NCBI GenBank assembly: GCA_014871385.1 | Contig: CM026426.1 | Span: forward strand, 94,346,238 to 94,410,237 | Direction of reading: 5' to 3' | Source of the DNA: Ceratodon purpureus | Taxonomy: Eukaryota; Streptophyta; Bryopsida; Pseudoditrichales; Ditrichaceae | DNA length: 64,000 nt | Shown here: piece by piece, positions 1-64,000 of the stretch | How positions within the stretch are numbered: the stretch's first letter is position 1 | How the letters are laid out: each line of letters starts with the position of its first letter | The notes under the pieces: generated by a model | The model's input: only the letters and a program-made list of their open reading frames with translations | Databases searched by the model: none | Told to the model about the DNA's origin: nothing | Position numbers and translations under genes: made by a program

Positions 1-390
1 GTTTGGGCCCTTTAAAGCAACCATGAAGCACTTGGCATAATGCCTTGGTGCCAAGCACTCTTCCTGCGGGCTCTCATTCGGGTCAATGATTGTAGTATTT
101 TTCGTTGGTGCTAGAGCCCTTTGAAGCAACCGTGAAGCACTTGACATAATGCCCCAATGCCGTGGACTCTTCTTAAGGGCTCTCAGTCTGGTCAATGTAT
201 GTTGTTTTTTTCACATGTGTGTCAGCCCTTTGAAGCAACCTCGCAGCCCTTAGCATTATGCCTCGTGCCGAGGACTCTTAGTAGGGGCTCTCAATCTAGT
301 CAATATATGGTGTTCTTTTGGTTCGAGCTAGAGCCTTTTGAAGCAACCTCGCAGTCCGAGGCATAATGCCTCGGTCCCAACACTTTTCCT
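1..390. repeat. 108–109 bp tandem repeat, about four diverged copies
   Basis: Units restart at about 7, 116, 225 and 333, each opening with GCCCTTTGAAGCAACC or a variant and carrying a central CCTCGGTGCCGAGG-like stem. Spacing is 109, 109 and 108 bp. The same unit type reappears at 3651–3900 on the far side of the satellite. The short open frames here are by-products of the repeat. Confidence 0.8.
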
Positions 391-3300
391 TTGAGGCCTT
401 GGACTTGCATCAAAATCCGCGATCAACACTCAAAGAATCACTACGAGAAGCAATATTCCAAAAAAAATAAAACTTCCATGAGATGGTTTTGGAGAGCATT
501 GCATCAAGTATCGGCACCAAATAAAGTGTCGTCGGCACCGAGGCAAACATTTTGAGGCCTCGGAGTTGCATCAAAATCAGCCTACACCACTCTAAGAATC
601 ACTACGAAAATGAATTTCCAAAAAAATAAAATTTCCATGAGATGGTTTTGGAGAGAATTGCATCAAGTATGGGCACCAAATGAAGTGTGCTCGGCACCGA
701 GGAAACATTTTGAGGCCTTGGACTTGCATCAAAATCCGCGAGCAACACTCAAAGAATCACTACGAGAAGCAATATTCCAAAAAAAATAAAACTTCCATGA
801 GATGGTTTTGGAGAGCATTGCATCAAGTATCGGCACCAAATAAAGTGTCGTCGGCACCGAGGCAAACATTTTGAGGCCTCGGAGTTGCATCAAAATCAGC
901 CTACACCACTCTAAGAATCACTACGAAAATGAATTTCCAAAAAAATAAAATTTCCATGAGATGGTTTTGGAGAGAATTGCATCAAGTATGGGCACCAAAT
1001 GAAGTGTGCTCGGCACCGAGGAAACATTTTGAGGCCTTGGAGTTGCATCAAAATCAGCGAGCATGACTCTAAGAATCACTACGAAAAGGAAAATTCCCTA
1101 GAAAATAAAATTTCTATGAGATGGTTCTGGAGAGCATTGCATCAAGTATGGGCACCAAATGAAGTGTGCTCGGCACCGAGGCAAACATTTTGAGGCCTTG
1201 GAGTTGCATCAAAATCAGCCTGCAGCACTCTAAGAATCACAACAAAAAGAAAAATTTCCCAAAAAATAAAACTTGCATGAGACAATTTTGGAGAGCATTG
1301 CATCAAGTTGGGGCACCCTATCAAGTCTTTTCGGCACCGAGGAAATCATTATGAGGCCTTGGAGTTGCATCAAAATGAGCCAGCAGCACTCTAAGAATCA
1401 CTACGAAAAGGAAAATTCCCAAGAAAATAAAATTTCCATGAGATGGTTCTGGAGAGCATTGCATCAAGTATGGGCACCAAATGAAGTGTCCTCGGCACCG
1501 AGGCAAACATTTTGAGGCCTCGGAGTTGCATCAAAATCAGCCTACACCACTCTAAGAATCACTACGAAAATGAATTTCCAAAAAAATAAAATTTCCATGA
1601 GATGGTTTTGGAGAGAATTGCATCAAGTATGGGCACCAAATGAAGTGTGCTCGGCACCGAGGAAACATTTTGAGGCCTTGGAGTTGCATCAAAATCAGCG
1701 AGCATGACTCTAAGAATCACAACAAAAAGAAAAATTTCCCAAAAAATAAAACTTGCATGAGACAATTTTGGAGAGCATTGCATCAAGTTGGGGCACCCTA
1801 TCAAGTCTTTTCGGCACCGAGGAAATCATTATGAGGCCTTGGAGTTGCATCAAAATGAGCCAGCAGCACTCTAAGAATCACTACGAAAAGGAAAATTCCC
1901 AAGAAAATAAAATTTCCATGAGATGGTTCTGGAGAGCATTGCATCAAGTATGGGCACCAAATGAAGTGTCCTCGGCACCGAGGCAAACATTTTGAGGCCT
2001 CGGAGTTGCATCAAAATCAGCCTACACCACTCTAAGAATCACTACGAAAATGAATTTCCAAAAAAATAAAATTTCCATGAGATGGTTTTGGAGAGAATTG
2101 CATCAAGTATGGGCACCAAATGAAGTGTGCTCGGCACCGAGGAAACATTTTGAGGCCTTGGAGTTGCATCAAAATCAGCGAGCATGACTCTAAGAATCAC
2201 AACAAAAAGAAAAATTTCCCAAAAAATAAAACTTGCATGAGACAATTTTGGAGAGCATTGCATCAAGTTGGGGCACCCTATCAAGTCTTTTCGGCACCGA
2301 GGAAATCATTATGAGGCCTTGGAGTTGCATCAAAATGAGCCAGCAGCACTCTAAGAATCACTACGAAAAGGAAAATTCCCTAGAAAATAAAATTTCTATG
2401 AGATGGTTCTGGAGAGCATTGCATCAAGTATGGGCACCAAATGAAGTGTCCTCGGCACCGAGGCAAACATTTTGAGGCCTTGGAGTTGCATCAAAATCAG
2501 CCTGCAGCACTCTAAGAATCACAACAAAAAGAAAAATTTCCCAAAAAATAAAACTTGCATGAGACAATTTTGGAGAGCATTGCATCAAGTTGGGGCACCC
2601 TATCAAGTCTTCTCGGCACCGAGGAAATCATTGTGAGGCCTTGGAGTTGCATCAAAATGAGCCAGCAGCACTCTAAGAATCACTACGAAAAGGAAAAATT
2701 TCGAAAAATAAATAAATTTGCATGAGATGGTTTTGGAGAGCATTGCATCAAGTATCGGCACCAAATGAAGTATCCTCGGCACCGAAGCAAACATTTTGAG
2801 GCCTAGGAGTTGCACCAAAATGAGCGAGCAACACTCTAACAATCACAAGGAACAGGAAAATTTCCAAAAAAATAAAATTTCCATGAGATGGTTTTAGAGA
2901 GCATTGCATCACGTATGGGCACCAAATGAAGTGTGCTCGGCACCGAGGCAAACATTTTGAGGCCTTGAAATTGCATCAAAATCAGCCAGCACCACTCTAA
3001 GAATTACTATGATAAGGAAAATTTCCAAAAAAATAAAACTCCCATGAGATGGTTTTGGAGAGCATTGCATCAAGTATGGGCACCAAATGAAGTGTCCTCG
3101 GCACCGAAGCAAACATTTTGAGGCCTTGGAGTTGCATCAAAATGAGCCAGCAGCACTCTAAGAATGACAAGGAATAGGAAAATTCCCAAGAATAATAAAA
3201 TTTCCATGAGAAGGTTTTGGAGAGCATTCCATCAAGTATGGGCACCAAATGAAGTGTGCTCGGCCCTGAGGCAAACATTTTGAGGCCTTGAAATTGCATC

Positions 3301-3650
3301 AAAATCAGCCAGCACCACTCTAAGAATTACTATGAAAAGGAAAATTTCCAAAAAAATAAAACTTCCATGAGATACTTTTGGAGAGCATTGCATCAAGTAT
3401 GGGCACCAAATGAAGTGTCCTCGGCACCAAGGCAAGCATTTTGAGGCCTTGGAGTTGCATCAAAATCAACCAGCAGGACACAAAGAATCACTAGAAAACG
3501 GAAAAATTGAAAAAATAATAAATTTTTATTAGATGGTATTAGAGAGCATTGCATCAAGTATGGGCACCAAATGAAGTGTCCTCGGCACCGAAGCAAACAT
3601 TTTGAGGCCTTGGAGTTGCATTAAAATTAACCTGGAGTACTTAAAGAATC
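391..3650. repeat. Satellite array, ~160 bp monomer with higher-order units
   Basis: About 20 monomers of 159–161 bp. Each holds TTGAGGCCTTGGAGTTGCAT, an A-rich middle, GGAGAGCATTGCATCAAGTA and CTCGGCACCGAGG. A dimeric unit of 319 bp repeats at 391 and 710. A trimeric unit of 480 bp repeats at about 1321, 1801 and 2281; the first two copies look identical over their length. Monomers after about 2640 are more diverged. Monomer length and layered homogenisation resemble plant centromeric or heterochromatic satellites (inference). Overlapping open frames on both strands follow the period and are not genes. Confidence 0.92.
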
Positions 3651-3900
3651 AATATTGCTGGAGGCACTATGTCTATCCTTTTGTGTTGCTCCGTGCCATG
3701 ACCTAGCGCCAAATGCAATAGCCTTGCAGCCCTTGGCAATTTGCGTCGGTGCCGAGGACCCTTTGTGGGGGCATTGTGTATGTTCTTCATGATGCTCTTT
3801 GCCACGAGCTAGCGTTCAATGCAGCAGCCTTGCATCGCTTGGCAATTTGCCTCGGTGCCAGGGACTCTTGCTGGGGGCTATGTGTTTGCTCTACAGTCAG
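3651..3900. repeat. Diverged 106 bp repeat copies flanking the satellite
   Basis: Two copies spaced 106 bp (GCCTTGCA at 3721 and 3827) share the CTCGGTGCCGAGGACTC core with the repeat at 1–390. This family therefore brackets the satellite on both sides. Confidence 0.7.
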
Positions 3901-3942
3901 TAAGCGGACACTGCTATCTAACTTAACCCCTGATGTGTGCAG

Positions 3943-5327
3943 AATCACGATTAGGATGAGCTGGCGGAAACGCCGTCGTGCACTCTTGCTGAATCAATCC
4001 ACAATAGGAGGGAGCAGTAGTCTGGAGATCGGGGTAGCGACTTCTATGTCGCAGTCGTGGACGACTTTGTAAGGGCCTTCATGCAATGCGTTGCCTACTT
4101 CCAGTTCGTGAAGGGGGAGCGTTCCGGGAAAGGTCCGTCAAAAAAAGGAGCTCAAGCTCCGACGTGCATAGAGATCTGCAGCGAGGATAAGAAACCCGAA
4201 AGTCCTACATGAAGCGATTATGAACATGCCAGGAGCGGACGAATGGTGCACCAGGGACCCGCATCTTGAAGGGGAGGAGGTCTATGTCTCTCTGAAACAA
4301 AAACCTAGTGTTGCCTTTCAAGATGAACGGGAGTCTCATAGGCCAGACAAGATCACCGTGTCAAAACTCGGGTCTAGACTAGAGCTGCACGCCGGGAGAG
4401 CGACTATCCTCCGACGGTGGTAATAGCAGACTGTCCTACAAGCAGTGAAGACAACCACTCTTCTACAACCCTTCTGAGTGGCACATAGCACGACTTCCTA
4501 AGACATCCGCTAAGGCTTGCTTTGCCCAACATGCTGTGACTAAGAAGAAATGCGTGGCACGGATTGTGCAGCATGGGAAGAGCACGGCTGCGCCGACATA
4601 CACAGGCCCCATGAAGAACTACAAGAAAGAGAGAATAGAGACTCATCACTTCTTTTTCTGCAATGACGACATTGACAGGTGTGTCAAGGGTAGCAAACGG
4701 AAGTGGGTCCTATCGGTGCCAGAGGTACCTATGGTCTAGCCCGTGAAGCTTGGGACCAAGTTGACGAAGAAAGAGATACTCTCTCTAGAGAATGCAGGCT
4801 TCAGACTCCCGCAGCAGAAGGAGATGTCACCGAGAAGACTTTTTCAAGACCGGGCAGCGGCAGTGGACTTCTCGGCCTACCCTACGCCGGCATACCCGGA
4901 TGAATTCCCTACCCAACGATCAGGAAAGCACATCCGACGGAACAAGAAGGCCCCGTTGACCAAGCATAGCAATAATTGTGCCACTGCCTTACCGTTGAAC
5001 GCGAAGGTGAGCAAGTTGTGCATGCTGCCTGCCCTAGCCCTTGGATGCATCGTCACATTGGACTCTGGGAAGCTTCCAAAGGTACAGCAATATTACCTGA
5101 CCATTTTGCAACACCCTGCCTGCACTTGCCCGTATTTCAAGGAGATGGCACTACAGGCACTTGGAAAGCGGGGTCAATGGGCTAGTTGTAAGCACTTGTA
5201 CTATCTGTTCACTGTAATTTGCGGAGTGGACTCAGAGTCAGATACATTCATTTATGCCGCTAGTTTTAGTTTCAACGAAGTGAAGCGAGTCCTGGAGAGT
5301 GGCCTTCTCAAGTACTTGGACAACTAG
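3943..5327 (+). pseudogene. MULE transposase copy 1, exon 2 only (SWIM C-terminus)
   Basis: Homology to exon 2 of the two longer transposase copies starts exactly after a splice acceptor (GTGTGCAG at 3935–3942). It runs through DELAE..PSC, the VVDDFVRAF stretch and the cysteine-rich block CVKGSKRKW. A SWIM zinc finger of the form CxC…CxH follows at the end (CTCPYF…CKHLYY, about 5130–5195), and the copy ends at 5327. Frames change several times and stops interrupt it, with TAG at 3952–3954 and another near 4030. Only the last 194 codons (4743–5327) stay open. Exon 1, which would carry the catalytic region, is missing. This copy is dead. Confidence 0.85.
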
Positions 5328-5330
5328 TGA

Positions 5331-6340
5331 TATCTGATTTGTTGTTCGCACATGTATCGCCTGAATTTATTTCAATGATGAAGTAGTGAGACTAAAAGGG
5401 CCACTACCAAAAATTTGCAGTTGCACAGGATTCTGTTTCTTCAAATTCATGTGAATCACGCTCTTAATATAGATAAGCGCTGTTAAGAACCATTTTGCAA
5501 GTCATATAAAGAATTTTGTAATTCCTAAAAAGGTCCCCGTAAAAGGGTTGAAAGGGAGTCACGTATGTGTGCTCAGGCCCAAACAAACCTTTTTTAGACT
5601 CCCTAAACCCAGAGAACTCTCAGTCAAAGGGAGGTATACTGCTGACCCACCTTTGTCATAGGTCCATGAATGGGGTAAAAGCTTCTGACCATGTTACACG
5701 ACCTTAGAGAGTCTAGACTGTTTTCAATTCACGGTACTCTACAGTAATTTATATCTTCATCACTAAAACTCTTTCTGTCGCAGATTGCTGAACGTGCGTA
5801 CATGTGTATGTTATGTTGCACATGTATGGTCTAATCACTTTCTTCGTGCGCAAAGTAGTCACAGTTCACTGTCTTCCAGTTTTTGACGCTTGCTAGGGTT
5901 TTCATCATCTACAGTGGCTATTGGCTGACGGTCCTCCACTACCACTGCTGGCTTACAACGTTTTCAACTCAAATTCACGTACTCGGTTCACTCAGTTGAA
6001 TCTACGCAAAAATTGATCAATAATTGAAGTTCAATGTTTTGGATTGTCGGAGGCATCTGAGGAAGTAAAAGGTTGTTGTAATATGAAATGTTACTTTAGC
6101 ATGTTTACAAAGATACAAAGTCATAACTGTCATACAACAATAACAATATCTGTATCTAAACCGACATTTGCGAATTAGAATAGAAGGCCGCTGATGTGTT
6201 ACCTCACTGCATGTCCCTAAAATAAGACCTGGCCGAACAGTTCCTATATCAACAATCCACGAGTGCAGGCCCCTAATGCCCACTCACCCTAATACCAAGA
6301 TTTCCACGGCCATAGATCAGGGCATCTAGTCATTTCATTG
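5331..6340. other. MULE1 3' spacer, no gene seen
   Basis: About 1 kb of unique-looking AT-rich sequence between the transposase remnant and the terminal repeat. I find no frame resembling the convergent acidic gene found at this place in MULE2 and MULE3, which suggests an internal deletion or strong decay. Confidence 0.5.
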
Positions 6341-6527
6341 AAATTTTCCACGGTCATAGGTCACGTTACGAACTAAATTTAGAATTTCAAAAACCAAAAA
6401 AATTGTTAGTCCATAAAATACCATAACCATACCCCTCTCAATTCCCAAAAAAATCAAAATACTCAAGAAGTTACCGCTCTCCGCTCTCCGCTCGCCGCTC
6501 ACCGCTCGCACTATAGTGACGTCCTTT
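6341..6527. repeat. MULE1 right terminal inverted repeat
   Basis: Outermost bases read, inward on the minus strand, AAAGGACGTCACTATAG, followed by GAGCGG heptamer-like repeats at 6475–6515. Two CCACGG(T/C)CATAG motifs lie further in, at about 6309 and 6348. Matching ends occur at 33364, 36192 and 62094, which identifies this as the same family. Confidence 0.8.
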
Positions 6528-6587
6528 CAAGTCACGAGGCTTTGATGATGATGGCAACACGTCCTCTGTTTGCGTCAACTCGAGTAC
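6528..6587 (-). pseudogene. MULE2 methyltransferase-like gene, exon remnant
   Basis: After a splice acceptor (CAG at 6590–6588, minus strand) the frame reads a TQTEDVLP segment. It matches the start of the large exon at 41610 in MULE3 (TQTQDVLV). The match stops where the MULE1 terminal repeat begins, so the insertion split this gene; the remaining exons would lie left of MULE1. With only about 20 codons, the call rests on that paralogy and on the conserved position next to the heptad exons. Confidence 0.7.
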
Positions 6588-6727
6588 CTGCCATAAGCCA
6601 TAGAAATGAACATTCAAACTCAACAATGCAGATATTGAAAAATGGAATTTACCAATCACTTAGAGATTTTTTCATAAATGAAAGAGTAGAAAAAAAACAT
6701 CTCAAATTTCATCTATGGCACCAAGCA

Positions 6728-7351
6728 TCAAGGCCGTGCCAATCTACGAGGAGCCCTTCCATAGTACTGTCTAGCCTCTCTACTACTCCAATGATGGCGC
6801 CTCCTCCAAAATCGCCTGGTCTGACGGCAAGCGCTGGGCAGTATTGCCGGAAGGGCAAAGACTACATGGGCAGGCCTCCTCAACACCAAAGATGAAGCTG
6901 GGGGATTTGGCGAAGACGGCAGTGTGCCAAGATGTGGCGAGGTGGGCATGTACACTGGAGAGGTGGGCATGTACACCGGAGAGGTGGGCTCATAAACAGG
7001 CGACGTAGGCATGTACTGGGGTGACTGGACCTCGAAGGATCGAGTGTCTACACCTAAAGGAATGGCTAAATCTCAGGTACAAAGACGCTCATCCTCTGGG
7101 TCTGACAGGTCTGAAAGGTTGATTACAGAGATTGGAGAATTGACAGACATGTCGGGAGCATCAGAGCCTACCTGCAAGTACAAGGCACATGAGGAAGTTA
7201 GAGTTTTCAAATCATTTGAAAGAACTTTCAAATGCTGAACTTGAATTATTTAGGATAATAAGAACATGTGAATTATTTAGGATAACTATACCTCTGTCTC
7301 CTCAGGACCCTTGCTTTCACTCTCGGTCCCCATGTTCTGCTGAGAAGTATC
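6728..7351 (-). pseudogene. CTD-like heptad exons, MULE2 copy
   Basis: Two exons are visible: 7292–7351, with an ATG at 7333, and 6728–7171; both junctions are GT–AG and phase 0. The second exon first encodes an acidic stretch with a SUMO-interacting-like ISVINLSDLSD. Next come about four heptads of the form Y-M/E-P-T-S-P-V, then a basic tail with [11 protein letters not shown] and [10 protein letters not shown]. The heptads resemble the RNA polymerase II CTD repeat YSPTSPS with Met/Glu replacing Ser2 and Val replacing Ser7. An in-frame TGA at 7075–7073 breaks it; MULE3 has TGT there. It is probably the N-terminal part of the methyltransferase-like gene, whose next exon (6528–6587) starts at an acceptor without an ATG. 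Confidence 0.7.
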
Positions 7352-7544
7352 CTGTAATTCATAAAAATGCACTTATGTCAATTATTAAAATTATTCTCAC
7401 CCCTGTAGATATGTTCTCATCTATAGTTAAAATCCATGCACAAATGATAATACATGATCACACCTTAATACAAATACAACATCCTAAGCAAAGTAGAATA
7501 AACCCAATAAATAAACAAAAATGCTTTCGAAACAAAACTTAGTT

Positions 7545-7990
7545 AAGAGAGAGGTAATATTAAGAGAGGGATAGGTAGTGGGTGCGGGACAGGGAGAAAG
7601 ATAGGGGGAGGGAACAGCAAAGGGTTTGGGAGAACGAGAGGGACAGGGAGAGTGAGGTAGAGAGAGAGGAGCAGGGACAGGGAGTAACGGCGAGGGAGCG
7701 GGATAGACAAGGAGAAATTAAGGGGGAGGTTTTGGGACATGGAGAGGGAGACAGATAGGGACAAGGAGAGTAAGGGAGAGCAAGAGGAGCAGGGAAAGTG
7801 AATGAGTGCGAGGGAGCGGGATGGACACGGAGGAATAAAGGGGGAGGGGAGGGAGAGAGAGAGGAGCAGGGACAGGGAGTGACGACGGAGGAGCGGGATG
7901 GACAGGGAGAAATAAAGGGGATGGAGAGGGAAAGAGAGAGGAGCAGGGACAGGGAGAGTGAAGGAGAGAGAGAAGAGTAGGGACAGGGAG
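7545..7990. repeat. Purine-rich GGGACAGGGAGAG tract
   Basis: About 450 bp almost wholly A/G on the plus strand, built from GGGAGAGAGAGAGGAGCAGGG-like units in imperfect tandem. Long open frames on either strand are low-complexity artefacts (Ser/Leu/Pro or Glu/Arg/Gly). Such asymmetric tracts can form triplex DNA (inference). Confidence 0.8.
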
Positions 7991-8040
7991 TGACAGAGAT
8001 AATCAGGGCGACAGAAAATTATAAAATTAAAGGAACATTG

Positions 8041-8530
8041 GAACATGTGAGGGGCTACGGCACTGGTGTCTGCTCCGAAAGCAGACACCGTGCCGCTTTC
8101 ATTGAAGTGGATTTAAACAAAAAATATGCCACCCAGCCTCATGGGAGGCTTACGCCTCCTCGGCCGCGGATGTTTGTGGGGCTGCGGCACTGGTGTCTGC
8201 TCGAAAGCAGACACCGTGCCGCTTCCATGCAAGTGGATTGAAAAAAAAAATACCATCAGCTTGCCTCTGCGGCACTCAGCATTGCCGAGGCCGCGGCACT
8301 CAGCATTCCCATCACTCCACACAACATCCCCCACATTCCCGAAACCCCATCACTACAAACCCCTCCCATTCAAGTAGATCTAAATAAAAAAATGCCACCA
8401 AGCCTCATGGAAGGCTTACGCCTCCTCGGCCGGGGTTGTATGTGGGGCTGCGGCACTGGTGTCTGCTCCGAAAGCAGACACCGTGCCGCTTCCATTCAAA
8501 TGGATATAACAAAAAAAAATTCCATCAGGT
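8041..8530. repeat. Three near-identical hairpin-bearing repeats
   Basis: The palindrome GCGGCACTGGTGTCTGCT / AGCAGACACCGTGCCGC with a short CCGAA or CGAA loop recurs at 8058–8095, 8184–8222 and 8450–8489. It is followed each time by a (T)CCATTCAAGTGGAT-like segment and preceded in two cases by GGCTTACGCCTCCTCGGCCG. No coding function is apparent. Confidence 0.8.
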
Positions 8531-8934
8531 TGCCTCGTCGGCCGGGGCCGTGGCTCTAAGCATTCCCAACACTCCCCACAACATCCCCCCACATTCCCGA
8601 ATCCCCATCATTCAAGACACCACTGCAACAAAACCATCAGCTTGCCACCTCGGCCGGAGCCGCGACACTCAGCATTCCCAACAGACCCACAACAACACCC
8701 CACATTCCTGAATCCACATCCTTACGAACAACCCCACTATTCCCATCATTCAAAGAACCCCACATTCCCCATCATTGCAAACAACCCCACAATCCCGAAT
8801 TCCCATCAAAACGAACAACCTCAAATCCAAGATAGAATAACCCAACAACTTCGAATGCGACATTCTTCAAAAACTCTCCCCCAACTTTCCCAAGCCGAAT
8901 CCCTTGATTTCCCAAGCATTGGATAGTGCTTACG
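8531..8934. other. AC-rich spacer
   Basis: Low-complexity CCCCACATTCCCGAATCCCCATCATTC-type sequence with no convincing gene. It occupies the same place relative to the neighbouring two-exon gene as the AC-rich stretch at 43733–44582 in MULE3. Confidence 0.5.
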
Positions 8935-9922
8935 TTGTGGTCGTCGTCATCCTCCTCTAGCGCCTCGGCACCATCGCTCTCGCCTTCTCCGTTCCACCCA
9001 TCTAATCCCGCACCTACGCCTGCACCTGCAGCTCCATCCACCCCTAAATCGACGCCATCAGCTCCTGCTCCTGGAGCATCGTCCTCGCCTTCCCCAATGC
9101 CGAGGCCACCAAGGATTTCCACACTGTCCGCAGCCATTGCAGCTCCCCCGTCCCCTGCCTTCAAAATTCCTTCTCTCGCCAGCCTGCCTTCGACTCGTAG
9201 GTGCTCGAATTCGATACACTCACCAACAGCAGACTCTCCCTGTGAACATCCGACCCCTCTCATCCACTTGTTGCTCTAGACAATAATAGAATAAATTTAA
9301 ATTCACGATTAACCTGAGTCAAGTGCCGCGGTCCTTTTCACTTAGAGTGAACACTTTTGCAGCAAACGCTATACATAAATAAAATTTTATAAATCGCTTC
9401 TTGTTTACAACTTGATACTACACACAAACATAAGATTTACAATTGCGTGGTTCTAGACAATTTAGAAATACTTACCTTTTCGGAGTTCAAATGTAGATCT
9501 GATTGAGAATCCGGCTCCCCTATCGAAAATTCATTGAATGTAATAGAAGGTTGCGGTGACTCTACTCTTTGACTACAATTAAAGACTAATTCTTCCGTCA
9601 TGGCCTCACGTGCACCTCCACTTAAGAATACCTCCCGTTCCTGCTCGTGATACTCGACGACTGTGTTCTCTAAAAAAATTTCCTTCTCCTCCACGATAGA
9701 GTCTAGAATGAGTTTACGAAGGCTAGAAAACTTCAAAGCTACAGGCAGACCTCCTCCTCTCCTTTTCACGGGTGCACTCAAATGGTCACCTTTAAAATCT
9801 TCCTTCTTACGTGATGCTCTCCTCTTTCTAGCTCTTCTATTTGTAAAATCAGTGCGGCCAGGTTTCCTTCTCTTTTTAGGAGTGACATAAGTGGAGGGAG
9901 ATGGCCCTCCACTTTGCTTCAT
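8935..9922 (-). CDS. MULE2 divergent two-exon gene, basic N-terminus and acidic C-terminus
   Basis: Exons are 9476–9922 (ATG at 9922) and 8935–9239. The donor AAAAG|GTAAG and acceptor TTCACAG| keep phase 0. The first exon encodes MKQSGGPSPSTYVTP followed by a dense Lys/Arg cluster (about residues 16–42) that looks like a nuclear localisation signal, then TEELVFNCSQRVESPQPSI. The second exon is Gly/Ala/Asp-rich and ends in a run of acidic residues before a donor-like GTAAGC at 8934–8929, so further exons are possible. A clear paralogue lies at 44583–45550 in MULE3. Both sit divergently upstream of a MULE transposase. I do not recognise the family; function unknown. Confidence 0.65.
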
Positions 9923-10544
9923 GTGCTAACCACAGGAAGGACTCTCTCACAAAAAGACTTTCTAGAGAACTTCCTCCCAGCTTAAATACCTATCACATAC
10001 AGCTATTTCTTTACAACCCTAAGTTCACATACAATCTTAACCACTGACACATTTTCTACCCTATTTATATTAAGAGTACCACTAACAATTCTATAATTGA
10101 AGTTAGGTTTAAAATATCAACCTTTAAATATAAAGAAAAAATCCAAGTACACTATAAATTAAAAGAATCAAATCAAGCTCTTCAATGCATGCTCCTTTTA
10201 ATATTCATTATTTTAAATGTAGAATTAAAATGACGGCTCATTCGAATCCTATAATACATCATAACAAATAGAATCTGCTCCACGATTTAAATTATTAAAG
10301 TAGAGTTAAATGAATCTTACCTTATATACTTAGACCTGCAAAAAGTTGCATTCTACTTAGTTAGCGTCGTCTCCCTGAAATCATACATTCGTTACCTAAC
10401 AGAATGAATCATTCTCTAGACGTCCACACGCAAATTCCAACTTGAATAAAATGATCAACAGTGATGCATCATTCCTCTCACTTTGCTCTTGCGTACACTC
10501 ACCCATCTCTCCTTTCCCCTAGTACGATTCACTTGCCTGCAAAC
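9923..10544. promoter_or_regulatory. Divergent intergenic region between MKQSGG gene and transposase
   Basis: About 620 bp of AT-rich DNA separate the two divergent start codons. The equivalent region of MULE3 is split by hAT2 into 45551–45831 and 56791–57108. No single promoter element stands out to me; a bidirectional promoter is inferred from geometry only. Confidence 0.4.
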
Positions 10545-13500
10545 ATGGGGATGATCTGTCTGTATGCCCAAGGTATGGGAATCCCTCTTAGGTTTCACGT
10601 AGATGACAATGGTCTAGCTACAGTCTCCTCTCTTCGCTTGAGTCTCAGATTCCATTTCCGTGAGGATTCCATTAGTATAGAGGAGGAGATCTTTGATGAT
10701 GATACTGCCGAGGTTACCCACACCCTCGGCCATCCTTCACTAAGAGATGAGAATAATATGTTGCAGTGGAGACTCTTCCGTGGTTCCTATAGAGTCTACG
10801 GTCTTACTGATTCTCTGATGGCTGCATCCACTGAGATCCTCACCCCCCGTCGCTCTTCTACTTGCACAATTCAAACTCCCTTACCTCGTGATGTCAAGGT
10901 CAAAGTCGAGCCTGGTACCGAGACTTCAGATGTAGAGAAACCTCCTCCTCCGTCCGTCATAACTCTCTCTTCTGATGACGAAGTCAGTCTCGTCAAGTTG
11001 GTGCATAAGGTCCAGGCTGATGCTCCTCCTTCCAATGTGTCTCCTCCATTATCCCAAGTCACAGTTAGCATTGTTCCGCTCCTTCAACAGCTTGCAAAGG
11101 CGCGTGGGTCAAAAAATATTTTGAAGAAGATAGACTATTCCGCTATTAGACACGAGAGAGTTGAGTACTTGCCTGCGTTTGTTTGATGGTCCGGTTCTTT
11201 TTGAGTTGCCTCCAATTGCTGCAGGATCTTCTAAGCTCGCCACCAAGTGAATGCAGGGAATGGACAAACGAGACGACGGACACTTGTGGACCAAGACCAT
11301 CACAACAAACATCAAAAACGACTTCGGACTCTCTTTTTGAAGTTCTACCTGCGTTGGATGGCTGCGCTGTAGCAACAAGGAGTGCGACTTCCTCAAGCGT
11401 GTTCCCAAGATCTTCGAGGTTAACGAGACTGAGTTTGAAGTGTGTACCCTTCAAGCGTTTCTCATGGATCGGCCTCCTCCATCTGATTCCACGCTAGTGT
11501 GCAAGGTATGTAAAGAACCTCCATCATGTGTAGCTACATGCGAGGCTAAGATTTATTACGTAGTGGGCAAAGCGAATCAGACTAGAACTTGTATTCACAT
11601 AGGAACACATGATCATCCAGTGAAAGTAGGAGAATACAGAGACTCTAAAGTAGAGATTAGTAGCTTAATAGAGGAGCAGGTAGAGATGAATAACAAAGCA
11701 ACGAAGAGCGCCGTTGTCTAAGAGGCGAGCAAAGACATGGCGTCACCAAACATCCGCAACAAAGTCGCAACCTTCTAAAAAATCAGAAGGTACGGAATCA
11801 TGGACGGTATCACCAAGCTCCGTGGAAATAGTCTCTGGGCGTATGTTTAGGAGATTAGGTTTCCTGGTCAGGGAGCTATGTGTGACAAAGTCTTCGTCTT
11901 CAAGATGTCGGAGGTCGGGCCGAGAAGTGGTGTCGACTTAGTCAGCCAAATGCAAGCTGGTGGAGATTTAGAGAACGCATGGATCATGTTCGACCATGTA
12001 AAACGCGTGAAAGATTGGTCGACGATGGCGTGCCATGTGTACGATGCCACCTACTGCCGCGTGATGACAATCGCCACTTGCGACATGCAGTCGGAGGACA
12101 CGGAGGCTCAGCTCGTCTTCTGGAAAAACCTGAACCTGGTCATGGAGATCAATGGCGTTGCAGCGCCGAACTTCAAGGGATTCATGGCGGATAACGCACA
12201 GGCGAATTGGAATGCAGTGCGAATCCTTTACGGCAATGGCAACAAAGAGGACCCAATGGAGGACCGGGAGAGGTCGTGCTTGTTCCACTGGACTCAGAAC
12301 ATGGTGGCGTACACGCAGAAGCACTTCCTCGAAGAACTCTGGGAACAGCACAAGAAGATGTGTACTCAGTACAAGAATGCGACCAGCATGGCAGAGGCGG
12401 AAACTCTGTACCACGCGTTGCGAGCATGGTGGGCATCCACCGGGGTCGTCGGCGAGAGCGGACTCATCAAACTCGATCAGTAACTGTCGTTCTGGCACCA
12501 CCGCTTCTGCTAGTGGGGGGAATTCATGACCACGGTATGATGTCTGCACTCTGTTTAAATGTTTTTCATACTGGTTTCCTAGCCCTAATATACAAAACTC
12601 TAATCGGTGAATCTAACGGCACCTACTGTCTGAACTGCAGAAATTCACGGAAGAAGAACTCACCGAGATGCCGACCTGTAACCTCGCCAAAACAATTCAT
12701 AACAAGTGGCTCCAAGCTTCAGGAAACAACGGAAACGACCTCTACGTTGCTACCGTGGACGATTTCGTTCGAGCTTTTCTACAGGTTGTTAACTACTACC
12801 AGTTCCTCAAAGGTGACGTTGGCGGTACAAGACCATCAAAGAAGGAACTGAGACTCCGGATGGCGGAATGCAGGGCGAAAAAAACAGGATATCCTACACT
12901 GCTCGAAGACCCCATGCTCGATATGCCAGGAGCGGATGAGTTCTGCACCCGTCAGCCTATCATGCCTGGAGCAAAAGTGTTTGGTTCACAGAAGCGAAAA
13001 GCCGACGTCCCCATCGGAGCTGACGAAGAGTCCCATCGCCCGGACAAGACAAACTTTTCTCGCCCAAGAGCCCAAGACGTGCCGTCAGGGCTCGCCCTAT
13101 GCAGATGCACGTCATTGTGGAAGACGACTCCAAACACGACACCGAGGTAGAAGGTACCCAATCTCCTGCCCAGGAAAACAATTCCCTTTTACCTTCACCT
13201 CTGAACAAGGGCAGCATTTGCCATGTCAACGCAGTTGAAGAAACCAAGGTCGAAGTGAAGGACTGGCACATTTCGAGACTTCACAAACTTTCTGCGAAGT
13301 GCTGCTGGGCCCACAGAGCTGAAACGAAAAAGAAGTGCACTGAGAGAATTGTCAGGGGGCCCCATTGCACAGCTGCACCAACCTACACTGGGCTTTGGAC
13401 TAACTATCGCAGGAACACAGGTGAGAAGACAAAGTTCTTCTTCTGCTACGACGATATTGAGCGCTGCGTGAAAGGCTCTAAGCGCAAGTGGGTAGCACAC

Positions 13501-14124
13501 TACTCGAAAGACCAGGAATTCTCCTCCATTCCAGAGGTCTGGCCAGTGAAACTAGGTACTAACCTAAAACTCACTGAGATTCTTGCCCTCGAAGCAGCAG
13601 ACTTTCAACTTCCGCCGGTCTCCCCAAGACGCCTCTTCTCCTCTGCCCCGCCCCCTACAAATCCCAGCTCGGTGCCAGTCGCTGCAGACGGTGATAGCAA
13701 CCCAGGCAAGAGAGACAGCAAAATGGTGAAGCGCACTGCCACTCGTCCCAATCCGGCTTAGCACCCCTCCATGGACTCCTCCGAGTCTCTCAAAGCGCGC
13801 CTCCGTTCCGTCACCATGATACCTGAGCCCGGCCACGGTTGCATCATTGGACTGGATTCGGGCATCGTTCCACACATCACACGGTATCAGATTACCATCA
13901 GTTCTTACCCTGGTTGCACTTGCGCAGCATTTAAAAAGACGATGACTACGTTCCGAGGCAGGACTCAATTCACGTATTGTAAACACCTATACTACATACT
14001 CTTGAAGGTCTGCAACCGTCATCCCAAAGTCGAGCTTTTCATCCATGCGCCAACCTTCAGCTTCAACGAGGTCAAGCTACTCCTAGAGAGTGGAATCTTG
14101 CGTCACCCCTTGGCGAAGAAGTAG
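10545..14124 (+). pseudogene. MULE transposase copy 2 (MULE2), SWIM type
   Basis: This copy parallels the better one at 57109–60834. The start is at 10545 or an upstream ATG at 10464; the N-terminus reads LYAQGMGIPL and has a SUMO-interacting-like VITLSSDDE. Exon 1 frameshifts near 11170 and then passes through several frames. It lacks about 30 codons present in copy 3: the junction at GCGAGCAAAGACATGG fits deletion between two GCAAG repeats. The MULE core (FDHVKRV, FKGFMADNAQANWNAVR) is readable at 11878–12483. A 106 bp intron at 12535–12640 has GT–AG ends. Exon 2 shifts frame near 13090 and has TAG at 13759–13761 where copy 3 has CAG. The SWIM finger (CTCAAF…CKHLYY) is at about 13915–13995. 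Confidence 0.88.
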
Positions 14125-14204
14125 GTAGCCCTCCTACTTTAGAACTGCCATTTCCACAATGGCCATCGATCACATACTGAATGATTTTAGTAATATCCCA
14201 TGTA

Positions 14205-14943
14205 GGGGGAGAGCACAATAAAGTGGACCACAAAGTGCAAAATGTGACCGCTAACAAGTGAATATGAAGTGTGCTGTTTTTGAAGGCTCAAAGCCGATTT
14301 TGAGCATTTTGGTGTAGTTTTTGAGCATTTTAGTCACTTTCTAAGGTGTCATAAGGTATCTTACACACATCTTCATAAACAGAACATCCTCAATTGAAAC
14401 TAAATTTGACCACTAGTTCAAAATCATGAAAATGAACTTTTCCAAAGTCTTGATTTCTTCATTTGGGGCCCTCTATTGTCTTTAGATGATGTTTTTTCAA
14501 ATTTAAAAAACAATGTTCGGTGAAAAAAAAGTAACAAAAAGTATCGCGGAAAAGACCCTCTTAAAAAGCATCCTTGCGATACTTTTGGAACCCTAAATCA
14601 ATCAATGAGTATATGAATTGACTATTTTAGAATACCTCTTAAACATACGGAGGGCCCCGCGAAATTAAAAGTGATTTTGGACAAAACCCTAAACAGTTAT
14701 GTTCACTTTTCCAAATGAGTCAGTTCACTTTGTCCGAGTTCGACGTCTCCGTTTTCCATGGTAAACTCAATGTCTTCTCCCGCAACTTTGGGAAGTTGAA
14801 GTCCATCAAGTCTACTATTCGTATCCCAAACTTAATCATGCATCGACATAACGTAGATCCCACTTTCTCTAGTGTTTACTGAAGGGGCTGAAATTGGTGA
14901 AAAGATAAGCACTTTTTTGGTCCACTTTATTGTGCTTCCCCCC
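14205..14943. mobile_element. 739 bp non-autonomous element with ~34 bp TIRs and TGTA duplication
   Basis: The left end reads GGGGGAGAGCACAATAAAGT and the right end, reverse-complemented, GGGGGGAAGCACAATAAAGT; similarity continues through GGACCA for about 34 bp. TGTA flanks both sides (14201–14204 and 14944–14947). The paralogous site in MULE3 (near 60930) has a single TGTA followed by similar sequence, so it serves as an empty site. There is no coding capacity. The superfamily is uncertain because a 4-bp duplication with G-rich TIRs does not fit hAT or MULE. Confidence 0.85.
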
Positions 14944-15181
14944 TGTACTAAGTCAGCAATACATAATTTGTATTGACTTTTTCATTATAAAGGCTTTGTT
15001 GTTCACATTGATTGCATTCTATTTCAATACATTCTATCTTGAACAAGTGCACTATATACCTCGTATCCCCTGACATGTACCCTTTATTACAACAAACATA
15101 TACTTGTTATTAGATGTCCTAATCTTCGAACCTAACACGTTTAGGGTTGCCCACTATTCTATCAGCAGGACTGCCAGCCTC

Positions 15182-15571
15182 TCACTGTACTACAGGACAA
15201 ACTACATTCGCGTTCACTTTCGTTCCCACACTTGGCAAGTAACCTTGGTATGAACGTTTCAGCAATGGCCCACCTCCCCGCCTCCGATTCACTGATTCCC
15301 TGGAATAGGTTCCCCTTGGAATCTTTCCTACCTTTGAGTATGCATGTGGTTGCAAAGGCACATCTGCGTCCTCCTCCAGCACTATGATATCATCCGAATT
15401 TCCTGAACGTGGAGGGTCAGCTCTTACATCCGGTTGTACGTCAACATCCGTTGTCAAAGGACGCCCTTGGCTGTTGGCCATCACCTCTTCTTCGTCCTCC
15501 ACCTCAACATATGGTTGAAATGGACAAACATCGTCAGCAAGTGAAACAACAATATCTCTGACGTCTTCCAT
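15182..15571 (-). CDS. MULE2 convergent small acidic gene (129 aa)
   Basis: A single open frame from ATG at 15571 encodes MEDVRDIVVSLADDVCPFQP, an acidic middle, a DDIIVLEEDAD stretch that fits a SUMO-interacting motif, and a conserved HAYSKVGKIPRGTYSRE block. The paralogue at 61137–61592 keeps all these elements and the same convergent position 3' of a MULE transposase. The arrangement recalls maize MuDR, where mudrA (transposase) and mudrB (unknown function) are convergent; I see no sequence evidence of homology to mudrB. Between-copy conservation in such decayed surroundings suggests a real gene. Confidence 0.65.
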   Translation of the reverse strand: MEDVRDIVVSLADDVCPFQPYVEVEDEEEVMANSQGRPLTTDVDVQPDVRADPPRSGNSDDIIVLEEDADVPLQPHAYSKVGKIPRGTYSRESVNRRRGGGPLLKRSYQGYLPSVGTKVNANVVCPVVQ

Positions 15572-15773
15572 AACCGCTGTCGCGCACTATAGAAAAGAGC
15601 TTCACAAAACACCAACACAGAAGAGGAAAAGACATTCCATAATCTTATCTTAAATATCGTTGAAGAAGATGCTTGGCGCCCTTGAAAATCGGCTTTTCAT
15701 TCATTTAAAAGTTGTCATCCTCCTAAACTGAATGGAAAAGGATGAGGGTTGAGAAGAAGTCATTTAGCATTTG

Positions 15774-15805
<32 letters not shown>

Positions 15806-16208
15806 AATTATAAAAGAAAAAAAAAAAAAAAAAACATTTATAAAAATTGAAATTGAAAAAATAAAAGTAAATAAAAGAAAAAATAAATATTAAGGTTGAA
15901 AATATTATAAAGGAGATTAAGAAAATGAAAGAGAAAATTCAATGAAAGGACTCTTTTGACTCCTTTAACAAGATAGATAGAATAAAGGAAGTTAATAATA
16001 AATACAAGACAATTATAAAAAATAAAAAAAATAAAAAAAGTTGAAAGGTATGTAGACCATGGCGGACGATTTCTAGCAATGTTAAGAAAATGTTACGATA
16101 TTAAATGTGACTTGATCCCAATACATTTTAAGCAGTAATTTGCATATAAATAAGAGGAGATAAGGGGAATTAATGTATGCCTGAACTAGTTAGAAGGAGC
16201 TGGAGCAT
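15572..16208. other. A-rich spacer of MULE2 with hAT1 target site
   Basis: It contains long A-runs at 15779–15835 and A-rich sequence to about 16060, with no gene. The last eight bases (16201–16208, TGGAGCAT) are the left copy of the hAT1 target duplication. Confidence 0.7.
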
Positions 16209-16605
16209 CAGGGTTGTCACGGTCGTCTGGGACGCTCGGGACGTGGGGACGTCCGCGGACGTCCGCCAGCGCCAAGGGACGTCCTGTGACTTAGAAAAAA
16301 AAAATCACCCGCATAGGTTTCACCCCGGGGTGAAACCACATCTTCTACGCGGCGGAGGGGTTGCGGGGGAGGGTGCGGCCGTCGCCGCGGAGCGGGGGGG
16401 GGCCGTCGGACGCGTCGGGAAGGGGCCGTCCCCGGCGACGGCCCCTTGCCGTCGCCGCGGAGGGGGGGGCCGTCCCCGGCGACGGCCCCTTGCCGTCGCC
16501 GCGGTGGGGGGGGCCGTCCCCGGTGACGGCCCCTTCGACGGCCGTGACAGTCCATGATCGGACGGCCCCTCGTTGACTTACGGCCTCGGCGGCCGTCCTC
16601 CGTTG
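16209..16605. repeat. hAT1 left subterminal GC-rich block
   Basis: After CAGGGTTGT come GGACGTCC motifs (16238–16275), then about 300 bp of GGCCGTC(C)CCGGCGACGGCCCC repeats. The block ends shortly before a TATA box for the transposase gene. Long frames across it are compositional artefacts. Confidence 0.8.
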
Positions 16606-16643
16606 TTTTTTAGGGCTTACCCCTTGGCATTTCATGGAATGAG

Positions 16644-16650
16644 TATAAAA
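16644..16650 (+). promoter_or_regulatory. TATA box of hAT1 transposase
   Basis: TATAAAA lies about 40 bp after the GC-rich block and about 210 bp before the chosen ATG at 16856. Other hAT1 and hAT2 genes show the same block-then-TATA order. Confidence 0.6.
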
Positions 16651-16855
16651 GACCCCTCCTGAAAGTTGCCATTACACTTCTGAATTGTACTCCATGTGCT
16701 ACTAGTTGCACTAATATACGTGTGTATCTGTTGCATGGTGAACGGCGGCGTTTAGAAGTGTGTTGAATTGGAGCTTCTTCGGAGGCTCTAGTTCTCTTGA
16801 GGACGTGGTACCCCGATTTTTTGAAGTTTTTCCGGTCGATCTATCAAGTGCACCA

Positions 16856-19841
16856 ATGGCGTCTAAAAGTTACTCCCCATGGTATACCGAAGTCCATATG
16901 ATCGATGGGGAGAAGAAGAAGACTGAGATGGTTCAATGTATGCTATGCAAGAACACTTTCGCAAAGAGGATTGAGCGGATGCTCAGTCATTTCGGCTATG
17001 ACAAAGTTCTAGGGCTACGGACTAGTGGAGTAGGTCGTTGCACTAATTTGTCACCCGCTATACTGTCCTTGTTCAAGAATTGCGGTGGCAAATTCCCTAA
17101 CGACTCCAGAATATTCATGTCGGAGCAGAGTACTTCCCCCGTGACTCGTGGCAATATATCCCCGAGAGTGAACACTCCCATGGATGTGGACTCATGCGCT
17201 GGATCCCGGGTTTCTACTCCGAAGAATGAACCCGTTTTATTTGGTGAGGGTGTACCTTTCATTTCCACTTTTCCGGGGGAAGGTAGTGGATCGTTTCCTC
17301 CTTTGAAGGCAAAGAGGCAATCTACCCTTCAAGAGGGCTTCGAAGAGACTCAGAGGCGGGAATGCGACAAAGCATGGGCCACATGTTTTTACGAGAACAG
17401 TATCTCGTTTAACGTGGCTCGGAGTGCCTCTTTCAAGGACGCGGTGTTGAAGACGTCCAACATGAAGAGATCATACACACCTCCATCTTACCACCATCTC
17501 CGAACAAATTTACTAGCCCAAGCAAGGACTGATTTGGAGACTTCCTTGAATGATAGGATTTTTTCAAGTGTTAGGAAGTACGGGGGAACGTTGGCCCTGG
17601 ATGGGTGGACTACTGTAAGCAGTCGCCCTCTAATAAACGCAATGCTGGTATCTCCAGCTGGTGAGTTATTCTTGGGAGCCGTTGACACGAGTGGGAAAGA
17701 GAAGGATGCCGTTTTCGTAGCGACCGTCATTGAGAAGTTTATCCAACAAGTTGGAGAACAGAACATCATTCAAGTATGCTACGATAATGCTCCGGTGATG
17801 CTTAATGCTGGAAAGTTGGTCCAAGCACTCTATCCATCCATATTTGTCCAAGGATGTGCTGCCCAGGCGATGGACCTTTTGTTGGAGGATTGGAGTAAGA
17901 TGAAGTGGGTGAAGGAGCTCCTAGATCGGGCTAAGAACTTGGTTAAGTTCATAAAGATAAGGCAAATGCCACTCTCGGTATTTCGAAAGCACGAGGCAAA
18001 ACTTAGCTTGCTGATGCCTGGTCAGACTAGGTTTGCATCGCACTACATTATGATTTCGCGTCTATTGAAGGTTTGAGGAGCATTGGAGCAGAGCGTTGTG
18101 GATCCTGACTGGAGAAACTACGAAACAAAGAAGACCTTATCTGCCCGTGACAAAGCGAAGATCTCACGCGATGTTAAGAGGGTTGTCTTGGATGACGTTT
18201 TCTGGGAGCAATGTGCAAACTTCAAGTGGATGACGAGTCCCGTTGTATATGCCCTACGAGAGTTTGATGCGAAGGAATCGGCATTGGGTAAAGCCTACGT
18301 CGTTCTCCGCACCCTTGAGAAGCATGTTCTCTCTTTACGCCATGAGCCCTTCAAACTAGACTCTGACAATGCTGATTTCTGCGAGGACTCATTTTACGAG
18401 CGTAAAGCCATGATTAAATCACCCTTACAGTGTGCTGCTGCGCTTCTAAACCCTTATCTTATTGACGATGAGGACCTTCGCAATGATACTGATGCAATGG
18501 CATCGGCGAAGGAGGTCTTGTTGTCGATGGCTCCTCCGACACTGAAGGAAGTGGTCATAGAAGAGTTCTTTGCATTTCGTGAAGCTTATCCTCCGTTTCG
18601 TGACATACGTGACTCCTCTAAGTCACAACTGCCGCCTTCTGGTTGGTGGGATATATACGGATCCGCTGGTAAATTCATTTCCCCAATTGCAAAAAGGATT
18701 TAAGCTCAGCCCCTGTCTTCTTCTTCATGCGAGCGGAATTGGAGTAGCTACTCCTTTGTCCACGACAGGAAGCGAAACCGTTTACTTCCGGAGAGGGCTA
18801 ATGACCTCGTGTTTGTGTATACAAATTCCAAGATAATTTCCCAGTCCAAGTTGAGTGCCTTAGGCAGGTTCTACGGGGAGTTGGAGGGGAAGGAGGATCC
18901 GAAGACCGTGGAAACCGGGGACGTTGACTACTCTAGTGAGTCTGATGTTGATCTACCCTTCGATGATCTATCAATTGACCCCCCCCATCGAGGCCCCAGT
19001 CGACGACCTCGAGGTGTCTCCGAAAGGAAAATCCCGTTGTTCTCCTGCGCCAATGGAGCGTGCTTTCGAGTATGATGATGTCGAAGAAGAAGGTACCAAC
19101 GACGAGGATACGATTCCTTTTGCTTCTCTTCTGAATGGAGACGGTTTACTAAACAGTGATAAGATTCTGCGGGGAGGATCATCTCATACTACCGTGGGTT
19201 TGGTTGTACCAAAGAAAGAGGGAGACCCCACCATTGATACTTCTAAGGTTGTTTCTCCAAACTTCAACCGCCTGAAGGACGATATGGTTCCACCCACTAC
19301 AAAGGAGGATGTGCCCGTACCCGTATCGGGTGCATCTCGGACATTGTTTGGAACTGCAAAGACTAGGGTCCAAGTTGGTGGGTTCGAATCGTCCACGAGG
19401 TTGGTTGAGTTGTCTAAAAAAATGAAGGCAGATGCTAAGGCTGCTGAAGTAGCGGAGAAATGTAGGAAGAGATTGGTCCGAACCCGACAAGCGGACCCGG
19501 GCATCCTCTCTACTGATGACGGACTTCCAATTGGGCATCTCTTTGGGCCGAAGTTGGCTTTGGGAAAACCGGACATATTTCCTGAGAAACCCCCTGCTAG
19601 AGCCACGTCCAAGCGAAAGGCTGTAGACAAGACTCAGAAGGTGTTGGCTTTCAATCCTGGGAGGCCAAAAACTCCTTTGGATGACCCGAATGGCCCAAAG
19701 AAATTCCTGAACCCATTCGAGTCAAAGAAGAAGACTAAGGCGAGGGTGAAGAAGGTACGCGAGAGCGATGGCGATGACGAATACGATTCTTCTGGTCCTA
19801 GTGGGGCCGAAGTGAAAGACGACAGCGATTATGTGGCCTGA
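16856..19841 (+). pseudogene. hAT1 transposase (BED finger, DUF659, hAT dimerisation, acidic tail)
   Basis: The chosen ATG has context ACCAATGG and starts MASKSYSPWYTEV. Features in order are: a BED-like finger (CMLC…RMLSHF), a low-complexity linker, and a DUF659-type core with YTPPSYHHLRTNLL and LALDGW. QVCYDNAP and GCAAQAMDLLLEDW follow, then the C-terminal hAT dimerisation motif SSSCERNWSSYSFVH near 18720–18770. A tail of about 330 residues comes last, rich in Lys clusters and ending in acidic residues at 19841. Three defects break it: TGA at 18074–18076 (Arg in the hAT2 alignment), TAA at 18701–18703, and a frameshift at an eight-C run near 18979–18986. The hAT2 copy has CAAH where this copy has CAAQ. 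Confidence 0.9.
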
Positions 19842-20303
19842 TTGGGCACGATAGATAGAAGGCGGCATTTCCAGTGCACCACCCTAGAATGCCACTCTTT
19901 TATGAATGTCCATTTCTAGAAACCATTATCATATTATATCTCATTTAAGCGGTGGTGCTTGCCTCTTCAATATTGTCCTCCACGTTGTGTACTTATTTTT
20001 ACTTTGATTGTACTTCTCGCAATTTCTTTCTCGTAATGAATGTACAAAATCTACATATGAAGTTCGATGCATCTAAGTACTAACAATTCTTTCAACACAA
20101 ATGCAACTCCGAGAAAACATAAATGAAATTGTATTAAAACCAGAGGTAATTTTTGCAAGTACATATAGAAGTAGTGTAAAGTCCATACACCCGGCTCCGC
20201 AACCAATATATATATATATACTGCTCTAAATACGACTATCACCCAGTGTATTGTCACATTAACCGTAGTAATGCGGGTACCATATCCAACGTAAATACTC
20301 TAC
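19842..20303. other. Convergent 3' spacer in hAT1
   Basis: AT-rich DNA between the convergent transposase and RING genes, with a short TA run at 20207–20220. It probably holds both 3' ends; no gene seen. Confidence 0.5.
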
Positions 20304-23300
20304 TCAATGTCCATTGTTTGCATTTGACCTCCGAGTTTGGCGTCGCTGGCTTGGATATGTAATCGTACCCCCAGATCGATATTCTTCTTCCACGCGATCC
20401 AAAGAACGACGATTATCTTCCCCCCATTCGGGATCATCTTCATAAGGGTTGTCTCGATTGTGCTTCTTGGAATTCTTCCCGTTCCACAACTCCTTTGCCT
20501 TCTCAATCTTGGCTACTGTTTCTTGCACAATCTTCTCAATCCTAGTGCGTGACCAACGAGAGGAATTATCCTCCGCACGAAGTGCCCTCCTCCAGTCGTT
20601 AACTATTTTCTGAAGAGCATCGTTAGACTTCTTAATGATCACCCAGTAGTCTAGGTCCGAATATTTGAAGGATTCCTCTGTAAAAGTGCGACGATGCTGA
20701 ATGGCTTCTTCTAGTTTGGCCAATACAAGAGCCCTCCCAATCGGGGTTCTGTCATACATCTTGTACTCATCAAGTTGGTCATAGTCCCGTTCTACTTCTC
20801 TTCTCTTACCGTCGGCATCTACCACAACTTCCGGTTTTGGAAACCGGAAGAAGCGATTGCCATGTATACTCCAATGTCCACCGAAGTTCTTACAAAAAAA
20901 TTCTCGGTCCTTGGCATCCGGAATTTCACGTGCCCTCATCTCCACCTCATAGTCGTGTGTCATCCATGAAAGATCGTCCATTCCGGCATCGTTAGCCGTA
21001 GATAGTTGGTGAGTCATTGTCTCCGGGTTCCAAGCCAGTGATTTGCCCCAATCATAATAATTCAGCTCTTTCTTAGGTAGTTGGTCTAGTGGTAAATTCC
21101 ACCGATCAAACTCATGCCCAGGCGGCATCACGTGTTGTAGTCCCAGCATCTCGTAAAAACGTGAACTAATTGGGGAGCGACACATAACACACTGTTTGTT
21201 GTTTAAAGCAGCCTTCGCGATGCACGTTATGTGGAACTTGTGATTACAATTTTCCATCTCAAAGGCCCCTTCCGGCCCAAAATATTGTTGACAGATGGGA
21301 CACGTTTCCTTCGAATATTCCTCCGACGGTTTGCGGGTATGGATAACCACACGTTTCGATTCATCCAAATGAGATGATAGTACATCGTACGGCATCCACC
21401 CCTCCTCGACCTCTAGCGCCCAGTCAATGACCCCTTCTTTATTTTTGGAACTATGTAATGTGCGCTCCATCATTTCTCCTACATCGCGCCATATCGTGAT
21501 TTTTGTAGCATTCTCGCCGCCCTTGGCTGCTGCCTCGTTATACTTCTGTAAAGATGATTGGATAGCTTCTTCAACATCCATAGAAGTAATTGCACATTTC
21601 TTCATATCCTGTTGTGCTCTAGAGACTATTGTCTCCTTATCTCGTAGTTTGTGGACCCAACCAAGCCATGATAATGCCATTGTGGAAGATGGTGTATCAT
21701 CTACCATCTTTATGGTGGTCTTCAGCCTTTCCAGTTCCGTACGGGCCTCGTCTCTTTCCCTTCTAGCCACCTCCAAATCCCGTAAAAGAATGTCTAATTC
21801 TATTGAATCATCCATTGGCCCTTTTCCTCTATCCTCATGTCCTGGTGTTGCTTGGCTAGAGCCAATGTCCAATGGAACTGGACCAGATGTCATTTTAGAC
21901 TTCTGAGACGCAGTCCCTTGTGTGGCCCCATCTCCACTTTTATTTGAAAATTTAGAAAGGCCAAGGTCATCGGAATCCTCACCATCGCTCAGTACTTCAA
22001 TGATACGATCCTTTCCTTCCACCTTCACCACTTCCTTCTTCACCGTAGGCTTCACTTCTTTTGTTTTGTTTTTCTCCTTCTCTACCGGGTGGTAGATTTT
22101 GCACTCTTCCAATTGTGCATAAAAATTCATCTTCACATGGTCCAACCTTCTTGTCAAACTCTTGATTTGTTCCGTTGCATCCATTAAATCCTTACTCAGG
22201 GCCACGTTCTCTTCGCCTAACTTCACACGGTCTTCCAGAAGAGGCTTAATGGAAGATGCCAAAGTCTCAAAGCCGAGGGCACCCTGTATCATGCCCGGAG
22301 TGATAGTTCCAAATGCATGAGCCATATTTATGAGATCTGGTGCCATTGCGCCTACTACGGAAGCCCCTTCTTTCAGGGTGTGTGCAATCTTCAACACATT
22401 ATGAATTTGTTGCACTTCCTCCGTGGTTTTTCCTGCATCGTCTCCCTCTGTGGTATTCTCTAAGCCCCCACGCTGTTCATCAGAGGACACCTCCGTCCAT
22501 TTGATGCTAAAATCTAGTAACTCCTTCAATGATTCGTTGTTTGGCATCGACTTCACCAGCTCCATAATCTCCGAAATGGAATGAACTGCATCCTTTGTGC
22601 TATCCTCTTCGGTAGGCACTTGTACTATTGCCAAGGAACTTGGACCATCATCCACTGAACGAGGGTTGGAGCATCCGGCTTCCGCAGCCGTAAGATGTGT
22701 TGAGCAGTCATTGTCCACCTCCACTTCCACCTCATCTACGGCTGCCTTGCCCTTTGTATCGTTGGAAGATTTCACCGTGATTCCCAGGTCTGCTCTAGGA
22801 ATAGTAGGGACATTAGTTTCTGTGGCAACGGCGAACATCGTAGCGATCACATTGGCAATGGCAACGGGCTTCTTTTCCTCTGGACGATGCGGAGTTTCAT
22901 TCTGTAATTTTTTTACTTCATTCTTTGGAAAGCTCTTTAGATGTGGCCACTGCCGCTCTCGGAACTCCGCTACAACCTTCTCTGCTTGCAAAGGATCGAT
23001 GAGATATAAATCCGGAATGTCTCTTACCATCCATCCAATTTGCAACGGCCTGTCTTTCGTAGTGGGGTACGTACACCAACTAATCTTCCGTTCAATATTA
23101 GCTCCGCATATACCATACTGCAAATGGTATAATTGAAATGGCCTTTGCTGGGCTTCCGTTGCCCAAACATAGTAGTCCAGACTTCATATGCCCGATGCAA
23201 GAAATGGTCATCCATGCATGACCAGGGCTTGCAAATAAAAGTCCGTGTGTTCATCTCGTGTTCTTCTCGGGGCCACAACTTGTCAATGTGATACATCTTC

Positions 23301-23473
23301 ACATACTTCTTGCACTCTTTGAAAGTCCAGAAAATCTCCCCTACAGATTCCCAGCCTTCTTCTGCTACAATGTTTTTGTTGTCTAGGATCTCCCAAGAAA
23401 AGTTGTGGCACGTTCCCTTCGGCCTGTTCCTCTTCCCGGTTCCTCCAATCTCATCATGTTCCGGATCCGCCAT
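20304..23473 (-). pseudogene. hAT1 RING-H2, coiled-coil protein (STUbL-like)
   Basis: The start is ATG at 23473. The N-terminal ~125 residues carry a domain shared with two other cargo genes here (W…CKKYVKM…MVYAELILN). Comparison shows a one-base loss near 23093; the frame then stays open to 20304. The long frame has heptad-rich coiled-coil segments, a KDRIIEVLSDGEDSDD stretch fitting a SUMO-interacting motif, and a RING-H2 finger (about 21150–21290). The finger spacing is C-x2-C-x14-C-x-H-x2-H-x2-C-x10-C-x2-C. A basic C-terminus ends RRQTRRSNANNGH. RING fingers recruit E2 enzymes; RING plus SIM recalls SUMO-targeted ubiquitin ligases (inference). Apart from the single frameshift it looks intact. 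Confidence 0.82.
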
Positions 23474-23705
23474 AGTAACCTCGTTTTAAACAAAAACGAT
23501 ATGGTTTTGTTTTAAAGAAAACAAGGAGTTGATAAATGACGGTTTACAAAATAACGAATACAGAAAATTCAAAAACTCCCCCCCCCCCCCCACAATAAAA
23601 AGGGACCCCCATCTCCTCACCCCCACGTACCAACAAGCTCCCAAGTGAATTGGGAAACTGTAGCAATAGGAGAGGGACTATTGAGGAGAGTGAAGTGAGG
23701 AAGTG

Positions 23706-24235
23706 GGGGACGGCCGTCGCCATATATGGCGACGGCCCCCAACCCTACGGCCGTCCCCCCGAGCCTAGGGCCGTCGCCCCCCGATCCTACGGCCGCGGCA
23801 AATGGCCGTCGTCCCGAACCTGACGACGGCCGTTGTGGGCGGTCGGCTCCGGGGCCACGATGACGGCCGCGGAGGCCCGTGCCTCCGCGGCCGTCCGATC
23901 GGGCCCTCTCCTCGGCGACGGCCGTCCGATGAAGGCCGTCGCCGAGGGGACGGCCTTGGAGACGGCCCCCGAGGGGGCGGTTTGCGGCCCTCCAATCGCG
24001 GCCGTCGCCGTCCGATGGCGGCCGACCGCGCGGGGACGGCCGCGTAGACGGCCTTGGAGACGGCCGCAGGGACGGCACCGTCGGCGACAGCCCGCGGCCG
24101 TCCGATCGGGGCCGTCTCCAAGGCAACGGCCGTTCGATCACGGCCGCGGTCGAAGGGCCGTCCCCGCGGACGGCCCCTCGCGGAGACGGCCCCCGACCGT
24201 GGGGACGAGGCCGTCGCAGCCGCGGGAAATTTCTC
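23706..24235 (-). promoter_or_regulatory. GC-rich block with TATA-centred palindrome upstream of RING gene
   Basis: About 530 bp of GGCCGTC/GACGGCC repeats lie directly upstream of the minus-strand RING gene. The gene-proximal edge (23712–23737) is a perfect 26 bp palindrome centred on ATATAT, giving a TATA-like core about 240 bp before the start codon. Frames through it are artefacts of composition. Confidence 0.6.
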
Positions 24236-26740
24236 TCCCCCCCGTTTTTTAAATACAAAAGAAAAAAACATATAATGCTACATCTTCCGACCACATATTA
24301 CACTTAACTTGTTAATTTCTTTCACCAATTAAAATGAGAGCAGGAGTTAATGTAAACATGAATTAAAATACTTCATGGTATGCAAAGCATCTAAATTCTT
24401 CAACGAGTCATTATTCCGTACGCTCCACCGAAGTAAATGTATGTGTCATTTATTCGAATCATTATTTCTGTTGTTTCTATCGTACGCATTTCATGCTGTC
24501 TATCATCGCACTCCAGAAGTTCCTTGCAGAATTCAAACTCATCTAAACTTGTTTCAGAAATTGTAATCTAAATAGTTCTCCGTCTTCTTATTCTCCGCTT
24601 TGAATTTTTGTTTTTTTAAATACATAAGTACTTCTATTATACTTTCATTAAACGGCCTCATATTCTCAATTTAATTCGAGTTACCATCTCTTTATGTACT
24701 TTTAACATTCCTCCCTCTATACAATTTCCACTTTCGAATATGGTTTTCATTCACTTCTTCTTTATTTTCCTCTATGTTTATTCCCCCCTAGTTTATGCCC
24801 TTTTTTTAACGTCTACTTTGTCTAATTTACAACTCCAACCCTCGAAGCTCCATAAATGTCATTTCGTGAATTTCTTCCTTTCATATCGTTTCGAACGTTC
24901 GTATTTCGATTTATTTCCTCCATGACCCATGTTAAAGTATATTTTACTAATTCGACCACTATTCCACCATTTTACTAATTCTACCCTACTGCTTTAGTTT
25001 TGAATTATATTCTACTAGATGTACCCTATTGCTTTAGTTTTTATTGAGTACTGTACCCCTCTTTCATATATACGTTTTGAACTCTCCATGTATCACTACA
25101 TCATGGCCGACTTCTATTTCTTCTAATAATTATAATTTCTATACTTTCCCTCTCAAACTATTCTTTTTTCGTCTATTATTTTGATGGTTCACTCATTTGT
25201 TTACTTATGAATATACTTCTACTTCACAGCTTTCCCCAAATGTATCAATACGTTATTTCTTAATATTACACCCGTCGTCGTTATAGTTCTAATATTCATA
25301 CCCGTCCTCAAACCTCTTGTTCTTTGTGTTGTTGATTAATTTAATTAATTACTATTCCGAAACAATACCACCCTACCAAACATTGTTCATCAGTATTTTT
25401 AGTATTCCAATAATATATATATATTTCTAAAATTATGTCCCGTCAATATACGTTTTCGTGTAATAATTTTATTTCCGTACTTGTAGCTCCAAGTATTTCA
25501 CGTCGTGACTTTTTAATTTTTCCTTGGTACAGTATAGTCTATGTGTCTCTATGAATTATCGTGTTTGTTAAATTCTCTCATTGTGTCATTAGTAAGTGAT
25601 TACTTTTGTACGTATATACTATACATTGTACAAGTTAGAATCCAATTCCATATTTATATTTACGTTAAAGTGTATATGAATAAACATATATTCGTATAGT
25701 ATATAATGTAAATGTGTTACCTAATTTATTTATTTTATTTCATATAAGTTACAAGGTACAACTCAATTCTAGGCGTGGGAAACTAGAATTGTTTATAAAA
25801 ACAATGATTTCAATTTTAGTCGTTCACAAATTGGCATTATTCAGTGACGGTTGAATGTTTTTTGTTTTTATTTTGTTTTTTACTATTATCCCTTCCTCAT
25901 CTCATAATGTGAGCTAGTGATTTTTTTTTTTTTTTTAATGATAACACAGTACTACGGTATGGAAGTGTGTAAAATAAAAGACATTAAAGTGCAAGGAGAG
26001 TTTTTATATTTCATATAACTCTAAACTAGGCATGAGAAATTAGAATTGGACCATTTGTTATGAAAACAATGATTTGAGTTTTATTCCTCCCATGAATTGC
26101 ATAATCCCAAGAGAGTTGAATGTTTGTTTTGGTTTTTTTCAATTTATTATTATCTCCAGTTTCTCTCATAATCTAAACTACTATTTATGTTTTTATTTTT
26201 GATTCTACCATAATACTAAAGAACGAGAGTATGTAAAATTAAAGAAATAAAACTGGGGTAAATCATTCCATTAAAAATTAGAGTCAAAGAATCTATATAA
26301 ATATTTTCATTGTATACCACTATTCGAGAAGAAATTGGATCTATATTTCTAAGAGATTTATGAAACCGTAAACCGGTGAATTGTAAATGCAAATCTCTTA
26401 ACCATTTAAACGTAAGGTGCACCGCATGAAAAACCAAGTGTATACATCAATTTATGCGTTGAATTACTTCTAGTGCATTCTCTCCGCGATGTTCCTCTTA
26501 TCATATCGTTGTTGACATTTACTCTTTTGATTCGTTAGAATAAAATGTTAATTCATTACCGTATGCTAAATCATGAGTAACTTTGTTTCTTTAAATGACA
26601 ATTGGTAAAAACTGTTTTAGTGTACCCACAATGTTTACGGTTCTTTCCATTCAATAGGATATATATTCTTCTTCATAAACGTGTTCACATTATTTGTAGA
26701 TCCTAGGGGGTTATCCACCCCCAAAGAACCAAAATATCAC
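24236..26740. other. AT-rich 2.5 kb spacer inside hAT1
   Basis: Between two GC-rich blocks, with no frame above about 75 codons that looks real. A short palindrome GGGGGTTATCCACCCCC lies at 26707–26723. I looked for a nested element with its own terminal repeats and saw none. Confidence 0.5.
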
Positions 26741-26974
26741 ATAGTTCATTGGATCCCAATTTCAAACGTCGACCCCACCTCCCCGATCACAGGATCTTCA
26801 GAACATTCCCCACAATATCCGAGATATGTCTGAATTTTCCATTTCTAGGAGATATGCTGTCCAAACAATCCCAAGTGGGATTGTTTGGGACAAGAAGGAG
26901 GGGGGAGAGTAGGGGAGGAGAGGGGGGAGGAGAGGAGAGAAAACACAAGGGGAGGGGAGTTCCTTCGACCCTCC

Positions 26975-27535
26975 CCCCCCCCGGCCGTCCCCGCGTGGAC
27001 GGCCGTCGCCCACGGCCGTCGGATCTTCTCCGACGAGAAGGTCCTACGGCCGCGGACGACGGCCGTCCCCGGGGACGTCCACGGCCGACCCCGCGGTCCG
27101 AAGGTCCGTCCGCGTGGACGGCCGTGGCCGACCGCGGGGTGGAGCACGGCCGTCCCCGCGGGGTCGGACAAGGCCGTCCCCGCGGGGTGGAGCACCGGTG
27201 TCCCCGGGGACGGCCCCGGCCCACCCCGCGGTCGGAAGGGCCGTCCGCGTGGACGGCCGTGGCCGACCACGCCGCTGCAGCCTCCGACCGCGGTGTGGAG
27301 CACGGCCGTCCCCGCGGTGGGCCGCGGCCGACCCCGGGGACGGCCGTCCACGTGGTCGGCCGTCCCGACCGCGGGGCGGCGGTCCACCAACGCACCCTTT
27401 GGGGAGCGGTCGCGGCCGCACGACCGGTCGCGGCCGCGATCGTGGACGGCCGCGACCGGTCCCACGACGGACCAGTTACGGCCGTTGGATTCTCCATTCC
27501 CGAGATCCAACGGCTGTAGGGGGGCCGTCGTTTGA
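26975..27535 (+). promoter_or_regulatory. GC-rich block upstream of the third hAT1 gene
   Basis: About 560 bp of GGCCGTCC/CGCGGACGGCC repeats end roughly 380 bp before the plus-strand gene at 27917. A weak ACATAAATGG lies at about 27565. Six-frame open frames over it are mutually overlapping and repetitive, so I do not call them genes. Confidence 0.5.
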
Positions 27536-27916
27536 CCTAACTGGCTGTCTAGGGGTTCGGGCCAACATAAATGGCTGGCCCTGCTTCCTTTTTCTTCACT
27601 TGGGTGCTCGTGCTACATGTGCTGGATTTACTTCAGCTCAGTTGCGTTCCTCCAAGCTTTTACTACTTCCCCACGGGTTATCGTGGGATTGTGTTTAGGG
27701 TTGTCAGCACCGTTTGTTGGTTATTATGAAACCAACAATATAGTGCTTCATACGTACGGTTTTTTGGCAGGAGTTCTGGGTTTTGTTTTAGTCCTTATGC
27801 ACTAGATATATACGAGATTAAATCAACTTTTATACGGTGGGGAGAAGTTACAGGCATTGTTACGAGGTTGGTTCGATACACGGTATTCACAGCTACTCGC
27901 TTACCGGACTTTCGCC

Positions 27917-29418
27917 ATGCCTCGTAACGACCGGGGAGGACCCTCCACTCCTAAAAGGAAACACCCCTTGGATCCATACGCTACGAATGACCCTGATTGT
28001 GTAGCAGAGATTGGATGGGAGGGGGAACCATCACCATGGCGGATGGTAACTTGCAAGGAATATGTCAAGATGAAGCACCTCATGAAGTTGATCCCAGTAC
28101 ATCTACGTACCGAGGCTGCGGAGAAACAAGCAACACGGGGAGAGATCAGGATCGACAATTGTGAAAGTAATCATTTCAAAATTCGATACAACGAGGTTTT
28201 TCGAGCAGCACGAATCCTGAACTCCCGACCTCATATCATGTTGTATTCGAATATGGCAATGGTGTGGGCAGAGATAGTCTTACACAAGAGGGTTGACTGG
28301 ACCATTGTCTCGGGCTTGAGGACAGATAGAATAAAGAGAGACAGCATGGATCTTGTAACAGACTGGAGTGGACATAGCGATTGTCCCCCATTACATATTT
28401 CAAACCGTCGGAGTCCACCGGCACAAGATGCAGGAATACAAACTCTAGCCATCGAATATAATGATGAGGAACAGGAGAGACGTTGTTTAAGCTATGATGA
28501 TGAAGACAACTATCGAGGGCGTCGCTCAAACAAAAATCTCAGGAATCGCAGAGGGCATCGTGGCAGAGAGTCATCGCGTACCAACCATGAGGAGTATGGA
28601 CAAAGCTCTGCCCACGGGGGACACCGTTCGCTAGATCGTCAGGACATGGGACCCTACGAACAAGGCTATGGCCACGGGGAACCGGAAGGAGCTGATTTAC
28701 CCTTTGACTTTGCGGATGGTGCGTATGGACCCTATGGGGGACGACCGTGGCCAGATTATGCAACGGGATCAAGATACTTTAGTAACTATGACGACGGCTG
28801 GTCGGAAATACCGAGTCCTCCAAGGAGTGCTAGTCCGCGCCATCGAACACCTCCGAGAGAGGTACCTCACGGTTATTCCCCAGATCGCGAAGAAGATACG
28901 CAGAGACTGGGACGTGATGGTTACGCAACTCCCCCTCCATACCGCGGATATGGTGGTCATGGTACCCCATCTGCCCTATTTGCAGAAGATGATTACAGAT
29001 CATCTTCGCGGACTCCACTGGAATATTTCCTCCACCTCTAGGTTATCACACCGACGGTACTGATCACAATAGCGGGGACAACCCTAACGTACTTCATCCC
29101 GATGACAGAGTACCACCTCTTCCTTTTGGATACCCTCCCGGTCGAGTTGTAAGAGATAGCTATTTTGAGGAAGAACTAGAGTTGGAGCGAACAAGGCAAA
29201 ATTACGTACTACAGATGGAGAATCATGCGTTTCACCTTAGACGGGATAATCGAAGATTGATGGAGGAGAGAGAGAGACTTATGAGAGCCTCCACAAATTC
29301 TGTAAGGCACGGGCCACAAGAAACGTACGATCCGGGAGGTCCAAGCGAACTCCCCAATGATGGGAACTATTATCATCCATATGACTACAATGGATTAGGG
29401 TGGAGGGGAGACTATTAG
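27917..29418 (+). pseudogene. hAT1 cargo gene C: shared N-terminal domain, Arg/Gly/Tyr-rich body
   Basis: From ATG at 27917 the protein starts MPRNDRGGPSTPKRKHP. The conserved cargo domain follows (GWEGEPSPWRMVTCKEYVK … MVWAEIVLHKRVDW, about residues 30–140). It matches the N-termini of the hAT1 RING gene and the hAT2 RING gene at 53788. After that comes a disordered stretch rich in Arg, Gly, Tyr, Asp and Pro, then a short coiled-coil (ERTRQNYVLQMENHAFHLRR). The frame shifts near 29015–29030, after which the second frame is open to 29418. No RING finger is present, so this may be a RING-less paralogue. Function unknown. Confidence 0.65.
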
Positions 29419-30368
29419 AATGGGGTGCATGGTAGTACTTTCTACAGCATCGGAGCGTACCGAGACTTTAACGTGGACCTCGCATATTACAAATTTACAA
29501 CGGAAAGTAAAAGATGCAAGCATAGTATGTACGTAGTTTGCAGTTTTGTAGATGGAGGTTTAAAATGTACGGACTCAAGAATACTGGCACGTGCCACATT
29601 TTGCAAGTAGAATAGATATAATTAGTGTTTTAGAGTGTAGTTGTGTTGTCTTTTATATTGTAGTTGTCTTCACATTTGAAAGGAATTTACCTTTTTAATA
29701 TTCTTGTAGCCGTATTCGAAGTGCACATTACTATCAATATCACTATTTTAAAAATGACAACTTCCTATTGACATGGGTTACGACTTACGAGCACTAGAAT
29801 ATAATGAATCTCAAGACAAGTATGCAAAATAATTTTCAATTATTTTTTTGGCTAAATTAATAAGAATATCGTGAATGATATTTTTTGAGGGATGCATATT
29901 TATATCTAAGGTATTTGTTTGTACCGGGGATTATGAGCAATCATGTTTTGATGCCCTTACGCTTTCGTCTTCACAAAAAGAACTTCAGTATACGCTTGCC
30001 AATATTTCTAAGAGTAAAATTTACCAAGCATAACGGTTACAAACTTACAATTCACATATCGCATCATTTTCATAATTAGAATTGAGAGTATCGACTTTTA
30101 GCTAGATGTGTGGAGCCAATCCGTTTTCCTCATAATACAAGGGGTAGAAATAGACCAATCTCAGTACAGAGACCATATTTGAACCAAATGCAAGAAAACT
30201 TTATAAACAAAATATTGACCGGTGTACAAAAATTGAGATTCCAACATCTCATCATAATATGGAGTCTAAATATGACTATTCACTACTGAGAGCTATGCCC
30301 GCCGTCCGGTAACAAAAAAAACATTATGCTTTTATAGGAATACGGAAAGGTAGATATGTAACTCCATA
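29419..30368. other. Convergent 3' spacer in hAT1
   Basis: AT-rich sequence between gene C (+) and the kinase (−), presumably carrying both 3' ends. No gene seen. Confidence 0.5.
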
Positions 30369-31844
30369 TCAGTAACCCACGCGATAGTGCTCGATGGGAG
30401 TGGGCCAGTTGTGTGTATCTCTGAAACGGTTAATAAAATGTCCAAGTCCACCAATTGTTCCTCTGTTGTTTTGGCAAACTCTCTCAAGGTAACCTTCGAA
30501 AACCATTGCGAGTTCTCCAATATTCTGGAAATGGCGTGTTTCTACTGGCTCGGCTTCGTGGTATGCCGTGCACATGTTGCCCCTGTTGATCTTTGCCGCT
30601 ATCTTCGCAGCTGCGAAATCCTCCGATGCAACCGTCAAATCTGGAATGATTTGAATATCTTGGTTTTCCTTGTGTACGTATACCACGCGAGGATCCACCC
30701 AGTATCGCCTCCTCATAGTCTCCTCCTTCTGATGGACACTCTCAAAAACCCAAGGCGACCTTCTGTTCTCTAGTGTCTTTGTCATCAAGCCCCAGTCACA
30801 AACCCCGATGTAGATCTTGGACTCATCTTCCGGAAAGTGAAGTAGGATGTTGTCCGGTGACAAGTCATTGTGGAGGTAACCGTATTTGTGCACAGCATCT
30901 ATGATGTTACACAATGCCCAAGCAAGCTCTGTACGCTTACTTCGGAAAAGTTGGAGACGCTTCCCTAGAATTGGACTGTCCTCTGCATTCCTAGTGAAGA
31001 TGTAGTCGATGGGGAGGTCACCCGGGGCCTCGTTGTCTCTCTGTAGCATGGCTCGAAGGGTCCCACCGTTCCACCAGTACATGAATCCCACATGTTCCAA
31101 CTGATGGATGGCCATGAAGCGGATGACACCAGGATGGGGAATCCTTATCGCAAGAGATTCATTGTTGTGGTCCACACGTGCCAAATCCGGCCTCATAGAC
31201 CAATTGAGCGGCCGTTTCTCAGCAAACTCCCAGTACGGTGGGATTTCCGGGTTTCCTTCGATACAAACCCTACGTATGGTAGCATAACCACCTCTCTGGA
31301 CTTCCTTGTCCAAGTAATAGAAAATTGCAAAGTCTGCCAAGATAGTCAAATGCCGTTTACGTAAGTCAGCCGCCGTCTCCATCCCAATCGGAGAATTCCA
31401 CCAAGTAATAGACGCCCGTCGATGCTTTCTTGAGCTATGGGGCGCCATTAGTCTCGTGAAGCAATCTGCCTTTGGAATAGTATCCTTGAAGGCCTGGACT
31501 CCCCCTCTTTGCGCCTTTGCATACTTAGTAATAACCTCTTTAGCATTCCATAACGCATCGTGTGCACGTTGTGACACGAAATGATCGTAACCGGGCTTTT
31601 GTGTATCCGAATGCCAGCACGGATCCATCAAACGATCCCTAATCTTTGTCTCCATCTCTGACTTGAATTTCCTGGGCCCATCTTCCTCATACCGAACGTA
31701 ACCACTATTCGATGAAACAAGGGTATTCTCCTGGTAAAATTCCACGATGAATGCCACAATATAATCCCTGCAACGTAAGCTCGGCATGTCATCGAATTTG
31801 TTCGCCCATTCCACCACATTCTTCTGCTTCTTGTTCTTCGGCAT
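30369..31844 (-). CDS. hAT1 protein kinase-like cargo gene (491 aa)
   Basis: From ATG at 31844 a single uninterrupted frame gives 491 codons. An N-terminal region of about 175 residues precedes a kinase fold. It has a glycine-loop-like RGGYATIRRV (about 183–193), WEFAEK with the candidate ATP-binding Lys, and HPGVIRF. The catalytic loop is HNDLSPDNILL (HRD replaced by HND; Asp and Asn kept) and the metal-binding motif is CDWG in place of DFG. A clear APE motif is not seen; WVDPRV occupies that place. The hAT2 homologue keeps HND, DWG and a canonical APEL. It is convergent with gene C and preceded by a GC block with a TATA-centred palindrome. Active phosphotransfer is plausible from the residues; substrate unknown. 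Confidence 0.85.
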   Translation of the reverse strand: MPKNKKQKNVVEWANKFDDMPSLRCRDYIVAFIVEFYQENTLVSSNSGYVRYEEDGPRKFKSEMETKIRDRLMDPCWHSDTQKPGYDHFVSQRAHDALWNAKEVITKYAKAQRGGVQAFKDTIPKADCFTRLMAPHSSRKHRRASITWWNSPIGMETAADLRKRHLTILADFAIFYYLDKEVQRGGYATIRRVCIEGNPEIPPYWEFAEKRPLNWSMRPDLARVDHNNESLAIRIPHPGVIRFMAIHQLEHVGFMYWWNGGTLRAMLQRDNEAPGDLPIDYIFTRNAEDSPILGKRLQLFRSKRTELAWALCNIIDAVHKYGYLHNDLSPDNILLHFPEDESKIYIGVCDWGLMTKTLENRRSPWVFESVHQKEETMRRRYWVDPRVVYVHKENQDIQIIPDLTVASEDFAAAKIAAKINRGNMCTAYHEAEPVETRHFQNIGELAMVFEGYLERVCQNNRGTIGGLGHFINRFRDTHNWPTPIEHYRVGY

Positions 31845-32104
31845 CGTGGAAAGCCTTCGAGGCTTCAAGAAATCGTAACCGCAACTCCAAAGAAACTCTC
31901 AATTCCCACAATGATTAATAAGAGCAATACAAATCCAAAGGGTTTTGAAAAAAACCGTTTAAAAATTCGAAAAGTCCCCCCCCCCTCCAAATGAAGGACC
32001 CCTTTCCTCCCGGTGAGAACGACCAACGGAGAAGGATCAAGTCCCCCACCAGTAGCAATCAGCCTCACTCGAAAAGAGAGAAAAAAGGTAAAAAATGAAG
32101 AGGC

Positions 32105-32967
32105 GGCTTCCCCTTATATAGGGGAAGCCGACCTCGCGGCCGTCCCCACGGCCGTCCGATCTACGCCCCCGCGGCCGTCCGATCGGGCGCGACTCCGCCC
32201 GAAGGCGCCGGCCGTCCGATCGGACGGCCGCGTTGGGCGATGGCGCCGCGTGGCCGTCTGACCGACGCGGCCGTCTCCGCGGTCGGCCGCGTCTGCACGC
32301 GGTCGGCCACGCGGACGGCCGTGTCTCCCGCGGTCGCCCACGCGGACGGCCGCGGGATCAGACGGCCCTCCGCGGCCGCCATGGTCGGCCGCGGAGGGCC
32401 GTCCGATCCAGTGGCCGTCCCCGCGGCCGACCGCGGAGACGGCGGCCCGATCGGACGGCCCACCCAGGCCGACCATGGCTGCCGCGGGGCGTCCGATCCC
32501 GTGGCCGTTGCCGTTGCCGACCGCGGGGACGGCCACGGGGACGGCCGCGGGATCGGACGGCCCGCGGTCGGCCGCGCCGATCGAGCGGTCCCCGATGGCC
32601 TGCGCCGGGGTCGATCCGGGCCGTCGGATCCCGCGGCCGTCCCCGAGGCCGTCCCCGCGGTCGGCCGCGGCGACGGCCGTGGGATCTGACGGCCCAGGAG
32701 GGCCGCCCACATCCGACGGCCCGCGATGTGCCAGCACGGCCGCATCTTGGCCGTTGGATCGACGTGCGGCCGTCCCCAACGACCCCGCGGCCATCTCCGC
32801 GGCCGTCCCCGCGGCCGTCCCCGCGAACGGACGGCCGAGATGGGGCGTGGTGGCGGGATCGGCCGATCGGACGGCTGGGGAATGTTTTTACCCCTTCGGG
32901 GTCGCAAAATTATTACCGCGACGTAATTCTCGTGCGTCGGGGACGCCACGTCCGGGACGGGGGACGT
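32105..32967 (-). promoter_or_regulatory. hAT1 right GC-rich block with TATA-bearing inverted repeat
   Basis: A perfect inverted repeat at 32105–32129 (GGCTTCCCCT and its complement) encloses TATAT, about 260 bp upstream of the minus-strand kinase start. Behind it are some 800 bp of GGCCGTCC/GCGGACGGCC repeats reaching toward the right terminus, so the block serves as kinase upstream region and subterminal DNA at once. Confidence 0.6.
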
Positions 32968-33064
32968 CCGGGTCGGACGTCTTGACGTCCGGAGCTGGGT
33001 CGGACGCCTTGACGTCCGGAGCTGGGTCGGACGTCTTGACGTCCGGAGCTTGGTCGGACGTCTA
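32968..33064. repeat. 27 bp tandem repeat next to hAT1 right end
   Basis: GGACGTCTTGACGTCC with GGAGCTGGGTC recurs about 3.3 times with a 27 bp period. Each unit is itself an inverted repeat of GGACGTC. GGACGTCC also occurs near the left end, so these are candidate transposase-binding subterminal motifs (inference). Confidence 0.8.
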
Positions 33065-33086
33065 TTTGAACAACCCTGTGGAGCAT

Positions 33087-33364
33087 AGTAATTGGTGCAC
33101 GTCAAAAAATTAATCACCAAGAAAAGAGAAAACAAACTACAAATTTAATGAAAAAACTGTAATTAGTCCACGGTTATAGGGTCAATTAAATTACTAAAAA
33201 TAGTAATTTTCCAAAAATATACAGAGAATATTCGAATCTTCTAATTTTATATTTTATTTTTAGTAAAAAAAGTGTTATTTTTAGGTTCTGTCCCCCATTC
33301 TGTGCTCTCCGCTCTCCAAATCTCCGCTCACTGCTCTCCGCTCACGTACAAGCTACGTCCCTTT
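33087..33364. repeat. MULE2 right terminal inverted repeat
   Basis: Inward from 33364 the minus strand reads AAAGGGACGTAGCTTGTACG, then GAGCGGAGA heptamer-like repeats (33300–33345), then the internal motif CCTATAACCGTGGA (33168–33183). It closely matches the right end of MULE3 at 62094. Confidence 0.85.
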
Positions 33365-36191
33365 AGGCATATTATCAGTTGTGGCTATTACTACACATGG
33401 TGTGTCTACTCCAGCAACCTTCGTGATCATTGATATGCCTGAAAACAATAACTTCCCTGTCATCCTCGGAAGACCATGGCTGAGAGACATGAATGCCATA
33501 CATGATTGGTCCAGAAATCACATCCGCATCCAACGACAAGGAAAAACCGTGGTTATCCTAGTAGATAGCTGCACCACCCGAGCTAAAGCCAACCAAATTC
33601 GACACAAGGCAAAGATAAGTTGGGTAGAGGGTCCGTCTCCATCCCAAGAAGCCTTGGTTTTCCAAGCAAATCCTGACTTAATTCCAGTTGCCGAAATACA
33701 CCTAGCCAACATGACAGTTGAGCAAGACAAGATGGATATACCTCCGCATTTTTCCTAGGAAACTCAAGAAGCCGTGATCATAAACGCTATCCTTGCAAAT
33801 CAAGCTCTCTAAAAAGAAAAGGTTACAGGTTGGTCTCATGGTGCCAAAGACAAGGTTGAGTTAGTAAACCTCGGAACCAAGGAAAAATCCAAGTATATCA
33901 AGATCAATGCGGATGCACCAGAACAAATCAAACAAGCTGCAATAAGCCTGTTCCATGAATACCATGATATTTTTGCATCGGGACATGAAGATCTCAAAGG
34001 GATATCTCCAACACTAGCAGAACATACTATAGACCTGGTACCAAATGCCACACCAGTCCAACAACGACGGTACATGATGACTCCAAATTACGTAGTACGA
34101 GTCAAGGCTGAACTCGACAAACTCTTGAAAGCCAAGTTTATTTCACCAGTGGACTCTGCACCCTGGTTGTCTCCCATGGTGATCATTCCCAAGAAAAATG
34201 GAACCTTGAGAATTTGTGTGGATTTTTGCAAATTAAATGCAGCCACCAAGAAAGACCATTACCCTCTGCCTTACATGGAAGAAATCATTGATGAGGTGGC
34301 TGGCCACGAGATGTATTCTTTCTTAGATTGTTTTTCGGGGTATTACCAAGTAGCCATGGCTGAGCATGATAAAAATAAAACGGCTTTTTCCACGGAATGG
34401 GGACCATACCAGTTTGAAAGAATGCCATTCGGAGCTAAAAATGCCCCCATGACTTTCCAGCGTGTCATGGAATTAATTTTTAGACCCTATTTGAAAAGAT
34501 TCTTTAGAATATATCTCGATGATGGAACGGTGTATGGGCAAATTAAAGACCATGTTTCTCAACTCAGGCAAATATTCGAAGCTTGCCGAGTTAACAGAGT
34601 TAGCCTAAATGCAGAAAAGTGTATGTTTCTCTTTTTCCCTGGTGTAATTCTAGGCTACATAGTCTGCAAACATGGAAAACTCCCTAATCCCGAGAAAATC
34701 AAGGATATCCTAGAGATCACTCCCCCTACAGACCAGAAAGGTATACAACGCTTGTTAGGATTGTCCCAATTTAACAGGATATACATTGAGAAGTTAGCAC
34801 ACATCACTGCCCCAATCACAGCCTTAAACCACGCAAAATACAAGTACCCCCAAGATTGGACCCCTGCAGCCCAGGCTGCCTTGGAAAAAATCAAGATAGC
34901 TTATTCTCGGGCTCCTATCCTCATAGCCCCGAATTGGTCCAAACCATTCCATGTTCATATCGATGCCTCCAACATAGCTGTTGGAGTTATGCTTGCCCAA
35001 AACTTAAATGGAAAATATGACCAACTCGTAGCATACGCTAGTCGACTCTTGAACCAGGCAGAAAAGAATTACTCTACTACTGAAAGGGAAGCCCTGGCCA
35101 TGATTTATGCTGTCAAAAAATTTCGCCATTATTTACTAGGCAACAAGTTTCGTTTTATAGTTGATCACCATAGTTTATCTTATTTAGTCAATCAACCCTT
35201 GGTTACAGGGCAAGTAGCCCGTTGGATTATGACTCTTCTTGAATACGACTTTGAAGTGGTTAAATGTACCAAGCAAACGCCACATAGTGGCTGATTTCCT
35301 ATCCCGAGATTCTAAGGCCACCGAGGAAGGCATTGATGATTCATTCAATGAGCCTTATATCCAGACTGCTAACATTGAAATTAACATTCCCACGGATTGG
35401 CGAGGAAATATCATACGCTATCTAACACAAGGTATAATTCCAGAGGGTATCTCAGGTACAAGAAAGGTTAGTTTTGTACATACCACCCTGCCCTATACTG
35501 TGGTTCAGGGACAGCTGTACCGCCGCGGTCCTTATCGAGAAACCCGTCTCTGCGTTCCCACGGGAGAGGAACAAAACATTATCACCATTCTTCATGATGG
35601 TCCTGCAGGCGGTCACCAAGGCCCCGAAACCACGATAAAGAAAATTTTGGCTGCCCGTTACTGGTGGCCAACGCTTCACAAAGATGTCCACGAATATGTT
35701 AAAAACGGCCACGCATGCCAAATCTCTACCACTAATTTTCAATATCAAGGCCGCGTCCCATTAAAGTCCATTCCTCTGTTGGGACCATTCCAGCGTTGGG
35801 GGCTGGATTTTGTTGGCCCCATAAGACCTGCAATCAAGCACGGCTACAAGTACATCTTGGTAGCCACGGATTACACCACTAAATGGGTTGAGGCCAAACC
35901 TCTCAGGACTAACACGGCCATGGTCACGGCAACCTTTATATATGAAAATATTATTACCCGTTTTGGTTGTCCCTTGGAAATAGTGTCAGACCAAGGAAGT
36001 CATTTTGTCAACGCAGTGATAGAAGATCTCCTGGACAACCATGTCATCAAACACAGAACTAGCACAGTTTACTACCCTCAGGGAAATGGACAAGCAGAGT
36101 CTACAACCAAAACCTTGATAAACATGTTACAAAGATTCATACATGCAAGTCAGAGTGACTGGGATGACTGTCTTCTAGCACCTCTGTGGGC
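33365..36191 (+). pseudogene. Ty3/gypsy pol: protease end, reverse transcriptase, RNase H, integrase core
   Basis: The frame opens at the MULE2 junction within the protease C-terminus (VILGRPWL). In-frame stops occur at 33756–33758 and near 33812. Reverse transcriptase follows with PMVIIPKKNGTLRICVDF, a YLDD box (about 34513) and RMPFGAKNAP. RNase H shows HIDAS, TTEREALA and DHHS. A frameshift near 35275 leads into the integrase, with HxxxxxH…C zinc-binding remnants (first Cys of the pair replaced in NGHACQ). Its D,D,E residues lie in [16 protein letters not shown] and NGQAES. It stops at APLWA, where MULE3 begins; the next codons resume at 62095. The element is inactive. Confidence 0.93.
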
Positions 36192-36440
36192 GGGGAAAGT
36201 TAGCATGTGAGCAGAGAGCGAAGAGCGGAGAGTAGAGAGCAGAGAATGGAGAGCAGAGATTTGACATTTAGCCAAATTTTTTAAAGCAAAGTAAACCCTA
36301 TAACCGTGGAAAAAAACTAAAAAAAGGTATGGTTTTTTTACTTTTTTAGTAAAGGAGCGTATTTCCGTGGAATTCAGGGTTATAACTGGAAAAAACTTTT
36401 TTACATTTTATTTTTTAGGTACAAATTAGGGCTGATGTCA
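36192..36440. repeat. MULE3 left terminal inverted repeat
   Basis: GGGGAAAGTTAGCATGTGAG is followed by GAGAGC/GCGGAGA repeats to about 36265 and CCTATAACCGTGGAA at 36297–36311. A second TTCCGTGGAATTCAGGG is nearby at about 36363. It is the inverted counterpart of 61840–62094. Confidence 0.85.
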
Positions 36441-36778
36441 TGATGACGTCATCCATACAATCCTTTAGATTTGGTCCCTTATTGGATCTAGATACGAGTA
36501 TTCCAGCATCATGTTCTTAGATCACAACATTAAATATTGAATAGAAAAGTATAGGAAAAAAAATATCACAAAAGCTAAAGTTTATGGTCTGAAACCTTCG
36601 TGGAATATATCAAAGTTCGTGTACAATAATCGAGCTGCGAAAACCAAGATGTATACCATGTCAGAGTGCTTGTTTTGGTTGAAGAATTCTCGGTCTTTAG
36701 ATAGGACCATTTGTACCTTTAATGTCAAGGAACAATCTATATAAACCATTGGGACGTCCTTGAAGTTGTATTAGCTCA
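36441..36778. other. 5' spacer of MULE3 first gene
   Basis: AT-rich, with TATATAAAC at 36739–36746, about 35 bp before the ATG of the next gene, which may be its TATA box. Nothing else seen. Confidence 0.4.
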
Positions 36779-37342
36779 ATGGTTTCTGTAGAACTTAAGC
36801 TTGTACTTGCTAGGGAGTTGTTTGAAGGTATGGGCGATTCATTTGAGGTCGTTGCCTGTGAAACGATTTTACAGGATTTGCTTAAGCGGATGGCGGATGG
36901 GCCTAACCCCTGGGATCATATAGGTAGTAGTGCAACGCAGGGTTGGATTCCTCCGACGATAATCACGTTTGAAGACGTCGAGAACGCTCGTGGTGTGTCG
37001 AAGAGTTGGAAGCGTGAGATTGACAGCAGTCCTGAATACGCATGCCTTCGGCTAGCGAGGTGGGATAACTTTTCGTACAGCGGTCGCCATTGGAGTCCGA
37101 AGGACGAATACGAAGTTAATCAGTTCAACATCAACTGGAGTGTTTTTAGGAGTTCTTGGACACTTGCAAATCCAATTTACAACGAGAGGTTGGAGACAGC
37201 GTCCCTTGGAGAACTTAGTTGCGTTGAGTTGGATCAGTTGAGGTCATTGCTATTGGCCAATGGGAATGAGGTCTTGGATGTGTCGGAAGGAGAGAAAATT
37301 ACTCCCAGAGATGGTATCTGGATCTCTCCCAAGAATAGGTAA
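36779..37342 (+). CDS. MULE3 187 aa protein, weak F-box-like segment
   Basis: One open frame from ATG at 36779. It contains ARGVSKSWKREIDSSPEYACLR (about residues 70–92), reminiscent of the end of an F-box (variant-rich 'VSKSW' helix), in an otherwise unrecognised protein ending GDIWISPKNR-like (actual end DGIWISPKNR). It lies just inside the left TIR and is divergent from the methyltransferase-like gene. The copy in MULE2 would lie outside the window, so conservation cannot be tested here. F-box identity is a guess; the reading frame itself looks sound. Confidence 0.5.
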   Translation: MVSVELKLVLARELFEGMGDSFEVVACETILQDLLKRMADGPNPWDHIGSSATQGWIPPTIITFEDVENARGVSKSWKREIDSSPEYACLRLARWDNFSYSGRHWSPKDEYEVNQFNINWSVFRSSWTLANPIYNERLETASLGELSCVELDQLRSLLLANGNEVLDVSEGEKITPRDGIWISPKNR

Positions 37343-37622
37343 CATAGCTATGGAAATGTGGGATTTTGAATGATTGAGATATAAATTACAGCGCAAAAAA
37401 AATTTTGAGCATTTCTTTTGTAACATTTCACTCTTCGTGTTATATTTTGAGCTTTACAGTTGTGGCGTTTCATCCTTTACATATCCCGAGACGAATTGGA
37501 AATGAGAATCATAACTACTTTAAGGTGTTTGGAGTAGAGTAGACGAAGGAATAGGCAATGAACTCTAATTAAATCAAATCAAATCAGATGAAAACAATGA
37601 AAGACGGAAGCCTCCTTCAAAC

Positions 37623-40600
37623 TCACAACATGCTACAATCGCTACTTCCACTCTCAGAACCCGATGACTCGGAATCTCCTTCTGCCGCCTCGTCATCGAC
37701 GAATATAAGGGCCCTGGGGTCAAAAGTAGTTGGCCGACTAGGAACATATGTAAGGTCTCCAGATTGAAACGCCTGTGCTAAGCCCTCTGCGTAGTCCGGA
37801 AGTATAAAAAGGCTGAATCGGGCCGGAATGAAGACGCCACGATGGAGTGGACACTGCTGTTGGCCCACGTGGCGGTGTTGCCGAAACTACTCTGCAGTAG
37901 AAAACCGATTGTGGTTAGATTGAGTACGTGGAGGTGCAAAGAGAAGCAATGCTTGGAGAATTTGAACAAAGAATAGAAGACTTACACCACTTATCAGGTC
38001 TTCTTGATCTCTTTGGAGGCGCTTCGTCTGCTGCTGCCAGCCTAGGATGTTTAGGAGGGCCCATGGCAGATGACGTAGCCATATACGGTTTGAGAAGGGC
38101 GTTGAATATGGCTTCGTCCTCCTCACAAGCTATAATATGAGGACCAATACTCTGGCAAGCCTTGAGGGAGGCTCCTGAAAATACGTAGCACAGAAAAGTA
38201 GTGAGTCCATGTGGAGAAAATCAGAGGATTGGAAATGCAGAAACTGTTAATGGAGGATTACCTGTTCCTGCCGACCACTCGAAGACTATGTCACCGGGCT
38301 TGGTCATCTCCTCAATTATGCCCTGCATCATCTCAGTGGCTTTCTCCCTCGGGCCTCTCCACGGCACCTCCCCATTCATGAGCTGCGAGTCTGCATCGGT
38401 GAAGTTGAGAATGGCATCACTCTCGGTAATGTGGAGGTCGTTGTAAACAACATCGGATTTCTTCGTTTGAATAGAAAACTTGGATGGGGGGGAACCACCA
38501 CGAATGAAGACGCGCACCCAGAATCGAAGAGACTGCGAGAAACAAAAATATGTGAGTGTAATGAAAAAGAAAACTTAGTAGAATGCAAAGGCAAGCAAAG
38601 ATTATGATGTACATACCAAGGAGCCGGGCATCGTTGGGTGAGCCAAGCCTAGTGCATTGAAGCCCCACCAGTCTCGGTGCTGCACGAAGCCATCAATAGT
38701 AGCCACTTCGGAAATCTTTGAAGCCAGACGTTGGTCGTTGTTGTGGATGATGCAGAGAGCACCATCAAACTGCAAGAAATGTCTTGCGAATTCGAAGAGG
38801 TCCTCCAAATAATCCTTGCCGCGTTTGTTCCAAGACGGAGCGACGTAGGCAGGATTGGATATCGTGGGGACCGGAAGATTCTCAGGAATGTCGACAATGA
38901 TCAAGTCGAATCCCAAGTGATTCTCCTCTTTGCATCTATCAGAAACTCGGTTCTCGCGGCCTCCTCCAAACTTGAGTAAACAAGATATCAGAGTTAGAAA
39001 ATATAAGGTTTACAAAATATAAGTATTCAAGGGAAAGAATGAAACAACGAATCATACCATTCGAATGATGTCTAGAGCCTTGTTCCATTCGGGATCGGCA
39101 CCAACGTCTTCAAGTTCCTTGTGTCGGGATAGAACCAAATTCACAGAGGAGTTGATGACATAAACCTGAGAGGAATTGAGAGTTCCAGCGGAAAAGGTAG
39201 TCTGTGGGAATTTCTTGGTTTTCCTCTGCTCGAGGATACCTCTGGTGACCTCGAAAGCACTGATCGAGGAAGGAGCCGGCGAAGAAGCTGGAGAAGGCTT
39301 CGTAACGACAATACCTGGAGAGGGCTCTGGTTCCTTCTGTTTTGGCTGGGAAGACGCTGCATTGGTTTGCAGTGATGCCTCTGACTCAGAACGGAGAGAT
39401 TTCAATCGCCTTCCTCTCCCTTTCTTCGGTGGAGGAGCAGAAGATTGATCCTCCTGTCCTTCGTCTTCGTCTGCACCATCCAAGGAGGCTTCGACCACCA
39501 CCTCACCCCCATCGTGTAGCGTCTTGACGTCCGCGTCCGAGTCAATAGTGAAACCACCAATACAATCAAGATACCTGCATCCAGCATCCAGGTGAGCAGC
39601 TTTGTACCTTTTTATCTGCTGGGGAGAGTACATACACTGGTCCGACGTTGTCTGCGTCCAAAGCTTGAAGTACTTGGGGAGGTGGTGAACGCTGATGGCC
39701 CACTTCAAAAGAAGCTCTTGCTTGAAGTACCTAAGGGAAGACATATAGAAGGTAAGTATAAGAAATAATTGCAATGAAAATTATGAAATGGAAATGCGAT
39801 TATTTTACTTCACGTACCAGTAAGTAACCCGCTTGACAACTTGAGCGGTTCCAGGGAATTTTGCGAAGTCGGACTTCTTGTCGAAGTGCTTATCAGCCTT
39901 TTTTCCAATGAACGTAGGGAAGGCCTTGTCCCACAAGAGAATACGTAAACTCTCGACAAAATCGTCCGGCTGTTGGACATCAGGAAATGCCATCCAATTG
40001 TTGTCGAGGTTCTCCGTTTTGAATATGTCCTCGACTTCGTGGATGACGGCTTCCTCCAACTGTAATACAAAAATCATATAAGTAGCAATGAAGAAGGAAT
40101 ACGGTAAAAACATAAAGGAATAAGGAATTGGAAAGGATTTTGTATGGAAATTACCCCAGCCCAGAATGAAGCTTTGTTCAACCATGGGTCGAGTTCGGTG
40201 TCTTTGAATTGAGATGGCAGAAATCTGTAAGACATTCGAGCACTCGGGGATGAGTTCCACCACTTCAACCAACGAGCCTTGTATTTGGCCTCAACGGCCG
40301 CTGGAACAAACCTCTGAAGCTTTTTGAGCGACATCTCAGGCTTATTATTGAGACTGTAATGGCGATTGATCTGCAAGAAGCACCGAAGTTTTTATAAGGA
40401 TTAATACATAAATTATTGAAGTCATACGAAATAGTGAATTGAACAATGATCAGTGAGTCACCTCATTGAGGAAGTCGTCACCATTCTTGGGATTTGCGAT
40501 GGCCAAGTACTTGGTAAAGTCCTTCTTCTTGATGGCTTCGACCATTCTATTTGATGCCTCATTCATGACATCCCAAACTGCACTTGCAGACTGCTCATCC

Positions 40601-41610
40601 TCGGGTGTCTTCTTGCGGTAGGCATTGGCTGCTTCATCGGAGGCCGCAGCGAGTTCCCGCTGTAGAAAGATATTTAAGCCTTAGGAAATTCCATGAGTAT
40701 TGAATAATAAGAAGCAAATAGAGAGAGGAGGTAGGACTTACTCGGTACAGAAATGCGATGAAAACTTTAGTTGTCAAGCGAAACCAGGAGGGATTAGGTG
40801 GCTTGTTCTTCAAACATGCGTCATACTCTTCAGGACTGAGGAGGTCTTTAAATTCCTCCAGCTTCATCATTCCGAAAGAGCGGATTCGAAATAATTTTGC
40901 GGGGAGATTACTCTTCACGTGGTCATTCTCGGTCGACCTGAAAATAAACCAAAATACGTATGATAATTAATAGAGATGAGATAAAGCAACAAATGGAAAA
41001 ACAGGAAAAAAGAAACAAGTACTTACCAGTTGATGTCATGCATTGCGTGAAGAAGATTGCCAACATGGCCATGGGGATCGAGTACTATGCAGTGCACAGA
41101 TATGTGCCATGACGAGTCGTCTGCATGATGCTTGTTGATATGACGAAGCCATGCTGAGAGGCAATGGTTACCTTCCCAGACAAAAAACATCTTCCCCGAG
41201 AATTGCGACCACTCCTCGTCACTTTGAAGCTCAAATTCAAAGGCATCATTTGCGTCCCTCCATAATGGGCTCCATCTAGCCATGACCTCATCCGTAACAT
41301 CTCTTGTCTGCTCTTCGTTGTTGTACATAGAGATGTACATGACGCGGTCGCCATCTCTATACCCCTTAACAAACTCCCGCTCCGAATGGTGTACCCCCAC
41401 TTCGCCCACTGGTCTAACCTTTGCCATAGGGATCATCCTGCACAGGGGCACGGACATTCGGGACTTCTGCGATGGCTTGATCCTGAGCTTGTTGATGACC
41501 GCTATAGAGTCCACCTTGTATTGGGTTCGATGTTCCAATTCCCCTTCCCTAGCAGTCTTCAAGTTTATCGGACAAGATGGTTTCACCAACACATCTTGTG
41601 TTTGCGTAAC
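37623..41610 (-). CDS. MULE3 ParB-like / N6-N4 DNA methyltransferase-like gene, about ten exons
   Basis: Exons (minus): 41037–41610, 40742–40937, 40462–40659, 40155–40370, 39818–40059, 39058–39730, 38617–38970, 38262–38532, 37986–38174 and, less surely, 37623–37886. Junctions are GT–AG and phases agree except at the last. The first exon has FFVWEGNHCLSAWLR, resembling the ParB nuclease-like motif. Exons 7–9 form a beta-class amino-methyltransferase order. First comes FDLIIVDIPE in the place of DPPY, then GALCIIHNND. PREKATEMMQ and GDIVFEWSAGTGASL (the FxGxG cofactor motif) follow, with IIACEEDEAIFNAL last. DIPE deviates from DPPY, so activity is uncertain. The first exon starts at an acceptor with no ATG; the heptad exons just upstream probably supply the N-terminus. 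About 1,050 codons. Confidence 0.7.
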
Positions 41611-41755
41611 CTGCCAGAAGGTGCGCAAATTAGGAGAACAAGCACAATCGAAGAAAGTCATGCAAAGAAGACAAGTATGTAAAAGAAAGTAACAATATAT
41701 CTTCATACTGTCATCTCTCTTTTAACAACTCAATCATCATTTGTGATTGATAAAA

Positions 41756-42672
41756 CTATCTACGTGATGCTCGACTATAGTACTCCTTAGACTGTCTACA
41801 GTTCCAGTGACGGCGCCTCCTCCAAAATCGCTTGGTCTGTTGGACAGGGCACGGCAGAATTGCCGGCAGAGCAAAGACCACATGGGCTGGCCTCCTGACT
41901 CTAATCGGCGAGGAAGGAGAGGGTGGAGACATCGGCGGGGAGCCCAGTGGAGGAGACGTGGGCATATAGCCCGGGGAGGTTGGCTCATACACCGGGGATG
42001 TAGGCATGTACACCGGAGACGTAGGCATGTACACTGGCGAGGTAGGCACAGGGTTGTCATAACGGACGGACATGGGCAAAATTTCCGGACATGGATGGAC
42101 GGACGGACGGACGGACCGTTCGGTCCGGGGTAAAAATCGGACATATTCTATGAATATTCCTAAATTTTTCTCAAATATGCTCAAATATGCTTGAATATGC
42201 TCGAATATGCTCAAATATTCTCGAATATTATCTTATGGACAGGACATGACCCTTAACGGACGGACGAGCGGACCAGACGGTCCGGTCCTTATGTCCCATG
42301 AACAACCCTGGGTAGGCATGTACTATGGAGAGTGGACCTCGAGAGGTCCACTTTCCACACCTACAGGGTTGGCTACATCACAGGTATAGTAGTACTGATC
42401 AAATGAATCTGAAAGATCGGAAACATTGATCACAGAAATGGGGGAAGTAGCGGACATCTCAGGAGCATCGGATGATACCTAGAGTAGAAGAAATGAAGTG
42501 AGGATTAATTTCCATTTTTAAAAGAGTAGGAAACAAAGAAGGGAACAGGGCGAATAGAACTCAAAATCATAAACATAAGAAAACAATATAAATTGTAAAT
42601 TGAATGAAATACCTTAGTTTCTGCTGGCGTCGGGTCTTGACGTTCGCTCCCCATATGATCTCCATTAGAGTC
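41756..42672 (-). pseudogene. CTD-like heptad exons, MULE3 copy, split by MITE
   Basis: Exon 42613–42672 (ATG at 42654) and exon 41756–42479 are joined by a GT–AG intron. They encode SPISVINVSDLSD (SIM-like), then heptads YMPTSPV ×3, a YEPTSPG and YMPTSPP, followed by [11 protein letters not shown] and a basic RRFW-type tail. A TAG at 42325–42323 replaces the CAG present at the same place in MULE2. The 262 bp hAT MITE sits between the first and second heptads. Because the next exon of the methyltransferase-like gene (41610) starts at an acceptor, I infer one gene: SIM, CTD-like heptads, ParB-like, methyltransferase-like. The joining donor is not settled. Confidence 0.65.
42049..42310. mobile_element. 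262 bp hAT MITE derived from the hAT2 family
   Basis: Ends are CAGGGTTGTCAT… and …ACAACCCTG, with perfect 8-bp duplication GGTAGGCA (42041–42048 and 42311–42318). Its left ~95 bp match the right end of hAT2 (GGACATGGGCAAAATTTCCG and GGACGGACGG motifs). Its right ~70 bp match the left end of hAT2. It is therefore an internal-deletion derivative lying in the opposite orientation, without coding capacity. It inserted into a heptad-coding exon. Confidence 0.93.
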
Positions 42673-42861
42673 CTTAATTATAAACAATTTTATAAGTATT
42701 AGAAAGAACAGCAACTTTGAAGAAACAAACCAAAACCTCGACAAGGCTCCCTAAAAAACCTTAAAAACTCATAAAAACTTATAAGATTTTTATCAAGACT
42801 TTGTGAGTTAAAACCCTTTCAAATAACACAAAAATCCAAAGAAAAAACAAAAATAAAACAA

Positions 42862-43205
42862 ATATCAAAAATCCCCAAATGGACCCCCACCCTCCCGGCC
42901 TACTGTCGTTGACGACAATAGGTTGGCGGGTTTTTAATTTTTTGAAATATAAAAAAATCCATCAAAATACGGATACTATTTAAAAAAAATTCAGATTTCC
43001 ATCATATCTTTGTGATAATAACCCTTTCAATTAACACAAAAACTAAAAGAAAAAAAAAAAAAAAAAAAAAAAAAACAATTTCCAAAAATCCCCAAATGGA
43101 TCCCCACCCTCCCGGCCTACTGTCGTTGACGACAGTAGGTTTGCGGATTTTTTATTTTTTCAAAAAATCAAAATAATCCATCAAAATACGTATACTATTT
43201 AAAAT
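42862..43205. repeat. Duplicated ~125 bp segment with CCTACTGTCGT palindromes
   Basis: Segments at about 42862–42990 and 43078–43205 are near copies. Each carries CCTACTGTCGT-TG-ACGACA(G/A)TAGG (42899–42922, one mismatch; 43116–43139, perfect 11 bp arms). A 30-base A run lies between them. Confidence 0.8.
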
Positions 43206-43219
43206 GCAAAAATGTAGTG

Positions 43220-43732
43220 ACGGCCTCGCGGATCACTACATCGAGCAACTCCAGCTGCAAGACCCCATCGTCCAGGCCAAGCTCCGTCGCCTCTGTAAGC
43301 CCTCAAACCAACTCTCATCACCAAACACCATCCAAGTATACTTTTGACATCGATCAACACTCTACATGACCTTTCTGACAATAACAAACCCAATGGCATT
43401 TGCCTGCAAGTGAGACGACAACCGTCAAGACACCCTACATGGTCGTAAACAAAGAAATCCTCTACGAGCATCCTGACTTTCGGGTCGAAGGTGCTGCAAC
43501 AGTCAGTCAGCCCCTCGCAATCACAGGTATGGCCATGAACGCAAATCTGAGTAATCTTGTCCATTGTATGTGGTGACCGTTACTAGGTAGCTCGTTGTGA
43601 TCGATTTCGATCCGTGGATCAGGTGAGGCGGTGACGCAGCTCGGATTGGAAGCGGCGACGGCGGCGATCAAGGAATGGGGGCAACCAGTGTCCGATATCA
43701 CGCACCTGGTTTATGTTTCCTCGAGCGAGATT
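43220..43732 (+). pseudogene. Captured fragment of a plant type III polyketide synthase gene
   Basis: Three exon pieces are in order. 43220–43294 encodes ADHYIEQLQLQDP; about 43410–43526 encodes ETTTVKTPYMVVNKEILYEHP; 43623–43732 encodes [20 protein letters not shown], then [16 protein letters not shown]. This is the N-terminal third of the chalcone-synthase superfamily, closest in style to the LAP5/LAP6-type enzymes with TTTVKTRY and ITHxVYVSSSE. Introns are retained (donors CTCT|GTAAGC and ACAG|GTATGG, acceptor GGATCAG|), so genomic DNA was captured, not cDNA. The first acceptor reads CAAG where CAGG is expected. The catalytic Cys/His/Asn are beyond the captured part. Confidence 0.82.
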
Positions 43733-44582
43733 AAACACAATCCAATCTACTCCAACCTCATTCCAACATTCTCCAACCACCAGATTCCCAAACAACCTAA
43801 CAGTTGGCAAATCAAACCACGACAAAGAACTCACGCTCCACCATTCACAAACAACGAGAAGCAATTCCGCACTTCAGAACAACATATCTTCCAACTACCA
43901 TTGATGTACCTGCCTTAGGCGCACATCACGTAAAATTGCACCAACAAGAAATTTCAATCGATTCCTATAACCCCCGTCTAGAACTTCGAGATCCGGGCTG
44001 GTGTACCGACATCAATGAGGGCGCTGCTCCCGCAAAGTTTATTACTACCTCGACTGACACGATGTAGCCATCCGCAAATTAACACAAGACCATTTCTTAT
44101 GCTCTGGAGCAGAAGTTCGACCGGGACAAACTCATATAAAAAAAAAAAAAAACTCTTCCTAACTCCCCCCGAAAGCAGGGCCTCCGCATTCCCAAGATCA
44201 ATCGAGCAGGCAGATAAGCGAAACCCAAGATCTATAACAAAATCCAAGCAAAAACCCAAATACAAAAATCCAAGCAAAAACATGAATACCCAAGCAAAAC
44301 CCAAGCAAAATCACAAATATCCAAGCAAAACCTTCAGACTGCAACCCCCAAAAACCCATCAATCCACTACTCTCAACCCACAACACCAATCCCCGACACA
44401 CAACTTCGAAGTCAAACTTAGTCGACCCGTACAACATGATTGTACGACCAGAATTCATTACCCCAGAGCTCCAATTCCGTGCACTCGAGTATTGCCCCAA
44501 GATTCTTACCCCACCACATTCAAATCGAGAATTGCCCCAAGATTCAAACCCCACCAAGATTCAAACCTCACCACACTCGTAC
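43733..44582. other. AC-rich spacer with CCAAGCAAAA repeats
   Basis: No homology to the PKS continues past 43732. At 44222–44345 CCAAGCAAAAACCC-like units repeat in tandem; 44480–44575 repeats CCCCAAGATTCAAACCCCAC. No gene seen. Confidence 0.5.
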
Positions 44583-45550
44583 CTGCTCTCCATCTTCAGG
44601 GTCCTCCTGCCCGTCGTCCCCGTCCGTCCTCTCCTGCTCGTCGGTCGCCTCTTCAGCCAAACCGAGCTGCTCCTCCCCTCCTCCTTGCCCGTCCGCGGCC
44701 ATCTCCGCAGGTCCCTGCCCCGCGGCCCCAACACTGATATGGTCTTCTTCCTCTCCCCTCATCAGCTCGAGCCTTGCAGCCATTGCCTCGCCCCCTTCCC
44801 CTGCTCTCAGAATCTCACACCTCGCCCTCCTCGCGATAGCAAGCAAATGGTCTAGTTCGCTGCGCTCTTCAGGAAGTGAGCCCCTACTCGAATCCGCGAG
44901 TATCCTTATCCTTGGGGTATTCTACGCATTATTTTAAAACATTTACTTCCGTTGGTTCTTCGGCATTAATGTGTTTTAAATGACAACATTCGGAAATTTG
45001 CCTAATACAAGTTAAATATCGTAAAGAGCAAAGCATCTTTTCATAATAAAACTAAATTAATAGAAACGATCAACATCAGTCTTGACGGTATTGTCATACT
45101 AACCTCATCAGAATTAAAATGTAGATTTGATTGAGAATCCGTCTCCTCCGTCAAAGAGTCATTGAATTTGATAGACGGCTGCGGTGACTCCACTCTTTGA
45201 CTACAATTAAAGACTAATTCTTCCGTCATGGCCTCACGTGCAACTCCACTTGAGAGCACCTCCTGTTCTTGCTCGTGTTTTTCAACGACAGGGTTCTCAA
45301 AAAACTCTTCCTCTCCCTCCACTATTGAGTCCAGAATGAGTTTGCGAATGCTACAAAACTTCAAAGCTACTGGCAGACCTGCTCCTCTCCTTTTCACGGG
45401 TGCACTCAAATGGTCTCCTTTAAATACTACCTTCTTACGTGATGCTCTCCTCTTTCTAGCTCTCCTATTCGTAAAATTAGTACCACGTGGTTTTCTTCTA
45501 GGTTTAGGAGTGACATAAGTGGAGGGAGATGGCCCTCCACTCTGCTTCAT
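44583..45550 (-). CDS. MULE3 divergent two-exon basic/acidic gene
   Basis: Exons are 45104–45550 (ATG at 45550) and 44583–44883. It is paralogous to the MULE2 gene at 8935–9922. It shares MKQSGGPSPSTYVTP, a long Lys/Arg cluster, EAMTEELVFNCSQRVESPQP, and in exon 2 the GGEAMAA/acidic region. Donor GATGAG|GTTAGT and acceptor GAGTAG| are visible, but the second exon needs a one-base adjustment to stay in the homologous frame, so it may be broken there. It was divergent from the transposase before hAT2 separated the two start codons by 11 kb. Unknown function; nuclear location suggested by the basic cluster. Confidence 0.6.
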
Positions 45551-45831
45551 GTGTCTAAGTAACCTAATGACCTTCCTCACAATAAAGGACACCCTAGAAC
45601 TACAGCTTTGTTTATATACTCATCATTCCTAACTACTACTGAAGAACTCATCCCATCATAATAATATTGATCACTGACATGTACCTCTAAAATTTGTCAC
45701 TGACATCGAACAACTAAAGATAAATTAATTTTGAATTAAAGTTGATGTGCAGATAAATATAATTAAAATTTATCAAAAATTTAATAAAATCGCCACTAAA
45801 ATAGAATTGGTGACAATGAGTCACTCATCAC
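45551..45831. other. Left half of MULE3 divergent promoter region
   Basis: AT-rich region upstream of the two-exon gene, ending in the left copy of the hAT2 target duplication (45824–45831, CTCATCAC). It continues at 56791 once hAT2 is removed. Confidence 0.6.
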
Positions 45832-46330
45832 CAGGGTTGTTCATGGGACAAAAGGACCGGTCCGTCCGTCCGGTCCGCTCGTCCGTCCGTTAGGGGTTAG
45901 GGGAGGTCCGTTTGACCAGGACTTACAGTTGACCACCCAAATGGTGAAATGGGAGTTACCTTGGCCACCTAGGATGCCACGCGTCTGACATGTCACCAAA
46001 TATTCCACATATATTGTTGACTCGGGGGATGACGTGGCTAAGAGGAAGGGCGCCAACGCCTTGAGTGAGGGGGGCGCGAGCGGCTGAGAGGGGGGGCGCG
46101 AGCGTCTTGGGAAGGGGGGCGCGAGCGAGGGGGCGCGAGCGACTGGGAGGGGCGCGGGCGCCTGCGAGGGGGGGGGGGGGGGGCGCGAGCGCCTTTGATG
46201 GCGGGGGGGGCGCGAGCGCCTGCGATGGCGGGGGGGGGGGGCGCGAGCGCCTGCGATGGCAGGGGGGCGCGAGCAAGGGGTTTACGGTGGGGGCGCGAGC
46301 GCCTGCGAAGGGGGGGCGCGAGCGGGGAAC
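45832..46330. repeat. hAT2 left terminal region with GC-rich block
   Basis: CAGGGTTGT, then GGACCGGTCCGTCCGTCC-type sequence to about 45895, then (46040–46330) about ten units of GGGGGGCGCGAGCGCCTGCGA. Frames across it are compositional. Confidence 0.85.
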
Positions 46331-46495
46331 ACGAATCAACCATTGAAGGAAATTAAGACATGACTGAATTATTCATAGTGACATAAATGAGAGAAGTTTC
46401 AATTCATGTCGAAACAAAATTACATTCAATAGCCTTAGCTAATGTTTTTTGGACATTGACTAAGGTTAACATATAAGTATCTACGTATAAAATTT

Positions 46496-46532
<37 letters not shown>
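46496..46532. repeat. (TA)n microsatellite
   Basis: An uninterrupted TA run of about 17 units lies within hAT2, downstream of the transposase gene end. Confidence 0.9.
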
Positions 46533-46536
<4 letters not shown>

Positions 46537-46587
46537 TTTTTTGTGTTTTTTTAAAATTATTTTGGAGACATATATATTAAACTTTCT

Positions 46588-49500
46588 CTATATAACTTCT
46601 ATACGTAATATGCTGAAAGATGTATTACTTTTTTTAATTTTTTTGGCGGTGCGCCGCTCTGGATTCCTTCGAGTACCGGGCATACCCAATGGTACTCTTA
46701 CAACAATGTCTTCATCATCAGGTGCTTCTTCACGGCTATCTTCTGATGAGTAATATCCTTCTGAGGATTTCGACCCCTCGTCATCTCCATCTCCCCCCTG
46801 ATTAGGCACAACTCCTCCACCGTGGAATGAATGTTGCGCAATTCGTGGTCAATTGTACCATCCACCACTGTGGTCACAATTCTTTTGATCTTCTGTCTTT
46901 TGGTCTTATCGGTGATTCCGTCCACATTCATTACGGGTAATCTACGTTTACCCACAGCCACAGGTAAAGACGGGGTTGTCCCAACAGTATCTCTTGAAAA
47001 AAAAGGGCTAACGTTTGTTGGACCTTTCCGTGACCATATCACTCCATGACGCATCGTAGAAGGTCCAGCCGGTAGACCTCCTCCAGAAGAAGTGAGTGGA
47101 ACACTTGTATTCGGTGTTGGAATTATTGAACCATGCCCAGTAGAAGTGGTTGAACGAGGTGGGGGAGGTCTACCCAACCCTGCAAATACTACTCCGATTG
47201 AAGGTGTACTCTATGGCAGGGGTGTTTGAAACAATCGGCCGGTAGGAATTTCATCTTCTTGTCCATTTCTGACTGTCTCTGATTGTTCATTTCTTGGAGG
47301 GCTTTCATTCAAACCTCCGGACCTGATTGTTTCCTCAACATTTTCTGGCAGAGCGCCTCGGAGTTGTTCAACTTCTTCTCCTCCCTCAACGTCTTCTGGA
47401 ATTGGAATTTGCTCTCCCATGTTGTTACCCCCTCCTTCATTGTCATTGTTCGAAACGCTACGAACGGGGTAAATGTCATCATTATTGCCACCATCGTCGC
47501 TTTGATGCTGAGTCATTTCGACTTCAAATTCATCGTCAATATCATCGTCTGCCCGATCGTATGCGACCTCGCCTCTAGTTTGTATTTCATTGACAACGTC
47601 GTGAGGCGAAGTAGCTGCCTCTTCATCAAATCCTGCCCAGTCAAAAACTCCATTCGGCTGGTTAACGGGTTCAGTGCGTGGCATGTCACCATCAGCATTG
47701 TCCACGGGTAACTCCTGATACTCATCATCCATAGTAGCAGGAGTGTAATGAACTCCACCGTCATCACCATCGCCTTCATTATCTTCAAGTCCGTCGTGGA
47801 ATCCTTCATCTCCATCATCATCACATACGTCTTCATCGTACATGGCTGGAACTTCTTCATCCGAGTCTTCGGAGAACGGTTGGTTCTCGTACCAAAGAAC
47901 AGGATCCGCTCCACGTCGTTCTCAAAGGAGCTTACAGTTCGTGTAAATGTACACCAAGTCCTCTGCCTTCTTCACGGCCAATCGGTTGCGAACCTTACTG
48001 TGAACAAAGGAATACATGCTCCAATTTCGCTCACATGATGATGCCGAGCATGTTAACGAAAGGATGCGCTTTGCTATCAACGGTAACGCATCGCCCCCAA
48101 CCCGCTGCCACCATTGATGAGGTAGCATCTTAGTCTGTCGAATGTTTGGGGCCTCCAAAGGGCTGAATGGACCGGTGCGTTCCTCAAACTGTGTTAGCTC
48201 GAACAACACAATATCGTGGTCCAGTTTAAGGGACTCACTCAAATGAATTAGCACTTGCAGGAGTGCACGCTTTGCAGCACTGTTAGTCAATAGCTCGTGG
48301 CTCTCCGGGAAAATGTAGGGATTCAAAATGGCGCCTGCGTAATGGAGATCTGTCAACATCATCTTCCATCTCTTCGTAAAATGTTTCTCAAAGCGCCCTG
48401 CTATAGCGGGGTCTAGGAAAAAAGGATCACCCCGTAGACGGAACACATGCTTCTTCAAATTATTCATGGCCAACCATGCCCTCCCCATTGCCGGTGTTTG
48501 TCCATCAAATGTCTTCAAGGTCACAACAGCCGGCTTCATAACATGCACAAGATCCTCACAACGTAACCAAAATGTCTCATCGAGAATGGTACTCCGTACT
48601 TGACATGCTAAGGCGTGAGCTCGATACCCGTTTGACCGATTGAATAAAGTACCCACATATTCGTCCCATTTCGGACTGGCTACCACCTGGATTAGTGCCT
48701 CCCTCAGTTGAAGCAATCGAACAATCATCAAGTACTGGCATCCAAATCTTGTCTCCGCTGGTAACAACAGAGACAACTTCGGGCTGAATTGGCGAAACAA
48801 AGCCATGGTGACATGACGGCGACGTATAAAATTTGGTATGCGTTTTGCCAAGGCAATCAGCTCTTTGAAGGTTGCTTCCTTCCCCCAATCTTCTAGTAAG
48901 AGGTCCATGATGTGAGCTGCACAACCTTGCTTGTAAATGTGAGGATAAGCTTCAACCACCTGGTCCATGGCTCCCAACATCGCACTAGCATTGTCGGAGC
49001 AAATCTGTACCACATTCTGCGGTCCAACTTCTTTGATGTACTCTTTCAATTTCCCAGCTATGTATGCCTTTGATTTCTTTTACCCCGTTGTATCAATGGA
49101 ACCCAGGAATATATCTCCTGCTGGACACACAAGCATGACATTCATCAACGGCCGATGAACAGCGTTGTCCCATCCATCCGAGCAAATAGTTGCCCCGTAC
49201 AAGCTAATACACTGCTTCGTTTTTTCCTCTATTTTCATCTTGAGAAGCTGCTTTGTTGGCTGGATGTGCTTGGTTCGCATTGCGTTGTATGGTGGTGGAC
49301 GGTAGACAAAACCCGCTTTCAATGTTGCCTCCACAGCAGCGATAAAAGATGGATGTCTAACCACATTGAAAGGCACATTCGCTTCGTAAAAAAAGGACGC
49401 CCATTTCTCATCCAATTCATTGCGCATCCCAATCTGATAGGCCTCGGTAAAATTTTGTTGCTGCATAGATCTTGGTGTACATGAATCGCCTCTGATTATA

Positions 49501-49907
49501 GGCGGAGTTGATTGAGATGGTTGAACTTGGGAAATCCTCTCCTCTTGGACCTCCTCCGTTCTCTGAGGCACTTCCGTAGATTGCTCAGCAGGCATAGACT
49601 GGCTAGAACATGGTGCCAAGTGTGCCAAGTGTGCCTCGCCATCACCACCATCAGTGCCGTATATCTCCGCATGTGTCATTCTTTTTGGTATTACATTACC
49701 ACAATTGGCAAAGCGCCTAAATACGGCGGCAGGGGCCTTGGTACAATGACTCTTGCTTGAACCTTCACCCCATCCATAGTGCTTCATAACTCTTGCTCGT
49801 TTATAACGAAAAGTGAAATTGCACCACACACATTTAACATGGTCCTTATCAATGAACGTCCACCACGGAGCCCACTTAGCCGTCGACTGACGCTGTTGAC
49901 CTGCCAT
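46588..49907 (-). pseudogene. hAT2 transposase with acidic C-terminal extension
   Basis: The start ATG is at 49907 (MAGQQRQSTAKWAPWW). A BED-like finger (HVKCVWCNFTF…MKHYG) is followed by a DUF659-type core (YRPPPYNAMR, ICSDGW, QICSDNAS, GCAAHIMDLLLEDW). The dimerisation motif SASSCERNWSMYSFVH lies near 48010. One reading frame covers everything down to about 46800 but has three in-frame stops: TAA 49082–49080, TGA 47924–47922 and TAG 47213–47211. Beyond the usual hAT end comes an Asp/Glu-rich extension of about 350 residues. A slip at a six-G run near 46795 returns to an acidic frame ending at 46588. The hAT1 transposase has a comparable extension, so it is probably part of the protein. Confidence 0.9.
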
Positions 49908-50101
49908 TCTCCGTGTCTCTGAAAAAGTACAATGATCTCCTATTTGCAAGTGTTAGTATGACACATGTGAGAAAAAAATGGTATGTGTAGACATCAACCA
50001 CAGGCCAATGTGATGCACATAGTCTCAAGCAAGGAGCCCACAAGGAGTTCCGGGACTAGAGGCCATGATTTCAAATGATATTACGCTTGGGCTAAGTTGG
50101 T

Positions 50102-50440
50102 GGCATTTATACTTGTGAGGGGGGGCGCGAGCGTCTCCAGGGGGGCGCGAGTTTCTCCAGGTGGGGGGGCGCGAGCTTCTCCAGGGGGGGGGGGGGGGGG
50201 GGCGCGAGCTTCTCCAGGGGGGGGCGCGAGCTTCTCCAAGGGGGGGGCGCAACCTACTGCAAGGGGGGGCGCGAGCTTCTCAGAGGGGGGGCGCGAGCTT
50301 CTTAGAGGGGGGGGCGCGAGCTTCTGGAAGGGGGGGGGGGCGCGAGCTTCTGGAAGGGGGGGGCGCGAGCTTCCAGAGGGGGGGGGGGGGGGGGCGCGAG
50401 CTTCCAGAGGGGGGGAGGCACCCTTGTACGAGAGGCAGTC
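50102..50440 (-). promoter_or_regulatory. GC-rich block and TATA box upstream of hAT2 transposase
   Basis: On the minus strand TATAAATG (about 50111–50104) lies directly at the gene-proximal edge of about ten GGGGGGCGCGAGCTTCTCCAG-like units (50116–50440), some 200 bp before the start codon. Confidence 0.6.
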
Positions 50441-50635
50441 CCGGTGAATGGGCCATACAGTTTTTTAATTTTTTTTTTAAAAACAATTTTTCATTCCATT
50501 ACAAAACCAACAATACCATTTCATGTTCCACCAAGGCATGTATACGCCGAAAAAAACGATTTATTAAAATATTAGAAATGTGCAAACAAGGCCACATAGG
50601 CAATCAAAATGTTCCAATCGTAATTCACTATGGAA

Positions 50636-52126
50636 CTACAATGTGTATCTAAAACAACCATTGGGAGCTTGGAAGTTGTGAGGGGGGCTCATCAAATCAT
50701 TCACAACTTTTGCAAGTGAAAGCCTCTTTGTAGGATCTTCGTTAAGCAAGCCATCCAACTTTGATGAGAATACAATCTTTGAGATTGAATCCTTGAAGAG
50801 TTCTGGGCAATCTTCTTCTCTCCATATCATCTTTGCCAAATGGCCTACCGAAAATGCATCAGATAGCGTCGTACATGGATGCATCCTCTTCATGCGCTCC
50901 AAATTCCGTTCCTCATCATCTTTCTTGCCATATAAAAAGAACAACTCCGGTGCAACTCCTACCCTCCTCTCCTTTACTCGTACAAGATCATCGGGGTCCA
51001 TCACACCATAAGGGGAGGCCTTCTTCTCAATGACTCTGCTTGCCACACCCCAATCGCACACACCAATATATACTTTATCCTTGTCATGAGGTGGAAAGTG
51101 GAGTAGAATGTTGGATGGCGTTAAGTCGTTGTGGAGGATTTCAGCCTTATGGACTATGTCCATAACGTAGATGAGACTCCACGCCAACATTCCCCGGTTC
51201 TTTCGATAGGCAACAATTCTTTGGCACTCTTCCATGGGCATATCCCTCGACTTCAAAATTTCTTTGTAATCTGTTGCCTTGCTTGCCTTCTCATTTAATT
51301 TGAGGAAGTTGCGGAGGCAATCTCCATTCCACCACAGGGTATAAGCTTCCATGGTCTTCGAGTGAATGGCCCAAAATTTTATCACACCCGGATGCTCTAC
51401 GGGGTTAACCGTGGCCTCAATCGCCCGTTCCTCTCGCTTCTTCACTTTGGTTTTAGCCTTGGAAAGTTTTCCCGCAAATTCTATGTGAATTGGAATTTTC
51501 TTCATATTGGCTATTCGCACTTTTCGCACTTTCCCATACCCCCCCTCGGCATTGAAGCCAGATAATGGCACAACCTTGGCCGTAACCGGAATCCATATCA
51601 ATGCACCATACATGTGTGCTTCCAATGCTGAGTTCAATGCTTGCTCATTCCAAGGCATAATCTTTGTTTACCCCTTAGAACATCTCTGACATGCCTCCTG
51701 AACCGTTGTCAGTTTTTGAATAAACACTTTGTCTTGGTTGCTCCATTCTTCGCCTTGTGGTTTCTTGACATGTGATTCAAACACATGAATGACATTTGTC
51801 GTACCACTACTCACTTGTTGTGTCAACCACTTCGGGCTGTGAAAATACTTCGTCTTGCAATCCATGTACAACTCTGATCCTTCCAATGCGCTCCAAAATT
51901 CCCTTTCCAAATCACGTTGGAGGTTGTAGATACCATTCTCTCCGTGATCAAGGTACATTGCCTTCAACATTCGTATGGTACGGGCCCTGTAGTACTCGAC
52001 GGTCACCTTCCTGATGAAATGCGTATACTCCAATGGTGGATAACCGTCATCCTTCTCGTGCGCTGGAATACTCTTCTTCTTTTTACCCTTCGAGCTAGAT
52101 GAAGGAGTAGAACCCAGTAGAACCAT
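50636..52126 (-). pseudogene. hAT2 protein kinase-like cargo gene
   Basis: From ATG at 52126 one frame runs 496 codons with a single TAA at 51670–51668. After the stop the kinase fold is complete. It has EGGYGKVRKV (glycine loop), FAGK (candidate ATP Lys), HPGVIKF, HNDLTPSNILL (catalytic loop with HND), CDWG, VGVAPELFF (APE) and DAFSVG. Architecture and the HND/DWG variants match the hAT1 kinase, including an N-terminal region before the glycine loop, though overall identity is low. An upstream ATG at 52217 opens MSSRQGSGKRPIYED in another frame and may be the original start. It lies behind a GC-rich block with TATATAAG. Confidence 0.85.
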
Positions 52127-52373
52127 GAGGTCTTACGCAACTCATAGGGTCCACCGCATCTGGAGCATCCAAATCCTCATAGATAGGCCGCTTGCCGGAG
52201 CCTTGTCTAGAAGACATCGCAAAGTAAATCCCTGAAAAAAAAAATCAACAACTTCCCCCCCCCGCCCCAATAAAGACTTCCCACATAAGCAGTTCCAAGC
52301 AAGGCGTGTTTTCACACGTCAGGACAAGGAGCCGCAGTGGGAAGGAGTGGGGGGGGCGAGAGCTTCTCCCCAC

Positions 52374-52612
52374 CTTATATAGTCCCCCACGGACCCGCTC
52401 GCGCCCCCCCCTGAACCCGCTCGCGCCCCCCTGTATCCGCTCGCGCCCCCCCCCCCCCCCTATACCCGTTCGCGCCCCCCTCGTACCCGCTCGCGCCCCC
52501 CGACCCGCTCGCGCCCCTGTACCCGCTCGCGCCCGTACCCGTCCGCGCCCCCTTCACCCGTTTGCACCCCTTCGGACACGCTCGCGCCCCCCCCCCCCCC
52601 CCCCCCCCCACC
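52374..52612 (-). promoter_or_regulatory. GC-rich block and TATA box upstream of hAT2 kinase
   Basis: On the minus strand TATATAAGG (52382–52374) sits at the edge of repeated ACCCGCTCGCGCCCCCC units (plus-strand reading, 52386–52612), about 250 bp before the kinase start. Confidence 0.6.
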
Positions 52613-53446
52613 TTTTGTTTTCCAACTTATTTTTTAATTTTCTATTTTTCTGGAAATAGTCAAATCTCTACACTACTTTCTAAGAGAAAAAAATAAAATA
52701 AAAACTTAAAAAAACAAATTAAAAAATAGAAACTATGGGGATTTTATACATGCACAACCTCTCATTCAGCTCTCTTCCACTCCATGCTATTGATTTAATT
52801 TTAAAACGTCTATCTGCCAAACCAATTGCATCGAGCCCCTTCTTAATGATTCTTTATATTTTTAATTATATGTTAGAGCATTGTAGGATCCGTATGTACA
52901 ATGAAATATATAGATTTTTTTTTTTAAACTCTAATTCAACTGTCTTCCACACCATGCTATTGATTTTATTTTATTCCTTTTATCTCTTCCTCTCCATGAT
53001 ATTGATTTTATTTTATTCCCTTCGTCTCTTCCAATGTTTTATCTTTTTTAGATTTCCACATCTCTTCTAATATTAATGCACTAATTTTTTTGTAGCCAAC
53101 ATTATATTATTCATGGTGCATTAGATCAGTATTCCGTTATGGCATAACTCAGTTTCTAATCATCATGAGATTTATTCATCTTGATAACTTCTTTCATCCC
53201 ATGTTATTCATCCCTTTTTATCCCGAGTCTCTTATTATAGTCATGATTGTTTTTCTATAACTTGATATCTCATCCCCAAATTATTCAAATCAGTATTCCT
53301 TATTTTAATATCTCTTTGTAATTTTTTATTTTTTATTTTATTTTTGAGAGAAATGGTGAAAAAATCCATTGCATTTGTTTTTATTATTGTCTTCCAACCT
53401 TCTTCAATGCTACTCCTAAGAAAAATGAGAGATTGTTTTAACGGGG
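52613..53446. other. AT-rich spacer between two divergent GC blocks
   Basis: About 830 bp lie between the divergent kinase and RING gene upstream blocks. No frame looks like a gene. A local near-repeat of TTGATTTTATTTTATTC occurs at 52962 and 53002. Confidence 0.5.
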
Positions 53447-53526
53447 GGACCCTCTCGCGCCCACCCCTGGACCCGCTCGCGCCCCCCCCATACCCGCTCG
53501 CGCACCTCCCCCTGAACCCGCTCGCG

Positions 53527-53559
<33 letters not shown>

Positions 53560-53569
53560 ACTATATAAG
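53447..53569 (+). promoter_or_regulatory. GC-rich block and TATA box upstream of hAT2 RING gene
   Basis: CTCGCGCCC units and a C-run of about 29 bases end at 53558; TATATAAG follows at 53562–53569, about 220 bp before the ATG at 53788. Confidence 0.65.
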
Positions 53570-53787
53570 TGAAGGGGGCGCCCTCCCCCCCCCCACTTTT
53601 TAAGCTCCACCTTGGCACTCAGGCCTTGAACTACCTCGCGGTGGCTTATTGCTGAGTACTTGGGTGGGCCACAAAGTATAGTTAGAATACCATAATCAAC
53701 CACGTAGGAAAATTGTAAAATCAATTGGGGGAAGTTTTGAGGAGTTGGTGTGTTTTTTAACACACAAAACTTTACCAGTACACCACG

Positions 53788-56165
53788 ATGGAGGGAAACC
53801 CAGATCCGGCGGCGGAAAGGCCACTCACCAAGGCCGAAAAGAAAAAAATCAGAGATCGTGAACGGAAGCGTGGTGGTAAGAAGATGAAGAAGCGGCTTCA
53901 TGTGCTGAACAACCCGACAAAGTTGGCATTTAGAGGTTGGCAAGATGAGCCGGAACCGTGGAAATATTCCACATGCGAGGAATTCATTGAGTGGTGCCAC
54001 ATCACAAAAATATTTCCACATGATCGGCACTGAAAACACATGATCTCAGACAAGGCTAACCTCTATTATTGCTTGAATGCGGAGTTTGTTGAACGTTCTA
54101 TACAAGTTTACCAGCATCTATACAAGCAATCTTGTGTCGAACGCAATGAAGTACCATTGTTCATTTGCAGAATGGTGTATGCTGAGGTGGTGCTTCACAA
54201 AGTGGTGGATTGGTCCACCATCAAATCCACGCCGAGTGTTAGGGCGCCGATAGAGCGTGACATTCCCAAACAAAGGAAATACGCAGATGGTGGTCTGGGG
54301 AAAAAAATGAAGCTAAAGCCAAATACGGGAGCCTGATACAGCAGAGTCTGAACCAGATTCTGATTCCGATGGTCGTCGTGGAGAAAGAGTGCCACGTAGA
54401 ATTGCAGCACCAGCAAATATGGCTGTAGAGCCTCCAATGAACCATCCAGCGGACGTCATAGAACCTCACGACGATGCGAACACCATCTTCGTGGAAAACG
54501 ATCCAAATACGGCAGCTAATTTGGAGGTGGTCGGAACTGAACCTACGATGGTTCTTGGCATGCCGGTTATAGTTAGAAATGACCATCAAACCAAACCGAG
54601 GAGGTCGGGGAGTTGCAATTACAGGTTATAGAAAAGGATGGCTTCATTGCAGAGTTACAAGAGACCATCCAAAAACTACGATTGGAATCAGCAGCAAAAG
54701 ATGCAGTAATATCAGATTTGCGCAATCAATTGCAAGAACGAGAAAGACCTCAGTCTTCTCAAGCCAATGATATACCTGTAGTTCAGGATCCAATGTTGGT
54801 GGATGAATCTTACATCAACAACACGGTTGATGTTGCGACGGCCGGTGTGTTGGAGAATATTTCCACACCAGCAAAACGACGACGAGTTGGAGTGATATTG
54901 CCTCCACCAGCCCCATACCCGCGACCCTATGTGGACATCGATGGACCATTAAGTCAAGATTCCTTGTCATTTCCACCGAATGCTCTAACGGGAGAAGTGG
55001 AGACATTGATGAGAGCCAATAATGATTTGCGGCTCCTTGTTTCTAAGTTTGCTAAAGCATACTACGAGTGGAAAGTGGCAACCATTCTCAGCGTTGATCG
55101 CGGTCGCCAAATTGCATTAGAGTTCAAGAAGATCGACGAATCGTACTTGCAACACAACAGACGAAGGAATTTTGGCCTCACTTCATGGATTAACGCAGAT
55201 GATATGTATCCAGATGACATGCCAATGCAAGAATCGAATCCTAAACTCATAGATTGGGCCCAGTTGAATTTCGATGTGGAGAACGCAACTTCGTGCCATG
55301 ATCTTCAAATGAAGGAAGGAGTTAATAGCAGAAAGCTTTGGCCAAATCCTCAACCGTGGGTGATGGATGGTTCAAAAGAATGTAGTGTGTGTCTAAATAC
55401 ATTTGGTCCTGAGGGTGGATGGGCAGTTGTCCATCATGTACCCACATGTTCCATCCAATGTGTTTAATTAACATTTTTTTGGTAAGGAGATTTTGCCCGG
55501 TGTGCAAATCCCCGTTCCATGAACGCTTGTACGAGGTTTTTGGACTCACTCCATACATGCCACCAAGCCATGAGAGAAATCCCGAAAACACACCAGGTGA
55601 ACAGTACCGCAACATGTGGGGGGAAGATTTGATTTGGAGTTGGCGGGCCCAGACTCACTTGGTCTTCGAGAGCAATGTAAGTGACGAGTTGGGGTGGGAG
55701 AATGACGACGAGCAGATTGTGAGGGTGTGCAAAAAGATAATTGGATCAGCGAAGGAGGACCAAGGGAAACGAAATTTTTTCTATGAGACTTTGAATGGAT
55801 ACTGGAATGCGAAGCATAAGAAGTTCCAACTTGGTACGCACCCAAAAGGCCTCATATGGAACAAGGAGGGGGAATTGGTTACAGACCTTAAAGGTCACGC
55901 CACTCTGACCGCCCAAGAGGCAGTCCAAATGTCTCTTTCGAAGTGGAAGTATGTTTTCAAAAATGAAGCTGTTGACTTTCTTCTGGAGGAACACTCTCCA
56001 CAGACATTGCGTACATTGAGAGAATTGAGGAACTCGCAAATTTTGCATTCTCTCAGTGAAAGTGATGGCCCATTCCGGCGGACACGGACGAGAGCCAGGC
56101 GCAGCTTGACGCTGGACGATGGAGCGGGACCAAGTGGCACAGCGGGAGTAGATGCAGATGAATAG
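53788..56165 (+). pseudogene. hAT2 RING-H2, coiled-coil cargo gene
   Basis: The start ATG is at 53788 (MEGNPDPAAER), with a basic KKKIRDRERKRGGKK region. The shared cargo domain (GWQDEPEPWKYSTCEEFIEW … MVYAEVVLHKVVDW) follows, then an acidic linker, a coiled-coil (VIEKDGFIAELQETIQKLR, about 54620–54760) and a RING finger. The RING runs CSVCLNTFGPEGG into SCTHMFHPMC and FCPVCKSPF (about 55380–55520). The C-terminus is basic then acidic. Defects are a TGA at 54031–54033 and frame changes near 54325, 54600 and 55425, the last inside the RING. Alignment with the hAT1 RING gene over domain, RING and the MPPxHE segment supports a common origin. Confidence 0.82.
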
Positions 56166-56423
56166 GAATAGTTACAACTTAGTACTAAGTGACTAGTTTT
56201 CATATACTACAGTTTTTGTAATGTTTTGGTTTGAATTGGTAAAGAAATGCTTTTACTTTCATAAATGTATACAACATTGCAAAGTCCATGTATTTTGGCT
56301 CACGAGTATCTAAATTTACACATTTGTCATTGCGCTTAGCCCCAATATATTATTCTGATGAAAATGTTAGGTTTTTTTGCATTGTCAAAAATTTACTATC
56401 TACAAAATGGGCTGCACGAGAAA

Positions 56424-56782
56424 CCCGCTCGCGCCCCCCCTGAACCCGCTCGCGCCCCCCCTTGAACCCGCTCGCGCCCCCCCTTCAACCCGCTCGCGCC
56501 CCCCCCCCCCCTGAACCCGCTCGCGCCCCCCCTTGTACCCGCTCTTGCCCCCTACACATGCTGGCACCCCTTTTGCATATATGGAGTTCCCCGTCATCGT
56601 TCGTTGTCCATGTCATCAATATGTTTCCCCTATAGGTAAGTTGTAAAAAAAAAAAAACTAACTTAGTAATTTTCCTCCTCCCCTCAATGTCCGATTATGT
56701 CCGGGGACCGACCGGTCCGTCCGTCCGTCCGTCCGTCTATGTCCGGAAATTTTGCCCATGTCCGTCCAAATAGACAACCCTG
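56424..56782. repeat. hAT2 right terminal region with GC-rich block
   Basis: About seven AACCCGCTCGCGCCCCCC units (56424–56570) are followed by (56700–56782) GGACCGACCGGTCCGTCCGT and CGGAAATTTTGCCCATGTCC motifs and the terminus ACAACCCTG. The last ~90 bp match the left end of the MITE at 42049 in inverse orientation. Confidence 0.85.
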
Positions 56783-56790
56783 CTCATCAC

Positions 56791-57108
56791 AGAGGGCCTA
56801 GCCAAATTTTTAAAATGAAAGGCGGCTACAACTAATCCTAGACATGCTGTCTTCAACAAAAAATCAAACCACGAATTAAAGTGGTACTGACATGACTTAA
56901 TATAAGTGTATTTAAATTCTCATTACGGCGCCAGGAACTACTAACTCTGTTACTTACAGTCTAACTAACTTCCGTTACTCGTGATTCAGATTCATTACCT
57001 AAGATACAATTATAACTGTATATAATCATTGTACTCGACCTCATCAGTCTCTCATTCTTGTGCACCTTCACTCGTTTAGTGTCATATCCCCACACTCTAC
57101 GTTTCACG
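56791..57108. promoter_or_regulatory. Right half of MULE3 divergent promoter region
   Basis: It follows the right hAT2 target duplication and leads to the transposase ATG at 57109. It is AT-rich like the intact region 9923–10544 in MULE2. No clear core element beyond weak TATA-like stretches (TATAACTGTATATAATC near 57010). Confidence 0.4.
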
Positions 57109-60100
57109 ATGGCGTACGCAGCTCCTCGGGAAGTCCAAGGCACAGTCGTCCTTTATGCTCAAGGCCTTGGAATCCCTCTCTCTTTTCAGACCAGTGCCGA
57201 TGGTATGGCTAGCGTGTCCTCCAGCACCTAAGTATGAGATTCACTTTTAGAGAAGATACAATCAGGGTCGAGGAGGAGATTTTTGACGAGATAACAACTG
57301 AGGTCACTCACACTCTAGGTCAGTTGTCCAAGAGGGGTGAAGATGGAATTCTGTATTGGCACCTGTATCCTGGAACATATAGAGTTTATGGACTTACAGA
57401 GTCGCAGATGCAGACGTCTATAGAGATTCTAACTTCCTGTCGCTCCTCTACTTGCACTGTTGAAACTGCGTTTCCTCGTCACGTGAAGGTCAAGGTAGAG
57501 TCTGGCGAGGATGCTACTCTTCAAACTCCGGTCATCTCCTTCTCTTCAGATGAAGAAACTAGTCCTGCTATGTCTTCCCCTCCCGTCACACAGGACGCTA
57601 CAGAGTCTAGGCCCGCAGTCCCCCCTCCAGTAAAGTCCTCCACTTCCTCTCAAATATCAGAGTATAGTACTATCAGTAATGTCAATTCACTTCGCAAACT
57701 TGCCGAGAGACCTGGTAGTAAGAACGTTCTGAAAAAACTAAACTACTCTAGAATGCGTCACGAGAGAGTAGGGTACTTGCCTGCCGTTTTTGATGGACCA
57801 GTTATATTCGAATTGCCCCCTGCGGCACTAAAAGCATCGCGGTCGCAGGCAAAGTCCATGCAGGGAATGGACAAACGATACGACGGCCACGTCTGGACCA
57901 AGACCATCACCACCAACATCACCAACAACTTGGGGCTGTCTTTCCGGTCCTCCACCTGTGTCGGATGGCTGCGCTGCATCAACAAAGACTGCCCATTTCT
58001 GGAACGCTGCCCCCGGATTCGTGATGTGAACGAGACCGACTTCGACGGCTGCACACTTCAAGCCTTCAGTGTCAACCTGCCACCACCAAAAGATTCAACA
58101 GTTGTATGCAAGGTATGCAAAGAACCCCCTGTCTGCAATGCTACCTGTGGGGCCCGAATTGTTTACGTGTCTGGTACAGTCAACCAGACAAGGGCGTGTA
58201 TCCATCTTGGAACTCACGATCACCCTGTTAAGGTTGGCGACTACAGAGATTCAAAGGATGAGATCAATAGTTTGATCTCAGAACAGGTCGAGAATACACC
58301 CGGAGCAACGACGAGCTCTGTGGTGCTGGAGGCGAGCAAGGTTCTCATCGGGAATTACTTGCTACAGCCAGAGGATGCACCTCCCAAGAAACTCACTATG
58401 GAGGAGCTTATTCTAGTCCTTGACAGGTGCAAGGACATGGCATCTCCGAACATTCGCAACAAGGTAATGTCATTCTGTCAGTTGAGGAATTATGGAGTTA
58501 TGGATGCCATAACGAAGCTGCGTGGAATGAGTCTCTGGGCATATGTCCAAGAGAACAAATTCCCGGGCCAAGGAAAAGATCTGGACAAGGTGTTCCTCTT
58601 CAAGATGTCGGAAGTGGGTCCCGGAAGCGGTGTGGACCTCGTGACCAGGATGCAGCCCGGCGGTGATCTCAAGAACGCCTGGGTGATGTTTGACCACGTC
58701 AAGCGGGTACGCGATTGGACCACGTTGGCATGCCACGTGTACGACTCCACGTACTGCCGGGTCATGACGATTGCTACCTGTGACATGATGTCCAAAGACT
58801 GCGATGCCCAGATCCTATTTTGGAGAAACCTAAATGCTGTCATGGTGAGGAATGGCGTTGCAGCGCCAAACTTCAAGGGCTTCATGGCAGACAGCGCACA
58901 GGCCAACTGGAATGCAGTACGGATTGTGTACAGGACAGGGAACAAGGAGGACCGTATGGAGGATCGGGAGAGGACCTGCCTATTCCATTGGACGCAGTCC
59001 ATGGTCAATAATACTGAGAAGTACATCCCTGAAGAACTATGGGAGCAACACAAGAAAATGTGCCCGCAATACCGGGCGGCGAAAACAATGGAGGAGGCGG
59101 ATACTCTCTACCTCGCAATTAAAGGTTGGTGGGTTTCTACTGGAGCTGTCTCAGAGAAGGCCCTAGCTAGATCGGAGCTCTGGCTCTGTTTCTAGCACTT
59201 CAGATTTCGCCAGTGGGGCGGCTTCATGACTGAGGTACCTTTTTTTTTCCTTACTCATTCACTCCGTTTTCTACTTTGCATTTACCACACCGCACTTAAT
59301 GCCGAACCACATCTAACCAGTACTGCCCTTGGATGTACAGAAATTTACCGAGGATGAACTTGCAGAAATGCCTACGTGTAACCTTGCTGAAACCGTTCAG
59401 AGCAAATGGCTTCAGTCCTCTGGTAACAAGTGCGGCAACCTCTACGTGGCTACAGTTGATGACTATGTTTGGGCGTTTCTTCAAGTTGTCAACTTCTACC
59501 AGTTTCTGAAAGGGGAAGTTGGAGGGACGGGTCCATCCAAGAAGGAACTGAAGCTAAGAGCGGCAGAGCGCAGAGCGAAGTTGACAGGGAGACCGCATGT
59601 GCTTGAAGACCCCATGTTAGAGATGCCTGGAGTAGACGAGTTCTGCACACGTCTGCCACGCCTAGCTGGAGAGGAAGTGTTCGGATCCATGAAGCGGAAG
59701 CCCGACCTACCCCTTGGAGCTGAGGAAGAATCTCACCGTCTGGACAAGGTAAACTACTCCCATCCAAAAGCACCCGGTTGTAATGTCAGGGCTCGCATCT
59801 CCCAGATGCCCATCATTGTTGAGGATGACACCGAAGATGACACGCAGGTCGACGAAGGACACTCTCCTACAGAGGTTGCCGTGACAATCCCGGAGACCCC
59901 ACGAAACGAGATCGGAATCCGCCAGGTGAATGCAGTTCAAGAGACCAAGGTTGACGTCAAGGAATGGCACATCGCAAGATTGTTGAGGACTTCTGCAAAG
60001 TGCTGCTGGGCCCAGAGAGCTGTCAGTAAGAAGAAATGTACAGAGAAAATTGTAAGGAATGTGAACGCTACTGCTGCACCAACCTACACTGGAGTTTGGA

Positions 60101-60834
60101 CCAACATCCGCCGGAACACTCTGGAGAGGACGGAATTCTTCTTCTGTTCTGACGACATCGGAAGGTGCGTGAAGGGCTTTAGGCGCAAGTGGGTTGCTAA
60201 GTACTCTGCAACCCAGGAGATGCCTCCAATTCCAGCCGTCTGGCTTGTCAAGCTCGGGACTAACCTGAACATCACAGAAATTCGTGCACCAGAGGCGGCT
60301 GGATTCCAGCTCCCGGAGAAGAGGCCGGTCTCCCCACGACGCCTCTTCTCCTCCGCTCCGCCACCTGCAAATCTAAGTTCCTTGCCAGTTCCTGCGGATG
60401 CTGACCGCTACCCAGGCAAGAGAGTCGGGAAGATGGTGAAGCGCACTGCCACTCGCCATAATCCGCCGCAGCGACTCTTCATGGGCTCCTCCGACACCCT
60501 CAGAGCTCGCCTCCGTTCTGTCACCATGATACCTCATCCTGGCCATGGTTGCATCATAGGGTTGGATTCCGGCATTCCACCTAATGTCACGCACTACCAG
60601 ATCACCATCAGCTCCAACCCCGGTTGCAGTTGCCCAGCATTTCGGAAGACCATGACTAAGTTTCGTGGGCGGGTCCAATTCTCCTACTGTAAGCACGTTT
60701 ATTTCATCCTATTGAAGGTTTGCAACCGCGATCCCGACGACGACCTTTTCATCCACGCGCCTACCTATAGCTTCAACGAGGTCAAGATACTTCTAGAATG
60801 CAGAATCCTGACACACCCTTCAGCAAGAAACTAG
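57109..60834 (+). pseudogene. MULE transposase copy 3 (MULE3), SWIM type, best preserved
   Basis: ATG at 57109 opens MAYAAPREVQGTVVLYAQG. A one-base loss near 57225 (shown by copy 2) ends that frame, and the body is open from 57234. Parts in order: a SIM-like PVISFSSDEE; a zinc-binding region with GWLRCINKDC, VCKVCKEPPVC and RACIHLGTHDHPV (WRKY-GCM-like); the MULE catalytic region (FDHVKRVRDW, FKGFMADSAQANWNAVR, CLFHWTQ); TAG at 59193–59195 where copy 2 has TGG; and a 106 bp intron (59235–59340). Exon 2 is fully open (59341–60834), with CVKGFRRKW and the SWIM finger CSCPAF…CKHVYF. With only two lesions, this is the best guide to the family protein of about 1,200 residues. Confidence 0.9.
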
Positions 60835-61136
60835 GGGGCAGGCTACTTTTAGTCCATGTTCTTTCACGTGGACGGTGGCAACTAGGTTGCATAGTAGTTG
60901 CTATTTGAATTATTCTCTGTATCGAATTAGCAATACAGATTTGTATTGTTTTTTTTTAATATATAGAGTCCCAGTATTCACATTGATTGACACGCCTAGT
61001 AATTGGTCCAACTAATTATGCAATGCATGTCACATTGCTACATTCGACCACTTGTACCCTTCACCCCGTTAAGCACGGAAATATTATAGTAAATCATCAC
61101 TTTCACTCAACCAAGAAACTGCTGCAAATAGCTATT

Positions 61137-61592
61137 TCATTCTCTGTACTTAATGCGTTTAGCTTTGCCCTTTGCATTCTCAGCATATCTACCAATATTA
61201 GACTCTAGTACTTGAGAAGCTACATTCTTGTCCAGTTTGGGTTCCACTCTAAGCACTCCCAAACCTAGGTAGGGACGTTTCAGTAATGGACTACTCCCAC
61301 TTGACCCTTTAAGTGCTTCCCTCGAATAAGTCCCGGGTGGGATCTTCCCAACCTTAGAGTATGCATGAGCTGGCAGCGGCTTCTCCACCTTGTCCTCAAC
61401 CACTATGATCTCCGTAGGATCTTGTAACACTAAAGGGTCTCTTCCCAACTCCACTCCAACATCCACGACCTCCGGAAGTGTAAGTGCTTTGCCACATCTA
61501 AACAGCTCGTCTTCCCCCTCAACCTCCACGTAAGGTTGAAACGGGCACACAACATCACTAAGGGAAACAGCAACCACCTCGATGTCCTCCAT
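61137..61592 (-). CDS. MULE3 convergent small acidic gene (151 aa)
   Basis: ATG at 61592 (MEDIEVVAVSLSDVVCPFQP) is chosen because the MULE2 paralogue at 15571 starts with the same MED; the frame also extends seven codons upstream but without shared sequence. It shares PYVEVE, the SIM-like TEIIVVEDKVE, HAYSKVGKIPPGTYSRE and PLLKRPY with the paralogue, then has a longer basic C-terminus (AKGKAKRIKYRE). It is convergent with the transposase, with about 300 bp between stop codons. No known family recognised. Confidence 0.68.
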   Translation of the reverse strand: MEDIEVVAVSLSDVVCPFQPYVEVEGEDELFRCGKALTLPEVVDVGVELGRDPLVLQDPTEIIVVEDKVEKPLPAHAYSKVGKIPPGTYSREALKGSSGSSPLLKRPYLGLGVLRVEPKLDKNVASQVLESNIGRYAENAKGKAKRIKYRE

Positions 61593-61839
61593 AATCGAGG
61601 ATCGGTACAAAATAGAAGTGTCCCTTACACAAAATGATAAGAATGCGGAAATGAAGAAGACATTCCTCTCACCTTGAACTTAAATATCTTAAGGCATTCA
61701 CTTGGCGCCCTAAGATCACGGACATTGCACCAGACACCAACATTCATCAGCCAGAATGGGATCAATAACAAGCAGAAATTCACAGGAATGAGTCAATTTT
61801 TTTATCCACCACCAAAAATATTTAAAACAATAAAACGGT

Positions 61840-62094
61840 AATAGGATCAAAATATCATATAGTTCCCTGAATATTTGAAAAAATTCCATGGTCATAGGTC
61901 ATAAATTCAGCTTTTAATAGGTAACAGTCGGAAAATATTCTCGGAATATTCTAATTTTCTAATTTTAGTGTCTAATTTTAGTTTTAAAAATACTGTTTTT
62001 AGATTTCAGACCCCATTTTCTGCTCTCCGCTCTCCAAATCTCCGCTCTCTGGTCTCCGCTCTCCGCTCTCCGCTCGCATACAAGTGTCCCTCCC
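61840..62094. repeat. MULE3 right terminal inverted repeat
   Basis: Tandem CTCTCCGCT units (62020–62078) and, further in, the motif TTCCATGGTCATAGGT (61886–61901) mirror the left TIR. The end at 62094 abuts the target duplication CTGTGGGC. Confidence 0.88.
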
Positions 62095-62607
62095 CTGTGG
62101 GCATACCGTGTGGCCACCAAAACAGCTACTTTGGCAAGTCCCTTTGAGATGGTCTATGGTACCCAACCCCTGCTACCCACTGAGTACATTGCCCCCACGT
62201 TCCAATCCTTGGACCCCAAGAATTACACACCTCACCGGGTACTGGCTGCACGCCTTAAGGACATCCACCACCTAGAAGAAGTCCGGGCTTTTGCAATTAA
62301 AAACATTGCACACAAGCAAGAGATGACTGCAAGATATTTCCAAGCATCCAGACCAGTACCAGTTTTTGAAAAAAAAGATCCCATTTTATGGTGTCCACGG
62401 GACCCAAAAACCAGGAAGACTAAATTTGAGTCCATATGGTATGGGCCGTACCGAGTTCAGCTGGTGCTCCCAAACAACACTGTCCTCTTGGTAAATAACG
62501 ACAACTATGATAAACATGCCACCATTGTCAATTCCACAAAGCTTAAACATTATCATTCGGTCACCATGGAAACAGCTCCCACGCTTAGCCTAGGGGAGAT
62601 TTATTAA
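62095..62607 (+). pseudogene. Ty3/gypsy integrase C-terminal part
   Basis: The frame resumes with PLWAYRVATKTATLASPFEM, the direct continuation of the integrase cut at 36191. It then has VYGTQPLLP and the C-terminal tail KKDPILWCPRDPK, KFESIWYGPYRVQ, ending in TAA at 62605–62607. Because the sequence is continuous with the first segment, the MULE3 insertion boundaries are fixed to the base. Confidence 0.92.
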
Positions 62608-63903
62608 ACCTTGGCCACCGAGGCTCAAAACAATATGGAAAACAATGACGTGTCCCAGCCCAAGAAAACCACGGACATTGTAGAAACCAATGACATGGAA
62701 ACCATGCACACCATAGATACCAATGACATATCCCAGCCCAAGGAAACAAGGGACACCATTGAGGTACACATCAATCTAATCCAGGTCTACCTACAAGGTA
62801 GCCAAGATCCAGTAGATAGCCCCATCGAGGGGACATTCGAAGCTCTCCCTAGCCCCCGCATCCATAGGCCCCAGCCGCCACAATCATCGCTAGGAAACCC
62901 GCTAGGTAGGCTCAAACCAGACTGCCCCAATCAACTCCCAACCATCCCGTCACAGCCGCCAAGGTCCCAAGGTCTTGCATCCGTCCTTGCACCCCACTCC
63001 CCTCCCAGCTCTCCTTCTTCCCCGCGCCTTTTCATCTCTGCTCCTCCTTGTGGTTTCTCTACACAGTCCACCACGCATTACATAGAGTTAGGACGACATA
63101 CATTCCCAACCTCTTACCTCCCACCACCTCTCCCACTGCTCCTTCCTACGCAGCTTACAGCATCCTCTCTCCACTGCCGCTGCTCCATTCTCGCAACCCC
63201 TTGCCAATAGTTAGTATCAATGGAGAGTAGGAAGGTCCAACCTCCATTCCATGTACCACGAATGATCATAGAATGGAAGAAACAGCTAGATTTAATTTGG
63301 TTGTCCGGAACAGGGTTAGCTAGGTACTGGACGCTGCTCGACGGGAAGGTCAACATTAAGCACTGCACGGACTTCGTGAATTCCATGCGCACACAGAACG
63401 AGTCAGCTACTCACCTGGCTGGCGTTGTAGACGGCGTACTTGTGGAGTATACCAACAGGTACCTCCACAAGTTCTTCGGCTGGGATGGACTAGGCGCCAC
63501 CGCATTGACAGAAGACTCCCGCTACCCTCAACTGGATGTCGCAGCTCGCGTGGGAACTCTGGAGCTCAGAAAAGACAATAGCTACGATGTCTTTGCATTG
63601 GGCAATCACATGAAAGACCCCTGTTTTCAAGGATGCGTGGTGTTCTCTCACAGGTGTACTTCCAGAACAGCTGCAATGGCATCCTGCCATCGCGGTTGTC
63701 CCTGCTCCTCTTGGTTGACCTTGGTGAGAAGATCAACTGGGGCCTCATGGTGGAGGAGAACTTCCTCATCCAGATGCAAGGATACCGGCAGCGCCCGGAC
63801 TACAGCAGCCCCGTGGGTCCGTTTTTGACAGCATACATTGCTCATTTTCTGGCCTTTCATAAGAGGTACAACAGGCCCCCCTCTCATGGGAACATTTTTT
63901 GAC
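62608..63903 (+). pseudogene. Additional ORF region downstream of gypsy integrase
   Basis: The pol frame stays open after the TAA for 199 codons (62611–63210, Pro/Ser-rich from about codon 75). A second frame with ATG at 63220 reads MESRKVQPPFHVP…WKKQLDLIWLSGTG, then YLHKFFGWDGLG, and shifts near 63640. It continues there as LLLLVDLGEKINWGLMVEEN and shifts again near 63895 into a basic Pro/Lys segment running to the window end. The 'LL…GEKINWG' piece recalls the putative plant transposon protein domain found downstream of pol in some plant Ty3/gypsy elements; this is a weak resemblance. No LTR or polypurine tract identified. Confidence 0.5.
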
Positions 63904-64000
63904 ATTCAGAGGGAGATCGCCGCGGCCACGTCTCGAGATCCCGCTCTCCCAGGACCCACCAAGCGCCCCAAGAGCGAGGAGCCCACCACAGCAACAGCAA

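What the first reader, a model, noticed from the sequence alone, without database searches (positions are those of the whole stretch)
45832..56782. hAT2: a second giant hAT with the same cargo types but diverged sequence
CTCATCAC duplications, CAGGGTTGT ends, a DUF659 transposase, a kinase-like gene and a RING coiled-coil gene recur independently of hAT1. Two separate, perfectly bounded insertions with the same gene classes argue that the cargo is a stable part of the element and not a one-off capture.
Basis: partly seen in the sequence, partly recalled or inferred. Interest (0 to 1): 0.93.

Follow-up and report, generated by a model that had tools for sequence, protein, structure and literature searches.

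The report
Giant moss transposon with own kinase
A decayed 11-kb moss jumping gene carries, besides its transposase, a protein kinase and a RING-finger protein; a distant relative next to it carries the same set, so the extra genes look like lasting equipment of this transposon lineage and not a chance capture.

Summary
45832-56782 is one hAT insertion: 10,951 bp, CAGGGTTGT ends, perfect 8-bp duplication. It encodes a DUF659/hAT transposase, a protein kinase and a RING gene, all broken by stops or frameshifts.

All three are homologous to those of hAT1 (36, 28 and 30% identical), but gene order differs and hAT1 has a fourth gene. Host: the moss Ceratodon purpureus.

The cargo is stable in the hAT1 family: of 45 full-length transposase copies scored, 35 have the kinase within 20 kb; RING lies beside 41 of 41 examined. 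Transposase and RING are also linked on a contig from another source.

New here: all seven genes of the two elements lie behind a GC-rich array, 5 of 7 with a TATA box at its gene-side edge. The repeat word is element-specific, which suggests one promoter type for transposase and cargo.

Open: other hAT2 copies could not be counted (the genome search stopped answering), and tree congruence was tested on few linked sets, with one possible conflict. What kinase and RING do is inference.

The parts
45824..45831 (.). left target-site duplication CTCATCAC
45832..45840 (+). left terminal repeat CAGGGTTGT
46074..46323 (-). left terminal array, 10 copies of GCTCGCGC
46698..49907 (-). transposase frame (DUF659, hAT dimerisation); stops at codons 276, 662 and 899; frame ends at codon 1070
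50105..50111 (-). TATA box before the transposase
50125..50401 (-). array upstream of the transposase, 10 copies
50639..52126 (-). protein kinase, one in-frame TAA at codon 153
52375..52381 (-). TATA box before the kinase
52397..52587 (+). array upstream of the kinase, 7 copies
52641..53400 (.). AT-rich spacer (28% GC) between divergent kinase and RING promoters
53475..53527 (+). array upstream of the RING gene, 3 copies
53562..53568 (+). TATA box before the RING gene
53788..56165 (+). N-domain/coiled-coil/RING gene, broken into several frames
56427..56526 (+). right terminal array, 5 copies
56774..56782 (-). right terminal repeat
56783..56790 (.). right target-site duplication CTCATCAC
16209..33078 (.). 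hAT1, diverged relative with transposase, RING, gene 3 and kinase
42049..42310 (.). MITE with hAT2-type ends, duplication GGTAGGCA

Best explanation
hAT2 is a decayed copy of a cut-and-paste transposon from an old moss hAT lineage that keeps a protein kinase and an N-domain/coiled-coil/RING protein as accessory genes beside its transposase. Shown: the insertion (8-bp duplication, CAGGG ends), three homologous genes in two strongly diverged elements, and constant linkage in the hAT1 family. Inferred from sequence: each gene has a promoter behind an array of element-specific GC-rich repeats, so transposase, kinase and RING are expressed together. Inferred from the families: kinase and RING act for the element, most simply by phosphorylating and ubiquitinating a host silencing factor or the transposase itself. 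I put the stable-accessory part at about 0.9, the shared-promoter part at about 0.6 and the kinase-plus-E3 mode of action at about 0.3.
For: Insertion and genes. Linkage in the own genome: (kinase within 20 kb in 35 of 45; RING in 41 of 41 examined; gene 3 in 10 of 11 examined). Linkage elsewhere: L001 holds a transposase C-part, an intact 855-aa RING gene and a 21-bp array; exact contig-length matches suggest transposase with RING (7,321 and 8,444 bp) and transposase with kinase (27,639 bp). Identity to hAT1 falls in parallel, RING C-part/transposase: 69/81, 47/55, 30/36 percent. Kinase: K210, E229, D327, N332, D350 invariant in 30 of 30 aligned proteins; protein-kinase fold. RING-H2: eight ligand positions invariant in 4 of 4. 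dN/dS between hAT1-type copies: kinase 0.35 (one pair), RING 0.50 (78 pairs), gene 3 0.51 (15 pairs). Promoters: GC island 108-337 bp upstream of 7 of 7 starts (shift null 0.0004); TATAWAW at the gene-side edge in 5 of 7, at the far edge in 0 of 7.
Against: No other hAT2 copy was read: the genome searches with hAT2 proteins did not complete. hAT1 and hAT2 gene orders are not collinear, which also fits separate acquisition. Kinase and transposase trees may conflict on the place of the hAT1 clade. The RING gene of L001 has no array before it, only one degenerate unit that ties with a coding window; 1 of 40 shuffles reached that score. Two of seven TATA boxes are only near matches. The MITE has hAT2 ends without arrays. 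dN/dS near 0.5 is moderate constraint. The contig-length links are inference; those contigs were not seen. No expression or biochemical data.
Confidence: 0.75

Rival explanations
1. The two hAT families acquired kinase and RING genes separately, from the same host gene families or from each other by passive exchange between transposons, as proposed for TET/JBP genes in fungi.
For: Gene order and orientation differ between hAT1 and hAT2; such exchange is described for fungal transposons (PMC12730594, section 25); possible conflict of trees on the place of the hAT1 clade.
Against: RING and transposase identities fall in parallel; both trees share the deep split; three gene types recur together; layout is constant within the hAT1 family.
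Confidence: 0.15
2. The cargo serves the plant, and copies are kept because they help the host.
For: Many copies have open frames; dN/dS below 1.
Against: High copy number of near-identical young copies (RING median dS 0.012), frequent stops in copies and promoters like that of the transposase fit selfish use better.
Confidence: 0.08
3. The GC arrays are not promoters but transposase-binding subterminal repeats, or repeats grown by slippage, that happen to lie between genes.
For: Arrays also lie at both hAT2 ends without a gene start and after the RING gene in L001; poly-G/C runs suggest slippage.
Against: 7 of 7 gene starts have an array just upstream; TATAWAW only at gene-side edges, 5 of 7 against 0 of 7; the MITE moved without arrays.
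Confidence: 0.3

Closest known systems
hAT superfamily (DUF659 type)
   Same: 8-bp duplication, CAGGGTTG ends fitting the plant consensus [T/C]AGNGNNG (PMC6027215, passages), DUF659 and Dimer_Tnp_hAT domains
   Different: 10.95 and 16.87 kb with three or four genes; that survey gives 7,144 bp as its longest plant hAT consensus and found no Physcomitrella hAT
Fungal TET/JBP-carrying DNA transposons, including hAT7 and IS3EU with alpha-kinase (PMC12730594, passages and section 25)
   Same: DNA transposons with accessory enzymes, in one lineage a kinase
   Different: TET/JBP and alpha-kinase in fungi, hAT7 with 7-bp duplications; here a typical protein kinase and a RING protein in a moss hAT with 8-bp duplications
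VANDAL MULEs with the anti-silencing protein VANC (recalled, no call)
   Same: plant DNA transposon with an accessory protein beside the transposase
   Different: other superfamily, unrelated accessory protein; anti-silencing not tested here
Starship giant transposons of fungi (PMC12134995, search listing only)
   Same: large cargo-bearing eukaryotic elements
   Different: tyrosine recombinase and up to hundreds of accessory genes there; hAT transposase and a fixed small set here

Membership tests
hAT superfamily | 8-bp target-site duplication | tested here: met
   CTCATCAC (hAT2), TGGAGCAT (hAT1), GGTAGGCA (MITE)
hAT superfamily | short terminal inverted repeats of the CAGGG type | tested here: met
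   CAGGGTTGT at both ends
hAT superfamily | hAT C-terminal dimerisation domain | tested here: met
   PF05699 at 3.6e-7
hAT superfamily | N-terminal BED zinc finger | tested here: inconclusive
   PF02892 at E = 0.26 in hAT1, not listed for hAT2
hAT superfamily | DDE catalytic residues in place | not tested
   no residue mapping was made
eukaryotic protein kinase | catalytic Lys, Glu, Asp, Asn and Mg-binding Asp | tested here: met
   K210, E229, D327, N332, D350 invariant in 30 of 30 rows of A1 (hAT2 not in A1; roles recalled). hAT2 keeps FAGK, HND and CDWG. Of all 56 hits the HND-type loop is in 46 and CDW in 51; the misses include short proteins
eukaryotic protein kinase | protein-kinase fold | tested here: met
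   AlphaFold model of the hAT1 kinase, pLDDT 84; the 50 listed PDB matches are protein-kinase entries, TM to target 0.39-0.65
RING-H2 E3 ligase | eight zinc ligands C3H2C3 | tested here: met
   C727 C730 C745 H747 H750 C753 C764 C767 invariant in 4 of 4 rows of A4; in hAT2 they are split by a frameshift (read by eye)
RING-H2 E3 ligase | ubiquitin ligase activity | not testable with these tools
   needs an assay
VANC-like anti-silencing accessory | reverses silencing of its own element | not testable with these tools
   needs an experiment
Starship | tyrosine recombinase as mobilising enzyme | tested here: not met
   the mobilising enzyme is DUF659/hAT; no recombinase family was among the Pfam matches

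The most novel reading that the evidence does not exclude
A moss hAT lineage carries a self-contained signalling set (kinase plus RING E3) with the transposase, all run from one element-specific promoter code: GC repeat arrays beside TATA boxes whose repeat word changed together in all promoters of an element (GCTCGCGC in hAT2, GGCCGTC in hAT1, a third word in the L001 array), as expected if an element-encoded protein reads them. The transposon would act as a small autonomous regulon that modifies host proteins to escape silencing.
Probability: 0.3. Interest if true: 0.87.

Novelty: new variant of a known kind. Interest (0 to 1): 0.72.

Why it matters
The accessory enzymes of DNA transposons that I found in print are fungal. 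A moss hAT family with dozens of copies, a constant kinase-RING set and perhaps one shared promoter type would be a tractable system for asking how a plant transposon acts on its host. It also matters for annotation: at least 87 kinase and 43 RING loci scored in this genome belong to these protein families, many with open frames, and 52 of the 87 kinases lie on one 110.5-Mb contig, which by recalled naming is the V sex chromosome; gene counts for that chromosome should be checked against this family.

Tried and rejected
Relatives elsewhere: kinase (single and profile), transposase and RING profiles found no relative in viral contigs. The kinase profile found none in genome contigs. The transposase profile found three short contigs; L001, labelled a cyanobacterial MAG and judged contamination by me, also has the RING gene, L002 and L003 only transposase pieces.

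A common N-domain of kinase and RING proteins: the profile comparison gave nothing (probability 0.1%). Rejected.

RING structure: the AlphaFold model has mean pLDDT 38 and was not used.

First RING comparison: the hAT1 RING C-piece was translated in a wrong frame, so its zero hits and its 23-27% identities are void; one search replaces them. One tblastn failed and was rerun.

Right end of the C4 copy: it lies in a stretch that reads N, so only its left end was seen.

Literature: the listings showed no moss hAT with kinase and RING; they cover the held open-access library only. The Ceratodon genome paper (DOI recalled) is not held. Repbase was not searched.

Other hAT2 copies: the own-genome searches with the hAT2 kinase, transposase (asked once) and RING piece did not complete, so copy number and cargo rate of the hAT2 family are unknown.
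Full report
What is there. The stretch 45832-56782 is a single hAT-type insertion of 10,951 bp with CAGGGTTGT ends and a perfect 8-bp duplication CTCATCAC. On the minus strand it has a transposase frame with DUF659 and the hAT dimerisation domain, then a protein kinase; on the plus strand an N-domain/coiled-coil/RING gene. All three are broken: in-frame stops at transposase codons 276, 662 and 899, one at kinase codon 153, and a stop plus frame changes in the RING gene. So this copy is a relic. A 262-bp MITE at 42049-42310 has the same ends (94% and 85% over about 80 bp, gapped) and its own duplication, so elements with hAT2-type ends have moved nearby.

Host. The hAT1 kinase is 96% identical to KC19_VG055000 of Ceratodon purpureus, on a contig of 110,524,308 bp. 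The window lies in a 362-Mb assembly on contig C6, whose length is the same 110,524,308 bp. That 'VG' means the V sex chromosome is recalled and comes from no call.

hAT1 against hAT2. Identities are 36% for transposase and 28% for kinase and 30% for the RING C-part. hAT1 runs transposase (+), RING (-), gene 3 (+), kinase (-); hAT2 runs transposase (-), kinase (-), RING (+). These are not collinear even after inversion. Gene 3 of hAT1 shares its N-domain with both RING proteins; the part scanned (27806-29038) has no Pfam match.

Is the cargo stable? For the hAT1 family the second test is clear. The genome search scored 87 of 1130 kinase candidates, 45 of 1434 transposase candidates and 43 of 1576 RING candidates, so all counts are lower bounds and lean to well-preserved copies. 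From these lists alone, 28 of 45 transposases have a kinase downstream and opposite at 9.7-11.1 kb, 22 of 45 have a RING gene downstream and opposite (20 of the 22 at 465-539 bp), and 16 have both; a chance kinase within 20 kb is expected for about 1%. There were 17 transposases without a listed kinase within 20 kb. The kinase was present in 7 of 10, RING in 10 of 10 and gene 3 in 9 of 10. Of the three without a kinase, two have a listed kinase in the expected orientation about 21 and 27 kb away (read by hand) and one has 10,000 N in its two stretches. Of the 7 not fetched, one has a listed kinase about 24 kb away (same hand reading). The 12 with a listed kinase but no listed RING have RING in 12 of 12. 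Together: kinase within 20 kb in 35 of 45, 3 fetched without, 7 not fetched; RING in 41 of 41 examined, 4 not examined. Gene 3 is in 10 of 11 copies examined, counting L038.

Outside this genome. L001, a 6,291-bp contig in a metagenome bin labelled as a cyanobacterium, has a transposase C-part, then an intact 855-aa RING gene in the same orientation, then a 21-bp GC-rich tandem array. Protein hits also share exact contig lengths: transposase P0062 with RING P0058 (7,321 bp), transposase P0067 with RING P0059 (8,444 bp), transposase P0079 with kinase P0037 (27,639 bp). Jittering the lengths gave 0.011 for at least one kinase-transposase match above 5 kb and 0 of 20,000 for two RING-transposase matches. 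I did not see those contigs; this linkage is inferred from length. Identity to hAT1, transposase/RING C-part, is 81/69 (7,321), 55/47 (8,444) and 36/30 (hAT2). In the kinase tree (41 rows) and the transposase tree (38 rows) hAT2 falls on one side of a well-supported deep split and hAT1 with the 27,639-bp pair on the other (roots are midpoints). Within the hAT1 side the trees may conflict: the hAT1 clade is sister to the other rows of its kinase group but nested in its transposase group; most rows are not linked, so this is unresolved.

Are the cargo proteins functional? Catalytic kinase residues are invariant in 30 of 30 aligned proteins, down to 21% identity (29 of the 56 hits plus hAT1 were aligned). 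Pfam Pkinase matches 28 of 30. The hAT1 kinase folds as a protein kinase. The RING ligands are invariant in 4 of 4. Between near-identical copies pooled dN/dS is 0.35 (kinase, one pair), 0.50 (RING, 78 pairs among 13 open copies, median dS 0.012) and 0.51 (gene 3, 15 pairs among 6): constraint, but moderate. Open transposases exist: P0060 is 98% identical to the hAT1 query, and many of the 45 genome copies have no stops.

A shared promoter type. The word GCTCGCGC occurs 35 times in the window, all in hAT2, in five clusters; GGCCGTC occurs 82 times, 79 in hAT1, its clusters being four. Shuffles of the window (30) expect 0.6 and 4.8. Nine of the ten stretches with at least 65% GC in the window are these arrays. 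Each of the seven gene starts lies 108-337 bp after such an island; circular shifts reproduce this in 0.04%. TATAWAW lies within 100 bp of the gene-side array edge in 5 of 7 and of the far edge in 0 of 7, and beside neither terminal hAT2 array in the one direction tested per edge. The other two genes have near matches, CATATATGG and CATAAATGG. A second hAT1-type copy, on C4, shows four islands and the same boxes. Against this: in L001 the RING gene has no array before it, only one degenerate unit next to TATAAAA that ties with a coding window; 1 of 40 shuffles reached the score. The tests were framed after seeing the pattern, so the p-values are descriptive.

How it works, most likely. Cut-and-paste transposition by the hAT transposase is established knowledge for the family. 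Co-expression of transposase, kinase and RING from like promoters is inferred from sequence. That kinase and RING modify a host silencing factor, or the transposase, is a guess in line with other accessory proteins (VANC, recalled; TET/JBP and alpha-kinase of fungal transposons, PMC12730594, passages and section 25 seen).

Novelty. [quoted passage not shown] A 2018 survey of plant hATs gives 7,144 bp as its longest consensus and no Physcomitrella hAT (PMC6027215, passages). None of the listings showed a hAT with kinase and RING; subscription papers and Repbase were not searched. I file it as a new variant of a known kind.

Noticed in passing
window 42049-42310: MITE with hAT2-type ends and duplication GGTAGGCA; it has GGACGGAC repeats but no GCTCGCGC, which suggests the arrays are not needed for mobility.
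   Followed up: yes
window 27917-29418: Fourth hAT1 gene: N-domain shared with the RING proteins, coiled-coil-like C-part by eye; present in 10 of 11 hAT1-type copies examined.
   Followed up: partly
window 390-3627: Satellite of about 161-bp units, about 20 copies.
   Followed up: no
window 33813-36207: Retrotransposon reverse transcriptase, RNase H and integrase frames.
   Followed up: no
window 57213-63828: Long open frames right of hAT2 (660, 505, 212, 200, 205 aa), one with a weak SWIM zinc finger match (E 0.014); perhaps another DNA transposon.
   Followed up: no
transposase hits P0060-P0114: Near-terminal motif SGAE[VI]K.DSDY in 15 of 55 transposase hits; not in P0087, P0088 or P0090-P0095 of the hAT2 side. 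Perhaps a modification or docking site.
   Followed up: partly
G000 contig C6: Kinase copies are dense on C6 (52 of 87) while scored transposases are less so (19 of 45); C6 is 110.5 of 362.5 Mb.
   Followed up: no
L001, 1-6291: A genome record labelled Synechococcales (AVDCRST_MAG81) holds a transposon contig of this moss-type family; likely contamination of the bin.
   Followed up: partly
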